A stretch of DNA of 64,000 nt from an uncultured Armatimonadota bacterium. Its GTDB lineage: Bacteria > Armatimonadota > Fimbriimonadia > Fimbriimonadales > Fimbriimonadaceae. The stretch covers positions 1 through 64,000 of the forward strand of contig CAIUHP010000048.1 of assembly GCA_903899015.1 (NCBI GenBank), read 5' to 3'. Below the pieces are notes generated by a model that worked only from the letters and a program-made list of their open reading frames with translations, did no database searches and was not told where the DNA came from. How positions within the stretch are numbered: the first letter of the stretch is position 1; each line of letters starts with the position of its first letter. The translations under genes and the position numbers were made by a program. This document shows, one piece after another, positions 1-64,000 of the stretch.

Positions 1-1005
1 AATGTCATCTTCTGGCTTGGTAGCCGCAAGCGTCTCTGAAATCTGCCTCAAGAGTTCAGGCAAGCCCTGTCCGGTGAAACCAGAAACGGGGAACATCGGC
101 TTGCCAAGCTTCTCGAATCGCTCTCTCAGCTCATTGAATTCACCCGACGGAATGACATCCACCTTGTTGAGAGCAATGATTCGAGGGCGTTGCCACACTG
201 CCTCCGAGTAAAGGCGAACTTCGTCTTCGATCGTGTGGTAGTTCGCGACCGGATCGGAGCCGTCATTGGGATAGCAGTCCACTACATGAACGAGCACTCG
301 ATTCCGCTCGACGTGTTTCAGGAATTGGTGACCGAGCCCGATTCCCAAGCTGGCTCCTTGAATGAGCCCAGGCATATCCGCCATCACGAACGTGTCTTCT
401 TGGTAGTACACGACTCCAAGGTTCGGAATGATGGTCGTGAATGCGTAATCTGCAATCTTGGGCTTGGCTGCACTCACACGTGAGATGAGAGTGCTCTTCC
501 CAGCGTTTGGCAAACCAATGAGTCCAACATCGGCCAATAGTTTGAGCTCAAGTTTGGCAACGATCTTTTCTGGAGGAGCTCCTTTTTGTGCGAAATTGGG
601 AGCTTGTCGGACACTGCTGGTGTAGTGCGAGTTTCCAAATCCGCCCTTGCCACCTTGGCAGAGAACGTATCGCATTCCGTTGGTAGCCATATCGACGACA
701 ACTTCACCCGTCAAAGTGTCGGTTACAACGGTGCCGACCGGAACTTTTACTTCAACATTCTTCGCATCTTTTCCGCGCTTGTTGCCGACACCATGGCCGC
801 CGTCGCCAGCCTCAACATGTACTTGAAGCTTTAAATCGTATAGAGTTCGTCGGTTTCGGTCAGCGATGAGAATGAGGTCACCACCTCTTCCGCCGTCCGC
901 TCCATTGGGGCCGCCACGAGGTACGTGTTTTTCTCTGTGAAAACTGACCGCTCCCGAGCCGCCGCGGCCAGAGCTAAACGTAACAACCGCTTCGTCCAAG
1001 AACAT
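1..1005 (-). CDS. obgE: GTPase Obg/CgtA (partial, C-terminus beyond the window)
   Basis: Ribosome-associated GTPase that acts in late 50S assembly and stress control. The visible 335 codons begin MFLDEAVVTFSSGRGGSGAV, the glycine-rich Obg fold (about residues 1-158). A G domain follows, with P-loop GLPNAGKST, switch motif DMPGLI and NKVD specificity motif. The frame stays open to position 1, so the C-terminal end is missing because of the window edge, not a mutation. The start is ATG at 1003-1005. It is divergent from the helicase gene with about 128 bp between the starts, which should hold both promoters. Family assignment is firm from sequence motifs. Confidence 0.96.
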   Translation of the reverse strand, partial: MFLDEAVVTFSSGRGGSGAVSFHREKHVPRGGPNGADGGRGGDLILIADRNRRTLYDLKLQVHVEAGDGGHGVGNKRGKDAKNVEVKVPVGTVVTDTLTGEVVVDMATNGMRYVLCQGGKGGFGNSHYTSSVRQAPNFAQKGAPPEKIVAKLELKLLADVGLIGLPNAGKSTLISRVSAAKPKIADYAFTTIIPNLGVVYYQEDTFVMADMPGLIQGASLGIGLGHQFLKHVERNRVLVHVVDCYPNDGSDPVANYHTIEDEVRLYSEAVWQRPRIIALNKVDVIPSGEFNELRERFEKLGKPMFPVSGFTGQGLPELLRQISETLAATKPEDDI

Positions 1006-1133
1006 AGACAACAGTTTACCTGCACCCTGTTGGCCGTCACAAACAAGTCCACAGCACTCGCTTGATTAGGTGAACGAACGATTTGCCAAGGTTGATCTTT
1101 CGAGCGATAGAATAGTAGAGCCCACTTTAACTT

Positions 1134-3593
1134 ATGATTTCGAAGCTCGAGGCTTGGTTCCACTCTCGCGGGTGGTCGGCATTTTCTTTTCAAAAAGACG
1201 TTTGGAACGCTTACCTGAACGGTGAGAGTGGCCTCATTCACTCGGCAACGGGAACCGGAAAGACGCTCTCTGCCTGGATGGGACCGTTGGCAGAATGGCT
1301 TCAAGAGAACCCTGAAGGCACTTTCGGACCAACACTGCGAAAGGATTCACCGGGCCTGAGGGTCCTTTGGATCACGCCACTTCGAGCCTTGGCGGCGGAT
1401 ACCGAGAAATCACTTCAACTTCCACTTGAAGACCTTGGGATTCCTTGGACGGTAGAGATTCGAACGGGTGATACGTCCCAGGGCTTACGCAAGAAACAGA
1501 ACGAACAACTGCCGACTGCCCTTATTACAACCCCCGAAAGCCTGATGCTCATGCTAACGAGGAGTGATTCAGAAGAATTATTCGGTGATTTGCGTTGTAT
1601 CGTCGTAGATGAGTGGCATGAACTACTGTCAACAAAGCGTGGAGTTCAGACTGAGCTCGCTCTCGCCCGTTTAAGGCATTTAAGACCCGAAGTACGTACC
1701 TGGGGGGTAAGTGCGACACTCGGCAATCTAGGCGGCGCGTTGGATGCCCTGCTGGGCCCCAAGAATAATGGAATCACCGTTCAAGGACACTTGGAAAAGG
1801 AAATCGTCATCGATTGTGTCCTTCCGAAAAATATCGCCAGGTTTCCGTGGTCTGGTCACTTTGGAGTAACCATGGTTCCCGCGGTTGTTGAAGCCATTGA
1901 AGGAGGTGGCTCCTGCCTTATCTTTACCAACACAAGGTCGCAAACGGAGATCTGGCATCAGCAAATCCTTGACAGTCGGCCTGAGTGGAAAGACGAAGTG
2001 GCGATTCATCACGGATCGCTCGATCGTTCTGTTCGGGACCAAGTCGAATCGGATCTGAAGTCTGGGAAGTTGCGAGCGGTCGTTTGCACCTCTAGTTTGG
2101 ATCTCGGAGTGGATTTTTCACCCGTCGATCGAGTTTTGCAGGTGGGAAGCCCGAAAGGCGTGGCGCGTCTTTTGCAACGAGCGGGGCGCAGTGGTCACCG
2201 TCCCGGTGTTCCTAGCCGAGTCACGTGTGTTCCGACTCACGCGTTTGAGCTGGTCGATATTGCTTCAGCTCGAGCAGCCGCGCTGGCTGGGCATGTCGAG
2301 GCAAGGAAGAACTTATCAAAGCCTCTCGATGTGCTTGCACAGCATCTGGTTAGCATTGCGGTTGGTGCGGGATTCCGCTCCGACGATCTCCTAGCGGAAG
2401 TTCGCTCGACGGATGCATATCAAACACTGACCGACGAAGAATGGCAGTGGGTTCTGGATTTCGTGGTCCGTGGCGGCGAGTCATTGCGGGCTTATCCTGA
2501 ATATCGACGGGTAGTGAAGGGGGATGATGGGGTCTACCGAGTAGTGGATAAGGATATCGCCAAGCGGCACCGTCTGACTATCGGCACAATCGTAAGTGAC
2601 TCAGCCATGACCGTGCAGATGGTGAATGGCTCTCGTTTGGGAACAGTAGAAGAGTCTTTTCTCACTCGCCTCAATCCGGGTGATCGATTCTTGTTTAGCG
2701 GCAAATTAGTCGAGTTTGTACGTGTTCGAGATATGACAGCCTGGGTCCGCAAAGCTACCAAGCGAACTGGCATTGTTCCGAGGTGGGCAGGTGGCCGTGT
2801 ACCTTTAACGACCGAACTTTCTCATGCCATTCGTCAGGAACTCGAGCACGTTAAATTTGGTGAGCTCCGTTCACCCGAAATGAAGTCGTTGGCGCCGATC
2901 TTAGAACTGCAGGCTCGATGGTCAGCCATTCCGGCTGAAAATGAGCTTCTGATCGAACGTGTTCAAACTTCCGAGGGACATCATCTCTTTGTCTACCCAT
3001 TCGAAGGTCGGCTTGTACATGAAGGGTTAGCGGCTCTATTTGCTTACCGATTATCTAGAAATCAATCCATCACCTTTAGCATGGCGTGCAACGACTATGG
3101 CTTTGAGTTATTGGCGCCTGAGGAGGCGAATTTAGACGCGGCACTCGTAAATGGACTACTTAGCTCCGTAGATTTGGCTGCTGATATTGTTGCAAGTTTG
3201 AACGCCGCAGAAATGGCCAAGCGGCAGTTCAGAGAAATTGCCAGGATCGCGGGATTGGTTTTTGAAGGGTTTCCTTGGATGAACAAATCAACCAAGCAAG
3301 TTCAGGCTACGAGCGGACTTTTCTTTGATGTTTTCGCACGCTATGACCCACAAAATTTACTTCTGCGACAAGCAGAAAGGGAAGTGCTCGAACGGCAACT
3401 GGAGCAGTCTCGCCTTGGGGAAGCTTTGGTTCGCCTTCAGCAAGCCAATATCCTCATGACGTATCCCCCGAAACCCACTCCCATGGCGTTTCCAATTCTT
3501 GTCGATCGTCTGCGAGGCACGGTTACAAGTGAGAATATTGGAGATCGAATCCAAAAAATGTCGCTCAAATTGGATAAAGAGGCAGACAGTTGA
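1134..3593 (+). CDS. Lhr-type (ligase-associated) DEXH-box helicase
   Basis: Predicted 3'-5' superfamily 2 DNA helicase of the Lhr class that is normally linked to a DNA ligase, a nuclease and the PdeM phosphoesterase. At 819 aa it has the size of the family. Visible motifs are Walker A ATGTGKT at about residues 38-44, the DEWH box at about 159-162, SAT near 193-195, and a second RecA domain ending in the arginine-finger stretch LLQRAGRSGHRPG. A long C-terminal Lhr extension follows. It is followed after 54 bp by the PdeM-like gene on the same strand, which supports a DNA-repair role. Start ATG; no strong Shine-Dalgarno sequence is visible. Confidence 0.9.
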   Translation: MISKLEAWFHSRGWSAFSFQKDVWNAYLNGESGLIHSATGTGKTLSAWMGPLAEWLQENPEGTFGPTLRKDSPGLRVLWITPLRALAADTEKSLQLPLEDLGIPWTVEIRTGDTSQGLRKKQNEQLPTALITTPESLMLMLTRSDSEELFGDLRCIVVDEWHELLSTKRGVQTELALARLRHLRPEVRTWGVSATLGNLGGALDALLGPKNNGITVQGHLEKEIVIDCVLPKNIARFPWSGHFGVTMVPAVVEAIEGGGSCLIFTNTRSQTEIWHQQILDSRPEWKDEVAIHHGSLDRSVRDQVESDLKSGKLRAVVCTSSLDLGVDFSPVDRVLQVGSPKGVARLLQRAGRSGHRPGVPSRVTCVPTHAFELVDIASARAAALAGHVEARKNLSKPLDVLAQHLVSIAVGAGFRSDDLLAEVRSTDAYQTLTDEEWQWVLDFVVRGGESLRAYPEYRRVVKGDDGVYRVVDKDIAKRHRLTIGTIVSDSAMTVQMVNGSRLGTVEESFLTRLNPGDRFLFSGKLVEFVRVRDMTAWVRKATKRTGIVPRWAGGRVPLTTELSHAIRQELEHVKFGELRSPEMKSLAPILELQARWSAIPAENELLIERVQTSEGHHLFVYPFEGRLVHEGLAALFAYRLSRNQSITFSMACNDYGFELLAPEEANLDAALVNGLLSSVDLAADIVASLNAAEMAKRQFREIARIAGLVFEGFPWMNKSTKQVQATSGLFFDVFARYDPQNLLLRQAEREVLERQLEQSRLGEALVRLQQANILMTYPPKPTPMAFPILVDRLRGTVTSENIGDRIQKMSLKLDKEADS

Positions 3594-3647
3594 CGCAATT
3601 CTTGCTTGTCTGCTCAATATGTAGACATCTGATGCGCATAATCAATC

Positions 3648-4319
3648 GTGAGTCAATCACACGAAGTTGAGTTAGCCGGGGAACGACTGATTGCTGTGGC
3701 AGGTAAGGGCCTCTACTGGCCATCCCAATCCACTTTGTTTGTCGCAGATGTGCATTTGGGTAAAGATTCAGCGATGTTAGCGACAGGAATCCCGGTTCCT
3801 TTTGGAGCTACAACCGAGACGCTCGGTCGACTGACACAGATTCTTCATCAAACCAACGCTCAAAAGCTTGTTCTTTTGGGCGATTTGTGGCACGCAAAGC
3901 AAGGTCGATCTGAACGAGCTTACGGAGAGTTCATACAATGGCGTGAAGATCATCCCGATGTCGAAGTTGTGCTGGTGGAAGGGAATCACGACGTCAAAAG
4001 TGGAAGGCTAACCGGCAACGTTCGAATTGAAGAGGTCGCCGAGAAAACTCTTCTTCATCCTTTTGTGTTATGTCATTACCCACAGGAGGATCCTTCTGGT
4101 TATGTGTTGGCGGGACATGTGCATCCGGCCGTCGTTCTAGAAGGCTCGGGGCGCCAGGCGATCAAGCTTCCGTGCTTCTGGTTCGGTGATAAGTACGGAG
4201 TCTTGCCAGCGTTCGGAGAATTTACGGGCTGCGCAACGGTGTCTCCGAATTCCCGCGATCAAGTTCTTGTTGTGGCAGATAGTCGAATTTTCTCTGTATC
4301 CTGCTCAACAGCGGCCTAA
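3648..4319 (+). CDS. pdeM: Ligase-associated endonuclease/phosphoesterase PdeM-like
   Basis: Calcineurin-like metallophosphoesterase of the DNA-damage PdeM type, 223 aa. The five metal-binding blocks are visible: DVHLG (about residues 34-38), GDLWH, EGNHD, CHYP and AGHVHP. The family is usually encoded with an Lhr-like helicase, an ATP-dependent ligase and a beta-lactamase-fold exonuclease; here only the helicase is adjacent. The start is GTG at 3648, because no in-frame ATG precedes the conserved region. It is probably co-transcribed with the helicase. Endonuclease activity is known for relatives and is inferred here. Confidence 0.87.
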   Translation: MSQSHEVELAGERLIAVAGKGLYWPSQSTLFVADVHLGKDSAMLATGIPVPFGATTETLGRLTQILHQTNAQKLVLLGDLWHAKQGRSERAYGEFIQWREDHPDVEVVLVEGNHDVKSGRLTGNVRIEEVAEKTLLHPFVLCHYPQEDPSGYVLAGHVHPAVVLEGSGRQAIKLPCFWFGDKYGVLPAFGEFTGCATVSPNSRDQVLVVADSRIFSVSCSTAA

Positions 4320-4374
4320 ATTGTTGCGACGAATAAGGCGGTATGCGCTTGGCTCAAGGTAACTTTCGAGAGTA

Positions 4375-5130
4375 ATGTCCATCCCAATTGCTCTCCAACT
4401 CTATTCGGTGCGCGAAGATTGCGCACGAGACTTTTTTGGCACCATCGCCAAAGTTGCTGCCATGGGATATTCCGGCGTCGAATTTGCCGGATATCACGGA
4501 GCGTCTGCCGAAGATATTCGTAAAGTGCTGGATGATAACGGTCTCATGTGTGCAGGAACCCATGCTGGTTTCGACACTTTGCAGGACGACCGTCTCGAAG
4601 AGACGATTCGCTTCCATTCCGTTTTAGGTTGCTCCAATTTGGTGGTGCCTTGGCTACCAGAATCAACTCGTGCGACTCCCGAAGCTTGCAAAGAAACCGC
4701 TGATCGATTGAACGTCGTAGCTGAAAAGCTGAAGGCACACGGGATGCGAACTGGCTTCCACTGCCATCAGGGCGATATGACTCCACTTGAGGGTGGAAAG
4801 AGTGCTTGGGATCTTCTTGGAGAACTCACCGTTCCTGAATTCATCATGCAGTACGACACTGCAAACGGAATGTCGGGCGGTGCAGATCCGGTCCAGCCGA
4901 TCCTCGACTTCCCAGGGCGAGGAATCACTGTGCACCTAAAGGAATGGTCAGGAGAGCATGGTGCGAAGGTCATTGGAGAAGGAATGATTCCTTGGGCCAA
5001 GGTGTTTGAAGCTTGCGAGACGGTTGGTGGAACCCAATGGTATGTCGTCGAGCACGAATCCTACGAAGGGATGACTCCTCTTGAAGCGGTGGAAGCTTGC
5101 TTAAAGAATCTTCGAGGAATGGGCAAATAG
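4375..5130 (+). CDS. Sugar phosphate isomerase/epimerase (AP-endonuclease-2-like TIM barrel)
   Basis: Cytoplasmic TIM-barrel enzyme of the xylose isomerase-like superfamily, 251 aa. The N-terminus IALQLYSVREDCARDFFGT is typical of this group. Metal and substrate segments HCHQGD, MQYDTANG, HLKEW and VVEHESYE follow in the expected order near the barrel strand ends. The substrate cannot be read from the sequence. The gene stands alone and ends immediately before a strong bidirectional terminator. It lies 55 bp after pdeM, so co-transcription with the repair genes is possible, though function does not suggest it. Confidence 0.87.
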   Translation: MSIPIALQLYSVREDCARDFFGTIAKVAAMGYSGVEFAGYHGASAEDIRKVLDDNGLMCAGTHAGFDTLQDDRLEETIRFHSVLGCSNLVVPWLPESTRATPEACKETADRLNVVAEKLKAHGMRTGFHCHQGDMTPLEGGKSAWDLLGELTVPEFIMQYDTANGMSGGADPVQPILDFPGRGITVHLKEWSGEHGAKVIGEGMIPWAKVFEACETVGGTQWYVVEHESYEGMTPLEAVEACLKNLRGMGK

Positions 5131-5139
5131 ACCAAAAAA

Positions 5140-5173
5140 CTCCGCTTTGCTCTTGGCAAGGCGGAGCTTTTTT
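5140..5173. terminator. Bidirectional intrinsic terminator
   Basis: An 11-bp stem (5140-5150 with 5156-5166, one G-T pair) and a 5-nt loop are followed by seven Ts on the plus strand. On the minus strand the same stem is followed by TTTTTT. It therefore serves both the isomerase gene and the convergent small gene at 5180-5428. Confidence 0.88.
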
Positions 5174-5179
5174 TACTCC

Positions 5180-5428
5180 TTATACTCGGCTACTTGGATC
5201 GATGACCTTTTCCATACCGGTCGTAGCGAGTGAGTCAAGGCGGATCAATGCGTCGCGAGTTTCAACATCGGTTGCAACGTCGTGAACGCTATAAAGCTTG
5301 CCATGAATGACGAGTCGCTGCCCTCTCGTTGGCAAGGAATCAAGTTCCCCCTTGAAGAGAAGGTTGCCCGTGCGGTCGAAGTAGAAGGCGCTAAATGTAG
5401 ATTTAAAGAGGGTGTTTTGTGGGTCCAT
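5180..5428 (-). CDS. Small conserved-looking protein of unknown function (82 aa)
   Basis: I do not recognise a family. The ORF starts at ATG 5428 behind a plausible Shine-Dalgarno AAAGGAAC and stops 7 bp before the bidirectional terminator, which argues that it is real. The protein has no signal peptide or membrane segment. Its pattern looks like a small beta fold: AFYFD, LPTRG, and YSVHDV. The same spaced pattern occurs in the 89-aa protein at 10466-10735 on the other side of the pilin island, so the two may be distant relatives. Function unknown. Confidence 0.6.
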   Translation of the reverse strand: MDPQNTLFKSTFSAFYFDRTGNLLFKGELDSLPTRGQRLVIHGKLYSVHDVATDVETRDALIRLDSLATTGMEKVIDPSSRV

Positions 5429-5779
5429 CCTTGTTCCTTTGGCGAATATGATTGCTTGCGATTGAAACCAATCCTGAAATTAAGATTTTTAACGGTGCCT
5501 CGAATCCGTTCTCGATTCAGCCATGAAATTTGACTGTGACGACATGTCATTGTTTCGCCTGTTACATATTCAGTATCGGTCAAATCTGCTGACTCTTGCT
5601 TAGGACGTGGAGATTTTTGAGCGCTAATTTCGATAGGTTCTTTTCATCGTATGAAGGTGCAATGGATGGCCATTACAGCTAGCATAAAATCACGAATATT
5701 TGGCTTGAGTACCGGAAATCCGTGACCCATAAATGGGGACTTTTACCTATTTGGTGGAAAGCGGAAACTCCATAACGTG
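5429..5779. other. Intergenic region upstream of pilin 1
   Basis: About 350 bp without a convincing gene, between the divergent 82-aa gene and the first pilin. It is fairly AT-rich in its right half and should contain the promoters of both. The only clear element is the pilin leader motif at 5722-5741. An ORF on the minus strand across 5245-5583 is judged a shadow. Confidence 0.5.
5722..5741 (+). promoter_or_regulatory. Pilin leader element, copy 1
   Basis: GTGACCCATAAATGGGGACT lies 58 nt before the chosen ATG of pilin 1. Closely similar sequences occur at the same distance before pilins 2 and 3, with consensus GTGACCC, a short spacer, then GGGACT. CCC and GGG can pair into a small hairpin in the 5' leader. 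Its role is unknown; a translation or RNA-stability element is an inference. Confidence 0.55.
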
Positions 5780-6166
5780 ATGAAACCAAACGCAATTCGT
5801 CGAACCCAGAAGGGCTTTACGCTCATCGAACTCCTCGTCGTCGTCCTTATCTTGGGCATTCTAACTGCGATTGCTTTGCCTTCGTACCTCAGCAGTGTTC
5901 AGACGGGTCGTCAAGGTGCTGCAAACGGAAATGCTCGAGCATTGGCATCGGCAGTTATGGCTAAGTCGCTCGGAACCGGTGGTTTCGACACGACGCTTGC
6001 CGACTACGCCACCGACATGGGTGGCGCGATTCCCATGAATCCTTGCACGGGTAATAACACCGGTTACACGATCACCGCTACCACTACGACCGCTGCAATT
6101 ACCGCCAATTCGGGCACAAATTGCGGTACGTGGACTCCTACAACATTCAACATCGTTAGCCCTTAG
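5780..6166 (+). CDS. Type IV major pilin-like protein, copy 1
   Basis: Short pilin of 128 aa. The leader MKPNAIRRTQKG is followed by [25 protein letters not shown], here written as two overlapping motifs: FTLIEL with Glu5, then a hydrophobic helix. Cleavage by a prepilin peptidase after Gly is expected. The globular part carries two cysteines (NPCTG and TNCGTW) that could form the C-terminal disulfide loop seen in type IV pilins. ATG at 5780 is preferred to GTG at 5777. Pilin 2 is 178 bp downstream and pilin 3 is 3.6 kb away. The mature part differs from pilin 3 at about three residues. A hairpin terminator follows. Confidence 0.93.
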   Translation: MKPNAIRRTQKGFTLIELLVVVLILGILTAIALPSYLSSVQTGRQGAANGNARALASAVMAKSLGTGGFDTTLADYATDMGGAIPMNPCTGNNTGYTITATTTTAAITANSGTNCGTWTPTTFNIVSP

Positions 6167-6191
6167 TTTTCTAACGGTTGAGACCATCCAT

Positions 6192-6230
6192 AAGGAGTCT
6201 TCTGAGGATAGAACCTCAGGGGACTTCTTT
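6192..6230 (+). terminator. Hairpin terminator after pilin 1
   Basis: Arms AAGGAGTC-CTGAGG and CCTCAG-GACTTCTT pair around a 6-nt loop with small internal mismatches, followed by a weak TTT tract. It would separate pilin 1 from pilin 2 transcription, or act as a partial stop. Confidence 0.6.
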
Positions 6231-6289
6231 GCTGAAGGGAGGCACGTTTGAGGCCAGTTGAATAGGGTAAGGAAACTATACGGAAAAGG

Positions 6290-6311
6290 GTGACCCCTAA
6301 GTCGGGACTGG
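6290..6311 (+). promoter_or_regulatory. Pilin leader element, copy 2
   Basis: GTGACCCCTAAGTCGGGACT followed by GG lies 54 nt before the ATG of pilin 2. It matches the elements before pilins 1 and 3 in both sequence and spacing. Unknown function. Confidence 0.55.
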
Positions 6312-6343
6312 CATACAGGTTTAGTGAACGCGAAAATATTAAT

Positions 6344-6733
6344 ATGAGCACGCCAGTTAGTTCTCGCAATTTTAGAAAGGGTTTCACTCTCATTGAGCTT
6401 TTAGTCGTCGTATTGATCCTCGGCATCCTCATCGCAATTGCCTTGCCATCATATTTGAGCTCTGTAAACACAGGACGCCAAGGTGCAGCAAACGCGAATG
6501 CAAGGGCACTTGCTTCCGCAGTCATGGCGAAATCGCTTGGTACAGGAAGTTTCGATACGACGCTCGCCGACTATGCAACTGATATGGGTGGATCTCTTCC
6601 CAAGAATCCTTGCACAGGAACAACAACCGGATATTCGATCACTGCGACTGCAACGACGGCCGCGATTGCTGCCACGTCAGGAACGGGTTGCGGTACATGG
6701 ACGCCAACAACGTTCAACATTGTTAGCCCCTAG
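6344..6733 (+). CDS. Type IV major pilin-like protein, copy 2
   Basis: A 129-aa paralog of pilins 1 and 3. The leader MSTPVSSRNFRKG precedes [16 protein letters not shown], with Glu5 present and Gly at -1. The C-terminal cysteines and the terminal TWTPTTFNIVSP are conserved. The start is ATG 6344, since the longer reading frame from 6290 would include the leader element and give an unusually long prepilin leader. It is slightly more divergent than the other two (for example GSFDTT and GSLPKNPC). A very strong terminator follows, so it can be a single-gene unit. Confidence 0.93.
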   Translation: MSTPVSSRNFRKGFTLIELLVVVLILGILIAIALPSYLSSVNTGRQGAANANARALASAVMAKSLGTGSFDTTLADYATDMGGSLPKNPCTGTTTGYSITATATTAAIAATSGTGCGTWTPTTFNIVSP

Positions 6734-6766
6734 TTTTTAGCGAAACTAACTAAGCTACATTTTTAA

Positions 6767-6804
6767 GGCCCCACACAGGATGAGATCCTGTGTGGGGCCT
6801 TTTA
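6767..6804 (+). terminator. Strong intrinsic terminator after pilin 2
   Basis: Perfect 15-bp stem (6767-6781 with 6785-6799), 3-nt loop GAG, then TTTT. It lies between pilin 2 and the convergent anti-sigma gene. Confidence 0.93.
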
Positions 6805-6868
6805 CTGCGTAAACCCGCCCTCAGTACTTTGGGGAATGTTGCGCTACGATCGTATGACTCCCCATTTG

Positions 6869-7603
6869 TTAAGAATGAGCGCGGCTCTCATAGAGACTTT
6901 GAAAGGCCGCAAGAGCATTTGCATCGCAGTCTGAAACCGCAATATAGTGGAGCCCTTTTGCGTCCCAATAACGGAAGTTAAAACCATCTCGAATTGTCGA
7001 TCGATGGGTAGGAACTTGATTGTCGCGAAGCACATAAAGGCTAATAACGTGATTTCTTAAACCATAAACTAAAACCGCCGCCGGCGAACCAGAAATAAGG
7101 TCCAGTCGGCCGCCTAAAAGCGGAATCTGTTGATTTTTTAGATCAATCACCTGAGGAGCCAAAGGCACTTTGCCCGAAAACCATGGACCCACCGTATGCC
7201 GGTCACTGGAAACGACATCGACCATATGGCCAGGCATAAGTGAACGGATGTGGGATGTTAGGATCTCCGATTCAATCGTTTGTGGCCTTGGTTGAAGCAA
7301 CAAGATAGCACCCCACACGAGAGAGGCACAAATAGCTCCGCCTCCAAAACTCCAGACAGGGAAGACCCAACGCGATTTCTTTGGCGGCGTCCCGAAACTC
7401 TTTCGCATTCGGGCTTCAAATTCTGGAGAAGGCGAGAAATTTGAAGTCTTACGGATTGAGGACTTCAGAGATTGGTGAGTGGAATATTCGGTTTGACAAA
7501 GCTTACAGGTGCTAAGGTGGTTCCTGACGGCAGCTTCCTCAACTGGTCCAAGTTCACCGTCTATATAGGCATTCATGGCCTGATTTGCTTCACTACAAGT
7601 CAT
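6869..7603 (-). CDS. Membrane anti-sigma factor with zinc-finger domain
   Basis: 244 aa. The N-terminal anti-sigma domain has the zinc motif Cys3 with H29-x3-C33-x2-C36 (NHLSTCKLC). A membrane helix follows at roughly residues 80-105 (WSFGGGAICASLVWGAILLL). The rest would lie outside the cytoplasmic membrane as a sensor region of unknown fold. The gene overlaps the upstream ECF sigma gene by 4 bp, the usual arrangement for a sigma/anti-sigma pair. It is expected to sequester that sigma factor until an envelope signal arrives. The signal cannot be read from the sequence. Confidence 0.9.
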   Translation of the reverse strand: MTCSEANQAMNAYIDGELGPVEEAAVRNHLSTCKLCQTEYSTHQSLKSSIRKTSNFSPSPEFEARMRKSFGTPPKKSRWVFPVWSFGGGAICASLVWGAILLLQPRPQTIESEILTSHIRSLMPGHMVDVVSSDRHTVGPWFSGKVPLAPQVIDLKNQQIPLLGGRLDLISGSPAAVLVYGLRNHVISLYVLRDNQVPTHRSTIRDGFNFRYWDAKGLHYIAVSDCDANALAAFQSLYESRAHS

Positions 7604-8133
7604 AGCGGTGACTCCTGTAATTTCTCTCGCAAGTTATCAGCAAGCGCTTTTCGGGCTCTCGAGAGACGAGACATGACGGTACCAATGGGACTTCCAATGA
7701 CTTGGCTGATCTCGGCATACGACATGTCTTCAAACTCCCGCATGATCACTATTTCTCGCATGTATTCTGGAAGCGCTTCAATTGCATCGTGGATGTCCTC
7801 TTCATCAAGCTTTCGAAGGAGGATTCCTTCAGGGTCCGATTCATTTCTGAGGGAAGTATCTTCCTGAAAAGATTCATCAAGGGGCTCGTAGCTCAACCGA
7901 CGTTTCTCTTCGATATGCCTCAAACACCGATTTCGCACGATCTGAAGTAACCAGGGTTTGGCGTAGGGGCTACGCAAAGTAGAAAACGACTTGTAGGCAC
8001 TAACAAGTGCATCTTGCACCACGTCTTCTGCAGTTTGATCATTTCCGAGAATCCAGCGGGCCAACGCAAAGGCTGACCCGAGATGCACCAGCACCATCGA
8101 TTCAAATCGATCTGCTTCCGCCCGGTTATTCAT
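7600..8133 (-). CDS. ECF-type RNA polymerase sigma factor
   Basis: 177-aa extracytoplasmic-function sigma factor. Region 2 is visible as LGNDQTAEDVVQDALVSAYK and AKPWLLQIVRNRCL. Region 4 is visible as EYMREIVIMREFEDMSYAEI with GTVMSRLSRARKAL. It overlaps its anti-sigma factor by 4 bp and follows the phosphoesterase-cupredoxin gene after 77 bp, so the three probably form one transcript. The target promoters are likely to include its own operon; a candidate ECF-like promoter lies before the first gene. Whether it also drives the flanking pilin genes is inference. Confidence 0.94.
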   Translation of the reverse strand: MNNRAEADRFESMVLVHLGSAFALARWILGNDQTAEDVVQDALVSAYKSFSTLRSPYAKPWLLQIVRNRCLRHIEEKRRLSYEPLDESFQEDTSLRNESDPEGILLRKLDEEDIHDAIEALPEYMREIVIMREFEDMSYAEISQVIGSPIGTVMSRLSRARKALADNLREKLQESPL

Positions 8134-8210
8134 CGGTATTAAGCATCTATATTGAGGGACCTACATATTCTGTTGCCTGAAGTGTACGACGCTAGATCCA
8201 GAATTGATCG

Positions 8211-9452
8211 TTAGACAACTACAACTTTGCCAGTCATGTGGGGATGGATCGAGCAGTAGTAATCGACGGTTCCAGGCTTGTCAAACGTGTGTGTGAATGT
8301 GTCGTTCGTATCTAGAACCGCGGATTTGAAGAGCTTATTGTTCTCGACAACCGTGTGCGGAATGTCGTCACGATTCGTCCATTTAATGCTTTGGCCAACT
8401 GCGATATTGACGGTTGCGGGATTAAAGGTGAAATTGTCGATCCCAATATTCATTTCCGAGGTACGGCCAGAATTACCAGCCAATGTTGAGTCCACAATCG
8501 CCAAGTGACTGTCATGTTCCATGTAGTGGACTGAGCTTAACCCGAGTAGCGAACGAAGTTCAGTAGCGGGCACAATCATCGGTCCTGGACCCTTTGCCTT
8601 TCCTGGTTGTGGTTGAGGGAAGGCGGTTGACATGGCGGTGTGAAACGTCATGTTTCCTTCGACCTTTTGAATCGATTGGTGAATGTGGCCATTCAAAACC
8701 GTTACGGATCCGAATCTCTGGAGAAGTGCCAGTGCGCGTGCTCCATCGGAAGTTCCCCATCCCCATTCTGGATAAACCTCCCACAGAGGAACGTGCGCGA
8801 AGACGACAATTGGAGTGCTCGACGATAGGGACCGGACGTCGTCAGCAAGCCAAGCGAGTTGATCGTCTCCTAGGTTCCCGAGACCGCCTGGCTTTAAGTC
8901 CAGCACATTGATGAGTCCGATAAAGTGAACACCCTTGTGATTGAAGCTGTACCACCCATTTCCTTTGGACTCCTTGCCGTACCGCTCACGATAATTCTTG
9001 CCGTTGTCTTGGAGAACGTCGTGCTCGCCAGGCACGAAAAACCTTCCGCCGGTCTTGACGCCTTTAAGCATTTGATCTAGAGCGTCGAACTCAGAGTCTT
9101 TCGACAGGTGACTAAGATCTCCGGTGTGGATGAGAAGGTCTGGGCGAGCATTCGCACTATTGATCTTGTCAATTGCGATACCAAGGGTTCCGAGCACATC
9201 CTTGTTAGCTTCCTTGCCGAAGCCGATGTGGCTATCGCTGATTTGAACGAAGCTGAACGATCCAGCAAGAATCGCGTTGCTTGCCTCGTCTGCAACGTCC
9301 GGATTCTGGGAGATTTGTGATAGATTGAACGATCGGGGAATGCCTCCGATCATTGAAAACAGCACGCCACTTCCGGCCCAAGCCATACATTTCAAGAATC
9401 CGCGTCGGTCAATGTCATCCTGCAAAAGCGCAATCGGTTTTATCTCATTCAT
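8211..9452 (-). CDS. Tat-exported metallophosphoesterase fused to an amicyanin-like cupredoxin
   Basis: 413 aa. A twin-arginine signal (RRGFLK, residues 16-21) precedes a calcineurin-like phosphoesterase with blocks ISDSHIG, HTGDLS, PGEHD, AHVPLW and NGHIH; Glu stands where Asn is usual in the GNHD block. The last 90 residues form a blue-copper domain with His in DIPHTV and the C-x2-H-x2-M motif CSIHPHM, closest in pattern to amicyanin. The product should act in the periplasm after folding with its metal. It is first in an operon with the ECF sigma/anti-sigma pair. Substrate and electron partner are unknown. Confidence 0.88.
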   Translation of the reverse strand: MNEIKPIALLQDDIDRRGFLKCMAWAGSGVLFSMIGGIPRSFNLSQISQNPDVADEASNAILAGSFSFVQISDSHIGFGKEANKDVLGTLGIAIDKINSANARPDLLIHTGDLSHLSKDSEFDALDQMLKGVKTGGRFFVPGEHDVLQDNGKNYRERYGKESKGNGWYSFNHKGVHFIGLINVLDLKPGGLGNLGDDQLAWLADDVRSLSSSTPIVVFAHVPLWEVYPEWGWGTSDGARALALLQRFGSVTVLNGHIHQSIQKVEGNMTFHTAMSTAFPQPQPGKAKGPGPMIVPATELRSLLGLSSVHYMEHDSHLAIVDSTLAGNSGRTSEMNIGIDNFTFNPATVNIAVGQSIKWTNRDDIPHTVVENNKLFKSAVLDTNDTFTHTFDKPGTVDYYCSIHPHMTGKVVVV

Positions 9453-9485
9453 TGTTCAGATCTCTTAGCTAGTCAACTAGGAAGA

Positions 9486-9508
9486 GACAGAACGTAACGA
9501 AATATTCC
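9486..9508 (-). promoter_or_regulatory. Candidate ECF-type promoter of the phosphoesterase-sigma operon
   Basis: On the minus strand GGAAT (9504-9508) is followed after 15 nt by GTC (9486-9488), resembling the GGAAC/CGTC pattern used by ECF sigma factors. Transcription would begin about 25 nt before the ATG at 9452. A short near-palindrome CTAGTCAACTAG (9469-9480) lies at the expected start. Confidence 0.35.
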
Positions 9509-9517
9509 ATGCAGGCG

Positions 9518-9537
9518 CCAAATTTTGGAAAATTTGG
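9518..9537. promoter_or_regulatory. 20-bp inverted repeat, candidate operator
   Basis: CCAAATTTTGGAAAATTTGG has two perfect 9-nt arms around GG. It lies in the divergent region between the phosphoesterase-sigma operon and pilin 3, just upstream of the candidate ECF promoter. That placement suits a dimeric DNA-binding regulator. The regulator is unknown. Confidence 0.5.
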
Positions 9538-9813
9538 TTGTTGGGCCATACCCTTTTCGATCTCGAAGACGAGAATCACCTATGTTCCGGTGGCACAAAC
9601 CGCAGGAATCCTGGAACACCGTTTCGGTTTATCAAAGCCGGTCTGTCAGATGTTTTGTAAGGGAATCTCGAATGGTTTAAAAGATTAATGGACAAAACTA
9701 CCGCACTGTTGAACCTAATCTTGAAGTCTGATCCTGGTAATTCTGCAGGACCTGTTCATGTGACCCTAAAGTTGGGACTGGAATCGGCCGATAAAGAGGG
9801 GGAGACTTATACC
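9538..9813. other. Divergent intergenic region and leader of pilin 3
   Basis: With 9453-9537 this makes about 360 bp without a convincing gene. It holds the candidate ECF promoter and the inverted repeat near its left end, and the pilin leader element at 9760-9781. An in-frame ATG at 9688 would add 42 residues to pilin 3 but would read through the leader element, so I treat the stretch as untranslated. Confidence 0.5.
9760..9781 (+). promoter_or_regulatory. Pilin leader element, copy 3
   Basis: GTGACCCTAAAGTTGGGACT followed by GG lies 54 nt before the ATG of pilin 3. Sequence and spacing match the elements before pilins 1 and 2. Unknown function. Confidence 0.55.
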
Positions 9814-10203
9814 ATGAAATCAGTAAACCGAATCAGCCGTAACCGAAAGGGTTTCACCCTCATCGAACTACTCGTCGTTGTTTTGATCTTGGGCATCTTG
9901 ACAGCGATCGCTCTACCGTCTTACTTGAGCTCAGTTCAAACGGGTCGCCAAGGTGCTGCCAACGCAAATGCACGAGCCCTCGCATCAGCCGTCATGGCGA
10001 AGTCGCTAGGAACTGGCGGTTTCGACACCACGCTAGCTGACTACGCAACTGACATGGGTGGCGCGATTCCACAGAATCCATGTACTGGAAACAACACTGG
10101 TTACACGATCACCGCAACCACAACGACCGCGGCGATTACTGCCAGCTCAGGCACTAACTGCGGAACTTGGACTCCGACCACATTCAATATCGTCAGCCCC
10201 TAG
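9814..10203 (+). CDS. Type IV major pilin-like protein, copy 3
   Basis: 129-aa prepilin with leader MKSVNRISRNRKG, cleavage site G-FTLIEL and the same C-terminal disulfide-loop pattern as pilins 1 and 2. The mature region differs from pilin 1 at only about three residues, yet many codons differ. A purine-rich GAGGGGGAG stretch upstream can act as Shine-Dalgarno. It is preceded by the divergent phosphoesterase operon and followed by its own terminator, so it is an independent transcription unit. Confidence 0.93.
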   Translation: MKSVNRISRNRKGFTLIELLVVVLILGILTAIALPSYLSSVQTGRQGAANANARALASAVMAKSLGTGGFDTTLADYATDMGGAIPQNPCTGNNTGYTITATTTTAAITASSGTNCGTWTPTTFNIVSP

Positions 10204-10238
10204 TACTTCAATCTACTGGTAGAAACGGTCTGCCTCAG

Positions 10239-10277
10239 CCGCTCGAGAAACTTTGCTTTCTCGGGCGGTTTGTGTTT
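10239..10277 (+). terminator. Terminator after pilin 3
   Basis: 12-bp stem (10239-10250 with 10257-10268, one G-T pair), 6-nt loop, then a T-rich tail TTTGTGTTT. Confidence 0.85.
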
Positions 10278-10428
10278 GGAGATGATCCAACTTTTCAGGT
10301 TCGATTTGGTTAAACGGTGGGGAAATTAACGGTATGGGCTGGGTGTGCAAATTTTCGACATTTTTAAGTGAAACATTCACATTGCAATAAGCAATGGAGG
10401 GAAGTTGAGCCACACGAAACATTCCATT

Positions 10429-10456
10429 TTGTGCCTCGTCAAATCCGCTGTATAGT
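10429..10456 (+). promoter_or_regulatory. Candidate promoter for a leaderless transcript
   Basis: TTGTGC (10429-10434) and TATAGT (10451-10456) are 16 bp apart. The ATG of the next gene begins only 9 nt after the -10 box, so the transcript would start at or very near the start codon. Consensus match is moderate. Confidence 0.4.
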
Positions 10457-10465
10457 GATCGAGAC

Positions 10466-10735
10466 ATGGCTGAATTACTGAAATTTCCCTTACCAGCAAT
10501 CTTCATTGACGAAGAAGCGGCCGCCATTATGTTTGATAAATGGGTTGGGTCGTATCCGTTCCCAGGACTCAAAGTCGAACACAACGAGCACACATACACG
10601 GTCACGCGAGTCGTCGTAAGCTCAAATTTTAACCGCATGGCGGTTATGCTCAAAAAGGACGAGTTCATCGCGAAAGACAAGAACGACGAACTCGAGAAGT
10701 TGTTGGCTCAAGTTCTAGAGAAAGCAACTCGATAG
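10466..10735 (+). CDS. Small protein of unknown function (89 aa)
   Basis: No family recognised. The protein has no signal peptide or membrane helix. It has a probable beta-rich core (AIFIDE, YPFPG, TYTVTRVVV, MAVMLKK) and a charged C-terminal helix (KNDELEKLLAQVLEKATR). The spacing of its conserved-looking residues resembles the 82-aa protein at 5180-5428. A candidate promoter directly before the ATG supports expression. It sits at the right edge of the pilin island, but no functional link is shown. Confidence 0.65.
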   Translation: MAELLKFPLPAIFIDEEAAAIMFDKWVGSYPFPGLKVEHNEHTYTVTRVVVSSNFNRMAVMLKKDEFIAKDKNDELEKLLAQVLEKATR

Positions 10736-11139
10736 CGTAGCGGTCAAGACCAGCTGCACGCCAGGTTGGTCCGATTACGGGTCTTAACGTCCGCACTTCA
10801 AGGTGCGAGCGGGCCCGTGTTCTCAGTCACAAACGCGCTGACGACTACGTCCCACTAGAAGTCGATTCGTTTGCCGAAAATGATCGTCGTCACGAATCAA
10901 GCTCTAATTTCCTGAAGAATTCGATTAGCTGCGCCGTCAAAATCGCGATTTCTCGCGAATCGGTAGTTCTCGGATGACCTACCAGTCGCAAAACGGCCGC
11001 ACAGGGCAATTTTCTAAAAGACCTCGCAAATCCCACTTTCCGTGAGAAGCCTCGGACGGCGATTTCATAATAATGATTATCAGAAAGCTTGTAATCCGTT
11101 TTTGTATCACTTCTCCGGCATTTGAATCTGGATCGGGTT
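10736..11139. other. Intergenic region with a structured segment
   Basis: About 400 bp without a convincing gene, between two convergent genes. At 10777-10818 an outer stem ACGGG/CCCGT encloses an inner hairpin CGCAC/GTGCG, which could be a terminator-like structure without a T tract or part of a small RNA. I find no tRNA, SRP RNA or known riboswitch pattern in it. Confidence 0.4.
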
Positions 11140-11907
11140 CTATGAACGTTGGTAGACGCGAACGTAGTCAATGAGAAATTTCTGTGGAAAACAACTATCG
11201 TCGATTCCGTTCTTTCCTGCCCAAGCTCCGCCAATTGCGAAATTGATGAGGAGATACATCGGACGATCGAATGTCCAGCTTGTTGGGCCTTGGTACGGAT
11301 ACTCAAAGTAAACGTTGTCGTCCACCATCATTTTCATCGCCTTCGGTGTCCATTCAAGACCGTACACGTGAAATTGCTCGGTGGCATCTGGAATTTTTGT
11401 CGTCCCGCCTTTACTCACATGGCCCTTTCCGTCTGGGCTTATTTGGTGGAGCGTTCCGAAGATGGTGGATGGTTCGTACGCGATATGCTCCATGATGTCC
11501 ACTTCGGCGCACCTGGGCCACCCGACTTGAGGACGATCTGCTCCCATCATCCAAATCGCTGGCCAAGTACCCATCCCGCCTGGCAGCTTGGCTCTTACCT
11601 CAACTTTTCCGTATTGAAAGTGGAACTTGTTGAGGGTGATTAAGCTCGCACCCGTATAGTGAGAGCCTTCAAATTCTTCCTTTCTCGCCTCAAGGACTAA
11701 GTTGCCACCTTCAACTCGAGCATTTTCTCTTCGATTGCGAGTGTAGAACTGAGGCTCATTGTTACGGACTTTGCCGTATTCGTAGTCCCATTTCTTATGG
11801 TCTGGTCGCCCCCGTCCGTTAAACTCGTCAGACCAGACGAGCTTATACGGAGTCTCGCTTATTGCAAGTATATTTGTATAAAGGAAAGCTGAGGCTAAAA
11901 GAAGCAT
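11140..11907 (-). CDS. Secreted glycoside hydrolase family 16 (beta-glucanase type)
   Basis: 255 aa with an N-terminal hydrophobic signal (MLLLASAFLYTNILA). The GH16 domain spans nearly the whole protein. The catalytic motif EVDIME places nucleophile Glu135, Asp137 and acid/base Glu140, in the variant of the motif with the extra residue found in laminarinases. Supporting family signatures are LVWSDEFNG at the start, GTWPAIWMM, and LLINFAIGGAWAG. It probably cuts beta-1,3- or mixed-linked glucans outside the cell. It lies 12 bp after a small membrane-protein gene and may be co-transcribed with it. Confidence 0.93.
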   Translation of the reverse strand: MLLLASAFLYTNILAISETPYKLVWSDEFNGRGRPDHKKWDYEYGKVRNNEPQFYTRNRRENARVEGGNLVLEARKEEFEGSHYTGASLITLNKFHFQYGKVEVRAKLPGGMGTWPAIWMMGADRPQVGWPRCAEVDIMEHIAYEPSTIFGTLHQISPDGKGHVSKGGTTKIPDATEQFHVYGLEWTPKAMKMMVDDNVYFEYPYQGPTSWTFDRPMYLLINFAIGGAWAGKNGIDDSCFPQKFLIDYVRVYQRS

Positions 11908-11919
11908 TTTGAGGGCCCA

Positions 11920-12114
11920 CTAACCTTTCTGAAGTTCAAGCTGGGGCGAACGATGTTCCAACTCATCAAGAGCTTCATCGCATCGGTCCATAAGGCGGTG
12001 CGAACGGACACTTGGCTTGCGTGCCCATAAAATAAACGCCGCGACTGCACCACCAATAAATGCGATGGTGGCGATAGATTTAACGACTACGAGGCCTGAA
12101 TCGGTTTTCTTCAT
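11920..12114 (-). CDS. Small single-pass membrane protein of unknown function
   Basis: 64 aa from ATG 12114, starting MKKTDSGL. It has one membrane helix (SIATIAFIGGAVAAFILWA), then a charged tail with a short predicted helix (RLMDRCDEALDELEH). The layout resembles YtxH-like small membrane proteins, but I do not claim that family. In-frame starts at 12162 (ATG) and 12198 (TTG) are possible; the latter would leave almost no space to the divergent gene at 12217. It ends 12 bp before the GH16 gene. Confidence 0.55.
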   Translation of the reverse strand: MKKTDSGLVVVKSIATIAFIGGAVAAFILWARKPSVRSHRLMDRCDEALDELEHRSPQLELQKG

Positions 12115-12216
12115 AGGTAGGTCTATATGTTCAGACGAGGTTGAAGGGGCCAATGTTTTCATATCCGGCACGATTTTTAATGCAATTCGGCCCGTCAATT
12201 CGGCATTCTATGCATC

Positions 12217-13353
12217 GTGGAGAACGTCGTCACGGATGGAGAAGTTGCAGTTTCGCCGCCTAAACAGCGAGATGCACTCTTTGATGTTGCTAAAGGAATC
12301 GGAATTCTCCTCGTTTTAGGACACCATTCGTTTAGTAATTCTGCGCGGTTGTACTCCACATCCCATTCTTGGCTTTGGTGGGGACTCAATCTTGCCAATC
12401 GAATTCTGAGTTTTTCAGTTCCTGTGTTTCTGCTGATTAGTGCCGTTCTCTCTGCACGAGGACTGATCAAAAATCCCGCAGTCGGTCCGTTTTATCGAAA
12501 GCGTTTTCCAGCGATTCTCTGGCCCTATTTAGTTTGGACGGGCATTTACTGGATCGCGCGCATGGTTATTGACCCAAAGTCTCGACTGATCGTTCCGGGA
12601 AGCATTTTTGGGATTCCCGTAAACGGCCCCGCGATGTTCGTACATGTAAAGGAGCGTCTGCTTGATGTCTTTTGGGGCAAAGCGTTCTTCCACATGTATT
12701 TCATGGTGGTTCTGTTTGAGATTCTCCTTTTGCTACCCCTTGCGGTCGCGTACGTAAAATGGCGGAAGCCAGGGTTTTGGGAGGTTCTCGTCACTGCTTT
12801 TGCCCTGCAAGGTGTGGTGATGGTTGTTCAGCATTACACCGCTTTCATGCCTTTCCCGGGCAGCAATGCGTTTTGGTATCTTGGTTCGCTTTTACCTGGA
12901 GCTTGGATTGGTGCTAACTGGGAGCTGTTTAAGGAGCAATGTAAGCGGTATGTTTGGCCCTTGTCGGTTTTTATCTTAATCACGGGAGGATTGTTCTTAC
13001 GGGAAGAATGGCATGTCATCCACCACATTGAAGCTGACAACTACCTTTCCAACGGATCGCTTACGATTTACGCAAGCTGTCTAGCCGTGCTGGTCCTTGT
13101 CCTGTCCATGAAGATCACGTTAAAACCTGGTCAGGGTCGATTGCTTGAATCTTTGGGCAAGAATTCTCTCCAGATCTATTTGATGCACCCCGCGATCATG
13201 CAAATGCTTGAGCGTCCGCGGATCGTGAGTCTCATCAAGTTGACTCACCTAGGCCCGATTCTGTCTCCCGCAATCATGCTCGCGATTGTATTTGGATTGA
13301 TTCGATTGCTTCGCGTGACTCATACCGAGAAGTTACTGTTTGGGCGAGGCTGA
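12217..13353 (+). CDS. Membrane acyltransferase, family 3 (OafA/fucose-acetylase type)
   Basis: 378 aa with about ten hydrophobic segments. The N-terminus DVAKGIGILLVLGHHSF carries the histidine region typical of acyltransferase 3 proteins, and the C-terminal part NSLQIYLMHPAIM is a common signature of the family. It should transfer an acyl group, often acetyl, from the cytoplasm to a surface glycan or lipid. The acceptor cannot be told. The start is GTG at 12217; there is no close Shine-Dalgarno, so the start is uncertain. Not obviously in an operon. Confidence 0.86.
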   Translation: MENVVTDGEVAVSPPKQRDALFDVAKGIGILLVLGHHSFSNSARLYSTSHSWLWWGLNLANRILSFSVPVFLLISAVLSARGLIKNPAVGPFYRKRFPAILWPYLVWTGIYWIARMVIDPKSRLIVPGSIFGIPVNGPAMFVHVKERLLDVFWGKAFFHMYFMVVLFEILLLLPLAVAYVKWRKPGFWEVLVTAFALQGVVMVVQHYTAFMPFPGSNAFWYLGSLLPGAWIGANWELFKEQCKRYVWPLSVFILITGGLFLREEWHVIHHIEADNYLSNGSLTIYASCLAVLVLVLSMKITLKPGQGRLLESLGKNSLQIYLMHPAIMQMLERPRIVSLIKLTHLGPILSPAIMLAIVFGLIRLLRVTHTEKLLFGRG

Positions 13354-13417
13354 AACCACGTGATTCCTTCAGACGTTTCATTGAAAGCTGCCCGGACTGG
13401 GTAACTTAGAGATTCCA

Positions 13418-14746
13418 ATGCTTGATTCCCTTACCCGCCGGCTTGCCGGCATTCTGACCGGACTACGTGGCAAGGCGCGTCTGACCGAAGATGACGTCAA
13501 TGATATGCTCCGCGAAGTCCGAGTCGCACTTCTTGAGGCGGACGTTAACTTTGCCGTTGCCAAAGGCTTCATCGCAAAGGTTCGCGAAAAAGCAGTTGGC
13601 GAAGATATTTACGGCAGCTTAACCGCTGACCAGACCATCATTCGAATTGTAAGGGATGAGCTGACCGAGCTTTTGGGAACGGCACCTCCCCGCTTCAACT
13701 ACAACCCTTCCCCACCTACGGTTATCCTTTTGTGCGGACTCCAGGGTTCAGGAAAGACAACCACTGCCGCAAAGCTTGCCCGTTGGTTGATCAATCAAGG
13801 GAAGAAACCCATGCTCGCGGCCTGCGACACCCAACGACCGGCGGCGATTAAGCAGTTGGAAGTGTTAGGTGAGTCGGTTGGCGTCCCTGTCTACGTAAAG
13901 CTGGATAAAACAACCCCGGTTCAAATTGCAAATGAGGCGCTTGCTCGTTGCAAGCATCTTATGCTGGACGTTTTGATCGTCGACACCGCAGGACGACTGC
14001 AAATCGACGAAGGCTTGATGGAAGAACTCCACCAGATCTACAACAACACCAAGCCTAGCGAAGTTTTTCTCGTTCTCGACTCTACGACTGGTCAAGAAGC
14101 GGTCCATGTTGCCGAGGCCTTCCACAAGGAAGTGCAGCTAACGGGTGCGATCTTCACGAAGCTCGATGGTGACACACGTGGCGGCGCGATCCTAAGTGTC
14201 CGGTCGTCGACCGGAGTTCCCGTCCGTTTTATTGGTGTTGGTGAGCAAGTAGAAGCTCTCGACACATTCCATCCCGACCGAATGGCCCAACGAATCATCG
14301 GTATGGGCGACGTGATGGGCATTATCGAGAAAGCTGAACAGTTTATCGATAAAGAAGAAGCAGAAGGAATCGAGGGCAAAATGGCCTCCGGAAACCTCGA
14401 TTTTAACGACATGCTTCAAACTTTTCGGATGATGAAGAAAATGGGACCCATGAAAAATCTGCTTAAAATGGTCCCTGGATTGGCAAATGCGGTTCCAGAA
14501 GAGGCTTTGGATGCCATAAATGATAAAGATACTGGCCGTATTGAAGCAATCATTCTCAGCATGACGCTAAAAGAGCGGTCAAATCCGGATATAATTAACG
14601 GTTCGCGAAGGAAGCGCATTGCAGCTGGCGCCGGTACAACTGTCGAAGAGGTGAATAATCTCCTTAAACAGTTCTATGGTAGCCGCCGTGGCATGAAGCA
14701 GATGATGCAAATGCAGAAACGAATGGGCAAGCGTGGCCGTCGATAG
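13418..14746 (+). CDS. ffh: Signal recognition particle protein Ffh
   Basis: 442-aa GTPase that binds signal sequences and 4.5S RNA and delivers ribosomes to FtsY at the membrane. The N domain is at residues 1 to about 85. The G domain contains GLQGSGKTTTAAKL, DTQRPAA, DTAGRL and TKLDGDTRGG. The C-terminal M domain is methionine-rich and ends MMQMQKRMGKRGRR with the RNA-binding segment SNPDIINGSRRKRIAAGAG. It is followed after 19 bp by rpsP and then a KH gene, the gene order seen in many bacteria. Confidence 0.98.
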   Translation: MLDSLTRRLAGILTGLRGKARLTEDDVNDMLREVRVALLEADVNFAVAKGFIAKVREKAVGEDIYGSLTADQTIIRIVRDELTELLGTAPPRFNYNPSPPTVILLCGLQGSGKTTTAAKLARWLINQGKKPMLAACDTQRPAAIKQLEVLGESVGVPVYVKLDKTTPVQIANEALARCKHLMLDVLIVDTAGRLQIDEGLMEELHQIYNNTKPSEVFLVLDSTTGQEAVHVAEAFHKEVQLTGAIFTKLDGDTRGGAILSVRSSTGVPVRFIGVGEQVEALDTFHPDRMAQRIIGMGDVMGIIEKAEQFIDKEEAEGIEGKMASGNLDFNDMLQTFRMMKKMGPMKNLLKMVPGLANAVPEEALDAINDKDTGRIEAIILSMTLKERSNPDIINGSRRKRIAAGAGTTVEEVNNLLKQFYGSRRGMKQMMQMQKRMGKRGRR

Positions 14747-14765
14747 GTAAGGAATTTAAGAATTT

Positions 14766-15110
14766 ATGGTAAAGATCCGACTCAGGAGAATCGGCACCAA
14801 GGGCCGACCGTTCTACCGCGTGGTTGTCGCCGAGAGTGCATGTGGCCGAAATGGTAGCTTCGTCGAAACACTTGGTGTTTACGACCCAGTTGCGCAGCCT
14901 AAGAAAATTGAAATTAACGAGGAGCGCGCGATTCACTGGCTTATGGAGGGTGCTCAGCCATCTGAGACAACCGCCTATTTGCTCAACAAGGTTGGCATTT
15001 TGCCGAAGTTCCTTGAGCTAAGACCGCAGCAGAAGAAGAGTTACTCCTTCCTCGATAAGCGAACTGCCGCAATCTCGGTAGCCGCTACTACCCCGACAGA
15101 GAACGCCTAA
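14766..15110 (+). CDS. rpsP: 30S ribosomal protein S16
   Basis: 114 aa, beginning MVKIRLRRIGTKGRPFYRVV, the family signature, with NGSFVETLGVYDP and WLMEGAQPSETTAYLL following. It has a longer C-terminal tail than the roughly 80-residue core. A Shine-Dalgarno AAGGAA is present. The stop TAA overlaps the ATG of the next gene by one base, so translational coupling with the KH protein is likely. Confidence 0.97.
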   Translation: MVKIRLRRIGTKGRPFYRVVVAESACGRNGSFVETLGVYDPVAQPKKIEINEERAIHWLMEGAQPSETTAYLLNKVGILPKFLELRPQQKKSYSFLDKRTAAISVAATTPTENA

Positions 15111-15349
15111 TGAGCTATCGTCCATTTGTAGAGACCCTCGTACGATCCGTGGTTGAAAACCCTGATCAGATTGAGATTGATGAAGAGCACGAGATGGGCA
15201 CCCGCACATTTTATGTTCGAGTCTCTCCTGATGACGTAGGCAAGATCATTGGCAAGAGCGGTCGGGTTGTGAGTGCCATTCGTTGTGTCGTCAGCGCAGT
15301 CGCTGCAAAGTCACGCGAGAAAGCATTCGTCAAGATTGTTACAGACTAA
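15110..15349 (+). CDS. khpA: KH-domain RNA-binding protein KhpA
   Basis: 79-aa single KH domain. The GXXG loop is GKSG within VGKIIGKSGRVVSAIR. Homologues in other bacteria (KhpA/YlqC) bind RNA, act with KhpB and affect cell size and ribosome function. The gene overlaps rpsP by one base. In many genomes rimM, trmD and rplS follow; here a strong terminator ends the operon instead. Confidence 0.93.
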   Translation: MSYRPFVETLVRSVVENPDQIEIDEEHEMGTRTFYVRVSPDDVGKIIGKSGRVVSAIRCVVSAVAAKSREKAFVKIVTD

Positions 15350-15371
15350 GTTCGGTCTTCTGTAGACCTTC

Positions 15372-15408
15372 AAAAAAACCGTTGCGTGTAAACGCACGGT
15401 TTTTTTGT
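15372..15408. terminator. Bidirectional intrinsic terminator
   Basis: AAAAAAACCGT pairs with ACGGTTTTTTT, extended by GCGT/ACGC, giving T tracts in both directions. It ends the ffh-rpsP-khpA unit and the convergent rel-like gene. Confidence 0.93.
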
Positions 15409-15416
15409 TTGTGACC

Positions 15417-17648
15417 TTACTTCGTGATTCGGCCGAACATTCTCAGGATCGAAATCACGTCGCTGAAATTAGAAATCTTCGTCATCAGTTGAGACAAGTG
15501 GTCGGTGTCTTTTACGTCCACAGTGACGTCAATTTCGGCGGTATGGTTTGCCATTGTCTTGACCTTCAGCGCTGAAACATTTGTTTTTGATTCGCCAAGA
15601 ATGGTCGAGATATCCATCAATAGGCCGGTCCGATTTACGGACACGATCTTGAGACTCACGGTATAAACGCTGCCATCAGTTGCCCAGGTATACGGAATGA
15701 GTCGCTCGGGCTCTTCAGAGGCGTATTGGAGAGCGTTGGGGCAGACTTTGCGGTGAATCATAATGCCCCGTCCACGCGTGACGTAGCCGACGACTTCGTC
15801 TCCGGGAATCGGATTGCAGCACTTCGAACGATTCACCATGACGTTATCGAGACCGCTGGTGACCAGCACCAACTTGCCTTCTTTCGTCTTGGTAACTTCA
15901 ATCCGGTCGGCAGTTTGATGCTCGGTGACGGTTCCTCGAAGCTTCGTAACAACGCTGTGAACGGAAGCAAGGCCCAATCCGACCTTTGCGAGAACGTCCG
16001 TTGCATTCTCGGCTGAATCCATGGAGTCGGCCACTCTTTGAAGATTGTCTTCCCCTAAGAACTGCTTTGGATCCAGGCCCAGTGAGCGGAACTCTTTTTC
16101 GAGAGTCTCCCTTCCCCGCTGAGCATCATCGGTTTTAGACAGCTTGCGGAAGTAACCTCGAAGCTTGCTACGGGTGTGAGCAGACTTAACAAACTCCAAC
16201 CAGTCAAAACTAGGGGTTGCATTCGAGCGGTTGATCAACTCCACGACGTCGCCGTTATTCAGCTTGGTGCTAAGCGGAACAATCAAACCGTTTACCTTGG
16301 CGCCAACCAAGGTCATTCCGAGTTGGGTGTGAACTCGAAATGCAAAATCAACCGGAGAAGAATCTTTGGGCAGGTCGATGACATCGCCCTTTGGAGTGAA
16401 AACAAAGGTCTGTTCTGAGAAGAGGTCGGTCGAGACCGTTCTCAGGAAGTCACTCGAGAGTCGCTGATCGGAGTTCCAGTCGAAAAGCTGTTCACGCAGG
16501 GCGCCGAGTCGTTTGGTCTCGTCGACCTGCATTTTGCCTTCTTTGTAAGTCCAGTGAGCGGCAACTCCGAATTCCGCGATTTCATGCATCGCCATGGTTC
16601 GAATCTGGATTTCGAGCGGCGAACCACTTGCGCTCACTACCTTGGTATGGAGTGACTGATAGCCGTTTGGCTTGGGTTTAGCGATGTAGTCATAGAAAAG
16701 CGATGCAATCGGAACGTAGGTCTCATGAACAATTCCGAGCGCCACGTAACAGTCGGAAACCGTCTCGACGATAATTCGCAAAGCCAGAAGGTCGTAGATC
16801 TCGTCGAAAGAGATACCTTGCCGAACCATTTTGTTGAAGATCGAATAGAGATGCTTCGGCCGACCACGGATGTCTTGAATCTTCATTCCGCGCTGCTCAA
16901 ATTTGGTTTTGAGCGCCAGAATCGACTCATCTAGTTCTTTGCTTCGTTGAGGATGGGATTTCGCTACTAGCTCGCTGATTTCTTTGAATTCAGTAGGATG
17001 GAGAGCTTGGAACGAGAGATCCTCGAGTTGCCATTTGATCTGCCAGATACCTAAACGAGCCGCAAGAGGGGCGTAGACATCGAGAGTCTCAGTCGCAATG
17101 CGAGTTCGCTTCGGTGGAGGCATCGAATCGAGCGTTTGCATGTTATGCAATCGATCGGAAAGTTTGATGACCATGACTCGGAAGTCCTTGGCCATCGCAA
17201 GAAGCATTTTGCGAAGCGTCTCAGCGGTACGAGTGGTTTCAGCGGCAACTTGCTGGCGATCTGTAAGATCGGTTTGGGGAGTTGAACGAAGCTTGGTAAC
17301 GCCTTCAACCATCGCGAGAACGTCTTCTCCAAATTCTTTGGAGATCATCTCGGGCTTTACATCGGGGCAATCTTCTAATACGTCGTGAAGAAGGGCTGCG
17401 ATGATAGTGTCATCATCCATCCGAAGGTCTACCACAATGCGCGCAACCGCTAAAGGGTGATGAATGTAGGCTTCGCCAGAGCGCCGAAATTGGCCAGTGT
17501 GCCACTTTTCAGCCAAATAGTATGCGTAACGAATTCTGCGGACGTTCGCGTCGTCGCGCTGTGCTCGAAGGACCTGCAACATTGCATGGAGGTCTTCGGG
17601 CTCTTCCCAATCGTGGCTTATTTCGTAGGCCGCTAACATAAACGGCAT
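15417..17648 (-). CDS. rel: Bifunctional (p)ppGpp synthetase/hydrolase Rel/SpoT
   Basis: About 743 aa. The N-terminal HD hydrolase domain keeps its metal motifs (IHHPLAVARIV and LLHDVLEDC). The synthetase domain keeps GRPKHLYSIFNKM, KPNGYQSLHT and EIQIRT. TGS (VFTPKGDVIDLPKDSSPVDF), a helical/zinc-finger region and a C-terminal ACT domain follow. With both active sites intact it should make and degrade the alarmone and be the main stringent-response enzyme. ATG 17648 is chosen; an in-frame TTG at 17660 and an ATG at 17639 are alternatives. Upstream, 84-96 bp separate it from kdsB. Confidence 0.96.
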   Translation of the reverse strand: MPFMLAAYEISHDWEEPEDLHAMLQVLRAQRDDANVRRIRYAYYLAEKWHTGQFRRSGEAYIHHPLAVARIVVDLRMDDDTIIAALLHDVLEDCPDVKPEMISKEFGEDVLAMVEGVTKLRSTPQTDLTDRQQVAAETTRTAETLRKMLLAMAKDFRVMVIKLSDRLHNMQTLDSMPPPKRTRIATETLDVYAPLAARLGIWQIKWQLEDLSFQALHPTEFKEISELVAKSHPQRSKELDESILALKTKFEQRGMKIQDIRGRPKHLYSIFNKMVRQGISFDEIYDLLALRIIVETVSDCYVALGIVHETYVPIASLFYDYIAKPKPNGYQSLHTKVVSASGSPLEIQIRTMAMHEIAEFGVAAHWTYKEGKMQVDETKRLGALREQLFDWNSDQRLSSDFLRTVSTDLFSEQTFVFTPKGDVIDLPKDSSPVDFAFRVHTQLGMTLVGAKVNGLIVPLSTKLNNGDVVELINRSNATPSFDWLEFVKSAHTRSKLRGYFRKLSKTDDAQRGRETLEKEFRSLGLDPKQFLGEDNLQRVADSMDSAENATDVLAKVGLGLASVHSVVTKLRGTVTEHQTADRIEVTKTKEGKLVLVTSGLDNVMVNRSKCCNPIPGDEVVGYVTRGRGIMIHRKVCPNALQYASEEPERLIPYTWATDGSVYTVSLKIVSVNRTGLLMDISTILGESKTNVSALKVKTMANHTAEIDVTVDVKDTDHLSQLMTKISNFSDVISILRMFGRITK

Positions 17649-17744
17649 CGCATCGGTCAAGCCACGCTGCTTGAACCTAATGTCTGCTTCCTTAATAAAG
17701 TATATCGTAACCCTGGCTTTAAGGACAGTGCTACGTCTCGGTCT

Positions 17745-18473
17745 CTAGCTCATTTGTGAGCGAAGAATGGCGCGAACTTCTTCGGCTTGTTCAGGAGTGT
17801 CGACGGCAAGCGCACTTCCCTGGCCACGCGACATCTTGATACGGATTCCGTGCTCCATAAATCGAAGTTGCTCGAGACTCTCAGTGATCTCAAGTGGAGT
17901 TTGAGTCCAGGTTGAAAATGCTTCGACCACCTCACGGCGATACGCGTAGATTCCGACGTGTTTCTTAGTCTCGATACCGTTTGGATTGCGAGGGTAAGGC
18001 AGCGGAAATCGGCTAAAGTACAGCGCGAAATCGTTCAGATCGGTCACGACTTTCACAACAGCGGGATTCTCTCGTTCCGTATCGGGACAGGCGCTAAAGA
18101 TGCTTCCCATCTGAATGCTCGAATCGTTAAGCAAAGGCTGAGCACAGATCGAGATTGTCTCGGGGTGAATCAGGGGTTCATCACCTTGAACGTTCACATA
18201 GACATCGGCAACAACGGATTGAGCTACTTCTGCGATCCGGTCCGTTCCCGTCGGGTGCGTGTGACTCGTTAGAATTGCCTCTGCTCCAAAGCTTTTACAT
18301 GCCGACACAATCTCCGGGTCAGGAGTTGCCACGACAATTCGGTCAGCAAAGTTCGCAGCCCGACTGGCCTCGACTACCCATTGAAGCATGGGCTTACCGA
18401 GAAGATCACATAGGGGCTTGCCTGGAAAACGCGTGCTACCCATACGGGCGGGAATCACGATACAAGAGCGCAT
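17745..18473 (-). CDS. kdsB: 3-deoxy-manno-octulosonate cytidylyltransferase
   Basis: 242 aa. Activates KDO with CTP for lipopolysaccharide core assembly, so it marks the organism as having an outer membrane with KDO. The nucleotide-binding start VIPARMGSTRFPGKPL and the motifs HPTGTDRIAE, VNVQGDEPLI and KKHVGIYAYRR are all in place, with the usual length. It lies downstream of the two propeller-like genes on the same strand and upstream of rel; no other LPS genes are nearby. Confidence 0.95.
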   Translation of the reverse strand: MRSCIVIPARMGSTRFPGKPLCDLLGKPMLQWVVEASRAANFADRIVVATPDPEIVSACKSFGAEAILTSHTHPTGTDRIAEVAQSVVADVYVNVQGDEPLIHPETISICAQPLLNDSSIQMGSIFSACPDTERENPAVVKVVTDLNDFALYFSRFPLPYPRNPNGIETKKHVGIYAYRREVVEAFSTWTQTPLEITESLEQLRFMEHGIRIKMSRGQGSALAVDTPEQAEEVRAILRSQMS

Positions 18474-18500
18474 GCTTGAAACGTACCCGTTTCGTTCGAC

Positions 18501-19901
18501 CTATGGGTTGTTGATCCATTTAGCGTGACCATCAGTGTAAGCAACGGCCCTTCCCCCCGGCCCCTCAAAATAACCCAAGACCGTGGACGCTGGTTCAGCA
18601 ATCGACGACGCATTGCCTCCTGGAAACACATAGTTGAAGCCATCGTAAATGTTCGAATCCTTGATGTATGGGTTGATCGCATTTCGCCAATCACTCTTGT
18701 TTGAGACGTAGTTGTCGTTATTATCTGAGGCATGCATAAGGAGGGCGAGCGCAACTTGCTTTGCCTTGTTGAGAAGAGACCGCTTTAAGGCCGCAACCTT
18801 GGCTAGGCGATAGGCTTCGAGAGGCACCTTTGCCAAGGGCCGAACCATTGCTGTTCCTTGACTGATATAGGCAACCGCCGATTGATTGGGTGAGAGATCG
18901 CCACCTTTGCCATCGGTCGTAATGATTCCAAAGGCGTCATCCGCTGCTTTGGATGATGAAACTAGAATGGTGGGTGCCTCAACGCCAACCTTCTTGACGG
19001 CTAGGCTCCGGCTCAAATCCTGAACTTGTAGTTCATCTTCAGGCGAGAATCGTCGAACGGGCTGACCCATATTGGATGGACGGACCGTTGGCGTTACGGT
19101 GGAATTCTCCCGGTTAATATTGAACCAAGTCACTGTCGACTTATTCGCTCCTTGGGCCCGCGTCCTCATCATCGCCAGCGGCTGACCGGTGGGTGACCAC
19201 ATGAAATGGCATTGAGGGGATGGCAAGCTGATTGGTTTGGACAGCACTCCTTCAACTCCGAAAAACCTGACTGTTGAAGGAGGTTGCGTAGCATCGCTTA
19301 CTTGGTCTCTGCGGCTAAACGGATAATTGACCAACGCAACAACGGGACGAGTTGGGGATGCTTGTGCCTGAGTCGTCTCGTCGTCTTTGACGGTCGCAAT
19401 CAGTTTTGACTGACCATTTGCGTTGATCAATAAGATTTTCGAGATCGGTGTTGCTGGCTGAGTGGTATCAAGGGCGGTGACAATCATTGACGACGACCCA
19501 GCTACCCAATCTATCGAAGTGACCTGACCATCAGAGCCTTTTACCGAAAAAATCATTGTGGATTTTTCCGATTTGGAATTCCAAGTTAATACTTGAGTGA
19601 TAAGGTCTTCAGGCGAAGTAGTTGGAGTCGTTTTGGACTGGTAGGCAGCCGCTATCGACTCGGCGGTTTCGGGAGAAACAATCCTGAGGATCGCTAATTT
19701 CTCTCCGTCAGGCGACCATACCATTTGACTGATGTGAGGTCCGCAAATTGCTCTGGGAGGCAACATCAGATAAGCGTCTTTGGCGGTAGTGACGAAGTCC
19801 TTGATCGGGTCGCTTTGAGCTCCCGAAACCGTGGCTGCCAGCAAGGATGCTAAAAGAGGAATTAAGCGATTCAAATATCTCACTGATGTTCGGTTTTTCA
19901 T
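18501..19901 (-). CDS. Propeller-like secreted protein with pilin-type H-X9-DG C-terminal domain (copy B)
   Basis: 466 aa. Signal peptide MKNRTSVRYL...ATVSGAQ. The middle has repeated blocks such as ISQMVWSPDGEKLAILR that resemble TolB/WD40-type beta-propeller blades. The last 100 residues (KQVALALLMHASDNNDNYVS to GGRAVAYTDGHAKWINNP) match the C-terminal part of armatimonadete/planctomycete H-X9-DG prepilins, but there is no prepilin N-terminus. The start is ATG 19901, whose ATGA overlaps the stop of the upstream paralog. A longer start at 19916 is possible. The function is not known; a scaffold or surface role is inference. Confidence 0.75.
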   Translation of the reverse strand: MKNRTSVRYLNRLIPLLASLLAATVSGAQSDPIKDFVTTAKDAYLMLPPRAICGPHISQMVWSPDGEKLAILRIVSPETAESIAAAYQSKTTPTTSPEDLITQVLTWNSKSEKSTMIFSVKGSDGQVTSIDWVAGSSSMIVTALDTTQPATPISKILLINANGQSKLIATVKDDETTQAQASPTRPVVALVNYPFSRRDQVSDATQPPSTVRFFGVEGVLSKPISLPSPQCHFMWSPTGQPLAMMRTRAQGANKSTVTWFNINRENSTVTPTVRPSNMGQPVRRFSPEDELQVQDLSRSLAVKKVGVEAPTILVSSSKAADDAFGIITTDGKGGDLSPNQSAVAYISQGTAMVRPLAKVPLEAYRLAKVAALKRSLLNKAKQVALALLMHASDNNDNYVSNKSDWRNAINPYIKDSNIYDGFNYVFPGGNASSIAEPASTVLGYFEGPGGRAVAYTDGHAKWINNP

Positions 19902-21277
19902 GGATTGGGTACCCATTGAACGTGTCCATCTGCGTAGGCAACTGCTCTTCCGCCAGGGCCGGTTGCAAAGCCAAGTGCGGTATTTGCGGGATCGGTACCG
20001 TTTGAAAGAGTACCCCCTCCAAACGTGTATTCGAATCCGCTCATCAAATCTTTATTTCTCAAATACGGCTCGAGTTGTGCCCGCCAATCGCCCTTGTTGG
20101 AAAGAAACGCATTGTCTAAATCGGACGCGCAAATGATGAGGCCCAGAGCGACTTGTTTCGCTTTGCTCATTAATTTCGCCTTTTCTTCTTCTAGTTTTGC
20201 GAGGCGAAAGGCTTCTAGAGATATCTTGCTCATGGGACGCACCATCACCGTGCCCTGAGATTCGTAGGAAATCGCATTGAGCAGGGGGCTCAATTGACCT
20301 TTGATGCCGTCAGTCGTTGCGATCGCTATTTCTGTATCTTTAGGCTGTTTGGAACTTACGAAAACGGTCGGTGCTTCTAACCCTTGTTTTGGTCCTATCA
20401 CTTTCGATGGAAAGTTCATCACCATCAATTCTAATTCGGGAGCATCTACTGGACGAGTTGAAGAGCCCAGCGGAGCCGTGCTTGAAGTTAGTTTTCCGGT
20501 GCTTGCGCTAAGGCCATACCAAACACTCTTTCGCACTTTCGAACGAGAATCTCTCTCGAAACTTAAAACGTAAGGCAGCCCATCTGCCGCCCAAAAAAGA
20601 CTCGATTGATTTGTTGGTAATGGGCAAGGTGGGCTCAAATGGCCGTCAACTCCAAAAACTCTCAACACGGGTGCTTGTCTTTCCACGGGCGCTGAGTTTG
20701 GAGCCGCCGCGCTTGCGGCGGGATATTGAGTGATTGCGACTTGCGGGCGATAGGGATTGGGTTCGATCTGTAGTCCTGTGGTATCAGAAGAATCAAGAAC
20801 ATGGGTGACATTTCCGCTCGTTGAGACTAAGAAGATAGAAATGTGACTCATCTTGGTGTCTTCAGTTGGGTTGATCGCCGCTCGAATAACGAGTTGGGAG
20901 GAACCAGTGACCCAAGCCATTTCGTCGATTGTGCCAACCGACTGTTTGAGTCGAAACACCGTTGAAGATTTTTGTGATTTGGTGTTCCAGACTACAATTT
21001 GATCTTCCCCATCGGTCGACTCACTAGGAGTCGCGGAAATCAAGCTAGCCAAGTCAATGCTTGCTTCGTTTGAGACTTTCCGCAAAACGGCAAGATGGTT
21101 ACCGTCCGAAGACCAAATTTTCTCCGTGATGCGCGGGCCGCACACAAATTGGGGAGGCAAAAGCACATAAGCTGATTTGGGAGTCGTCACGATATCTCGC
21201 TGGGTACTCAGCTGACCAAAGATCACGATAGGACAAGCAATCAGTCCAAAAGCAAGAAGGCATCGCCTTACATTCAC
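19898..21277 (-). CDS. Propeller-like secreted protein with pilin-type H-X9-DG C-terminal domain (copy A)
   Basis: 459 aa paralog of the next gene, with signal peptide MNVRRCLLAFGLIACPIVIFGQ. Both share CGPRITEKIWSSDG near the start, a propeller-like middle, then KQVALGLIICASDLDNAF and GGRAVAYADGHVQWVPNP at the end. The tail has the AxxDGHxxW signature of H-X9-DG prepilins, but the hydrophobic prepilin helix is replaced by a long amphipathic segment rich in Lys/Glu/Ala (SLEAFRLAKLEEEKAKLMSK). The two genes are translationally coupled and arose by tandem duplication. Role unknown. Confidence 0.75.
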   Translation of the reverse strand: MNVRRCLLAFGLIACPIVIFGQLSTQRDIVTTPKSAYVLLPPQFVCGPRITEKIWSSDGNHLAVLRKVSNEASIDLASLISATPSESTDGEDQIVVWNTKSQKSSTVFRLKQSVGTIDEMAWVTGSSQLVIRAAINPTEDTKMSHISIFLVSTSGNVTHVLDSSDTTGLQIEPNPYRPQVAITQYPAASAAAPNSAPVERQAPVLRVFGVDGHLSPPCPLPTNQSSLFWAADGLPYVLSFERDSRSKVRKSVWYGLSASTGKLTSSTAPLGSSTRPVDAPELELMVMNFPSKVIGPKQGLEAPTVFVSSKQPKDTEIAIATTDGIKGQLSPLLNAISYESQGTVMVRPMSKISLEAFRLAKLEEEKAKLMSKAKQVALGLIICASDLDNAFLSNKGDWRAQLEPYLRNKDLMSGFEYTFGGGTLSNGTDPANTALGFATGPGGRAVAYADGHVQWVPNP

Positions 21278-21355
21278 AGTATATAGACTGCATTACGAAG
21301 GCAAATCCTTCGAGGAATTTAAGAAATTACTAGGAAATGCCTGCCCGTTACATCT

Positions 21356-21835
21356 CTATTCCACGCTCGACGGGGCGTCGGCCACCCAGAGACCATCGTA
21401 GTCTTCGGGATCGTCAACCAATTCAAGGTTCACGGGAGCTTCAAAGAGTTCCTGCCAGCGTTCTTCAAGTTCCGCCTCGTCGCGCAGAATTCGATCAAAG
21501 CTTTCGTTGTAAAACGGGCTAAATCGCTCCCCTGTCTTTTTGATGATTGCTTTTCCAGACTTTGTTTTCGCCTTCTCAACGATTTCTGACAATTCATACG
21601 GACCACTTCGTGGTGATTCTTTAACCCGAAAGATCAAGTCTGTTTTTTCTGGAAGGACACATACAATCAGGAGATCCCATCTCAACCCATCGGGCTTGAT
21701 GAGTTGTCTGAGTAGTAAGTTGCGCTCAGTTGCGTCTAAAGGCCGTCGGTATCGGAATGTGACAAAGTAGGTTACGTCACTTGCTCGCCAATGAGGCAAC
21801 CTACCTCTCCAAATGCTGAAATTCTTGAATGCCAT
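21356..21835 (-). CDS. REP-associated tyrosine transposase-like protein with degraded active site
   Basis: 159 aa, related to the Y1/IS200-like RAYT family. The family signatures LPHWRASDVTYFVTFRYRRPL near the start and NESFDRILRDEAELEERW near the end are clear. The HUH metal site, normally like PNHVH, reads PEKTD here (residues about 62-66). Both histidines are gone and DNA cleavage is unlikely. The frame is otherwise intact. I see no flanking inverted repeats or REP palindromes. It may be a domesticated DNA-binding protein or a decaying copy. Confidence 0.75.
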   Translation of the reverse strand: MAFKNFSIWRGRLPHWRASDVTYFVTFRYRRPLDATERNLLLRQLIKPDGLRWDLLIVCVLPEKTDLIFRVKESPRSGPYELSEIVEKAKTKSGKAIIKKTGERFSPFYNESFDRILRDEAELEERWQELFEAPVNLELVDDPEDYDGLWVADAPSSVE

Positions 21836-21881
21836 CTTTGATTCAACTCAACGGAATTTTAGGTGGCAATTTGAAAAGGGC

Positions 21882-22223
21882 CTATGAAAGGGCCGCATCT
21901 CCCCGTTCTCCAGTCCGTATGCGCACTGCATCGACGATTTCGGTCACAAATATCTTGCCGTCACCAATTTCACCGGTTTGTGAGGCTTTAATGATCGCAT
22001 CAATGCCCTCTTCAAGATCCTCGTCTTTGACGATCACTTCGACATGCATCTTAGGAAGTAAATTCACCGCGTAGGTGCTTCCTCGATACTTATCCGTCCG
22101 ACCCATTTGACGTCCATAACCGCGAATGGGACCACAGCTCATTCCTGCGATTCCTGCGTTTTCCAACGCTTGTTTAACATCTTCTAGTTTGTTTACTCGA
22201 ATGAATGCTTCGATCCGTTTCAT
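21882..22223 (-). CDS. glnB: Nitrogen regulatory protein PII
   Basis: 113 aa from ATG 22223, which has GGAG 5-8 nt upstream and gives the standard PII start MKRIEAFIRVNKLEDVKQAL. An upstream extension to 22319 is not needed. The T-loop keeps Gln39, Tyr46, Tyr51 and Lys58 in exactly the standard numbering (GRQMGRTDKYRGSTYAVNLLPK), and the C-terminal GDGKIFV segment is present. It should sense 2-oxoglutarate and ATP/ADP and control nitrogen assimilation partners. No amt or glnA is adjacent, so its partner cannot be named. Confidence 0.94.
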   Translation of the reverse strand: MKRIEAFIRVNKLEDVKQALENAGIAGMSCGPIRGYGRQMGRTDKYRGSTYAVNLLPKMHVEVIVKDEDLEEGIDAIIKASQTGEIGDGKIFVTEIVDAVRIRTGERGDAALS

Positions 22224-22370
22224 TTGCTCCATTGCACCGGACCCACCGACGCCGAAATATCGTACCGCCGAATCCTCAATTGTTGCCGAATCGTCTCGCT
22301 TGTTAAAATTAACACACACCTTCTAAGCCAGATGACGCAGATGGTCCAGTCGAACCGTCATGAAGCCTAG

Positions 22371-23618
22371 GTGTCACAGCGTTTCGGGATTTGGGCAATT
22401 GGTATTTGTTTTGGAGGGGCAGCGATCTTGGTCGTTTTAGCCCTTCTTTCTATGTTGCATATCCTTTCAATCGGTCCAGGGTTGGGCATGATTCTCGGCG
22501 GGGTTTGCTTGTGCGTTGCGGGTGTTCAAGTCCAGGCGGCCATTAATTCAGCAACAGAAATGGCCAGCCAACGCCAGGCCCGTTCGGAACTTCTCCAAGC
22601 TCAACTTGAAGAACAGCGAAATGCCGTTGATGACATGGCAGACGGCCTCGATATCGCAATCTTCATCTGCGATTTCAAGGCAAACATTCTGTACGCAAAT
22701 CGACGAGCGATTGAGTTGTTCAAATTTGACCGCCCGGCTGGTAGAAGCATCCTAGCGGTTACGTTGAGTTACGATTTAGAGCAATTAGTTGTAGAGACGG
22801 GGCGAAATCGCACCCCACAGCATGCGGAAATAGCATTTTCATATCCTGCTGAGCGGGTGGGACTGGCTAAAACCTGGTCCATTACGGACGGTGGTGATCG
22901 AGTATTTCTTTCGGTGTACGAGATCACAGACTTACGCCGGCTAGAGCGAATACGCCAAGATTTTGTTGCGAACGTGTCTCATGAGTTGCGAACGCCACTT
23001 ACAATCATACGATCGATGGCCGAAACACTCATTGACGATGGAAGTGACCTTACCGAACGAGGTTCAAAGTATCTCAACAAGATCATTACTGAGGTTGATC
23101 GCCTAACGATGATTTCGCAGGACCTTTTGGTCCTGAGCGCGGCAGAGTCGAACCCAGTCCGCAAGCAAAGGTGCGATTTATGCGATGTTTTTCGGGGAGT
23201 CGTTCAGCAGCTTGAGCCGAAAGCAGCCAAGAAAGGCCTGGAACTAGGCTTTGAAGGCCCGAAGTCAGCGATCATCGAAGCAAATTCGTCTCAAATGACT
23301 CAAGTCGCGCTGAACCTCGTCGATAACGCTATCAATTACACGGCCACAGGTTCGATTACCGTCCGCGTTGAGCAAAAGGATTCGGCCGTTAGCGTCAAGG
23401 TAACCGATACGGGTATCGGCATCCCCAGCGACCAGATTAATCGGATATTCGAACGATTTTATCGAATTGACCGTGCACGAAATCGGTCAACCGGTGGGAC
23501 GGGTCTGGGCCTTAGTATAGTTAAGCACATTGTCGAGGCTCATGGTGGGGCGGTAAAGGTCGAAAGTTCATTGAATAATGGTTCGACCTTTACGGTTGTC
23601 TTGCCTATTGGCGAATAG
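22371..23618 (+). CDS. PhoR-like sensor histidine kinase (orphan)
   Basis: 415 aa. Two N-terminal membrane helices lie within residues 8-60, then a coiled segment and a PAS-like domain (DDMADGLDIAIFICDFKANI). The HisKA dimer has the phospho-acceptor in FVANVSHELRTPLTIIRS. The HATPase domain has N box NLVDNAINYT, G1 DTGIGIP, F box and G2 GGTGLGLSIVKHI. There is little periplasmic loop, so it may sense through the membrane or a partner. No response regulator is next to it. The start is GTG 22371, directly after an in-frame TAG. It overlaps the convergent GHL10 gene by 14 bp. Confidence 0.92.
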   Translation: MSQRFGIWAIGICFGGAAILVVLALLSMLHILSIGPGLGMILGGVCLCVAGVQVQAAINSATEMASQRQARSELLQAQLEEQRNAVDDMADGLDIAIFICDFKANILYANRRAIELFKFDRPAGRSILAVTLSYDLEQLVVETGRNRTPQHAEIAFSYPAERVGLAKTWSITDGGDRVFLSVYEITDLRRLERIRQDFVANVSHELRTPLTIIRSMAETLIDDGSDLTERGSKYLNKIITEVDRLTMISQDLLVLSAAESNPVRKQRCDLCDVFRGVVQQLEPKAAKKGLELGFEGPKSAIIEANSSQMTQVALNLVDNAINYTATGSITVRVEQKDSAVSVKVTDTGIGIPSDQINRIFERFYRIDRARNRSTGGTGLGLSIVKHIVEAHGGAVKVESSLNNGSTFTVVLPIGE

Positions 23619-25092
23619 ATTCGGCCTGTACGACGACAATGCACGGCTTGCTGACATTGCCGACGCGGTCAATTTCGCAGACGGAAACTTCTTTTGGCTC
23701 TACGCCGGCATCCAGTCCGAGAGTTACCTTGTCGTTCGAGGTAATTCTCGGCATGAGCCATCGATCCGTTAGAACTCGAATGGCGAAGAAGCGAGCAGGA
23801 TCCTTTCCGTCCGGCTTCATATTCACAACCCATTTGCCTTGCTCATCCTTAACGATCTGAACTTTAGGAGTTGAGGGCTGGGTTTTGCTTAACCAAGGAG
23901 AAGAAGGAACGATGGCACGCTCCTGATAGAGGCCATTCTCCAAAACAGACGTTATTTGCTGATTGTTGTCGAGGAAGACCTTCATGCTGAAATGCACGAC
24001 ACCGGAGGCCCCTTTTCTGGTACGGGTGAGTTCAATTTGATCGAGAACTTCCTTTAGGTTCCATGTTTTGCCCTCGTCTCCACCGACTCGACTCGTGTAT
24101 AAGCCGGGCCAAATATGGCGCTTCATCGTGTTTTGGCTGATCCACCAATCCAATAAGACCGGATAACTCTGAGGCTTCTGGGAAATGGGCCAATAAAGCT
24201 GAGGGGAGAAGTAATCGCACCAGCCTTCGTTGAGCCACTTTTTGCAGTCTGCGTAGAGCTCCGCATATTGGTCGATGCCGGCTTTAATGGATTCGGGAAT
24301 GCCCGGGCGGTAGATTCCAAACGGACTTATTCCGAACTTGACCCATGGTTTTTCCTTTTTGATCGTGGTGTAGATGGAATGAACGAAGTGGTCCACGTTG
24401 GATCGTCGCCAATCGGATCGACTCAAGTTTCCTCCCTTCCCGATGTAATTTTGATAACTCGGGTCGTCGGGAAAATCCTTTCCTCCTTCTGGATAAGGAT
24501 AAAAATAGTCGTCGATATGAACGCCGTCGATATCGTAACGATGGACAACATCCTTGATAACCGCCAAAGAATGTTCCTGAACGACCTTCTCGCCGGGATC
24601 CATCCACAGGTATTTGCCATATTTCTTGACCACATTAGGGTTGGTGTTCGAAATATGGTTGGAGGCCATGGGGCCAGTCTGAATTGGGTGTCCGGCTCGG
24701 TATGGATTGAACCAGCAGTGAAGTTCTAATCCTCTTGTGTGAGCCTCCTTCACTGCAAACTCAAGCGGATCAAAAAATGGACTTGGTGCCTTCCCTTGAG
24801 TGCCGGAAAGATACTCCGACCAAGGTTCGAGTTTTGACGCATAGAGCGCGTCCGCAGAAGGGCGAATCTGAAAGATGATCGCATTGAGTCTGAGCTTGAC
24901 CGCAGTGTCCAGGATGCGAATCATTTCTGACTTCAATTTCTCAGTCGAGAGAGATTTTTGGCTCGGCCAATCAATATTTGCGACTGTCGCAACCCAAGCG
25001 GCACGAAACTCACGGGGAATCTCTGGAGGCTCTTCAATGTGATTTGCGACAGTTGATGCGAGTCCACCGAGAAGACAGAGAAGTGAAACCAT
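23605..25092 (-). CDS. Secreted family 10-like glycosyl hydrolase (GHL10, DUF187/YngK type)
   Basis: 495 aa, with signal-like start MVSLLCLLGGLASTVANH. The body is a TIM barrel with the GHL10 hallmarks FRAAWVATVANIDWPS, NAIIFQIRPSADALY, HCWFNPYRAG and DGVHIDDYFYPYPEGG, followed by GISPFGIYRPG and YFSPQLYWPI. A C-terminal beta domain of about 100 residues ends the protein. The exact glycan is not known for most of the family. It overlaps the end of the histidine-kinase gene on the other strand. Confidence 0.9.
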   Translation of the reverse strand: MVSLLCLLGGLASTVANHIEEPPEIPREFRAAWVATVANIDWPSQKSLSTEKLKSEMIRILDTAVKLRLNAIIFQIRPSADALYASKLEPWSEYLSGTQGKAPSPFFDPLEFAVKEAHTRGLELHCWFNPYRAGHPIQTGPMASNHISNTNPNVVKKYGKYLWMDPGEKVVQEHSLAVIKDVVHRYDIDGVHIDDYFYPYPEGGKDFPDDPSYQNYIGKGGNLSRSDWRRSNVDHFVHSIYTTIKKEKPWVKFGISPFGIYRPGIPESIKAGIDQYAELYADCKKWLNEGWCDYFSPQLYWPISQKPQSYPVLLDWWISQNTMKRHIWPGLYTSRVGGDEGKTWNLKEVLDQIELTRTRKGASGVVHFSMKVFLDNNQQITSVLENGLYQERAIVPSSPWLSKTQPSTPKVQIVKDEQGKWVVNMKPDGKDPARFFAIRVLTDRWLMPRITSNDKVTLGLDAGVEPKEVSVCEIDRVGNVSKPCIVVVQAESIRQ

Positions 25093-25221
25093 GAATAGTT
25101 AGATGATATCCCTATTATCGGCAGAGCCTCGCAACCTATAGTTGTGATCTTCCGTGGCAAATACGGAAGAATGAGGGCGATCTTTTGCCAATAGCGTTTT
25201 CCGATTCTTAATGATGGTAGG

Positions 25222-25758
25222 ATGCTTCGCGTGACTCATAAGCGGTCGGTTGACATTTCCCGATTTGAAGCCAACCTGTTTGGAATTATTCTTCCGATGG
25301 GGTTGCGCGTCGAAAGAGTTCACATCACCGGCGCCGATGCCACCGTTATCCATGAACCTTTCTCAGCCACTCTCGAAGATCCCGGTCGACTTGAAGTGTT
25401 TGTTAAGCAAGAGGACATTGCAGGATTTCTCAACCAAACCGCTCCCGCTGGGTTAAAAAACGTGACGGTGGAAGCGATGGCGGGGTTTCTCCACGTTCGA
25501 GCCACCAAAACCGTGATCATTGACGTTAAGGCTTATGTAGTCTGCTCGTTGAGAATCGTCGGTGAATCCAAACTCTTTGTCGACTTGGAATCTGTAGATG
25601 TGATGGGAGTCGGCACCAAGCAGTTGATGCAATCTCAGATTGATAAAATTAATCCGATCATTGACACCACTGACTTCCCTGTTTCTTCCAAGTTGGAAAC
25701 GGTTGAAGTGGTTGAAGGGGGAATTCTCCTCCGCGGACGAATCTCCCCTCCGGCCTAA
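25222..25758 (+). CDS. DUF2993-type lipid-associated protein
   Basis: 178 aa. The pattern of beta strands and the segments EANLFGIILPMGLRVERVHITG, VFVKQEDIAGFLNQ and PVSSKLETVEVVEGGILLRG fit DUF2993, a family that includes LmeA-like proteins with possible roles in lipid or glycolipid handling. There is no clear signal peptide in this start (ATG 25222), which is unusual for envelope members and could mean a cytoplasmic form. It converges with pyrF, with only one base between the stops. Confidence 0.75.
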   Translation: MLRVTHKRSVDISRFEANLFGIILPMGLRVERVHITGADATVIHEPFSATLEDPGRLEVFVKQEDIAGFLNQTAPAGLKNVTVEAMAGFLHVRATKTVIIDVKAYVVCSLRIVGESKLFVDLESVDVMGVGTKQLMQSQIDKINPIIDTTDFPVSSKLETVEVVEGGILLRGRISPPA

Positions 25759-25759
25759 A

Positions 25760-26653
25760 TCAGGCGGTAGCAGTGACGAGTCTCGCTGAGTTAATGGCGA
25801 GGTTGAATTGAATCGTTTCCGCACGAATAGCGGCCGACAACTCTTCCCTGTGATTTGGCTTTCCAGGGTACATGATCGCGCGTGAACTGCTTACGATTGC
25901 TCCGAGCCCATCCTTATCGAAGAAGCTGGTCAAGGTCTCCGTCGATCCGCCTTGAGCCCCCATGCCGGGAACGAGGAAAAAGGAGTTTGGAAGTGCCATT
26001 CGAAGCTTTTGTGCCTCTTCAGGGAAAGTCGCACCCGAGACAATTCCAACAGATGAGTATCCGGTTGATCCAATGGTTCCAGGATAGAAAGAACGAACCA
26101 TGTCGGCGACATGAAGGTAGATCGGCTTGCCATCTGCGATGAGTTGTTGGAGAACAGGCGCTCCGGGGTTTGAAGTCATCGCGCATACGAAGAGTCCGCC
26201 ACCTTCACGCTGGGCCACCTGAACAAAGGGCTCCATACCGTCCGGTCCAAGATACGGAATCAGTGTCATAGCGTCTGATTTCAGGCAACTCTCAGCGCCA
26301 CCCAGGTAGGCCTCGGCATACGCTTTGCTGGTACTGCCGATGTCCCCCCGTTTCACGTCGGTCAGAACGAGAAGGCCTTTTTTGCGAGCATATTCAATCG
26401 TTTTTTGGAGAGCGAGAATGCCTCGCACGCCAAAGCGCTCATAAAAAGCAGACTGAGGCTTGACGATCGGAACCAGGTCGGCAACCGAATCGATGACGAT
26501 TTGATTGTAGTCACAGATGAGTGAGGTGACATCCTCGTCATAGGGTTCAGTGAACCATTTCGGCATGAGGGCTAGATCTGGGTCCAGACCGACGCAAGCT
26601 GCGCTGTTTTTTAATTGAATTGCTTGAATTAACCTTTCATCGAAAGTTGACAT
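25760..26653 (-). CDS. pyrF: Orotidine-5'-phosphate decarboxylase (type 2)
   Basis: 297 aa. Last step of UMP synthesis. Sequence marks are VGLDPD near the start, the catalytic LTDVKRGDIGSTS with the Asp-Lys-Asp set, and the phosphate loop PGMGAQGGS. Length and the insertion pattern fit the longer type 2 group. ATG 26653 is chosen over a TTG one codon earlier. No other pyrimidine genes lie nearby. Confidence 0.94.
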   Translation of the reverse strand: MSTFDERLIQAIQLKNSAACVGLDPDLALMPKWFTEPYDEDVTSLICDYNQIVIDSVADLVPIVKPQSAFYERFGVRGILALQKTIEYARKKGLLVLTDVKRGDIGSTSKAYAEAYLGGAESCLKSDAMTLIPYLGPDGMEPFVQVAQREGGGLFVCAMTSNPGAPVLQQLIADGKPIYLHVADMVRSFYPGTIGSTGYSSVGIVSGATFPEEAQKLRMALPNSFFLVPGMGAQGGSTETLTSFFDKDGLGAIVSSSRAIMYPGKPNHREELSAAIRAETIQFNLAINSARLVTATA

Positions 26654-26717
26654 CAAAGCTCAGTAAACCTGATAACCGTCGGATATTCCTGGACCGGTTC
26701 ATCAGTAAACTGATCGG

Positions 26718-26882
26718 GTGAAACGATTGCGTAAGCCGACATCCATCGAGATCGCGGCAATCATCTTCCTGGGCGGTTCCATCGCTTCAGGCTACTTCCC
26801 GCATGCAAAGCCATTCGTCATCGGAATCGGTCTTTCGGCCTGCCTACTCTATCTGGTTCTAGCCGTCAAAGCAAGGCGATAA
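26718..26882 (+). CDS. Small two-helix membrane protein (54 aa)
   Basis: A short reading frame from GTG 26718 encodes MKRLRKPTSIEI, a hydrophobic helix (AAIIFLGGSIASGYF), a short PHAKPF turn, a second helix (VIGIGLSACLLYLVLAV) and a basic end KARR. The positive charges at both ends suggest a hairpin in the inner membrane with both termini inside. It is divergent from pyrF and 100 bp before the tRNA. No family is recognised. No good Shine-Dalgarno is visible. Confidence 0.55.
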   Translation: MKRLRKPTSIEIAAIIFLGGSIASGYFPHAKPFVIGIGLSACLLYLVLAVKARR

Positions 26883-26982
26883 CTGCCTTCAAACTGAGCC
26901 GCTTCTCAAATTCCATCGTTTCTAACGAGGAAGCTCGTGCGCGAACAACGGGCCGAGAGGTATTATCTTTTGGCTTCGACGT

Positions 26983-27067
26983 GCCGTCGTGGCGAAATTG
27001 GTAGACGCGCCAGATTTAGGTTCTGGTGCCGAGAGGCATCTCGGTTCGAGTCCGAGCGACGGCACCA
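26983..27067 (+). tRNA. tRNA-Leu (anticodon UAG)
   Basis: Acceptor GCCGTCG pairs with CGACGGC. The D arm contains AAATTGGTAGAC. The anticodon stem CCAGA/TCTGG carries loop TTTAGGT, giving anticodon TAG (Leu, CUN codons). A long variable arm (GCCGAGAGGCAT) is present, then T loop GGTTCGAGTCC and a genomically encoded CCA end. All features fit a class II tRNA-Leu. Confidence 0.97.
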
Positions 27068-27080
27068 AACTTCTCTGCTT

Positions 27081-27554
27081 TCAACCGTGAGGAGTATTGG
27101 GCACGATACTGATCGACCCATCGACTTCGAGCACTGCCAATTTGGCTTCCTTCGGATCGCACAATCCATGCTGTCGCAAAGCGGCACTTAATTCTTCGCT
27201 TGTGACCCGCTCCCGATGCATTCGGTCGTCAAAAACATGACCGTCGGCCAAGATGATGGTCGGTGTTCCAAACATGATTTGCTGTGCTTTAGGGGCTCGA
27301 ACAATGACTCGGGTGATAAGCCACCCAACCAACAAGAGCGTCCCCGCGCACACAAAACCAACCGCCAAATCTCCCTTACCGCTGGTCATGGCATTTTGGA
27401 CCGCGTTCGCGACCGCCATTATGGTTGCCAAGTCGTACAAGTTAAATTGGGCTAATTGCCTCTTCCCTAGTAGACGGTACAGAAGGAAAAGATAGAGGAT
27501 AACTACCGCTGACTTGCCCGCCAAGACAGATAGGTCGAATAGTTCCTTGCTCAT
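27081..27554 (-). CDS. YetF/DUF421 membrane protein, copy 1
   Basis: 157 aa. Three N-terminal membrane helices (VVILYLFLLYRLLGKRQLAQFNLYDLATI includes the RLLGKR-L-xQ signature) precede a soluble C-terminal DUF421 domain with TIILADGHV and LAVLEVDGSISIVP. Its ATG overlaps the stop of copy 2 (ATGA), so the two are translationally coupled. Family members occur in spore formers and many other bacteria, but their biochemical role is not settled. It ends 13 bp after the tRNA-Leu on the opposite strand. Confidence 0.88.
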   Translation of the reverse strand: MSKELFDLSVLAGKSAVVILYLFLLYRLLGKRQLAQFNLYDLATIMAVANAVQNAMTSGKGDLAVGFVCAGTLLLVGWLITRVIVRAPKAQQIMFGTPTIILADGHVFDDRMHRERVTSEELSAALRQHGLCDPKEAKLAVLEVDGSISIVPNTPHG

Positions 27555-28090
27555 GGCATACGAATCGCCTTGAAGTGGCGCCTCGTCTTTAGCGTTTCTG
27601 TGTCGGTGGGAACAACGCTTATGGAACCGTCGACTTCAAGAACACACATTCGCACTTGGTCGAGGCGAGTCAGTCCGTGCTCGCGAAGAGCCGTCATCAG
27701 CTGATCGTGGGTTATTCCTTCTCGCTTCATCCGATCCTGGAGCGGAAGGCCGTCATTCAGAATCAACATGGGTTCTCCGACCATCGCTCGTTCGACGTGC
27801 CTTGACCGGTGAAGAACAATGTTGAATATTCGATTCACCACGAGCAACGTCGTCGCAGAAATGAGCCCGCCAAAAAGCGAATTGTCATTGTTCATCATCG
27901 CGTTCTGAACCGCATTTCCGAGAACGATGATGAGAACGAGGTCGAAAATATTCATTTGACCCAGCTCGCGCTTCCCAAGGAGGCGAAGGCCAATGATAAG
28001 GAACACGTAAACGACGAATGTCTTCGCCGCTATAATCAGAGAACCTACGAGGTTCGGATGATCAAAAACCTGCTTGAGCCATTCTGCCAT
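27551..28090 (-). CDS. YetF/DUF421 membrane protein, copy 2
   Basis: 179 aa from ATG 28090 (MAEWLKQVF). It has the same layout as copies 1 and 3: three membrane helices with LRLLGKRELGQMNIFDLVLIIVLGNAV, then the soluble part with PMLILNDGLPLQDRM and MCVLEVDGSISVVP. A reading frame from 28138 would overlap the start of the divergent copy 3 and is rejected. First gene of a two-gene unit with copy 1. Confidence 0.88.
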   Translation of the reverse strand: MAEWLKQVFDHPNLVGSLIIAAKTFVVYVFLIIGLRLLGKRELGQMNIFDLVLIIVLGNAVQNAMMNNDNSLFGGLISATTLLVVNRIFNIVLHRSRHVERAMVGEPMLILNDGLPLQDRMKREGITHDQLMTALREHGLTRLDQVRMCVLEVDGSISVVPTDTETLKTRRHFKAIRMP

Positions 28091-28128
28091 CGTAATATCA
28101 ATAATCCCCTGGAAACATTCACGTAGCA

Positions 28129-28629
28129 ATGAACGCACAAGTCATTTCAATGTTGATAGTCGCCGGAAACACCCTTTGTATCTACTTGTTTCTGATTATC
28201 GCCATTCGAATACTGGGTCGGCGTCAACTGGGACAGCTAACTGCCCTTGACCTTCTGGTGCTTATCTTACTCGGCAGCGCAGTTGAGACGGCAATGGTTC
28301 ATGGAAGTACGTTGCTTCGAGCAGGATTTGTCTCAGCGACTACGTTATTCATTGCCAACAAGATTCTGAGTGAATTCGTCAATAAGTCAAAGAGACTCAG
28401 TCGTGCATGCGGTAACGGCCCAATTCTGCTTGTACACGACGGCATGTTTGTCGAAGAGCATCTGAAGCGAGTCGGGCTCACTCACGAGGACGTTCTTCAA
28501 TCCATTCGAGCTCGAGAGCATGCCGATCTCTCAACGGTACGGTTTGCCGTCCTTGAGGCTGATGGAGAAGTAAACGTTGTCGCACGGGATACACATGAGG
28601 GAACCAAAGAACAGTTAGGGTCGCCCTAG
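28129..28629 (+). CDS. YetF/DUF421 membrane protein, copy 3
   Basis: 166 aa, divergent from copy 2 with only 38 bp between the start codons. It has three membrane helices, the signature RILGRRQLGQLTALDLLVLILLGSAV, then PILLVHDGMFVEEHL and FAVLEADGEVNVV. It differs from the others at the helix-2 ends (Arg for Lys in LGRR; SAVETAM for NAVQNAM), so it may be a functionally separate subunit. The promoter must overlap that of copy 2. Confidence 0.88.
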   Translation: MNAQVISMLIVAGNTLCIYLFLIIAIRILGRRQLGQLTALDLLVLILLGSAVETAMVHGSTLLRAGFVSATTLFIANKILSEFVNKSKRLSRACGNGPILLVHDGMFVEEHLKRVGLTHEDVLQSIRAREHADLSTVRFAVLEADGEVNVVARDTHEGTKEQLGSP

Positions 28630-29217
28630 TGTTATTACCTGGTCGCATTCGGGTTTCTACGAACTGAATTGTTCGGCATAACTAGATAATTCTTTCGATA
28701 TTGAGCACGACCGAGGAACTATTACGGTTGAAATAACTGAAGCCAGATGGGGCGCTCGTCTATCTCAAATAATCTCCGTGAATTTCAGTAATAGCTATCT
28801 CGTTAGCCGAAGTCTTAATAGATATTAAGGTTGGCTCAATCAACTCGATTGAATTCTTCGTGAGGTGCTAAGGATTCGGGCTAATTGGCTTGTAAATTTT
28901 TAGGTTCATTTGAAGTAAGAGAACTCTCACCGAATCCTCATCCTATTTTTAAGTTCGTGTCTCATCATCTGAATAGATCCTTAGCGGATGGAAGAGCCAA
29001 ACGAGTTCTTTCTGAGCTTTGGGTTCTTGGGAGAGGCCGAGAAGAATATTAGCGAACCAAGTTAACCAGTCGAACCGTATATCCTGAGTGCGACTTGGAT
29101 AACTAAACTAAATATAGGTTAGAGAACATTCACCTTAATGAACATTTCTAGAACCAAGCCCGTTTAGAACCTTGAGTCTACTTACCAAAAGCGTTAACCG
29201 ATCCAAAGCAAAAAACT
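28630..29217. other. AT-rich intergenic region before the secretion operon
   Basis: About 590 bp with stop codons in all frames, so no gene is supported. It should contain the main promoter of the gsp operon. Two elements stand out: an inverted repeat CTTAATA-GA-TATTAAG (28814-28829), and a direct repeat GAACATT at 29124-29130 and 29140-29146, 72-94 bp before the gspE start. No known riboswitch or tRNA is visible. Confidence 0.5.
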
Positions 29218-30783
29218 ATGTCACCGATAATCCTAGATGAAACAGCTCGAATGGTAGATGGATTTGAATTCATCGACCTAAGCGAAACCAAACCTGATCC
29301 GGTGGCAATGGATTTTGCGCCTGGTGATTTTGCACTGAAGCATAGTGTTTTGCCCTTGGCCCTTGATGGAGAAACGCTCATTGTTGCCATGTCGGCTCCC
29401 GAAGCACTGCAGTCGGTTGACGATCTCGGAATCTTAATTAATCGTCACGTCCGTGCGGTACTAGCGGATAAGAATCTCATCGAAGAGCGGATCAAGGATT
29501 TCTTCCTTGAGAGAATGCTCACGGGTATGGCGGTCGACGAAAGTTCTGTCATCGAGATTGACGAAACGACCGACTTAAACGACTTAACCAAGATGGCCAG
29601 CGAAACGGCCATCGTTCAAATGGTGAACGGTATCTTTGCTCAAGCGGTTCGAGACGGAGCGAGCGATATCCACATTGAGCCTTACGAAAAAGATGTGAAG
29701 GTCCGATGCCGTGTGGATGGCATGTTGAGCGACCTCATGCGCCCGCCCAAGAGAATGCATGCTGCGCTCATTTCGCGCATCAAGATTCTTGGTGAAATGA
29801 ACATCGCGGAAAGGCGATTGCCTCAAGACGGTCGCATTAAGATCACGATCGCCAACCGACAAATCGACGTTCGTGTTTCCATTGTTCCTACCGTATACGG
29901 AGAGCGCGCGGTTATGCGTATTCTCGACAAAGGCACGGCCATGCTCGGTCTTGTTGAGTTGGGAATGCAGAACGATGTTCTTGAAAAATTCCGCAAAGTC
30001 ATCTCGCTTCCCCACGGAATTATTCTTGCGACAGGACCGACCGGTTCCGGTAAATCCACTTCACTCTATGCTTCCCTGCAAGAAATTTGGTCGCCAACTA
30101 CGAACATCCTGACTATTGAAGATCCGGTTGAGTACCAGGTTCCTGGAATCAGCCAGATTCAAGTTCGAGCAAACATCGGCTTAACCTTTGCATCTGGTTT
30201 ACGTTCGATAGTTCGTCAGGACCCTGACGTCATCATGGTTGGTGAAATTCGTGACCATGAAACTGCTGAAATCGCGATCCACGCAGCGTTGACCGGTCAC
30301 CTTGTTTTCTCCACGCTCCATACCAACGATGCGGCTGGTGCGATCACTCGACTCCTCGATATGGGTGTAGAGCCATATTTGGTTGCATCTTCCCTGGTCG
30401 GAGTCATCGCACAGCGACTTGTTCGTCGAGTCTGTACGAACTGCGGAGAGGAATATCAACCCAGTCCCGAATCGCTCAAGGCAATCGGAATTACCGATTA
30501 TGAGATTTCTCAACATGGAGGAGCTTCGTTCAAGAAGGGTAAAGGTTGCGATAAGTGCCAAGGCTCCGGCTACAAAGGACGCCAAGGCCTCTACGAACTA
30601 TTGACAGTTGATGAACCGATTCGACGTATGACGGTTGAAAGAGCATCTTCGGGAGTCATGAAGGCCCACGCGATTCAAGGTCAAGGAATGCGGACACTTC
30701 TTGGCGATGGACGCAAGATGGTTTTGACAGGGCGAACGACTCCAGAAGAAGTTCTCCGAGTCTCGCAGCGAGAAGACTTCTAA
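29218..30783 (+). CDS. gspE: Type II secretion / type IV pilus assembly ATPase GspE/PilB
   Basis: 521-aa hexameric ATPase that drives pseudopilus or pilus extension from the cytoplasm. The N-terminal GspE-N region comes first. The motor domain then carries Walker A GPTGSGKST (about residue 273), Asp box IEDPVEYQ, Walker B VGEIRDHETAEIA and His box TGHLVFSTLHTND. A zinc tetracysteine CTNCGEE...CDKCQGSGYKGRQG is present, which favours GspE/PilB over PilT. First gene of an 11-gene operon. Start ATG 29218. Confidence 0.95.
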   Translation: MSPIILDETARMVDGFEFIDLSETKPDPVAMDFAPGDFALKHSVLPLALDGETLIVAMSAPEALQSVDDLGILINRHVRAVLADKNLIEERIKDFFLERMLTGMAVDESSVIEIDETTDLNDLTKMASETAIVQMVNGIFAQAVRDGASDIHIEPYEKDVKVRCRVDGMLSDLMRPPKRMHAALISRIKILGEMNIAERRLPQDGRIKITIANRQIDVRVSIVPTVYGERAVMRILDKGTAMLGLVELGMQNDVLEKFRKVISLPHGIILATGPTGSGKSTSLYASLQEIWSPTTNILTIEDPVEYQVPGISQIQVRANIGLTFASGLRSIVRQDPDVIMVGEIRDHETAEIAIHAALTGHLVFSTLHTNDAAGAITRLLDMGVEPYLVASSLVGVIAQRLVRRVCTNCGEEYQPSPESLKAIGITDYEISQHGGASFKKGKGCDKCQGSGYKGRQGLYELLTVDEPIRRMTVERASSGVMKAHAIQGQGMRTLLGDGRKMVLTGRTTPEEVLRVSQREDF

Positions 30784-30799
30784 GGAAAGTTAAAAGAAC

Positions 30800-32017
30800 G
30801 TGACTACTTACGCCTATACCGCCTTAGATCCCGCTGGAAAGAAGCGGACTGGATTTGTGGACGCGGCATCGAAAGATGCAGCGGTCGCCATCATAACTGC
30901 TGAGGGACGATTTGTTGTTGATATCCGCGAACAAGCAGTTCAGAAGGGTACATCGAGCCACGATACGGCCAAAAGAAAAGGCAAAGCGAGCAAAAGTGAC
31001 CTTTCACTATTTAGTCGACGATTGGCCGATCTCGCTTTAGCAGGCTTACCCCTCGACCGTGTCTTGCAGGTTGTTGCTGAGCAGTCAGAAAGTGCGGCGC
31101 TCGCAAATGTTGCGGAGCAAGCCCTGGAAGAGGTTCGGGGAGGCAAGCCCGTGAGCGAAGCGCTCGCGATGCACCCCAAACTCTTCCCTCCCGTTTTTTG
31201 TCAGACGCTTCGTGCTGGTGAAGCTAGCGGACAATTCGGTGAAGTTGCGCAGCGACTAGCCGACTTTCAAGAGCGCGAAGTAACGCGACGCAGCCAAGTC
31301 GTTTCAGCGTTGATCTATCCGGTCATCTTGGCGACAACCGCAATTGGGGTTGTTGTGTTCTTGCTAACCTTTGTCGTGCCAAAGCTATCAGGCGTTTTTC
31401 ACGATTTGGGAAACGATCTGCCTTCATCGACAAAGCTACTGCTCGCGACGTCTGACTTCATTCAGAACAACTATTTGATGATCATCGCAGCGATCATCGG
31501 TCTAATCGTTGCTTACCGAGCTTGGGCGTCTACCCCATCGGGTGCGTTGCAACGAGACACTCTTTTGTTGAAAGCACCTGTTTTAGGGCCCGTTATCACC
31601 AAGGCGACCGTTTCAAGATTTGCCCGAGTATTGGGAACGCTCCTTTATGGTGGTGTCCCGATTTTGGAAGCGCTCCAGTTGTCAGGTTTGGCTGCTGGCA
31701 ATCTGTTGTTCCAGAAGAGCGCTGATTCGGTGACGCACGACGTGCGAGACGGACATCCCATCGCCGAAGCGATGAGAGACGCCGGAGCCTTTCCGCCTGT
31801 TTTGACTCACATGGTAGCCATTGGTGAGGAAACGGGTGACTTGCCGAAGATGCTCGGTCGAGTGTCGGACAGCTTAGATTTTGAAGTCGACAATGGTATG
31901 AGACGTCTAACCGCCATGGTTGAACCGATCATCGTCTTAGCAATGGGCGTCATCGTCGGCTTCGTGGTTTTATCGGTACTGTTGCCCATCTTCCAAGCTG
32001 AGAACTTGGTTAAGTAA
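30800..32017 (+). CDS. gspF: Type II secretion inner-membrane platform protein GspF
   Basis: 405 aa. Two GspF cytoplasmic domains (about residues 70-195 and 275-395) each precede membrane helices, in the standard four-helix-bundle layout: FSRRLADLALAGLPLDRVLQ for the first and FARVLGTLLYGGVPILEALQLSG for the second. Length is normal. Start GTG 30800, 16 bp after gspE, with AAGGAAAG upstream. It should form the platform on which the GspE motor works. Confidence 0.95.
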   Translation: MTTYAYTALDPAGKKRTGFVDAASKDAAVAIITAEGRFVVDIREQAVQKGTSSHDTAKRKGKASKSDLSLFSRRLADLALAGLPLDRVLQVVAEQSESAALANVAEQALEEVRGGKPVSEALAMHPKLFPPVFCQTLRAGEASGQFGEVAQRLADFQEREVTRRSQVVSALIYPVILATTAIGVVVFLLTFVVPKLSGVFHDLGNDLPSSTKLLLATSDFIQNNYLMIIAAIIGLIVAYRAWASTPSGALQRDTLLLKAPVLGPVITKATVSRFARVLGTLLYGGVPILEALQLSGLAAGNLLFQKSADSVTHDVRDGHPIAEAMRDAGAFPPVLTHMVAIGEETGDLPKMLGRVSDSLDFEVDNGMRRLTAMVEPIIVLAMGVIVGFVVLSVLLPIFQAENLVK

Positions 32018-32097
32018 CAGGATAGGAAAAGTTTGGGACTGAGTAACGGGAGTTTATGAAAGAGATGGAATCGAAGTCGAAACTCCGATGGAGGAAT

Positions 32098-32520
32098 ATG
32101 AACAAGAGAAATAGAGCGTTTACGTTGATCGAGTTAATGGTCGTCATTTTGATTTTGGCCATTCTCGCGGCCTTGATCGTTCCCAACGTCCTTGGGCGAA
32201 CTGGTCAGGCAAAAGTATCAAAGGCACAGGCTGACCTATCGGTTCTAAGCAGTGCGATTGATCAATTTCGACTCGACTGTGACCGATATCCAACTACACA
32301 AGAGGGCTTGGGTGCTCTCAACACTCAGCCGAGTGGTGTGAATGGATGGCGCGGTCCATACCTAAAGCAGCAGGTTGTGAACGATCCTTGGGGAAATCCT
32401 TACATCTATGAGGCCCCAGGACCCAACGGTGGTGGATACCAGGTTGAGTCTTATGGTTCAGACGGAGCTCCCGGCGGAACGAACGATGCGACAGACCTTA
32501 CGAATGGATCAGACACATAG
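32098..32520 (+). CDS. gspG: Major pseudopilin GspG
   Basis: 140 aa from ATG 32098 (GGAGG 3 nt upstream); an in-frame ATG at 32056 gives 14 more residues. Leader MNKRNRA then FTLIELMVVILILAIL, with Glu5 kept. The residue before the cleavage point is Ala rather than the usual Gly. The globular domain is classic GspG: DCDRYPTTQEGLGAL, WRGPYLK, DPWGNPYIYEAPG and SYGSDGAPGG, whose last segments form the calcium-binding loop. It should be the main shaft subunit of the pseudopilus. It overlaps gspH by 17 bp. Confidence 0.94.
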   Translation: MNKRNRAFTLIELMVVILILAILAALIVPNVLGRTGQAKVSKAQADLSVLSSAIDQFRLDCDRYPTTQEGLGALNTQPSGVNGWRGPYLKQQVVNDPWGNPYIYEAPGPNGGGYQVESYGSDGAPGGTNDATDLTNGSDT

Positions 32521-33151
32521 ACGAAAAGGTTACACGCTCATCGAAATGATGGTGATCGTGGTGCTACTCGCTCTGTTCTCTGCATTGATTGCTCCGAACT
32601 ACATCTCGATGCGGGACGGCCAACAAAGACGCGCGCTCTATACAGGAGTTGCCGACCTTGTTGGCTCGGCCCGAGAGATGGCGATATCGAAGAGCACTAC
32701 GATGTATCTACAGATCGATGCGAACTCAAACGCCCTCGTCTTGAAGCAGGAAGACGACGCTAGCACGTACCAAAACACATCAACCGGAACCGGCACAACA
32801 AGTGACACTTTAGTGATAAATGGTCACGTTCAAAGTGCTCGGACGAAGACGAATATCGGAACTCAATCCCTCGACCATAGCAACGACAAAACCGTGAAGA
32901 CCCTACCATTAACCGCAGGAGTACAGTTTGGAAATTTCCAACTCGCTGGCACTTCCTCTGACTCCGGTAGTTGGAAGTTGCATTTCTATGCGGATGGAAC
33001 AACGGATGGCGGTGGTTTGGAATTGGTAGATCGCGGAATTACCAAGTCGGTGGTCGTGAATACCAAAGGTGGAGCTTCGCTCACTGATGGCACGCTTCCC
33101 GATACTTCTCAGGATGGATGGGTGGCAGGAGACTATGTCCATCGCCAATAG
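32504..33151 (+). CDS. gspH: Minor pseudopilin GspH-like
   Basis: 215 aa from ATG 32504 (leader MDQTHRRKG, then YTLIEMMVIVVLLALFSALIAPNY). Prepilin cleavage after Gly with Tyr at +1 and Glu5 kept. The globular part contains RRALYTGVADLVGSAREMAI, the usual start of a GspH/FimT domain, and a Ser/Thr-rich loop. The assigned letter rests on position and this domain; it could be named a FimT-like minor pilin. It overlaps gspG and gspI. Confidence 0.82.
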   Translation: MDQTHRRKGYTLIEMMVIVVLLALFSALIAPNYISMRDGQQRRALYTGVADLVGSAREMAISKSTTMYLQIDANSNALVLKQEDDASTYQNTSTGTGTTSDTLVINGHVQSARTKTNIGTQSLDHSNDKTVKTLPLTAGVQFGNFQLAGTSSDSGSWKLHFYADGTTDGGGLELVDRGITKSVVVNTKGGASLTDGTLPDTSQDGWVAGDYVHRQ

Positions 33152-33563
33152 AAAGCGATTACGAATTCGGGGATTTTCGCTGGTCGAAGCTATTGCCTCG
33201 ATCGGAATCCTGTCGATCGGAATTGTTGCGGTGATGGGAGGCCTGGGTGCAATGGCCCGTGCTGAGTCTCGAATTCGACAGGTCGAGAAGATGACCTCAC
33301 TTGCTCAGCACAAATACGACGAACTCGTTGCTACGAGTGCAAGCTTAACGGGAAACCAAAGTGGCGATTTCAGCGACCAAAACCTTCAAAACTTCAATTG
33401 GTCCGCGACGATTGACCAAACAGGAGTCACCAACCTCGTCGCTTTAACGGTGACAGTGACTTCCTCGTCCGATTCAAGTGCGAGTAGCCCCACGGGCCAT
33501 GTGAGCGGTCTTCTTTATCAACCGCCGACGACGAGCACAACCACGGCAGGAGGCGGCCAGTGA
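33135..33563 (+). CDS. gspI: Minor pseudopilin GspI-like
   Basis: 142 aa from ATG 33135 (MSIANRKRLRIRG, then FSLVEAIASIGILSIGIVAVMGGL). Glu5 is present. The helix and the following RAESRIRQVEKMTSLAQHKYDELVA fit GspI/PilV-type minor pseudopilins. The C-terminus is low-complexity Thr/Ser/Gly (TTSTTTAGGGQ). It overlaps gspH by 17 bp and gspJ by 4 bp. Expected to join the I-J-K tip complex. Confidence 0.82.
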   Translation: MSIANRKRLRIRGFSLVEAIASIGILSIGIVAVMGGLGAMARAESRIRQVEKMTSLAQHKYDELVATSASLTGNQSGDFSDQNLQNFNWSATIDQTGVTNLVALTVTVTSSSDSSASSPTGHVSGLLYQPPTTSTTTAGGGQ

Positions 33564-34384
33564 AGAACCATCGAGGATTCACTTTGCTCGAGCTGCTGAT
33601 CAGTGTAACGATCATGGTTGCAGTGCTCCTCGGTTGTGTGGAAGTGCTTAGCATTGGTATCGGTTTTAACGAGCACCTCCGAACCGGTCGCACGACCGAA
33701 ACGAATCGTCAGCAATTTGAAGAAAAGCTGACCGATTTAATTCATCGCATCTATATCGATCCGAACAGTAACACGAGCGCCCGAACTTACTTTGTGGGCC
33801 AGACTGGGATGGGAATGCCAGTTGGACAAACTGTTCAGCCCGGACAAACAATCAGCGCGACGGCCGCCAACAACACTGGAACCCGAGTTGGTGGCGCAAC
33901 TGGAGCGCCAGCGGGAGCTAGTAGTTCTAGCGGCAACTCGGACTCGCTACTGTTCACGACGATTGGAAGAAAACCATCTGCTGCGGCGCTGGCGTCCACG
34001 GATGATTTCGAAACCAACAACCAGAATTTTGGACCTCAAGGTGGAGTTGCCGAATGCAGCCTAAGTTTGAGTCCAGTTGGAGACTCCAAAGGCAAACAGG
34101 GACTTGTTTATCGTCAGCAGTTACCTGCGGACGAAGATGCCACTCAGGGTGGCTACGAGTCCATCATCGAGCCAGATATTACTCATATCACCTTCGAGTT
34201 CTTTGATGGCACGACTTGGCAAACAGGTTGGAACACATTTAATCAGACGACGCGTCAACTGCCGAATGCGATCCGTGTGACCTATGGTCTGACCAACGAA
34301 TCAGTCGACTACGTATTGATCATCGGCGTCTGGCTTAGCAACGTAACGCCACAGAGTCCGGCAACTCAAACGGGGGCAAGTTAA
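33560..34384 (+). CDS. gspJ: Minor pseudopilin GspJ-like
   Basis: 274 aa from GTG 33560 (GTGA overlap with gspI). Very short leader MKNHRG, then FTLLELLISVTIMVAVLLGC. The globular part has a Gly/Ala/Ser-rich loop in the middle and ends with ITHITFEFFDGTTWQTGW and LPNAIRVTYGL, which are characteristic of GspJ. It is 60-70 residues longer than typical, mostly owing to the low-complexity loop. It forms the tip with GspI and GspK. Confidence 0.86.
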   Translation: MKNHRGFTLLELLISVTIMVAVLLGCVEVLSIGIGFNEHLRTGRTTETNRQQFEEKLTDLIHRIYIDPNSNTSARTYFVGQTGMGMPVGQTVQPGQTISATAANNTGTRVGGATGAPAGASSSSGNSDSLLFTTIGRKPSAAALASTDDFETNNQNFGPQGGVAECSLSLSPVGDSKGKQGLVYRQQLPADEDATQGGYESIIEPDITHITFEFFDGTTWQTGWNTFNQTTRQLPNAIRVTYGLTNESVDYVLIIGVWLSNVTPQSPATQTGAS

Positions 34385-35692
34385 ATGAGAAGAGAACGCG
34401 GAACCGCATTTGTTGTGTCTCTTGCCGTCTTGGCCGCCCTGGTAGGTGTGATGGCGGCGGTAGCCTCGACGACACGCTTGGACATTAAGTCGGCTGTAAA
34501 TCGCAATGAAGTGATGAAGGCTCGAATGGCATGCAATAGTGCCATCCAGCGATACATTGCAACCGTTGCGGCTGACTACACCGGTGGCGCAACGACCACG
34601 TCGACCACGACTTCGACAACGAGTCAGCAAACCGGAGCAACGACACTTCAAGATGACTGGGCTCAGCTCGGTCAAAATGGGGACGAAAAGGTCACGGTTG
34701 GGGACACATGGTTCCGAATGCAGGTCGTGGATTCAAGCGCGTATATCAACACCGCAAACCTGAATCAGGCTTGGTTGAATAACCTGCCGGTGTCTCAGGA
34801 GCAAATTGACGCTTACTTGGATTACACATCCGCCGGAGAAACGCCACGTCCGGACGGCGGTAAAGATCAGTATTACAACGCGCTTCAAGTTCCCTACAAC
34901 GCAAAGCTTGCGCCACTGGACACGCTCGACGAACTTCTGAATATTCGATATTTCACTGCTCAATCGATTTGGCAGCCTCAAACAAATGTTGTATCGACGG
35001 TTTCTTTTGTAGCGGGAACAAATGGACAGCAGCCATCGCTAGCCGATCTCTTGACGACTTACTCGTATGCGCCAAATGTAAGACCTGGAGCTTTGGGTCA
35101 GCAACAGCCAAGGATCAATATCGCTAACGCGAATCAAGCCCAGGTTCGAGCACTCGGACTCTCTGCTCGAACCGTTAGCATTCTCTTTCCTAACCCTCCG
35201 GCTAGGCGCCCAACGTTTACGACGCTAGGCGCACTACTTCGAGTCGTAACCAACCCTCAAGATCAAAGGATTATTCTTGACAACTTCACAACTTCTGGGG
35301 CAACCAAGAGGCCGGGGCTCATCAATTTGAATACCGCATCACAAAACGTGTTGGCGACGATTCCAAACCTGACCCCAGACATGGTTCAAGCCATCATTCA
35401 GCAACAACAGCAAGGACTTACGAGCCTTTCTGGAGTGCTTAGCATTCCGGGATTCACTGGTAATGTCCTCGCTAATACTATCGACAACTTTACGGTTGAG
35501 TCTTCGACCTTCAACATTCGAGTCATAGGCTATTGCGGTTCCGCTTCAGTAGCAATGGAGGCGACGGTCGACATTATCAACAACAAACCGCAACTCGTTC
35601 GCATCTCAGAGGTTCCTTACACGGACGTAATTGGGAGATGGAATTGGAACGCAGATACATCAACTGAAACAGTACTTAAGGAGGCTTCGTGA
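34385..35692 (+). CDS. gspK: Minor pseudopilin GspK-like
   Basis: 435 aa. Leader MRRERG then TAFVVSLAVLAALVGVMAAV; Glu5 is absent, as expected for GspK tip subunits. The large globular region contains helix-hairpin-helix-like SAM-domain blocks (INLNTASQNVLATIPNLTPDMVQAI), typical of GspK. A Thr-rich stretch (TTTSTTTSTTS) is near residue 65. It starts immediately after the gspJ stop and overlaps the next gene by 4 bp. Confidence 0.88.
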   Translation: MRRERGTAFVVSLAVLAALVGVMAAVASTTRLDIKSAVNRNEVMKARMACNSAIQRYIATVAADYTGGATTTSTTTSTTSQQTGATTLQDDWAQLGQNGDEKVTVGDTWFRMQVVDSSAYINTANLNQAWLNNLPVSQEQIDAYLDYTSAGETPRPDGGKDQYYNALQVPYNAKLAPLDTLDELLNIRYFTAQSIWQPQTNVVSTVSFVAGTNGQQPSLADLLTTYSYAPNVRPGALGQQQPRINIANANQAQVRALGLSARTVSILFPNPPARRPTFTTLGALLRVVTNPQDQRIILDNFTTSGATKRPGLINLNTASQNVLATIPNLTPDMVQAIIQQQQQGLTSLSGVLSIPGFTGNVLANTIDNFTVESSTFNIRVIGYCGSASVAMEATVDIINNKPQLVRISEVPYTDVIGRWNWNADTSTETVLKEAS

Positions 35693-36966
35693 GCAAGGGC
35701 AACCCCAAGGCAGCAAACCTAGTCATTGAGTGGTCGCCCCGAGGTGTTACAACCTTCGATGGTGCCACCCGAACCACCCGGCAATTCGATACGATTCAGG
35801 CCGCTGCATCGAGCTTAGGTTCAAAGACCGCAATCGTTGCAATCTCGCGACGCATGATGTTTGTTCGAACCACACGCGTACCAGATGCTGCCATCTCGGA
35901 TGTACGCTTGGTTTTGAGCATGCGGTTAGGAGACCTCTTCCCTCTCCCACCTAGCGACTTAGCTTACGATTTTGTCCTCACTGACAATGTTGATTCAGAA
36001 GGACGTTTGGCGATCGTTACCGCAATGTCAGCTCAGGACCTGCGGAATATGCAGGAGGAGTTCCGCTCCGCTGGCATTAAAGTCGCTCAAGTTCTTCCTG
36101 TTGCGATGGGATCGGTCTTATTGGCCGAATCAGTCGGACGGACGAGTGGCGCGGTAGTGACCCGAGACAACGATGGAATCGGTATTGATATCGTTGAAGG
36201 ACATTCACTTCGTTACAGCCGAGTTAGCACGAATATCTCGAACCCGTCGGCAGAAGTTTGCCGGACTTATACTGTAGCTGGACTCCCATGTGGAGACATG
36301 ATTGCGGCAGGCGGGTTCACCTTTGCGGATGCGGATATCAATACTAAGGGCACGAGCCTCGAGTCCTTCCTCACGTCATCCAGTGATATTCCTGCCATCA
36401 ATATCGAGCTGCCGGAAGTTGTGGCGCTCAGGGCCAAGAAGGTTCGTGACCAGCGCCAGCGTATGGCAGTCGTCTTGATGATTGGAGCTTTAGGCCTCTG
36501 TGCAGTTGCCTACACCGGTTACATGTCCAAAGTCGCGGTCGTAAACGCGGCCGATCAAAAAACACAGAAAGATATTAAGGCGCTGGATGCACGTAAGAAG
36601 GCTACTCAAACAAAGGCAGCCAATCTCACGGACGCTCAGACCGCGCTTGATATCGCGTTTAAATACGGCCAGAACTATTCCGATCTAGTAACAGTAGTTG
36701 CCAACGATGTGCCGTCTGGAGTTTGGTTAGGCGGAATAAGTGTTGAACGCGGTAAACGAATGGTTCTTCGAGGCGTTGCCTTCAACAATGGCCAGGTTAA
36801 AGATTTCGTAGATAAGCTCTCTTCTGAACCTAGATTCCGCAATGTCCGGTTAGAGTTTGCTAACGACGGTTCCATTGACCTAAAGCCCGTAGTACAGTTC
36901 AGCATATCGGCATTTCCAGTAGGAAATGTTCCACTAGTCGACTTGAATCAGGTGAAGCGCAAATGA
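35689..36966 (+). CDS. gspL: GspL-like protein (PilM-type actin fold plus PilN-like segment)
   Basis: 425 aa from GTG 35689. Residues 1 to about 245 look like the PilM/GspL actin-like domain (AIVAISRRMMFVRTTRVPDA, SMRLGDLFPLPPSDLAYDFVL). One membrane helix follows (MAVVLMIGALGLCAVAYTGYM), then a coiled segment and a ferredoxin-like periplasmic domain (VPSGVWLGGISVERGKRMVLRG). It thus unites PilM and PilN roles in one chain, as GspL does. It should link the GspE motor to the periplasmic parts. Confidence 0.82.
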   Translation: MSKGNPKAANLVIEWSPRGVTTFDGATRTTRQFDTIQAAASSLGSKTAIVAISRRMMFVRTTRVPDAAISDVRLVLSMRLGDLFPLPPSDLAYDFVLTDNVDSEGRLAIVTAMSAQDLRNMQEEFRSAGIKVAQVLPVAMGSVLLAESVGRTSGAVVTRDNDGIGIDIVEGHSLRYSRVSTNISNPSAEVCRTYTVAGLPCGDMIAAGGFTFADADINTKGTSLESFLTSSSDIPAINIELPEVVALRAKKVRDQRQRMAVVLMIGALGLCAVAYTGYMSKVAVVNAADQKTQKDIKALDARKKATQTKAANLTDAQTALDIAFKYGQNYSDLVTVVANDVPSGVWLGGISVERGKRMVLRGVAFNNGQVKDFVDKLSSEPRFRNVRLEFANDGSIDLKPVVQFSISAFPVGNVPLVDLNQVKRK

Positions 36967-37571
36967 TTAATCTAAAGGACCAAGACGATCGATCATCTAG
37001 CATGGTTATGATTGGTTCGGTAGTGCTCATGGTTTGCGCAGGTCTGTTCATCGCTTTTGCGCCGGCGCCAATACCGAATCAAACAGCCGATCAAGTTCGC
37101 AAGACTAAAACGAAGGCCAACATCGAGATCAAGGATGCCCTCAAAAAGATCGATGTTGCGAAAGGTGTAATTGCTAGTCAAACGTGGCCAGGAACAGCCG
37201 AGGAAGTACTTCCCCTAGCTCTGCAAAAAGTGACATCGATGGCTCAGGCGCATCACCTGAAAATCGTTGGATTTCACCCGCAGAATGTGATCGTTGCTCC
37301 GAATATTTCGTTAATCCCTTGTGTGGTTAACGTGGATGGCCCGTTTGTAAATGTGGTTGCTTTTCAGAAGGACATCGAGTCGCCAGGTACGAACCTCGCA
37401 GTCAACCTTATGCAGTATGCGACGGCTGATCAGGAGTCAAACAAGATTACGGCAAGTATCGGCATCATCGCTTATCAACCGGTGAAAGATGCTCCGGCGG
37501 AGTCAACTACTCAACCTAAATCAGGAACAACGCCTGCTAAGCCAGCCGTGGGAGCGAAAAAGAGTGCCTAA
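36963..37571 (+). CDS. GspM/PilO-like assembly protein
   Basis: 202 aa. One N-terminal membrane helix (MVMIGSVVLMVCAGLFIAFA), a helical linker and a ferredoxin-like periplasmic part (VTSMAQAHHLKIVGFHPQNV, PCVVNVDGPFVNVVAFQKDIES). Assignment rests on position after the GspL-like gene and on this layout; sequence similarity to GspM or PilO is weak by eye. A Pro/Lys-rich tail ends it. It overlaps the previous gene by 4 bp and the next by 8 bp. Confidence 0.72.
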   Translation: MINLKDQDDRSSSMVMIGSVVLMVCAGLFIAFAPAPIPNQTADQVRKTKTKANIEIKDALKKIDVAKGVIASQTWPGTAEEVLPLALQKVTSMAQAHHLKIVGFHPQNVIVAPNISLIPCVVNVDGPFVNVVAFQKDIESPGTNLAVNLMQYATADQESNKITASIGIIAYQPVKDAPAESTTQPKSGTTPAKPAVGAKKSA

Positions 37572-38286
37572 GATCTTTGGAAAAGAAGTTCATCCGATGT
37601 TGTTGCTTGGTGCGGCCGGAGTTGCGCTCTATCTGGTCATGGGTGCGTTACAGGGCCCTGAGCCGATTGCGCAAAAACCCAAGAAGCCACCTGTTGCGGC
37701 CAAAAAGACCACCGATGTCGATTACACGAAGGAAGACTACACCGCTCAGTTCGCTTCCCTTCCCCATGGTAGTCCTAAAGATGCCTTTCGACCGTTGATT
37801 ATGAAATCGACGAGCGGTCCGGGAGCAAACCCGAGCATTGACAACTTTACTTACAGCGGAATGGCGTTGCTCAACAACGAGCCCAACGGTCTCCTTGAAA
37901 ACAGTACGACCGGCGAAGGGGACTTCGTCAAGCCGGGCCAGCGATGGCATCAACAATGGCTGGTTGTTTCTGTTTCACCAGAACAGATCGACCTTAGAAA
38001 TGATGTCGGTGAAGATACGGTTCTCAAAGTGGGTTCGAGCACTTCCGGTAGCTCGAATTCATCGGCTGCACCTGCGGCGGCGGGACCAACACCCAATGGC
38101 CCATTTAACCCGGCGGCAATGACGGGGCCAATTGGAGCACAAGATTTATCAATACAACCCGATCCAACTGGAGCCACGATGATGGGCGGCGGTAACGGAC
38201 GCACACGAGGCGGCGGACGCGGAAGAAATGGTGGTGGACGTCGCGGTGGCGGAAATGGAACTGGAGGAACGACTGATGGAAATTAA
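37564..38286 (+). CDS. GspC/PilP-like protein with Gly/Arg-rich tail
   Basis: 240 aa from GTG 37564. One membrane helix near the start (MLLLGAAGVALYLVMGAL), a Pro/Lys linker, then a small beta domain (FTYSGMALLNNEPNGLLENS, WLVVSVSPEQIDLRND) like the homology region of GspC/PilP, which contacts the secretin. The last about 35 residues are almost only Gly, Arg and Asn (GGGRGRNGGGRRGGG). The gene sits directly before the secretin gene and overlaps it by 11 bp, consistent with a secretin partner. Confidence 0.72.
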   Translation: MPKIFGKEVHPMLLLGAAGVALYLVMGALQGPEPIAQKPKKPPVAAKKTTDVDYTKEDYTAQFASLPHGSPKDAFRPLIMKSTSGPGANPSIDNFTYSGMALLNNEPNGLLENSTTGEGDFVKPGQRWHQQWLVVSVSPEQIDLRNDVGEDTVLKVGSSTSGSSNSSAAPAAAGPTPNGPFNPAAMTGPIGAQDLSIQPDPTGATMMGGGNGRTRGGGRGRNGGGRRGGGNGTGGTTDGN

Positions 38287-40777
38287 GAGATCATGGATGT
38301 GTATGGCAATGCTGCTCCCCGGACTAGCATTCGGCCAATTCTTTACTGGTAGCGGAGTCGATTCTCCTAATTCCATACGACCTTGGATGGATTTCAAGCT
38401 CAATACGAAGACGAAAATTAAGCTTGACTTCCGTGATGCAAACGTTGACAGCATTATTGGTCTCTACGAAAAGGCGTCCGGAGTCACGATTGTAAAAGAT
38501 CCAACTCTTACCGGAAAGATCACGATCACGAGTGCCAAGCCCGTAACCTTGAATGATGCATTCGCGATTCTTAAGGCGAACCTCGATTTAAAGGGTTTCG
38601 ATATTACTAAGGATGGCAACTTCCTGGTTATCAAGAATCGAACACAAGGTGGTCCTGGTGGCGGACGCAACGGTGGGGGAATAGATTTCTCATCCATGAT
38701 GGGCGGCGGCGCTGGTGGCGATCAGGGCAACAACGTCAACCTGAAGGTCTATCCAATCAACTTCGCAAACGCGGCTCAGCTTGCAAAGGTCGTAAACGAC
38801 GTTTACTCAGGCAATTCGCTAAGCCCCTTCGGTGGCGGCGGCAATCCCTTTGGTGGTGGAGGACGATTCGGTGGCGGTGGCGGTGGGGGGCAGTTCGGTG
38901 GCCGAGGCGGAGCTGCTCAGTTTGGCGGCAACAACAACACGGCCAACATGATGCGCCAGATGTTTGGAGGCGGCCAAAACCAACCGGTCGTGAAAGCATC
39001 GTCGGACGACTATACGAACTCCGTCATTATCAGCGCCACCGACAAAGATCAGCGCCAGGTGGGAGACTTAATTAAGCAGCTCGACAAGAACTCCGAAGAG
39101 CCGCTGAAGCCTCATGTCTTTGCTCTCAAATATGCGTCTGTGAACGACGTTCAGCCAGTTGTGCTCAACGTTCTCCAGACGAATGCGCCTAAGGGCAAAT
39201 TTGGCTCAGGACCACAGTCTCTGCAGTCAACATTCCAGAACGCACTTCGAATTGGTACGGGGCAAGCTGCTTCGGGACCCGTTGTATCGGATTTGCGAAC
39301 GAACTCTCTTGTCGTCACGACCACGCCGGCAAACCTCCAAATCGTTGATAAGCTGATTAGCACTTTAGACCAGCCAGTTGTTTTCCAAAGCACGACACTT
39401 GTTGTTCCTCTTGAAAACGCCCGCGCAGATACGGTTGCTAACCTTTTCTTGCAAGCATTTGGCCAAAGGCAAGGAACGACGACTTCCGCAGCTAATCGCA
39501 ATACATTCAGTGGAGCGAATACAAGTAGCAACTCTTCGGTAAATGGCCGAACAACTGGTGCCGGTGGTGCTGGCGGCGCTGCACGTCCAGGTGGAGACAT
39601 TGGAGTAGGTGATAACGGATTGGCGCAAAACGCGCTACCGATTAACCTCCAAGATCCAAATGCTGGAAGTGGGGACTTGCTCACATCCATTGGAGTCGTC
39701 CAAGGATTTGGCGGCGGCGGCGGCGGTGGTCGAGGCGGCTTCGGTGGTGCTTTCGGTGGAGGCGGTGGTGCCCAAGCTGGTACCCAAAACTCAGTAACTC
39801 AAACCCGAGACGCTTCAGGTCAGATCGTCAACCTTCGAGATTTGACTGGAAACGTAACCGTGATTCCGAATATGGATTCGAACTCGCTCATCGTGGTAAC
39901 CACTCCCGAAAATCGAGAGATCATTCAGAACATCCTCAAGCAACTTGATAAAGTTCCTCAGCAAGTCATGATCCAAACGATCATTGTTGAGGCGACCATC
40001 GGAAAAGCTGAGCAGTTCGGTCTTGAGTGGAAGTACTCGCACCAGAAAGGCAAGACGACGAACACGGGTGGCGACACGTTCGGGCTCGCTGGAGCAAATC
40101 CAGCGTTGCAAGGCTTTACGTACACCTTGACCGGCGGAGACGTGACCGGCTTCTTCAACATGCTGCAGACGGATACGAAGTTTCAAGTTCTCTCAACCCC
40201 GAGGATCTTTACTTCGAACAACACTCAAGCTCAAATCAATATCAGTCAGAGCATTCCGTACATTGTTAGCACCATTCAGAACACGAACGGGACCAACAGC
40301 TTCAACTATGCCTTCCAAGACGTCGGTATCGTTCTGACGGTAACTCCCCGAATTACAAGCAACGGCTACGTAAACATGGATGTAACCCAGACGGCCAATG
40401 ACCTCCAGGGCTACACCAACTTTAATGCTCCGATCGTGAACCAGAGACAGGCTGATACGACGGTTTCAGTGAAGGACGGAGAAACAATTGTTCTTGGTGG
40501 CATTATGCAGAGCCAAGTTACCGCGACGGTGAACAAGATTCCTCTGTTAGGAGATATTCCTCTCTTGGGTGAACTGTTCAAGTCCAAAACGAAGAACGTT
40601 TCGAAGACTGAGCTTCTCGTATTCCTAACGCCAACCGTTATTCGAGATCCAGCCGAGGCAAAGAAGCTCAAAGAACAGACTCAGAAAGAAATGAGCTCAA
40701 CCACTCAAGACGATTTCAATAATTTACAACCAAAGAAGGGTGGTGCAAATCCACCGGTCAAGAAAGGAGGCAATTAG
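38276..40777 (+). CDS. gspD: Type II secretion system secretin GspD
   Basis: 833 aa from ATG 38276, with GGAGG 8 nt upstream and a signal peptide (MLLPGLAFGQ). N-terminal STN/N0 domain (IKLDFRDANVDSIIGLYEK), three N-type domains, and the C-terminal secretin domain with VTPRITSNGYVNMDV, KDGETIVLGGIMQSQ and PLLGDIPLLGELFKS. Long glycine-rich runs interrupt the N domains near residues 125-235 and 480-500, unusual for GspD. It forms the outer-membrane channel. I see no lipobox and no pilotin gene nearby. Confidence 0.95.
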   Translation: MEIKRSWMCMAMLLPGLAFGQFFTGSGVDSPNSIRPWMDFKLNTKTKIKLDFRDANVDSIIGLYEKASGVTIVKDPTLTGKITITSAKPVTLNDAFAILKANLDLKGFDITKDGNFLVIKNRTQGGPGGGRNGGGIDFSSMMGGGAGGDQGNNVNLKVYPINFANAAQLAKVVNDVYSGNSLSPFGGGGNPFGGGGRFGGGGGGGQFGGRGGAAQFGGNNNTANMMRQMFGGGQNQPVVKASSDDYTNSVIISATDKDQRQVGDLIKQLDKNSEEPLKPHVFALKYASVNDVQPVVLNVLQTNAPKGKFGSGPQSLQSTFQNALRIGTGQAASGPVVSDLRTNSLVVTTTPANLQIVDKLISTLDQPVVFQSTTLVVPLENARADTVANLFLQAFGQRQGTTTSAANRNTFSGANTSSNSSVNGRTTGAGGAGGAARPGGDIGVGDNGLAQNALPINLQDPNAGSGDLLTSIGVVQGFGGGGGGGRGGFGGAFGGGGGAQAGTQNSVTQTRDASGQIVNLRDLTGNVTVIPNMDSNSLIVVTTPENREIIQNILKQLDKVPQQVMIQTIIVEATIGKAEQFGLEWKYSHQKGKTTNTGGDTFGLAGANPALQGFTYTLTGGDVTGFFNMLQTDTKFQVLSTPRIFTSNNTQAQINISQSIPYIVSTIQNTNGTNSFNYAFQDVGIVLTVTPRITSNGYVNMDVTQTANDLQGYTNFNAPIVNQRQADTTVSVKDGETIVLGGIMQSQVTATVNKIPLLGDIPLLGELFKSKTKNVSKTELLVFLTPTVIRDPAEAKKLKEQTQKEMSSTTQDDFNNLQPKKGGANPPVKKGGN

Positions 40778-40781
40778 CGTA

Positions 40782-41489
40782 ATGTTTCTCAAAAAATTAG
40801 TAGTAATCGTAGCAGTCGCTGCTCTCGTGGGCAGCGCAATGGCACAGGGCGGCGGCGGCGGTCGTGGCCAGAGAGGCGGTGGACGTGGCGGTAACCCCAA
40901 TAGTCCAATGTCGTTGATCAATCGAGCAGACGTTCAGAAGGATCTCGGAATCACCGAAGATCAGAAGACCAAGCTCACTGAGATTCGAACCAACTCACGA
41001 CAGAAGATGACGGATGCGCGAACCGCTGCTGGAGATGACCAGGCAGCAATGAGAGCAGCCATGACCAAGGTAAACGAGGAAGTCACGAAGGAGCAGCTCG
41101 CTGTTCTCACAGCTGACCAGCAGAAGCGACTTACCGAGATCTTCATTCAGGTTCGGGGCACTCAAGCTGTTCTAAATGCCGACATCCAGAAAGCTCTGGA
41201 GGTTACTGATGACCAGAAGACCAAGATAGCTGACCTTCTAAAGAGACAGCAACAGGCCAACCAGGAGATTCAGGCTAAGGTTCGCGATCAGTCGATCGAT
41301 CAGGCTGAGGCTCGAACTGAAATGCAGAAGAACACCAAGGTTCTTGGCGAAGAGGTCGACAAGGTTCTTACCGATGCTCAAAAAGCTAAGTTGAAGGAGA
41401 TGGAAGGCAAGAAGTTCGTTGCTGACGCTCCAACGGTTGGCGGCGGTGGTGCTGGTGGACGACGAGCCGCAAATGGTGGCGGTAACTAG
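40782..41489 (+). CDS. Periplasmic LTxxQ (Spy/CpxP-like) protein
   Basis: 235 aa. Signal peptide MFLKKLVVIVAVAALVGSAMAQ, a Gly/Arg-rich start (GGGRGQRGGGRGG), then two helical LTxxQ-like repeats: LGITEDQKTKLTEIRTNSRQ and VTDDQKTKIADLLKRQ, with LTADQQKRL and LTDAQKAKL. This pattern is that of Spy/CpxP-type periplasmic chaperones. It ends with another Gly-rich tail. AAGGAGG lies 11-17 nt upstream of the ATG. It is the last gene of the operon, 4 bp after gspD, followed by a strong terminator. A chaperone role for secretion is inference. Confidence 0.8.
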   Translation: MFLKKLVVIVAVAALVGSAMAQGGGGGRGQRGGGRGGNPNSPMSLINRADVQKDLGITEDQKTKLTEIRTNSRQKMTDARTAAGDDQAAMRAAMTKVNEEVTKEQLAVLTADQQKRLTEIFIQVRGTQAVLNADIQKALEVTDDQKTKIADLLKRQQQANQEIQAKVRDQSIDQAEARTEMQKNTKVLGEEVDKVLTDAQKAKLKEMEGKKFVADAPTVGGGGAGGRRAANGGGN

Positions 41490-41510
41490 GCAGTAATTGT
41501 CTAAGGTAAA

Positions 41511-41546
41511 GAGGCTGTTGCTCATTTGGGCAACAGCCTCTTTTTA
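41511..41546 (+). terminator. Intrinsic terminator closing the secretion operon
   Basis: Perfect 11-bp stem (41511-41521 with 41530-41540), 8-nt loop, then TTTTT. Confidence 0.94.
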
Positions 41547-41628
41547 CGTCTAGAGGCTGCTCCGTGCCGGGTTTTGATATCGGTTAAGGAGAAATTTAGT
41601 ATTTCCAGGCATACTTGCCAATACGAAT

Positions 41629-44139
41629 ATGATCTTGAGTTTAATCTCCTGTTTTCTGTTGGTCACCGGTGCTCAACATAGTGAGAAGTCCTCTCTTGAG
41701 TTGAAACTCAGCCCCATTCCAAACCAAGTCACGCGCAAATCAGGATTCTTTTCCTTTGGAAACAACACCGTGATTGTTTCTCAGGTCGGCAACAGCTCCG
41801 ACCAATATGCGGGTCAGCAAATTAAGGAAGAAGTGCTCACCGATTTGGGAATCAAGATCGGAACTGGCCGCGTTTCTCGTCCGCGAATTATCGAACTCAA
41901 ACGAACCGCTCAACCAGTTTCGGTTCAGGATCAGGGGCAAGGCTATCGACTTGATGTTGAGTCGCAAAAGATTACGATCTCGGCGGCAACTGACGATGGA
42001 ATTTTCTATGGCGTGCAGACTCTCAAACAGCTGATTCGCGGAAACCGAGTGAATCGTGTCGCTATTCCGGCTTGTACGATCATCGACTGGCCAAAGCTAC
42101 ATTACCGTGGCTGGCAGCATGACATTAGCCGTGGTCCCATTCCGACTCTGGCATTCCTCAAAAAGGAAATTCGGCTCTTATCTGAATTCAAACTGAATCT
42201 CTTCACGCTGTACACGGAGCATGTTTTTAAGCTCAAGAAGCATCCGACCATTGCTCCAGCAGACGGAATCACAGCCGATGAAATCAAAGTGTTATGTGCC
42301 TACGGGCGTAAATATCACGTTGAAGTGGTTGGGAATTTCCAATCATTTGGTCACTTCACCAACATCCTGAAAGTGCCAGGTTATCGTCAACTCGGCGAGA
42401 ATTCTGATGTCATTAGCCCAGCAAAAGAAGCGAGCTATCGCTTCCTAAACGACGTTTATTCTGAGATTGCGCCTGCTTACGACAGCCACCTATTCACGAT
42501 TAATTGCGACGAAGTTTCGGGTCTTGGTGACGGTCCGAGCAAGGATTTGGTGAAGAAACTCGGTGTTGCAGGTGTTTATGCCAAACACATCAATCGCATC
42601 GCTTCCCTGCTCAGACCTTACGGCAAGACCGCGATGATGTGGGGAGATATCGCGTTGAACTATCCCGCGATCGTTCCTCAACTTCCTAAGGACCTTATCG
42701 TCCTGCCTTGGGCTTACGACCCCCGTCCAAGTTTTCAAAACCAGATTGAGCCATTTACCAAATATGGACTTCGATTTATGGTCTGCCCCGGTGTTTCCTG
42801 CTGGAGTCAGATTTGGCCCGATACTCAAAGCGCGTCCGTAAATATTTCAAACTTCATTCGAGATGGGGCTCGGCTCGGAGCGATGGGCGCTCTCAATACA
42901 TCGTGGGATGACGACGGACAAAACCTTTACAACGACAACTGGTACGAATTTGCCTGGGGCGGAGAGTGCTCGTGGAGCCCGGTCAAACTCGTTTCTGGCA
43001 CCGCTCCCGATAAGGTCACCGCTAATCGAGTCCGCGTCTTTAACGCGACATTCCCAGCGGTCTTTTATGGAATTCAAGGTGATCAGGTCGCCAATGCCAT
43101 CAACGATTTGAGTCTATTGAGAACCAACCCAATCTCGGGTGGACTCGGCAATGCAGCCCTTTGGCGAGATCCGATTCAGACGCTACAGAGCATCCCTTCA
43201 ACGGTTTCTGTGGAGGATTTTAAATCCAAGGCTCATGCCATTCGAATGATCTTCGAAACGACTCCTGCAAGTGCAAGTCACTCTGCGGAGACGCTCAAAT
43301 TTGCGGCCTTTGCGGCTAAAGAGATTGAATACCTGGCCGACGTACTCCTAGCGGTTCAATCGCTTCAGAAGGGTGATGATAACGCGATGGAGCCCATTGC
43401 TAAGGAGCTTCAGTCACTTAGAAATGAATACCAAGTGCTCTGGACATTGGAGAATCGACCGTACTGGCTTGATGGCAACCTGGCACGTTTTGACCGAATG
43501 ATCAAAACACTCCGTTCGTTCACTCACCGAGTATTGATTCAGTCAACGATTCCAGGAAATGGTAGCGCTCCAATCTCCATTCGCCCGATTTCTCCTGGGG
43601 CCGAGATTTATTACACCGTCGATGGATCCAATCCAACTTCAAGTTCAACTCGATATACCGAGCCGTTTCTTATAACGAAGACCGGAACTGTCAAGGCAAT
43701 TGGAATCTGGCCTGGAAGTATGAACTCGCCCATCGAGTCTCAAATGGTCTACGTACCGGTCCTACCGTGTACGATTCATACCAACCTGAATCCATACGAT
43801 GACCACTCGGCCATAAAAGCCTTTGATGGCGACCTAAACACCTTCTTTTGGTCTAGCGGCAACGTTTACAAGGGTGATTTTTTCGAGATTCAACTGGCAA
43901 CACCGCGAGAAGTGTCCGAGATCCATGTTGTCACCGGACATCCCGATCACCAAGAGGATTATCTTCATTACGGGGCAGTTGAAGTTTCAAACGGCTCGGA
44001 AAAGTATGAGAAAGTAGCTGATTTCCATAACGGGGTTGCTCATGCTTCGTTGAGTTCAAAACTAATCTCGAAGATTCGATTGTCGGTAAGTGGAACACAG
44101 GGCAATTGGCTCGTTATTCGAGAGATTCAGATCAAATAA
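41629..44139 (+). CDS. Secreted GH20 beta-N-acetylhexosaminidase
   Basis: 836 aa with signal peptide MILSLISCFLLVTGAQ. A GH20b domain comes first (VSAATDDGIFYGVQTLKQL-like region), then the catalytic TIM barrel (LHYRGWQHDISRGPIP) with the Asp-Glu pair in INCDEVSG near residue 295. A chitobiase-type beta domain (ISPGAEIYYTVDGSNPTSSS) and a C-terminal F5/8-type carbohydrate-binding domain (DHSAIKAFDGDLNTFFW) follow. It should release GlcNAc/GalNAc from chitin oligomers or glycans. The downstream ABC transporter with an NgcE-like binding protein fits uptake of the products. Confidence 0.9.
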   Translation: MILSLISCFLLVTGAQHSEKSSLELKLSPIPNQVTRKSGFFSFGNNTVIVSQVGNSSDQYAGQQIKEEVLTDLGIKIGTGRVSRPRIIELKRTAQPVSVQDQGQGYRLDVESQKITISAATDDGIFYGVQTLKQLIRGNRVNRVAIPACTIIDWPKLHYRGWQHDISRGPIPTLAFLKKEIRLLSEFKLNLFTLYTEHVFKLKKHPTIAPADGITADEIKVLCAYGRKYHVEVVGNFQSFGHFTNILKVPGYRQLGENSDVISPAKEASYRFLNDVYSEIAPAYDSHLFTINCDEVSGLGDGPSKDLVKKLGVAGVYAKHINRIASLLRPYGKTAMMWGDIALNYPAIVPQLPKDLIVLPWAYDPRPSFQNQIEPFTKYGLRFMVCPGVSCWSQIWPDTQSASVNISNFIRDGARLGAMGALNTSWDDDGQNLYNDNWYEFAWGGECSWSPVKLVSGTAPDKVTANRVRVFNATFPAVFYGIQGDQVANAINDLSLLRTNPISGGLGNAALWRDPIQTLQSIPSTVSVEDFKSKAHAIRMIFETTPASASHSAETLKFAAFAAKEIEYLADVLLAVQSLQKGDDNAMEPIAKELQSLRNEYQVLWTLENRPYWLDGNLARFDRMIKTLRSFTHRVLIQSTIPGNGSAPISIRPISPGAEIYYTVDGSNPTSSSTRYTEPFLITKTGTVKAIGIWPGSMNSPIESQMVYVPVLPCTIHTNLNPYDDHSAIKAFDGDLNTFFWSSGNVYKGDFFEIQLATPREVSEIHVVTGHPDHQEDYLHYGAVEVSNGSEKYEKVADFHNGVAHASLSSKLISKIRLSVSGTQGNWLVIREIQIK

Positions 44140-44166
44140 AGTTTAAGGATACAATTCACGCAACAA

Positions 44167-44190
44167 GCTCAAATCGCTTAGAATTTGAGC
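44167..44190. promoter_or_regulatory. Inverted repeat between GH20 and sugar-binding protein genes
   Basis: GCTCAAAT and ATTTGAGC are perfect 8-nt arms 8 nt apart, ending 30 bp before the binding-protein ATG. With no T tract it looks more like an operator or a leader hairpin than a terminator. The arm spacing fits a LacI/GntR-size dimer; this is inference. Confidence 0.45.
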
Positions 44191-44220
44191 ACGAAAGGTT
44201 TGGCAGCATAAGGTTGATTC

Positions 44221-45573
44221 ATGATTAAAAGAACACTTGGTTCCTTGGCGGTGCTTACCGCAGTTAGTTTTGCCTTGATTGGGTGTGGCGATGGAGGATC
44301 GAAGACGGCTGATGGGGCGGGAGCTCCTGCCGGAGGCGGAAACGGAAAGGACCTAGATGTCGTTTCTTTCTCCGGTGGATATGGTCTTGATTTCTTCGAA
44401 AAGGCAGCAAAGGAATACCAAGAGAAGCATCCAGGTGTGAATATTGCGGTAACTGGTGGCCCACGATCTTGGGAGCAACTTCGACCTAAGTTCGCAAATG
44501 GCACCCCTCCCGGGCTCACTTGGCCAGGCTGGAGTATGGACTACTGGGCGCTTATTTATGACAATCAAGTTCTGCCGCTGGACGATGCTCTGAAAACCCC
44601 TGCTTATGATGGCAAAGGTACGTGGGGAGACACATTTGAACCGACACTTCTAAAGCTGGGTCAGTATCAAGGCAAGCAGTATGAACTTCCCTATCACTAC
44701 AACGTGCTAGGGTGGTGGTATGACCCAGGCGTTTTCGCCAAACACGGTTGGACGGTGCCGAAGACCTTTAATGAATTGTTGGTGCTAAGCGCGAAAATTA
44801 AGGCGGCCGGCATGGCCCCCATTACTTACCAGGGCAAATATCCCGCCTACATGGTTCAAGGATTCCTCTTCCCTTGGGCTGCCAGTGTTGGTGGAATAAA
44901 AGTCTTAGACGATGCGCAAAGTCTCAAACCAGGCGCGTGGAAAGATCCGGCCTTCCTCAAGGCAGCGCAAATGATCAAGCAACTCGCCGATGCGGGCTAC
45001 TTTGAGGATGGCGCAAATGGATTGGACCACACCGAATCTCAGATGGAATTCCTCCAGGGCAAAGCTGCGATGATTCCTTGCGGTACTTGGCTGTTCTCAG
45101 AGATGAGCAAGACGATGCCTGCAGGCGCAAAGATGGCTTACATGCTTCCTCCCGTTGCGGATGGCGGAAAGGGTGATCCCAGCGCGGTTCAGATCGGTAT
45201 TGAGCCATGGATCGTACCAACCAAAGGTGCGAATCACGAACTGGCGATTGACTTCTTCAAATACATGACCTCACTCGACAAGGCGAAGCAGTTCGTTGAA
45301 GAGAAAGGCACGCTCATGGCGATCAAGGGCAGCGATCAAGCCAAGCTTCCCGAACATCTCAAAGAACCAGCTCGGTTGTTCCGAGAGTCGAAGACGGTTT
45401 ACGCGATCGAATACGATCAGTGGTATGCCAAGTTTGGCGACGAGGTTAAGAACGCGATGACATCGCTCCTCAACGGTTCTAAAACACCTGAACAGTTTGT
45501 TCAAACATGTGAAGATGAAGCTGAAAAAGTCCGAAAGGATAAATCCAAGCCGATTCACGAGATGACTCGCTAA
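44221..45573 (+). CDS. Sugar ABC transporter binding lipoprotein (NgcE-like)
   Basis: 450 aa. Lipoprotein signal with lipobox LIGC (Cys22), a short Gly-rich linker, then a family 1 solute-binding fold. The stretch WEQLRPKFANGTPPGLTW and especially HTESQMEFLQGKAAMIPCGTWL, within DGANGLDHTES, resemble the binding proteins for N-acetylglucosamine/chitobiose (NgcE). Two permease genes follow. Substrate is inferred from this resemblance and the neighbouring GH20 enzyme. Confidence 0.88.
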   Translation: MIKRTLGSLAVLTAVSFALIGCGDGGSKTADGAGAPAGGGNGKDLDVVSFSGGYGLDFFEKAAKEYQEKHPGVNIAVTGGPRSWEQLRPKFANGTPPGLTWPGWSMDYWALIYDNQVLPLDDALKTPAYDGKGTWGDTFEPTLLKLGQYQGKQYELPYHYNVLGWWYDPGVFAKHGWTVPKTFNELLVLSAKIKAAGMAPITYQGKYPAYMVQGFLFPWAASVGGIKVLDDAQSLKPGAWKDPAFLKAAQMIKQLADAGYFEDGANGLDHTESQMEFLQGKAAMIPCGTWLFSEMSKTMPAGAKMAYMLPPVADGGKGDPSAVQIGIEPWIVPTKGANHELAIDFFKYMTSLDKAKQFVEEKGTLMAIKGSDQAKLPEHLKEPARLFRESKTVYAIEYDQWYAKFGDEVKNAMTSLLNGSKTPEQFVQTCEDEAEKVRKDKSKPIHEMTR

Positions 45574-45613
45574 ACGTTTGAGTCACAATAGTTGACCGCT
45601 AACGGTCGAATCT

Positions 45614-45652
45614 GGCCTGATGTCACAAACATCTGTGAAGTGTCATCAGGCC
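45614..45652 (+). promoter_or_regulatory. Intercistronic hairpin between binding protein and permease genes
   Basis: GGCCTGATG pairs with CATCAGGCC (45644-45652), with an inner TCAC/GTGA. There is no T tract. In such operons a hairpin at this place often protects the binding-protein mRNA end and reduces permease expression. Confidence 0.55.
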
Positions 45653-45694
45653 TACTGATTCAGTTAGAACACCGAAATTGAAAGTGATGCCGTC

Positions 45695-46585
45695 TTGATC
45701 AGGAATAGAGCCCGGACCGCCTTTATCGTCACCTACCTTGCACCAGCCGTGCTCATCTACGGAGTGTTTGTGATATGGCCGGTCATACAAGCCTTCGGTT
45801 TCTCCATGTTCAAATGGAGTGGGCTTTCCCAGAACAAGAAGTTTGTCGGTTTCGACAATTTTAAGGACCTATTTCACGACAACGTATTTTGGATGGCCCT
45901 GCTTCACAACGCAGAGATTTTTGCTATTGGCGGGTCCATCATTCTTATTCTGGGACTAGGAGTTGCGCATGCAATGCAAGGAAATGGACGCTTTACTCGC
46001 GCCTTGCGAAGTGTCTACCTATTCCCCAACATCATGTCGCTGGTAGTTGTCGCGGTCCTGTGGCAATTTCTTTACAACCCTCGGATGGGGCTCTTCAATG
46101 CGGTAGCCGACTTATTCGGAAAGCAAAAGCATCGACTTGATATCTTAGGTACACCCGGCACGGCGCTTCCGGGCGTGATCATCACCTTTGTATGGTTTGC
46201 TGCCGGCTTTTACATCATGTTGTTCTCCGCCGGTATTCGGCAGATTCCCGAAGAGGTCGTTGAGGCTTCAAAGTTGGACGGCGCGGAAGGATTCGTGAGA
46301 TTTAAGAAGATCACGCTTCCCCTCCTTTGGTCGGTCGGAAGGATTGCTCTTGTTTACTTGGTCATCAACACCTTGAACGTGTTTGCGCTGGTTTTCCTGA
46401 TGACAACAGGAGGCCCTGATCGAAAGACAGAAGTGATGCTCACCTACCTTTACGAGCAAGCTTTCGTAAACAGCGATTACGGTGCGGCAACCGCTCTTGC
46501 CGTTGCCAACTTCGTCATTGTCATGGCAGTTAGTGGTCTCATTCTAAAGTTGACGAAGAATGATCCCACCGGAGCAACCCGATGA
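45695..46585 (+). CDS. Sugar ABC transporter permease (MalF/UgpA type)
   Basis: 296 aa with six membrane helices. The EAA loop EEVVEASKLDGAEGFVRFKKITLPLL contacts the ATPase. Start TTG 45695, because no closer ATG keeps the first helix. It overlaps the second permease by 4 bp. The ATPase subunit is not encoded next to it, so a shared MsmX/MalK-like ATPase elsewhere is expected. Confidence 0.92.
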   Translation: MIRNRARTAFIVTYLAPAVLIYGVFVIWPVIQAFGFSMFKWSGLSQNKKFVGFDNFKDLFHDNVFWMALLHNAEIFAIGGSIILILGLGVAHAMQGNGRFTRALRSVYLFPNIMSLVVVAVLWQFLYNPRMGLFNAVADLFGKQKHRLDILGTPGTALPGVIITFVWFAAGFYIMLFSAGIRQIPEEVVEASKLDGAEGFVRFKKITLPLLWSVGRIALVYLVINTLNVFALVFLMTTGGPDRKTEVMLTYLYEQAFVNSDYGAATALAVANFVIVMAVSGLILKLTKNDPTGATR

Positions 46586-47430
46586 AAGCTTTAGCCCAGT
46601 TAATTGTTCTTGCCAAGAAGTCGATGACGTTTGCCTTCGTGGCCTTGTTCACACTGTCCGTCGTTTTGCCTCTGCTTTGGATGACGATGACGTCTGTGAA
46701 GTCGAGTCCCGAGATCTTCGCTTCGCCGTGGGGTTTGCCGACAACTCCTCACTGGGATAACTTTGCGAATGCTTGGAAAGCAGCCGGAATAGCGCATTAC
46801 TTCGCGAACAGTTTGATCGTTACCACCGCGACGTTGATCTTCTTGATTCCAATTGGGGCGATGGCGGCCTATATATTCGCTCGTTATCCCTTCCCTGGCT
46901 CGAAGCTACTTTTTGGATCCTTCTTGGGCGGAATGATGTTCCCCCAATTCCTGATCATCGTTCCTCTGTTTGCGTTAATGAGTAACACTCATTTGCTCGA
47001 CACGAAGATCGGCCTGACGATCGTCTACATTGCCTATTCTCTGCCGTTCACGATATTTGTTTTGACAGGGTTCTTCCAGACCTTGCCAAAGGACTTAGAT
47101 GAAGCGGCGATGATTGACGGCTGCAGCCATTCACGCACTTTCTGGCAAGTTATGTTGCCGTTGGCTAAACCCGGTTTGATCGTAGTGGGGATCTTTAACG
47201 GCATCGGATTGTGGAACGAGTACTCACTGGCCTTAGTATTGGCCAACAGCGAGCAAAACAAAACCTTGCCTCTCGGAATTGCAAACCTTGCGATGGTGAT
47301 GCACTATTCGGGTGACTGGGGGGCTCTTTTTGCAGGTCTCGTGATCGTTATGGTGCCCGTCCTCATCGTTTACTGGTTCTTTAGAGAGAAGATCCACGAA
47401 ACAATGCTTGCCGGCGCTATCAAAGGCTAA
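46582..47430 (+). CDS. Sugar ABC transporter permease (MalG/UgpE type)
   Basis: 282 aa with six membrane helices, beginning MKALAQLIVLAKKSMTFAFV. EAA loop LPKDLDEAAMIDGCSHSRTFWQVMLPLAKPG. Partner of the preceding permease through an ATGA overlap. Last gene of the cluster; no ATPase or regulator follows. Confidence 0.93.
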   Translation: MKALAQLIVLAKKSMTFAFVALFTLSVVLPLLWMTMTSVKSSPEIFASPWGLPTTPHWDNFANAWKAAGIAHYFANSLIVTTATLIFLIPIGAMAAYIFARYPFPGSKLLFGSFLGGMMFPQFLIIVPLFALMSNTHLLDTKIGLTIVYIAYSLPFTIFVLTGFFQTLPKDLDEAAMIDGCSHSRTFWQVMLPLAKPGLIVVGIFNGIGLWNEYSLALVLANSEQNKTLPLGIANLAMVMHYSGDWGALFAGLVIVMVPVLIVYWFFREKIHETMLAGAIKG

Positions 47431-47501
47431 GGCTAGCTATTCTGCTACGCGACGCAAACCTCTTTTCGCCCTTCAGAATCCTGCGTTCACTGGGGTACTG
47501 A

Positions 47502-48065
47502 CTACGAGCCTGTTGCCTTGGACAGCGGCTTTGAGAAAGGTAGTTTTGGGATCAGTAAGGAGATTAGGCAGGCAGAGCCGATGCCAAGTCCGATTCCGCC
47601 AAGGACATCGGTTGGCCAATGCACGCCGCGGTAGATGCGACTGAGACCGACGAGTATCGCCCAAATGAAGGATGATGCTCCCGCCCAACGATATCGTGAA
47701 TTCCATGTGAGAAGGGTCAACATCATCGCAAAACCGAATGCGGTTGTCGTGTGACCGCTTGGAAAACTGCGCGTATGAATAGGCTCTTCTACGATGGCGA
47801 TCTTCAGCATGCTGGGACGATCTCGAGGAGTTAGCTCCTTGATTCCATCCGCAAAGATAATTCCGGACACGATCACGTTCAGTATCAACGGAAAGACAAA
47901 ATGTCGAGTCGATTTGCTCACCAAAAAGATGAACGGAACAAGGGCTGGGAACAGACCCAGGCCAGTGTAACTAAAGAACGCGAAGAACGGATCGAGCCAC
48001 GGCCGATGCCACCCGAGGTTGATCGCATTAAAGAGTTCGTGATCTAGCTGGTAAACCCAATCCAC
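47502..48065 (-). CDS. PAP2-family membrane phosphatase
   Basis: 187 aa with about five or six membrane helices. The three PAP2 motifs are complete: KELTPRDRP, PSGHT within RSFPSGHTTTAFGF, and SRIYRGVHWPTD. It probably removes phosphate from a lipid such as undecaprenyl pyrophosphate or phosphatidic acid outside the membrane. The precise substrate is not determinable. It lies 5 bp after the anti-sigma-like gene on the same strand, so it may belong to that operon. Confidence 0.92.
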   Translation of the reverse strand: MDWVYQLDHELFNAINLGWHRPWLDPFFAFFSYTGLGLFPALVPFIFLVSKSTRHFVFPLILNVIVSGIIFADGIKELTPRDRPSMLKIAIVEEPIHTRSFPSGHTTTAFGFAMMLTLLTWNSRYRWAGASSFIWAILVGLSRIYRGVHWPTDVLGGIGLGIGSACLISLLIPKLPFSKPLSKATGS

Positions 48066-48070
48066 TTTAA

Positions 48071-49483
48071 CTAGGGTACCGACTTGGCCTTGGGTTTCTC
48101 AGTAAGCACGATAGTGATTCTGCGCATTCTCGTCTGACGGGTCGGATCCAGTCGTCTGGGTTGCTCTTGATCTTTGGCCATTTGAGGGGCGATGACGCCC
48201 GGTCTGCTCGCCATTTTTCCGCCAGCCATCTCCGATGTCGATCTGTTGACAGGCTTAGAATTTGCATCACTCAAACGACGTGTCTCAGCAAACTTCGAGC
48301 GGCTGGTGAAAGCCGTTTCGGGTTTGACCTTATCAGCGGCCGGGTTGGAGCCTAGCTTCACGTTCGTGCCATTCGAATCCTTAGCGCTTAACGTCGAAAA
48401 TGAATCGTTAACTTTCAATTTCTTCGTGTTCGCAGAATTGTTGGGTGCAGCTCCACCACCCCCTCCAAAACCTCGTGCATTTCGTCCTGCATTTCCACCG
48501 GCTCCGCCACCCATCCCACCATTGTTGGCCGCACCGAAAGCGGCTCCCGCAAATGAATTCTGCGCTACAGAGGGTAGTGGTTCCGTTAGCTTCTTTAGGG
48601 ACTGAATCGTTTGTTCAGCCATGTCCTCCGGAACATCGATGACAATGGTCTTTTCTTTCGCTGATTTCTCCTGAGTCGAGACATTTGCGGGCGCATAGTC
48701 TGCAACTTCATATTTGCCAACGAGAGCCATAACTTGTTTTTGACCAGATTCCGCAGACTCAAATCCTAACAGGATTACTTGGGAATTTGGCTTGGCCGCA
48801 ACTGCAGATAGAGTGACCGCTCCAGTTGACGAAGCTCCTCCTGTTACGGAAGTGGGTGCGAGTGATAGTGAAAGAGGACGCTTTGAAACATTCGATGCAA
48901 CGCGACTTTTCAGCGACTCCATATTTGTTTCACGTGCCCGCTTACCTGCTGTGGGAGGAGGAGTTGGTTCGCTTGATACGGAGCCGATCGTAGGGGATGG
49001 CGATTGGTTAATGGGTGATGTTGTGGTTGGAGCTTTGCTATTGAGTGCGACTCTTTGATGAGGCGCGGCGGGTGCCGCTGATTTTGCCATGACCTCTGCC
49101 TGCGATTTGGCATCGGCCTGAAACGAATTTGCCGCCATTGTGCCGGCACTTGCGCTTGAGTCAGCCGAATCGGATGAACTCATCATTGGGCGAATGACCG
49201 ATATTGCTAGGACGCAAGCGCCCGCTAATCCCCCGATCCATACGACGCGCCCCCAGTTAAGTCGCACTGGTTTTGGACGACCTTGAAGTGCCTTAAGAGT
49301 GTTCTCCAATCCCATCGGTTCCAGTTGTTGAGCCGCTTGAGAAATGGCCACTGAGAGCGCTCGAAGTTCATCTGCTTCTCGCTGGAGCTCAGGAGAATGC
49401 TTGAGGGCCGTTTCTATTTCCGACATTCTGGCGGGATCGAGTTCCCCGTCGAGATATGCTTTGAGGTCGTCGTGCATGTTCAT
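48071..49483 (-). CDS. Anti-sigma-like membrane protein lacking zinc ligands
   Basis: 470 aa. The N-terminal 45 residues (MHDDLKAYLDGELDPARMSEIETAL) look like an anti-sigma fold, but the HxxxCxxC zinc motif is absent. A membrane helix at about 80-100 (VVWIGGLAGACVLAISVI) precedes a long, Ser/Ala/Pro-rich outside region. Near residue 235 there is a compact segment SQVILLGFESAESGQKQVMALVGKYEV. A Gly-rich run (GGMGGGAGGNAGRNARGFGG) and a basic C-terminus follow. It overlaps the ECF sigma gene by 4 bp. The start may also be M3. Regulating that sigma factor is an inference from position. Confidence 0.8.
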   Translation of the reverse strand: MNMHDDLKAYLDGELDPARMSEIETALKHSPELQREADELRALSVAISQAAQQLEPMGLENTLKALQGRPKPVRLNWGRVVWIGGLAGACVLAISVIRPMMSSSDSADSSASAGTMAANSFQADAKSQAEVMAKSAAPAAPHQRVALNSKAPTTTSPINQSPSPTIGSVSSEPTPPPTAGKRARETNMESLKSRVASNVSKRPLSLSLAPTSVTGGASSTGAVTLSAVAAKPNSQVILLGFESAESGQKQVMALVGKYEVADYAPANVSTQEKSAKEKTIVIDVPEDMAEQTIQSLKKLTEPLPSVAQNSFAGAAFGAANNGGMGGGAGGNAGRNARGFGGGGGAAPNNSANTKKLKVNDSFSTLSAKDSNGTNVKLGSNPAADKVKPETAFTSRSKFAETRRLSDANSKPVNRSTSEMAGGKMASRPGVIAPQMAKDQEQPRRLDPTRQTRMRRITIVLTEKPKAKSVP

Positions 49484-49986
49484 CGAGTCGCCTCCTCCGC
49501 AACGAATAGCGATCGTCTCATTTGTTGAAAAGCATGATGGAGCCGCGACTTTACGGTTCCTACTGGGACTTGGAGGATTTCAGCCGCCTCTTCATAAGTT
49601 AAGCCTTCAATCTCATGAAGAATGACAACTTCTCGATGCTCGCTCGAAAGTTTTGCCAAAGCCTGCGATAAGGCATGCCGGTCAACAATTGAGTCCTCAC
49701 CGCTCGACTGTTGAATTTGGTCGGTTTCTAGGATCAACGACACGGGTTCGATCGCGAATTTTCGAGTCGCTCTTCGACACTCATTGAGAGCAATACCAAA
49801 AAGCCATGTCGAGAGGGTGGAATCTCCCCTAAACTTATGAAGCACTTTCTGTGCCGTCAAAAATGTCTCCTGTGATACATCAGATGCTCGATCAACTCCA
49901 ACTCGGCGCGCACAGAACCGAAACACAGCATCGTAATGTTGCCGTGCAATGCTAGCCATGTCCAGGTCATTTGATTTCCAAAGCAT
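49480..49986 (-). CDS. ECF-type RNA polymerase sigma factor (second)
   Basis: 168 aa. Region 2: YDAVFRFCARRVGVDRASDV and STLSTWLFGIALNECRR. Region 4: LSSEHREVVILHEIEGLTYEE with GTVKSRLHHAFQQMRRSL. It is coupled by a 4-bp overlap to the anti-sigma-like gene and probably transcribes its own operon, including the PAP2 phosphatase. Not close in sequence to the first ECF factor at 7600-8133, so different promoters are likely. Confidence 0.93.
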   Translation of the reverse strand: MLWKSNDLDMASIARQHYDAVFRFCARRVGVDRASDVSQETFLTAQKVLHKFRGDSTLSTWLFGIALNECRRATRKFAIEPVSLILETDQIQQSSGEDSIVDRHALSQALAKLSSEHREVVILHEIEGLTYEEAAEILQVPVGTVKSRLHHAFQQMRRSLFVAEEATR

Positions 49987-50120
49987 GGGCTGACTTAGCG
50001 CTGTTTACGTCTTCTCAAGGTATGTGTCCATAAAACTTGCAAGGGTTCAATCAATAATAGCGGTCTTTTAGTCTAAAAGCGTTCACACTCAGTCAGTAGC
50101 TATCGGGGACACTCCAAAAG

Positions 50121-50460
50121 ATGGTCTTGGAAGCCATGCCGATTGAGGATTTGAAAGTTGGTTCAAAGTACAGACTGGTTAGCGAGAGGGGGCACATACT
50201 ATGTTCTGGCCTTCGTGTGGTTAGGAACTGCCCTCTTCTTCTATATTCAAGGTGCAAAGTATGGCAACCAAATCGGTAATCCTAATGACGGATGCCTCTA
50301 CGGAGTTTGTTGCATCATTTTGACGTTCTTTGGTGGAGGGCTAGGCTTTTTGCTCTTAGTGCACCACTATCCCTATTTTATTCTTAGTTCATGTACGGGA
50401 GCGGTCCTCTTCCCCTCTCTCGGATCGATTTTTATTCTTGCACGCACGAAGAAAGGATAA
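50121..50460 (+). CDS. Small membrane protein, possibly frameshifted
   Basis: The frame from 50158 (TTG) encodes 100 aa with three hydrophobic helices (YYVLAFVWLGTALFFYI, GCLYGVCCIILTFFGGGLGF, FILSSCTGAVLFPSLGSIFIL). Upstream in another frame, ATG 50121 starts a soluble N-terminus MVLEAMPIEDLKVGSKYRL. A one-base change at the G5 run 50188-50192 would join them as SERGTYYVLAF. So the gene may be about 112 aa and broken by an indel, or the run may be a sequencing error. No family recognised. Confidence 0.5.
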
Positions 50461-50511
50461 GTAAATCCAACTTCAGCGATATCGTCGTTTCTGTGGCCAT
50501 AATCAGCCTCA

Positions 50512-51588
50512 ATGTCGAGAAAGATTGCAGTTTTAGCAGGTGACGGGATCGGTCCCGAAGTGGTCGGCGAGGCCGTGAAAGTCCTCAAGCGTATCAGTAG
50601 CGCATTTGAGTTTGAACATGCTCTTGTGGGCGGCGCTGCCTACGACGATGGTGGGCATCCGATGCCGCAATCGACTTTGGATCTCTGTCGAGCATCCGAT
50701 GCGGTTCTACTAGGTGCAGTGGGTGGCCCCAAATACGATAAGATCCAACCACCCGAAATGCGCCCGGAAGTTGGTGCTCTCCTTCCATTGCGCTCCGAAC
50801 TCAACTTGTACGCCAATGTTCGACCTGCGAAAACTCTAAACGCGCTTAAGGATTCCAGCCCTCTCCGTGGAGATCGAGGAGTCATGGACTTAGTTGTCAT
50901 GCGCGAACTTACGGGTGGGATTTATTTTGCTCGACCACGCGAACGAAGAGATGATGGCAATACAGCCGTGGATACCTGCATCTATCGTCGACACGAGGTC
51001 GTACGGATTGCCGAACGAGCATTTGAAATCGCACGCCAGCGGCGACGCGAGATTGTGAGCGTCGACAAGGCGAACGTGCTTGAAACATCAAGGCTATGGC
51101 GAGAAGTAGTGACTGAAATGGCACCTTCCTATCCCGATGTGAAGGTTTCTCACATGCTCGTTGACAATTGCGCGATGCAACTGGTCCGAGACCCATCGCA
51201 GTTCGATGTGATTCTTACCGAAAACATGTTTGGTGACATCCTTTCGGACGAGGCTTCAATGATTACCGGCTCCCTCGGATTGTTGCCTTCGGCTTCGCTA
51301 AGTGATCCAAAAGAGGGTCGAGTTTTTGGGCTCTACGAACCGGTTCACGGTTCTGCTCCGGATATTGCCGGCCTTGGAAAAGCAAATCCGATTGCCACGA
51401 TCTTGAGCGCCGCGATGATGCTTCGTTACTCCTTTGACGATGACGCGGCTGCACTCGTGATCGAGAATGCGGTGGATGCCGTTTTAGACGCCGGAATTCG
51501 AACCGCTGACATCATGTCGGAAGGATGCCAACTGGTATCCACCTCTGAAATGGGTGAGGCAATTTCACAGCGAATTTTGCTTTCCTGA
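50512..51588 (+). CDS. leuB: 3-isopropylmalate dehydrogenase
   Basis: 358 aa. Oxidative decarboxylation step of leucine synthesis. Signatures are [27 protein letters not shown] with the substrate arginines, the ELTGGIYFA stretch, the metal site EDILSDEAS-like [14 protein letters not shown], and the NAD-site [16 protein letters not shown]. No leuA, leuC or leuD gene is in the window, so the pathway is split. It lies 51 bp after the small membrane-protein gene. Confidence 0.96.
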
Positions 51589-51603
51589 TTCTAGGAATCA
51601 GTG

Positions 51604-52929
51604 ATGAAACCGATGGCGAACAGGCACGGATTGGAGCCAGTTAAAAGTCCTCTAAACCTACGCGCTAACCCATCGGTTTACATTTACATTTCAGTTCTCT
51701 CGTTTCTTTTCCTCTCGCCAGGAAATCTGGTCAATACCCCGCTTCAGTTCATCTATAAGAACCAACTACACTTGGTTGCTTCCCAAACTGCGATCTTTAA
51801 GCTGATCATCAATCTACCGGGATTTTTTGCGTTCCTCTTCGGAATTTGCCGAGACCGATTCAATCCCCTTAAGATGGGTGACCGTGGTTTTATCCTCATC
51901 TTCGGTTCCTTGAGTGCCTTTGTCTTTATTGCCTTGTCTCAGGTTCCACTAACGGTCTATACGCTTGGAGCAGGGCTGATCCTTTGGGGCATTGCTTTAG
52001 GAATGGTTGGGGCCTCTTATCAGGCAATCATGCGCAATATCTCTGAAGTTCGGATGATGAGCGGACGAATGAGCACCACCTACAATCTTTTAGGAGCGGG
52101 AATCCCCATGCTAGCTCTTTACGGGGGTGGATGGCTTGCCGAAAAGCTCGATTGGCGGACTCTCTTGTTGACGATCGGCTTTACCTATTTTGCACTCGGG
52201 CTCGTAGCGCTTTGGAAGCCGAAAGTGGTCTTTCATGGGCTCGGGGACTATGGCAATCAAACCTTTGAACAGATAACAAGAGATCTCAGACTGTTAGCGA
52301 GAAATCGGGGATTTTGGATTGCGGTCGCCATGTGGGGGGTATGGGCGTTCTCGCCATCCGGACCGACTCCACTCATGTATTTCTTGACCGATACATTGAA
52401 GATGAGGCCTCTCCAATACTCGACCTTCAACGCGATTTTTAATGGCGCAGCGCTTCCGACGATCATGTTGTTCGGAGTTCTTTGCAAGAAAGTCAGCCTC
52501 TGGCGCCTGTTGCTCATTTCTACTGTGATTGGCATTCCTCAGTGGTTACCAGTGATGTTTATCCACACTCCGCTCCAGTCTTATATCGTGGCGGCTTTGA
52601 TAGGCCTTGGCGGTGGATTAGCTTCTACTGCGTATTACGGTTTGCTTTTCCGTGCCTGCCCAGAGAGTTTGGCGGGCACTGGAATGCTGGTCGCGGGAAG
52701 CATCGCGCTGATTGTCATCGAGGTTGGAAATGTCCTAGGTGGCTACATCTACTCAGCTTGGGGATTTGCTGGCTGTGCCATCGTAACCAGTCTTGCTTAT
52801 TGCGTTCTCCTACCTCTGTGTTTTGCGCTACCAAGAAGTCTCGTTCAACCGGTAGACAATGAGCATGTGCCGACCCTTTCTGAGATTGTCCTCGCTGAGG
52901 AAGTTGCTCAAGAAGTGCCTTTGATATGA
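51604..52929 (+). CDS. MFS-type transporter
   Basis: 441 aa with about twelve membrane helices; ATG 51604 is taken over a GTG one codon earlier. A long cytoplasmic loop around residue 215 divides the halves. The first half has NTPLQFIYKNQLHLVASQTAI and LGMVGASYQAIMRNISE, which recall the folate/biopterin (BT1)-like branch of the superfamily, but substrate cannot be assigned. Possibly co-transcribed with leuB (15 bp apart). Confidence 0.85.
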   Translation: MKPMANRHGLEPVKSPLNLRANPSVYIYISVLSFLFLSPGNLVNTPLQFIYKNQLHLVASQTAIFKLIINLPGFFAFLFGICRDRFNPLKMGDRGFILIFGSLSAFVFIALSQVPLTVYTLGAGLILWGIALGMVGASYQAIMRNISEVRMMSGRMSTTYNLLGAGIPMLALYGGGWLAEKLDWRTLLLTIGFTYFALGLVALWKPKVVFHGLGDYGNQTFEQITRDLRLLARNRGFWIAVAMWGVWAFSPSGPTPLMYFLTDTLKMRPLQYSTFNAIFNGAALPTIMLFGVLCKKVSLWRLLLISTVIGIPQWLPVMFIHTPLQSYIVAALIGLGGGLASTAYYGLLFRACPESLAGTGMLVAGSIALIVIEVGNVLGGYIYSAWGFAGCAIVTSLAYCVLLPLCFALPRSLVQPVDNEHVPTLSEIVLAEEVAQEVPLI

Positions 52930-52934
52930 AGAAT

Positions 52935-52963
52935 GCCTCCATCCAGAATCTCTGGATGGAGGC
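52935..52963. terminator. Perfect hairpin between convergent genes
   Basis: 13-bp perfect stem (52935-52947 with 52951-52963), loop ATC, located between the MFS gene and the convergent pilin gene. Flanking T tracts are weak on both strands, so efficiency is uncertain. Confidence 0.7.
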
Positions 52964-52984
52964 GTCGATGTTGATTTGCTAGCC

Positions 52985-53944
52985 TTAGTTGCCGCAGTTA
53001 GGGTGAGCACCCTCAACGTCGGTTGACCAGTAGCAGATGTTGCCAACGGTAGCGTGCCAGTCGAGGTTCTTCGCGTGGCCGTCAACCCATTGAACATTCA
53101 GCTTGCCATTGTGTCGCTTCTGAATGAGAGTCGTTGCCGATGGAAGGAAGCTGCTGTAGCTCTGACCAGACTGAGTCCAGTTTGAACCACCTTGGTTCAT
53201 CCAATATCCAACGTAGTTGGAGTTTTGGTTCGTCACGTAAGCTAGCTCATTTCCGTTGAGGTTAGCCGTGATTTGAACACCCGAGTCGTTGCTCGCTGAA
53301 ATGTCAGGACCTGCACCATAGTAGCTGGCGTCGATGATCATGATCGTGCCTGCAACACGTGGAACGGATGTGAGTGTTGGAGGTGAAGGAAGGTTCGCTG
53401 AGCCACCGCTTGTGTTTGCGCCTGGGCTGAGCCAGAAGTCGTTGTGACCGTAGCTGTTCTGTCCACCGTAGTTGTTGCCAGCTTTAGCACCGTTGGCATT
53501 TTGGAAGCCAACCGCGGTTCCGCTACCTGGATAGAATGGACTTGTTGTGTCTGGATCCTTGTATAGGTTGAAGTTCTTTGTATATGGGTAGAGCGTATAA
53601 GCCCAGTAGAGTCTCTGGTTGACTGCGCTTCCTACTCCACCGGCCTGGTCAGGAGCGGTTGAGTTCAAGTTGCCGTTTCCGTCGAGGTACTCGGAGCATG
53701 TCTGAACTGCTGAGTAGTTGTTGGCTGCGTTTCCACCGCAGTTCCATCGGTGAGCGTATAGGGCGTCGTCTGCATCACCGGCATACATAATGGATGCTAG
53801 TCCAAGCTGCTTGAGGTTGTTCAAGCAGGATGTTTTCTTAGCTGCTTCTTTGGCCTGTGCGAAGACTGGGAACAAGATCGCTGCGAGGATCGCGATAATT
53901 GCGATAACCACAAGAAGTTCAATAAGGGTAAAGGCTTTTTTCAT
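52985..53944 (-). CDS. H-X9-DG type prepilin
   Basis: 319 aa from ATG 53944, with the very short leader MKKA, then [20 protein letters not shown] and the phylum-typical [16 protein letters not shown] plus [20 protein letters not shown]. Ala stands at -1 of the cleavage site. The C-terminal signature is [17 protein letters not shown]. The middle is rich in Asn/Gly/Tyr, as for a surface-exposed pilin. It is a single gene with a dedicated upstream region that contains phased repeats and a palindrome. Its tail is related to that of the two propeller-like proteins at 18.5-21.3 kb. Confidence 0.94.
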
Positions 53945-53987
53945 GTTTATAGACTCCAACTGCCCCCACGGACGAGGCCCGGAACAT

Positions 53988-53993
53988 ATGATA
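53988..53993 (-). promoter_or_regulatory. Candidate -10 box of the H-X9-DG pilin
   Basis: TATCAT on the minus strand, 44 bp before the ATG. No good -35 box is present 16-18 bp upstream, which would fit a promoter that needs an activator. Confidence 0.4.
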
Positions 53994-54019
53994 GGGAATT
54001 GTGCAGGTTAAGATCATCC

Positions 54020-54057
54020 CCTTACGTTGCCTTAACACAACCTTAGTCGGCCCTTAA
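54020..54057. promoter_or_regulatory. Four phased CCTTA repeats, candidate activator site
   Basis: CCTTAC, CCTTAA, CCTTAG and CCTTAA start at 54020, 54030, 54041 and 54052, i.e. 10, 11 and 11 bp apart, so they face the same side of the helix. The array lies just upstream of the candidate -10 box of the pilin gene. Direct repeats at about 11 bp are typical of OmpR/PhoB-family response regulators. Confidence 0.6.
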
Positions 54058-54077
54058 CAATGCGCATAAAATATCTT

Positions 54078-54093
54078 AGTTAACCGGTTAACT
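54078..54093. promoter_or_regulatory. 16-bp perfect palindrome
   Basis: AGTTAACCGGTTAACT, between the clpC terminator and the phased repeats, about 135 bp upstream of the pilin start. Candidate operator for a dimeric regulator. Confidence 0.5.
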
Positions 54094-54107
54094 CAGTGGC
54101 CATTGAC

Positions 54108-54141
54108 AAAAAAAGGCTCTCCGACCGTCTGGTCGGAGAGC
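54108..54141 (-). terminator. Intrinsic terminator of clpC
   Basis: Perfect 11-bp stem (54116-54126 with 54131-54141), 4-nt loop; on the minus strand it is followed by C and seven Ts. Confidence 0.93.
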
Positions 54142-54156
54142 TGTGATCGTTAAGGG

Positions 54157-56652
54157 TTACTTTGAGGCGAGTTCTTTTTCAGGAGCACCACCGGTTTCGG
54201 CACCTTGTCTCTTAAAGATCACGGTACCGTCAACCAGATCGGCCATGATGAGATCGCCTGATTGGAATCGACCCAGCAAGAGCTCCTCGCTGAGAGGATC
54301 TTCGATGAAGCGCTGAACGGCTCGTCGAAGTGGTCGAGCGCCAAGGTTGGCGTCGTAACCCTGCTCTACGAGCATGCTCTTCACTGCATCGCTTAGCTGA
54401 ATGGTGATACCCATGGCAGTTGCCTGCTGATTCACTCGCTTCAGATAGAGGTCGGCAATTTGAAGAATCTCTTCTCGCTTCAAGTGCTGGAACACGATGA
54501 CTTCGTCAACACGATTGAGGAACTCGGGGCGGAAGAGCTTCTTCATTTCTTCAACCATCTTGTTCTTCATGGATTCGTAAGTCTTCGGGTCACTCAAATC
54601 CAACTTAACGTCTCGCAAGCCAAGTGGCTTGTCTTGCTCGATCGGTCTAACTCCGACGTTCGACGTCATGATGATAATGGTGTTTCTGAAGTCAACCGTT
54701 CGCCCTTGGCTATCAGTCAACTGTCCGTCTTCCATCACCTGCAAGAGGATATTGAAAACCTCCGGGTGAGCCTTTTCGATTTCATCAAGAAGAACTACAC
54801 AATAAGGGTTTCGTCGGACCTGTTCGGTTAACTGACCGCCCTCATCGTAACCTACATATCCGGGAGGGGCTCCTAGCAGTCTACTGACTGCAAATCGCTC
54901 CATATATTCGGACATATCGATTCGGACCATGCTCGATTCCTTTTCGTAAAGGTAACCAGCAAGTGCCTTGGCAAGTTCAGTTTTTCCAACTCCAGTAGGT
55001 CCCAGGAAGATGAAGCTACCCATCGGTCGCTTAGGGTCTTTGAGGCCCGAACGCGCGCGTCGGATAGCTCGTGAAACGGCGACTACCGCATCATGCTGAC
55101 CAACGATTCGCTCGTGGAGATCGGTTTCCATTCGAAGAAGTTTCTGGCTCTCTGCTTCGACAAGCTTCGTAACCGGAATACCGGTCCAACTCTGAACGAT
55201 GGATGCGATTTCAGCTTCCCCTACTACAGGTTCTGGCTTTGGCGCATTCTGCCACTCTTCTTCTCGCTGCTGAACGCTGAGTTCTAGCTCGTCGCGTTCT
55301 TGCTGCAATTTGACTAGCTGCTCTTCGTTTGTGCTTCTCTTTTCGAGATGCTCAACTTCAGCGCGTAGCTTCGAAAGTCGGGCTCGATCAGATCGAACTT
55401 CAGCGGGAGGCAAGCTTTGCTGGAGTCGGACACGTGAAGCAGCTTCGTCCACCAAATCGATCGCCTTGTCAGGAAGGCTCCGGTCAGAGATATATCTCTG
55501 GCTGAGGGTAACGGCCGCGATAATAGCGTCATCAGTTATCTCAACTTGGTGATGAGCTTCGTATCGCTCTCGCAATCCTTTCATGATGTCGATTGCTTCT
55601 TCCTCACTAGGTTCTTTAACCTTTACAGCTTGGAATCGGCGCTCGAGAGCGGCATCCTTTTCAATGTACTTGCGGAACTCGTCTTGAGTTGTCGCGCCGA
55701 TGCATTGAAGTTCTCCGCGTGCTAGAGCTGGCTTCATGATGTTGGAAGCATCGATGGCACCTTCGGCCGCGCCTGCTCCAACTAAAGTGTGAAGTTCGTC
55801 GATAAAGAGCACGACTTGGCCTTCTGCCTTGCGCACTTCTTCCATAACCTTCTTCATTCGCTCTTCAAATTCGCCGCGATACTTTGTTCCGGCGACGAGT
55901 CCAGCGAGATCGAGCGCAACGATTCTTTTATTGCGCAACAGGTCAGGAATGTCTCCGCTCACGATTCGAAGGGCTAATCCTTCCGCGATTGCGGTTTTAC
56001 CGACGCCTGGTTCTCCAATCAAACAAGGGTTGTTTTTTGTACGGCGGCACAAAATTTGCATGACTCGCTCGATCTCGTTCTGTCTACCTACGACAGGGTC
56101 GAGTCGACCTTCACGGGCAAGTTCAGTTAGGTCTCTGCCGAACTCGTCCAAAGTCTGCGTTTTTGTTGTACCGGCAGCGGCGGAGCTTGGTGCTCTTCCG
56201 CCCGATTTAGTCTGAGTCTCATTGTCTTGGAGCGACATAACTTCTTTTCGCGCCTTTTCCAAATCGACACCTAATTTGGCAAGAACTCGTCCTGCAAGGC
56301 CATCTCCTTCTCGGATGAGGCCAAGCAACAAGTGCTCAGTGCCAATATAGTTATTATTGAGGTTGCGAGCTTCGTCGTACGCCAGGTCAATGACCCGCTT
56401 TGCTCGAGGAGTTAGTGTCATGTCCTGACTGGGTCGAGCATCTCCTCTTGGAAGTTGCTTTTCTACCTCAGCTCGGATCCGATTGAGGCTGACACCTAAC
56501 TTTTCGAGCACACGTGCGGCGACGCTATCTGACTCTCGCACGAGTCCTAAGAGAAGGTGCTCCGTTGAAACGTAACCCTCCCCAAACTTCTGTGCCTCTT
56601 CTTGCGCATAGAAGACAACTTTTCTAGCGCGTTCTGTAAAGCGTTGCCACAT
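54157..56652 (-). CDS. clpC: Clp protease ATPase subunit ClpC
   Basis: 831-aa AAA+ unfoldase that feeds ClpP. Two N-terminal Clp repeats (TEHLLLGLVRESD and TEHLLLGLIREGD) come first. AAA-1 has Walker A GEPGVGKTAIAEG, and a middle coiled domain near residues 410-470 includes ERDELELSVQQREEEW. AAA-2 has GPTGVGKTELAKAL and SEYMERFAVSRLLGAPPGYVGYDEGG. The middle domain is short, as in ClpC rather than ClpB. It is monocistronic, without ctsR or mcsA/B neighbours. No CtsR box or CIRCE element is seen upstream. Confidence 0.95.
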   Translation of the reverse strand: MWQRFTERARKVVFYAQEEAQKFGEGYVSTEHLLLGLVRESDSVAARVLEKLGVSLNRIRAEVEKQLPRGDARPSQDMTLTPRAKRVIDLAYDEARNLNNNYIGTEHLLLGLIREGDGLAGRVLAKLGVDLEKARKEVMSLQDNETQTKSGGRAPSSAAAGTTKTQTLDEFGRDLTELAREGRLDPVVGRQNEIERVMQILCRRTKNNPCLIGEPGVGKTAIAEGLALRIVSGDIPDLLRNKRIVALDLAGLVAGTKYRGEFEERMKKVMEEVRKAEGQVVLFIDELHTLVGAGAAEGAIDASNIMKPALARGELQCIGATTQDEFRKYIEKDAALERRFQAVKVKEPSEEEAIDIMKGLRERYEAHHQVEITDDAIIAAVTLSQRYISDRSLPDKAIDLVDEAASRVRLQQSLPPAEVRSDRARLSKLRAEVEHLEKRSTNEEQLVKLQQERDELELSVQQREEEWQNAPKPEPVVGEAEIASIVQSWTGIPVTKLVEAESQKLLRMETDLHERIVGQHDAVVAVSRAIRRARSGLKDPKRPMGSFIFLGPTGVGKTELAKALAGYLYEKESSMVRIDMSEYMERFAVSRLLGAPPGYVGYDEGGQLTEQVRRNPYCVVLLDEIEKAHPEVFNILLQVMEDGQLTDSQGRTVDFRNTIIIMTSNVGVRPIEQDKPLGLRDVKLDLSDPKTYESMKNKMVEEMKKLFRPEFLNRVDEVIVFQHLKREEILQIADLYLKRVNQQATAMGITIQLSDAVKSMLVEQGYDANLGARPLRRAVQRFIEDPLSEELLLGRFQSGDLIMADLVDGTVIFKRQGAETGGAPEKELASK

Positions 56653-56966
56653 TGTTAGCTATCCACCTACTTATCGACCCATTTCCCTTGTGGGAGGGTA
56701 TCGATAATTTTTCTACGTAATCGTCGTGTTCTCCGTTTGATTTTCCCGGTTAGTCCCACATCAATCTTCGGTTCGAAATCCTTGCGATTGAAACGGCTAT
56801 TAATGGAGAGTACCCTTATGGTTGAATTGTTCCCAATAACACTTTTCAGTCAACGACTAAATCGAGAGTGAAACCATGAATATGGCTACACATAAGGGTT
56901 CAACGCACCTAGCCCTAAGACGGTTCACGAGGCCAAAAAAGTCCTAGGCAATTTGTCAATTTGGAA
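56653..56966. other. Divergent intergenic region clpC / MCE gene
   Basis: 314 bp. The clpC leader has a small C/G-rich hairpin around 56680-56700. A 23-codon frame (56876-56947) exists but has no protein-like features. I see no recognised stress-promoter element. Confidence 0.4.
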
Positions 56967-58436
56967 ATGCTGGCATCCGCGCTAAACTATGTCATGCAAA
57001 GCGCTGCGAAGGTCGGACTCCTCCTAGTGGTTTTCGTAGGGTTATTGGTTGCTGGATACGCGGTTTTAGGTAAGAGCCTTTTCGCTCCACCCCTGGACGT
57101 TTATTATGCGGATCTATCGGACGCTGGCGGTATCACGGAAGGCACAAGAGTCCTGATGGCCGGCGTAGATATCGGCACAGTCACCAAGATCTCACTCAAA
57201 TCGCCAACGGTTGCTCACATTGCACTTGGCCTCAAAAAAGGCACTCAATTACCTATCGGCAGCACCGTCTTATTACCGACATCTCTTATCGGTTTTGGAG
57301 ATAGTCCGGTCACAATTCTTCCTCCTGATCATGGCGAATCGGGATTCTGTGTTCCCGGACAAACGCTCGTTGGGAAAAAATCTTCCGCGCTGGATGGATT
57401 TTTGCCTGAGGGTAAGCAAACCATCGCTGAGTTAAATCGGACGATGATTGCGGTCCGCAAACTGCTCGAAGATGAAAAGATGCATAGTCGAGTGGCCGAC
57501 TTGCTGGAGTCTTCAAACAAAACGATTGAACGATTTGGCACATTGGCTAACGATGCGAGCCGACTCATCGCGGCAAATCAAGGCAACCTCGGAAAGTCGC
57601 TGGCAGCAGCGACCGCGGCCATTCAAGATGTCCACAAGATGACTGCCAAAGTTGCCGAACTGATTCAGAGTGGCAAGCTGCAAAACGATGCAGGGGTCAT
57701 CATGGATCGAGTGAAGAAGATCACGGAGCATGCTGACCAATTGGTCGTGAGCATGAATGGACTCATTAACGATCCCAAACTACGCAATCCGATCGATAAG
57801 TCGATTGCGAATGTAGCCGACATCACCAATACTGGCAAGCAAATCGCAGCTAACACGGCGGATATGACGAAGAATGGCGTTGCGATCACCAAGAACGTTT
57901 CGGTCGTTAGCAAGAAAGCAATCGCTTTAACCGATAAGGCGACTGAAATCGCGACCAAAGCAAGTGAAATTGAGGATCAGTTGAAGGGCGTGCTCGACAA
58001 AGTGGGCGGCTTCTTCAATAAGACTCCGAGCACGAAAGATTTGCCGAAGCTTTCCACCGAAATGGATTTGATGCGGTCCAACAAGCCGGGATACTGGCGA
58101 ACGGACTTCAACGTAAGTCTTCCCTTAAGCGACTCAACCCTTCACTTGGGGATCTACGATGCGTTTGAATCGGACAAAATAACCGCCCAGTTAGGAAAAA
58201 CTGTCACATCCACGTTTGGATATCGCTACGGTGTGTACGCGAGCAAGCCTGCAATTGGGGTAGACTTCCGTCTTGCGCCAAGGTTCTCCTTAAGAGGGGA
58301 CGCATGGGACATCAATAATCCTAGGCTCGACCTTCGCGCAAGTTACGAATTCGGCAACGGATTCATTGGTTGGTTGGGTGTCGATCGAGTCATGAAAGAC
58401 AATGCCCTAACCTTTGGAGTCGGAGTACGAAGATAA
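56967..58436 (+). CDS. MCE/MlaD-family lipid transport protein with beta-rich C-terminus
   Basis: 489 aa from ATG 56967 (TTG 56961 is an alternative). One N-terminal membrane helix (VGLLLVVFVGLLVAGYAVLG) is followed by the MCE domain (VYYADLSDAGGITEGTRVLMAGVDIGTVTKI). Residues about 160-350 form a long helical/coiled region. The last 120 residues alternate as amphipathic strands (FGYRYGVYASKPAIGVDFRL, LGVDRVMKDNALTFGVGVRR) with a C-terminal Arg. This looks like an outer-membrane-anchored beta domain, so the chain could span the periplasm. Lipid carriage is inferred from the family. No mlaE/F genes are adjacent. Confidence 0.87.
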   Translation: MLASALNYVMQSAAKVGLLLVVFVGLLVAGYAVLGKSLFAPPLDVYYADLSDAGGITEGTRVLMAGVDIGTVTKISLKSPTVAHIALGLKKGTQLPIGSTVLLPTSLIGFGDSPVTILPPDHGESGFCVPGQTLVGKKSSALDGFLPEGKQTIAELNRTMIAVRKLLEDEKMHSRVADLLESSNKTIERFGTLANDASRLIAANQGNLGKSLAAATAAIQDVHKMTAKVAELIQSGKLQNDAGVIMDRVKKITEHADQLVVSMNGLINDPKLRNPIDKSIANVADITNTGKQIAANTADMTKNGVAITKNVSVVSKKAIALTDKATEIATKASEIEDQLKGVLDKVGGFFNKTPSTKDLPKLSTEMDLMRSNKPGYWRTDFNVSLPLSDSTLHLGIYDAFESDKITAQLGKTVTSTFGYRYGVYASKPAIGVDFRLAPRFSLRGDAWDINNPRLDLRASYEFGNGFIGWLGVDRVMKDNALTFGVGVRR

Positions 58437-58496
58437 AATTTGAGTTCGGCATGGAGGAGCGAAAGGCCCCATCCGTACAAACTAGGATTACAAGAA

Positions 58497-58994
58497 ATGA
58501 AGGTCATTCTTAACCAGACAGTGCCGAAGGTTGGCAAAGAAGGCACGGTTGTTACCGTTGCAGACGGATTTGCACGCAATTATTTATTCCCTCGTGGGTT
58601 GGCCATCGTCGCCGACAAAAATCAGTTGAGGGGTCTCGAGATTCGAAATGTTCGCCTCGCCGCTAAGTCAGCGGATGCTAAGGCGGCAGCTGAAGTTCTC
58701 AAAGAATCTATCAACGGAAAGACAGTGCGAATCGCCGGCCAAGTCGGTAAGGTTCAAGGCAAGCTTTTCGGTGCGATCACATCCCAGAACGTTGCGGATG
58801 CGATCAAATCTCAGCTTGGTGTTTCGCTTGAGAAGAAGAACATTGCTCTCATCGAAGCGATCAAGAAGCTTGGTACCCACGAAGTTGAAGTTGATCTTCA
58901 CCGGGACGTGGATGCTAAAGTGAAGGTCGAAGTCTACGACCCAAGTGCAGTTGTAGAAGTTGCCGAAGAGACAGAAGAACTGGCAACCGCCTAA
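58497..58994 (+). CDS. rplI: 50S ribosomal protein L9
   Basis: 165 aa from ATG 58497, the standard start MKVILNQTVPKVGKEGTVVTVADGFARNYLFPRG. The longer frame from 58440 is not needed. The N-terminal globe, the long central helix and the C-terminal domain (EVEVDLHRDVDAKVKVEVYD) are intact, with an acidic tail. It is separated from the usual partners rpsF, ssb and rpsR. Confidence 0.97.
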   Translation: MKVILNQTVPKVGKEGTVVTVADGFARNYLFPRGLAIVADKNQLRGLEIRNVRLAAKSADAKAAAEVLKESINGKTVRIAGQVGKVQGKLFGAITSQNVADAIKSQLGVSLEKKNIALIEAIKKLGTHEVEVDLHRDVDAKVKVEVYDPSAVVEVAEETEELATA

Positions 58995-59004
58995 CTGAAC
59001 TGTT

Positions 59005-59060
59005 CATCAATGATAAAAGGTGGCACAAGCTGAGACTGGGGCCACCATTTATTATTGATG
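59005..59060. terminator. Long bidirectional hairpin between rplI and the MocR gene
   Basis: 20-nt arms (59005-59024 and 59041-59060) pair with one mismatch and one wobble around a 16-nt loop. The right arm includes the stop codon of the convergent regulator gene. AT-rich outer parts can act as T tracts in both directions. Confidence 0.75.
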
Positions 59061-60491
59061 TGCCATCTTTCCTAGCTTTGCAATGGCTCCTTCGATTTCA
59101 GGAGACCATCTGCTTGCGGAGAGTCGGATGAAGCGCCGGTATCCGTCGTCCGTACTGAACAACACTCCGGGCGAAATAAAGATGTTTTGTTCAAGTGCCC
59201 GCGTATAAAGCGTCACCGAGTCGACATGGTCCGGTAACTGAACCCACAGAACGTAGCCGCCGGAGGGTCGGGTGACCCTGGTTTCCGGAGGGAAATATCG
59301 TGCGATCGCTTCTGACATTCGACCGACGTTTGATGCGTAGGCCTTGCGCGCTCGTCGTAGATATTGGTCATAGCCCCCATTCGTCAGAAAATCAGCAATC
59401 ACCAACTGAGGCAAACTCGGTGCTGAAATGGTAAATGAGTGCTTGAGCCTCTCAATTTGAGTGTGCCACTTCCCTGCCACCACCCATCCGACCCGATAGC
59501 CAGGAGCAATCGTCTTTGAGAAAGACGAACAAAGAACGACGTTCTCACCCCCTTCAAAAGCTCGCAGCACCTTGGGACGTCCTCCCTCGAATGCCAAGTC
59601 ACCGTATACGTCGTCTTCAATCAAGACCAAGTCGTGTCGGTTAGCAATTTCGTTTAGCTCACGCTTGTCATCATCTGACATGCTGCTGCCAAGAGGATTT
59701 TGGAAATTTGGGCTTACGAGACACGCTTCCACCGGAGATCCCAGTTCGCGTTGCTCGATCAAGGTCCGTTCTAAGGCGTCTAAACTAATGCCCTCACGTG
59801 TCCGAGTGACTATTTCCAGGCTTCGCAATCCCGCTAGGTGGATAGCTTGTAACACGCCGTAATGGCATGGGGACTCGACGGCAACAACACCTCCTGGTTT
59901 GCAGACCGCACGAAGTGCCAGGCACATCGCCTCCTGGCAACCCATGGTAATAACCACCTCATCTGGTGAAATCACCGCTCCCGCTGCAAATGCGCGTTGA
60001 GCAATTTGCTCACGAATCGCTCGGTGTCCCGAAGGAGGGCCGTAGCCATAGCTCGCCTCCGGGTGTTCTCGCGCAACGGTACTCACCAATCGGGCTAGCT
60101 TTGCGAGAGGTAATAAATCTGGATTCGGGTTGGCAAAAGCGAGCTCAATCAGTCCTGGGCGGTCCACTTCGTGAGTCATGGACTGAAGCATCTCATCACG
60201 CGTGAAGTGTGCGGGAGAGGTCGCAGGGGCCTTTAAAACGGGTTCTGCAGACTGGACGTTGGCGTATGCGTGAACGTAATAACCGGACTGTGGCCTTGGA
60301 TGGATGAGGCCTTGGTCTTCCAGTAATCGATAGGCGTCCAATACTGTCGTTACGCTTACGCCACTTTGACGGCTTAATTCACGAACGGATGGCAATCGAT
60401 CTCCGGGACGATAGATTCGATCAAGGATCATGCCCCGGACACGGGCCGCGATCTGTTCGTATAACTTTGTTTCCGGCCGAGGTGATGCCAT
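59052..60491 (-). CDS. MocR-type GntR regulator with aminotransferase domain
   Basis: 479 aa. The N-terminal winged helix (YEQIAARVRGMILDRIYRPG, LPSVRELSRQSGVSVTTV) is followed by a fold-type I aminotransferase domain with the PLP lysine in SSFSKTIAPGYRVGW and the Asp in EDDVYGDLAF. Such regulators respond to PLP or amino compounds. The start is ATG 60491 with Shine-Dalgarno TAGGAG. Repeats in front of the gene look like its binding sites. No PLP synthesis, taurine or GABA genes are nearby to name the regulon. Confidence 0.92.
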   Translation of the reverse strand: MASPRPETKLYEQIAARVRGMILDRIYRPGDRLPSVRELSRQSGVSVTTVLDAYRLLEDQGLIHPRPQSGYYVHAYANVQSAEPVLKAPATSPAHFTRDEMLQSMTHEVDRPGLIELAFANPNPDLLPLAKLARLVSTVAREHPEASYGYGPPSGHRAIREQIAQRAFAAGAVISPDEVVITMGCQEAMCLALRAVCKPGGVVAVESPCHYGVLQAIHLAGLRSLEIVTRTREGISLDALERTLIEQRELGSPVEACLVSPNFQNPLGSSMSDDDKRELNEIANRHDLVLIEDDVYGDLAFEGGRPKVLRAFEGGENVVLCSSFSKTIAPGYRVGWVVAGKWHTQIERLKHSFTISAPSLPQLVIADFLTNGGYDQYLRRARKAYASNVGRMSEAIARYFPPETRVTRPSGGYVLWVQLPDHVDSVTLYTRALEQNIFISPGVLFSTDDGYRRFIRLSASRWSPEIEGAIAKLGKMAHQ

Positions 60492-60512
60492 AAAAACTCC
60501 TACGAGACAGGA

Positions 60513-60597
60513 AGTGTACAGATTTCAAATGGGAAGTAGGGATAACACTTTTAACCTACTTTTTAGTGTACAGATCTCATTGATGAAAGCGTACACC
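60513..60597. promoter_or_regulatory. Candidate MocR operator sites
   Basis: AGTGTACAGAT occurs twice as a direct repeat, at 60513-60523 and 60565-60575, and GCGTACACC (60589-60597) carries the same core in reverse. Direct repeats with a gap of some 50 bp are compatible with MocR dimers. It lies upstream of the regulator gene, between it and bcp. Confidence 0.6.
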
Positions 60598-60620
60598 TTC
60601 TTGAAAGTTATTCACTTGAC

Positions 60621-61070
60621 TTAATCCAGGAGTTTAAGCGCCTCAAGGACATGGGTCTCGGCCCTAAGCATGTCGCTATGAATGCCTTTAATGACACCCA
60701 TTTGATCGAGAACGTAGGTGACCCTGCCAGGAATGATTCCAATGGACTTCGGAACCTGCCAAAGGCTTCGAACTTTGCCTCCGATGTCGCTCAAAAGTTT
60801 GAAATTGAGTTGGTTGTTCCGGATGAACTTCCGGTGCGATTCTTGATTGTCATTGCTAATTCCAACAACCAAGACGTTCTTACTTTCGAAGGAGGAAATG
60901 TTATCCCTAAAGGCACAGACTTCAGCGGTGCAGACTTGACTGTTGTCCTTGGGATAGAAGAAAACAACTGCCCCAGCCGCGCCTAGGTTTTCATAGAGAT
61001 TGAATAGGTTGCCGTCTTGGTCCGGTAACGAAAAATCCGGTGCCTTGTCTCCTGGTTTCATCACTTGCAT
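60621..61070 (-). CDS. bcp: Thiol peroxidase, Bcp/PrxQ type
   Basis: 149 aa from ATG 61070 (ATG 61061 and TTG 61091 are alternatives). Reduces hydroperoxides in the cytoplasm with thioredoxin. The active site reads PKDNSQVCTAEVCAFRD: peroxidatic Cys followed five residues later by the resolving Cys, as in the Bcp class; SQVCT replaces the common TPGCT. APDFSLPDQDG is the standard start. It lies 24 bp downstream of the operator repeats and ends a group of three minus-strand genes. Confidence 0.94.
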   Translation of the reverse strand: MQVMKPGDKAPDFSLPDQDGNLFNLYENLGAAGAVVFFYPKDNSQVCTAEVCAFRDNISSFESKNVLVVGISNDNQESHRKFIRNNQLNFKLLSDIGGKVRSLWQVPKSIGIIPGRVTYVLDQMGVIKGIHSDMLRAETHVLEALKLLD

Positions 61071-61115
61071 GCTAGCACGTGATGGAGGCAAAGCACCGGA
61101 TCATGTTGGGACTCG

Positions 61116-62348
61116 CTATTCTCGTCGAAGAGCCACGATCGGATCGAGACGTGAGGCACTCATAGCGGGATAGAGTCCGAACACCATACCGATCATCGCG
61201 GAGAAGATCGCGGAAAAGATCGCAGCTACCAAGGGGAATGGCATTTCTAAGCCTGACTTCGCTGGCCAATGCATCGAAGCAGTTGCCAGAGTGACGACTT
61301 GCCCGATCAGCCATGCAATACCCATGCCGATGAGTCCACCAATTAAGCTCAACGTGCCCGCTTCAACAAGGAACTGAGTTAGGATGGAGCCTCGCTTGGC
61401 ACCAACCGCTTTCCGCAGACCAATTTCCTTCGTCCTCTCCGTGACCGACACCAGCATGATGTTCATGATGCCAATGCCACCAACAAGGAGGGAGAGAGCA
61501 GCAACTGCGGCAAGAATCGCTCCTGCTGCACCGACAACGCCTCCAAAGACCTTCAGGATGGATTCGCGAGAGTCTAGTCGATAAATCGGCTTGTTGTTCG
61601 AGCGAATCATCAGGGCTTCCCACACCGATTCCATTGCGTCATCGACCTTGACGCCTGGCTTGGCTCGAAGCATCATCATGTCGATGCGATCGCCGCCAAT
61701 CCATTTGTCTTGAGCAGTGGTAATGGGCACCAAAAGCATTCGTCCGGTGTTGTCGCCCATGAAGTCTGACTTCTCAACGATCCCAATAACTTCAAGGGCA
61801 ATACCTTGAAGCATGATGAGTTTTCCTATCGCGTGCTTGTCAGGAAAGAGTCGATCCCGAATATCTTCGCCAATAACCGCAACGTTAGCTCGTGTCTCTA
61901 CATCCTGCTTATTAAGCGTTCGCCCCTCGACCATCGTAAAGCGATTGAGTTCCTGGAAGTTCTCGTCACTTGCGTAGATCTGAGGGTTATCAACGTTCTT
62001 CTCTCCGTAGAGAACCTTCTGGGCCGGGATGTTCATTAAGCCGGTTGCGATGTCGAGGGTTTGCACGCGGTTCATGACGAATTTGATATCTTCGTTCTTT
62101 AACTTGGCGATATTCCCTAAGTTCTGACCACGACCGCGTCGACCCGGATCGAAGAAAACGAACATTGTGTCCGATCCAAGCTTCTTAAACTCGCCATTGA
62201 TATAGGCTTGAAATCCACTTGAGATCATAACGATCATCGTCACGCTCATAACGCCGATAATCACTCCGAGCATCGTCAGGAACGCTCTAAGCTTATGCAG
62301 CCGGAGCATTCCGATGGCGATCAGAAAGGATTGGGCGATATTCTTCAT
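61116..62348 (-). CDS. MacB-type ABC transporter permease (FtsX domain)
   Basis: 410 aa. Membrane helix at 15-45 (AFLTMLGVIIGVMSVTMIVM), a MacB periplasmic core domain, then three C-terminal helices with SVTERTKEIGLRKAVGAKRG and the final PAMSASRLDPIVALRRE, both typical of the MacB/LolC group. The ATPase domain is not fused and not encoded downstream; it may lie beyond position 64000. Its start overlaps the adaptor stop by one base (TAATG), so the two work together in efflux or export of a peptide, antibiotic or lipid-like compound. Confidence 0.93.
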   Translation of the reverse strand: MKNIAQSFLIAIGMLRLHKLRAFLTMLGVIIGVMSVTMIVMISSGFQAYINGEFKKLGSDTMFVFFDPGRRGRGQNLGNIAKLKNEDIKFVMNRVQTLDIATGLMNIPAQKVLYGEKNVDNPQIYASDENFQELNRFTMVEGRTLNKQDVETRANVAVIGEDIRDRLFPDKHAIGKLIMLQGIALEVIGIVEKSDFMGDNTGRMLLVPITTAQDKWIGGDRIDMMMLRAKPGVKVDDAMESVWEALMIRSNNKPIYRLDSRESILKVFGGVVGAAGAILAAVAALSLLVGGIGIMNIMLVSVTERTKEIGLRKAVGAKRGSILTQFLVEAGTLSLIGGLIGMGIAWLIGQVVTLATASMHWPAKSGLEMPFPLVAAIFSAIFSAMIGMVFGLYPAMSASRLDPIVALRRE

Positions 62349-63997
62349 TACTCGTCGTTCCCGAACTGCATCGCGCCCTTTCGAGCTGGACCCTTGTACT
62401 GGGGCTTCTGAACCTTGGTGCCTTCTGCGACCCCCGATAGAATCTCAACATTCGAACCAGAAGATGCACCGATCACGATGTATTTTCGCTCGGCAGGAAC
62501 CTTCGGATCTTTGGATGGGATTTCTACAAACGACTTCTTACCATCTTTACCTATGTATTCCAGCGGCAGAAGCAGGACCTTGGGATGGCTGAAAACGGTC
62601 ATCGTACACTTTGCTGACATTCCAGAACGGAGTGCAGGAGTCGCATCTTTCAGAAGAATCTCGACTTGATACTTTACGACCGAGTCGGTGGAAGTAGTCG
62701 ATGTGGTTCCGGTGGAGTTCGCAGAATCCTTACTTGCAGGTGCGATCTTGTTGACGACTCCCGTAAAGGTGTGATTCGGAATCGCATCGACATCAATATT
62801 TGCAGCCATTCCAAGTGTCATCTTCGCGACGTCAATTTCGTTGATATCGAGCTTGATTCGCATCGAAGTTCGATCTTCAATCTTGACAATCGTCGTGCCA
62901 CTACTAAATTGGCTAAGACCTGTTGCGAGTTCACCCACTTGGAGCGCTTTCTTGGTAACAATGCCGCTGATAGGAGCCCGAATGTCGGTTTCACGAAGCT
63001 CGCGCTCGACGTTCCCGACAACCGACTCAAGCTGAGCGACTGTCGCGAGATCCTGTTGGTGAGCCTTTTCAAGTACGTCGGGATCATGGAGGCTAGCCTT
63101 GGCACGCTCGACATCTGCGAGAGCTGACTCGTAGTCATGGCGCTTTACTTCGTCTTGAATGGAGTTAGCTTTGGCAGTGTTGAGCGAAGCCTGTGACTGC
63201 TTAATTTGCTCTTCGATCTTCGTCAATTCAGATTTGAACTGAGAATCAAGCTTGTCAAAACCAATTTGAGCACTTTCAAGTCGTGTTCGGGCAAGTGCCA
63301 GAGCGAGGTATGCATTTTCGACAACTTTGCCTGATACATAGCCCTTCTTTTCAAGCTCAACCTGTCGCTCATAGTCGCTCTTAGCATTGGCTAAGTTTGC
63401 TTTTGCTTCGTCGAGAGTGCTTTGGGCAGATGCAAGCTGAGTTGGATGAGCGCTGTTAAGAAGCCTTCTCTTTTCTTCTTGAGCACTTTCAAGGCCCATT
63501 CGAGCCTGCGTGATCGCATCAGTAGTAAGTCCTGGCTGGATCTTAAGTGCCAATTCCATTTGCGCCAGGCGTGCAAGTGCTTGATCGTAAGCCGCCTTAA
63601 CTTGCATTCGACTCTCTTTTACTGAGATCGTCGACTTCTCTGCCGCACTTCTAGCTCCTTGAAGCTGAGCTTGATTTTGTTGGAGCTGGAGTTTGGTTTC
63701 GAGGGGGTCGATAAGAGCAATGAGTTGACCTTGGGTCACTTTGTCTCCTTCATCGACAAACAACTTTTGGAGACGTCCGGTCACAAGCCCCTTCACTTCT
63801 ACGGACTTTACTGCGTCGACCGTACCGGTCTCCACAATTTGAACGAGAAGGTCACCTCGGCTGACCGCCTTATTGTTGGCGTCTGCTGCCAGAGCCAACT
63901 GTGCCGCCTTCGACGCGGACATTGCTTTCATTGCATAACCGCCGAAGCCGCACACGAGCAGCAACACGACGACTAGCGGAATTATCGCTTTTTTCAT
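62348..63997 (-). CDS. MacA/HlyD-type periplasmic adaptor protein
   Basis: 549 aa with one N-terminal membrane helix (IIPLVVVLLLVCGFGGYAM). Lipoyl halves are found at VKGLVTGRLQKLFVDEGDKVTQGQ and IRAPISGIVTKKALQVGE, with a very long alpha-hairpin between them (about residues 100-340) and a barrel domain after. A longer hairpin than in typical MacA (about 370 aa in total) would give a longer reach. The ATG is at 63997 within three bases of the edge, so any upstream promoter is not visible. It pairs with the MacB-type permease. Confidence 0.93.
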   Translation of the reverse strand: MKKAIIPLVVVLLLVCGFGGYAMKAMSASKAAQLALAADANNKAVSRGDLLVQIVETGTVDAVKSVEVKGLVTGRLQKLFVDEGDKVTQGQLIALIDPLETKLQLQQNQAQLQGARSAAEKSTISVKESRMQVKAAYDQALARLAQMELALKIQPGLTTDAITQARMGLESAQEEKRRLLNSAHPTQLASAQSTLDEAKANLANAKSDYERQVELEKKGYVSGKVVENAYLALALARTRLESAQIGFDKLDSQFKSELTKIEEQIKQSQASLNTAKANSIQDEVKRHDYESALADVERAKASLHDPDVLEKAHQQDLATVAQLESVVGNVERELRETDIRAPISGIVTKKALQVGELATGLSQFSSGTTIVKIEDRTSMRIKLDINEIDVAKMTLGMAANIDVDAIPNHTFTGVVNKIAPASKDSANSTGTTSTTSTDSVVKYQVEILLKDATPALRSGMSAKCTMTVFSHPKVLLLPLEYIGKDGKKSFVEIPSKDPKVPAERKYIVIGASSGSNVEILSGVAEGTKVQKPQYKGPARKGAMQFGNDE

Positions 63998-64000
63998 AGA

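Follow-up and report, generated by a model that had tools for sequence, protein, structure and literature searches.

PilY1 is soluble, carries a type I signal peptide as well as a beta-propeller, and acts in complex with minor pilins (PMC7541494). In modular pilins, a pilin module presents effector domains (PMC8179133). The census of such proteins searched through the N-terminal pilin motif (PMC8179133), so headless pilin heads would escape it by design. The genome of F. ginsengisoli holds 79 COG2165 pseudopilin genes, only 65 of them with the N-terminal motif, and its published account leaves the genes without the motif undescribed (PMC4072686).

The window analysed here is the whole 64,000-nucleotide stretch from an uncultured Armatimonadota bacterium. 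Two paralogous genes within it encode P0001 and P0002, each of which joins a signal-peptide-like start and a beta-propeller to a headless H-X9-DG pilin module (Table 1). With the PilC/PilY1 tip adhesin the pair shares predicted solubility, a type I-like signal peptide, a beta-propeller, the division into one conserved and one variable part, and a proposed pilin partner. In the pair, however, the conserved part is the pilin head and the variable part is the propeller, and there is no minor-pilin gene cluster. PF05567 (PilY1) gave no match in P0001 or P0002 at E 10. A search of 61 genomes with the same profile returned none either, an absence that is not usable because the controls matched nowhere.

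The modular type IV pilins, such as S. sanguinis PilB (PMC8179133), likewise fuse a pilin module to a bulky functional module, but in the pair the order is reversed, with the pilin part C-terminal, the signal peptide is type I-like, and alpha1N is absent. Neither protein thus has the N-terminal pilin module, class III peptide and extra C-terminal domain that define the PilB type. Judged by their sequences, P0001 and P0002 are not pilins, because they lack the defining class III signal peptide. The earlier note knew of no described family with this layout, and searches of Pfam, NCBIfam, PHROGs and the literature are consistent with that. In the open-access literature, from which many journals are missing, no description of the layout was found; H-X9-DG appeared only in an unrelated context and DUF1559 only in planctomycete work. 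As far as we found, the parts are known, while their combination, its conservation across the phylum and the spread of the module to other carriers are undescribed.

Table 1. Features of the locus and comparators, in window coordinates
Feature	Position	Strand	Description and basis
P0002, upstream paralog	19898..21277	minus	459 aa, GTG start; signal peptide, beta-propeller and headless pilin module
P0001, downstream paralog	18501..19901	minus	466 aa from likely ATG; same three parts as P0002
Putative signal peptide of P0002	21215..21277	minus	residues 1-21, MNVRRCLLAFGLIACPIVIFG followed by Q; by inspection of sequence
Putative signal peptide of P0001	19818..19901	minus	MKNRTSVRYLNRLIPLLASLLAATVSGA followed by Q; by inspection of sequence
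Predicted beta-propeller of P0002	20219..21181	minus	residues 33-353; AlphaFold2 model and structure matches
Predicted beta-propeller of P0001	18822..19784	minus	alignment to P0002; family alignment
Headless H-X9-DG pilin module of P0002	19901..20218	minus	residues 354-459; hhalign, model, solved matches
Headless H-X9-DG pilin module of P0001	18504..18821	minus	own-genome module search, E 4.8e-45; alignment
Type II secretion-like operon	29218..40777	plus	Pfam; about 8 kb from the pair
Ordinary H-X9-DG prepilin P0003 (comparator)	52985..53944	minus	319 aa; N_methyl, DUF1559 and H-X9-DG end

Architecture of the propeller-pilin pair

Both reading frames are real on the minus strand and encode, as the earlier note had proposed, a paralog pair with signal-peptide-like starts; pairwise alignment gives 39% identity across 439 residues, end to end. 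The open reading frame list places P0001 at 18501-19916 (471 aa). Translation most likely begins at the ATG at 19901, which forms an ATGA overlap with the stop codon of P0002, and because of this overlap the two genes are probably cotranscribed. Signal-peptide-like N-termini recur across the family and end mostly in ..AQ or ..GQ, which would fit cleavage by signal peptidase I. The LIAC segment in the P0002 signal peptide also resembles a lipobox; it is not conserved in the family.

The AlphaFold2 model of P0002, built from 38 family members (mean pLDDT 89.2, pTM 0.82), and its structure matches indicate that the middle region is a ring of six or seven four-stranded blades. Of 981 aligned chains, 798 reached Z >= 8, hundreds of propellers among them. 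The best match was the S9-peptidase propeller 4hxg_F (Z 14.0, rmsd 6.0 A, 237 residues), and a sequence profile of the region reached the TolB (E 7e-6) and DPPIV (E 7.5e-5) propellers. The WSPDG-type repeats reported earlier are present but few: each protein has one clear copy and a second, weak one. TolB and DPPIV-type proteins thus have the fold and weak profile similarity in common with the pair, whereas P0001 and P0002 have no TolB N-terminal domain, peptidase domain or enzyme-like conserved polar cluster. An enzymatic propeller was considered and rejected, since no polar cluster is conserved: within that stretch only S56, G59, G212, Y338, G342 and R347 are conserved at 75% or more.

The pilin module of each protein comprises about 105 residues. 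In the P0002 model, the last propeller strand (343-353) leads directly into a 33-residue helix, alpha1C (354-386); short helices come next, and then a small antiparallel sheet ending AVAYADGHVQW. The predicted structure has alpha1C packed on an antiparallel beta-sheet, the arrangement by which pilin heads are recognised. Profile comparison gives the clearest sign of homology. In a single hhalign comparison, the module profile matched 26 aligned N_methyl/H-X9-DG pilins of this genome and its relatives with 99.6% probability (E 1.4e-23); four of these pilins had first been found using P0002, and the others were mostly TIGR04294 hits or their flanks. Each half of the module matches on its own, the N-terminal half at 1e-19 and the C-terminal half at 4e-6, while the propeller, used as a control, reached 0.3%. 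The resemblance of the C-terminus to the globular end of H-X9-DG prepilins, first read from the letters, is thereby borne out, far beyond chance, against H-X9-DG pilins of the own genome.

Homology begins at about pilin residue 24 (VFAQAK), just behind the hydrophobic alpha1N, which means that only alpha1N is lost and alpha1C is kept. The prepilin helix that the earlier note took to be missing is therefore only partly gone: the charged helix that it saw in its place is the retained alpha1C. The stretches of the module homologous to H-X9-DG prepilins and DUF1559 proteins (TIGR04294, PF07596) are alpha1C, the PYxKN region and the last strand, with its DGH; the class III signal peptide, alpha1N and the long variable insert between the halves, all found in those prepilins, are absent from the module. 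The signature histidine is missing as well: a His ten residues before the Asp of DG occurs in none of 57 family members, against 16 of 38 pilins.

Standard family models score the module under their cut-offs. For TIGR04294, P0002 reaches 13.1 bits against a cut-off of 19 and P0001 has no listed match; at E <= 0.1 that model matches 10 of 35 family members. PF07596 (DUF1559 / SBP_bac_10) stays below its gathering cut-off; two of 35 members match it, at E 0.076 for the best. P0001 and P0002 gave neither a class III signal peptide nor an N_methyl match, whereas the pilin P0003 in the same window has N_methyl, and no Pfam, NCBIfam or PHROGs entry matched either paralog above cut-off.

Structural comparison is supporting evidence here, and the profile homology is the main evidence, because Foldseek with the module alone returned no match, pilin or other, at E <= 0.001; pilins rose to the top only after VIA re-ranking. 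Folded alone, the module reached a pLDDT of 92.3. Its four best solved matches by VIA were Thermus PilA4 (6xxd; Z 7.8, 3.8 A, 96 aligned), PulG (1t92; Z 6.3, 2.9 A, 81 aligned), GspG (3g20; Z 6.0, 4.9 A, 89 aligned) and PilA5 (8qqj; Z 5.7, 3.0 A, 79 aligned), and the next was a non-pilin at Z 3.6. Searched by sequence against solved structures, the module gave a best E of 0.39, with the type IV pilin 8pfb third (E 1.2). The Foldseek result and the middling Z scores of 6-8 leave some room for a chance likeness, with the C-terminus being one more blade of the propeller or a helix-sheet domain of unrelated origin. That reading is very improbable, since the homology seen by sequence profile does not depend on the fold match, a 33-residue helix is no blade, and the four top matches are all pilins, well above the next. 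The earlier note had named a blade-only C-terminus or the lack of any pilin match as outcomes that would overturn its proposal; neither appeared in the models or matches. The profile comparison, the two AlphaFold models and the structure matches together uphold its picture of a soluble propeller joined to a pilin fold without the polymerising helix.

Distribution, constraint and a candidate docking role

A single-sequence search at E <= 1e-3 found matches in 49 of 61 relatives, the weakest of which were pilins. Set beside profile searches, which add divergent members, it places the family in about 49 of the 61. With the family profile, at least eleven Armatimonadota families yielded hits of E 1e-25 or better that were long or spanned the full length; the overall tally of 270 of 291 also counts many hits to pilins alone. 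Tandem arrays of two to four copies are common. All 28 loci from public genomes belong to Armatimonadota or to metagenome-assembled genomes of that kind, except one record labelled archaeal, and a search of viral contigs found no relative. In a tree on 80 columns, trusted only for this one grouping, the propeller-linked modules form a single clade (support 97). These sequence comparisons show a phylum-wide family with, by the tree, a single fusion origin.

The record labelled archaeal is JADZEW010000028.1 (L084, 'Methanoregulaceae archaeon isolate SJ84'). Its gene order around the family is that of the Fimbriimonadaceae locus L081, so the label of the record or bin is probably wrong.

The pilin head is the most strongly constrained part of the protein, and the propeller changes fast. 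Mean pairwise identity within the family is 42% for the module and 17% for the propeller, and dN for module versus propeller was 0.10 versus 0.18, 0.11 versus 0.67 and 0.18 versus 0.39 in three pairs, two of them with saturated dS. This pattern bears on whether the module is a relic without function, the remains of a pseudogenised pilin joined to a propeller. Broken copies do lie nearby in some relatives (the L069 frame at 6488, and frames with internal stops), but module dN is well below dS where dS can be estimated, which excludes the two saturated pairs of the three, residues are invariant across the family, and frames are open in most of the phylum. The relic reading is scarcely credible as a whole, and for intact copies it is refuted by purifying selection on the module.

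Copies with internal stops occur among those of some relatives. In L069, a shortened, internally deleted copy (6489-6878) lies directly upstream of an intact one and is a case of gene birth and death in tandem arrays.

With alpha1N missing, P0001 and P0002 should be unable to polymerise as pilus subunits. The preferred reading, drawn by analogy and given a probability of about 40%, is that they are soluble, PilY1-like accessories of type IV or type II filaments, in which the head docks and the propeller displays. After export via the Sec-type signal peptide, the conserved head would dock on the tip or side of H-X9-DG pilins or pseudopilins, or on their assembly complex; the partner would most simply be the pilins or pseudopilins that the head resembles. 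The fast-changing propeller would serve as the variable element and bind an external ligand or surface, and tandem paralogs could offer alternative propellers on the same dock. The idea of a constant dock and a variable display comes from the higher identity of the module and its lower dN in all three pairs.

The earlier note had proposed from the sequence that the module might bind the pilus, cap it or act as its adhesin, and such a role would fit both this pattern and the PilY1 parallel. Two further observations speak for docking: H-X9-DG pilins are present in all 61 relatives, and filament machinery is found in the own genome and in the window. Against it, linkage to pilus genes is not conserved, and 12 of the 61 relatives have H-X9-DG pilins and lack the family, so the family is not needed for these pilins.

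Gene neighbourhood and other carriers of the module

Family genes are surrounded by unrelated housekeeping genes that differ by lineage; examples named by eye include kdsB/relA, leuD with DUF192, and aroF. The neighbourhood was therefore rejected as a clue to function. The type II secretion-like operon of the window encodes T2SSE, T2SSF, two N_methyl pseudopilins, T2SSK (the pseudopilins lie at 32408-34384), PilN-like and PilO-like proteins (the latter below cut-off) and a secretin. In the own genome (G000), G004 and G013, about 18-20 kb separate the secretin from the pair; in most other relatives the secretin is far away or on other contigs. A general linkage to this operon was rejected, as it is real only in these three close genomes. 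In G041, a family gene and a pilQ-like secretin are about 6 kb apart, separated by unrelated genes.

The nearby operon raises the possibility that the module is an export address: the pair would be type II secretion substrates, with the propeller as cargo and a head that the pseudopilus or the secretin reads. The module does resemble the major pseudopilins PulG and GspG, type II substrates are thought to touch the pseudopilus tip (PMC7541494), and the operon stays linked in two close relatives. More distant relatives have not kept the linkage, however, and the module also occurs on integral membrane M56 proteins, which are not secreted. An export address is accordingly unlikely.

A search of the own genome with the module returned 66 matches, mostly pilins. 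One of the others (C106, L155:1089-2693) is a BlaR1-type M56 protease (Peptidase_M56, E 6.4e-37) with a headless module at its C-terminus, after the last membrane segment; its gene lies downstream of a frame that by eye encodes a BlaI-like repressor. The M56-module fusion recurs in seven relatives (G013, G005, G004, G025, G036, G010 and G007). These BlaR1-type regulators thus share the headless module with the pair but differ in carrier, and in the 80-column tree their modules branch apart from those linked to propellers. A third layout, in Fimbriimonadia (L172, L173, L176, L177 and L180), combines a signal peptide, an unnamed domain and a headless module with a longer tail ending LKLKR..KPLP. 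At C66 (L154:1078-2912), next to rpsF/ssb-like genes, the own genome also encodes three tandem proteins of about 190-210 aa, each with one N-terminal membrane helix, a degenerate or absent class III motif, and then an H-X9-DG head. Its H-X9-DG/N_methyl pilin genes number about 50-60 and are scattered; their alpha1N is nearly identical and the remainder very different.

Because it also occurs on M56 proteases, in the third layout and in the C66 relatives, the headless head behaves as a portable module. Its place at the end of BlaR1-type M56 proteases counts against docking and suggests a generic periplasmic role. The head could be a domain for binding or sensing outside the cytoplasm, independent of any pilus, that was exapted from pilins and has been shuffled among several carriers; in that case the propeller protein would bind ligands in the periplasm or at the surface and have nothing to do with filaments. 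The protease gene behind a BlaI-like frame, kept in seven relatives, favours this, as do the third architecture and the housekeeping neighbours. Yet the M56-linked modules sit on another branch and need not share a function with those of the pair, and a sensor of pilin state would remain pilus-related. The neighbours, the pilin-bearing relatives without the family and the M56 fusions all weaken the pilus proposal. Docking stays the likeliest role, and on account of the M56 fusions a pilus-independent binding or sensing role is almost as likely.

More doubtful is a broader version, in which polymerisation-dead pilin heads, on secreted propellers, BlaR1-type proteases and further carriers, would serve Armatimonadota as a portable docking or sensing domain, through which accessories, and also a regulator that works by proteolysis, could recognise or monitor the cell's own many H-X9-DG pilins. 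A natural soluble pilin head on a carrier provides a single-protein handle on what the abundant H-X9-DG heads bind. If the pilus link is true, the pair adds to PilY1 and the modular pilins another means of fixing an effector to a type IV filament; if it is false, a pilin head has become a general extracytoplasmic domain.

Beside the pair, the frame at 21356-21835 (minus strand) encodes a protein of 159 aa whose sequence resembles a REP-associated (RAYT) transposase, with DVTYFVTFR near its start. It has no Pfam match, and its HUH motif seems lost, with LPEKTDLIF where MPNHVH is expected. Relatives of this protein precede family genes in L067 and L068 and lie near one in L091, and because they recur beside family genes the protein may have been domesticated.
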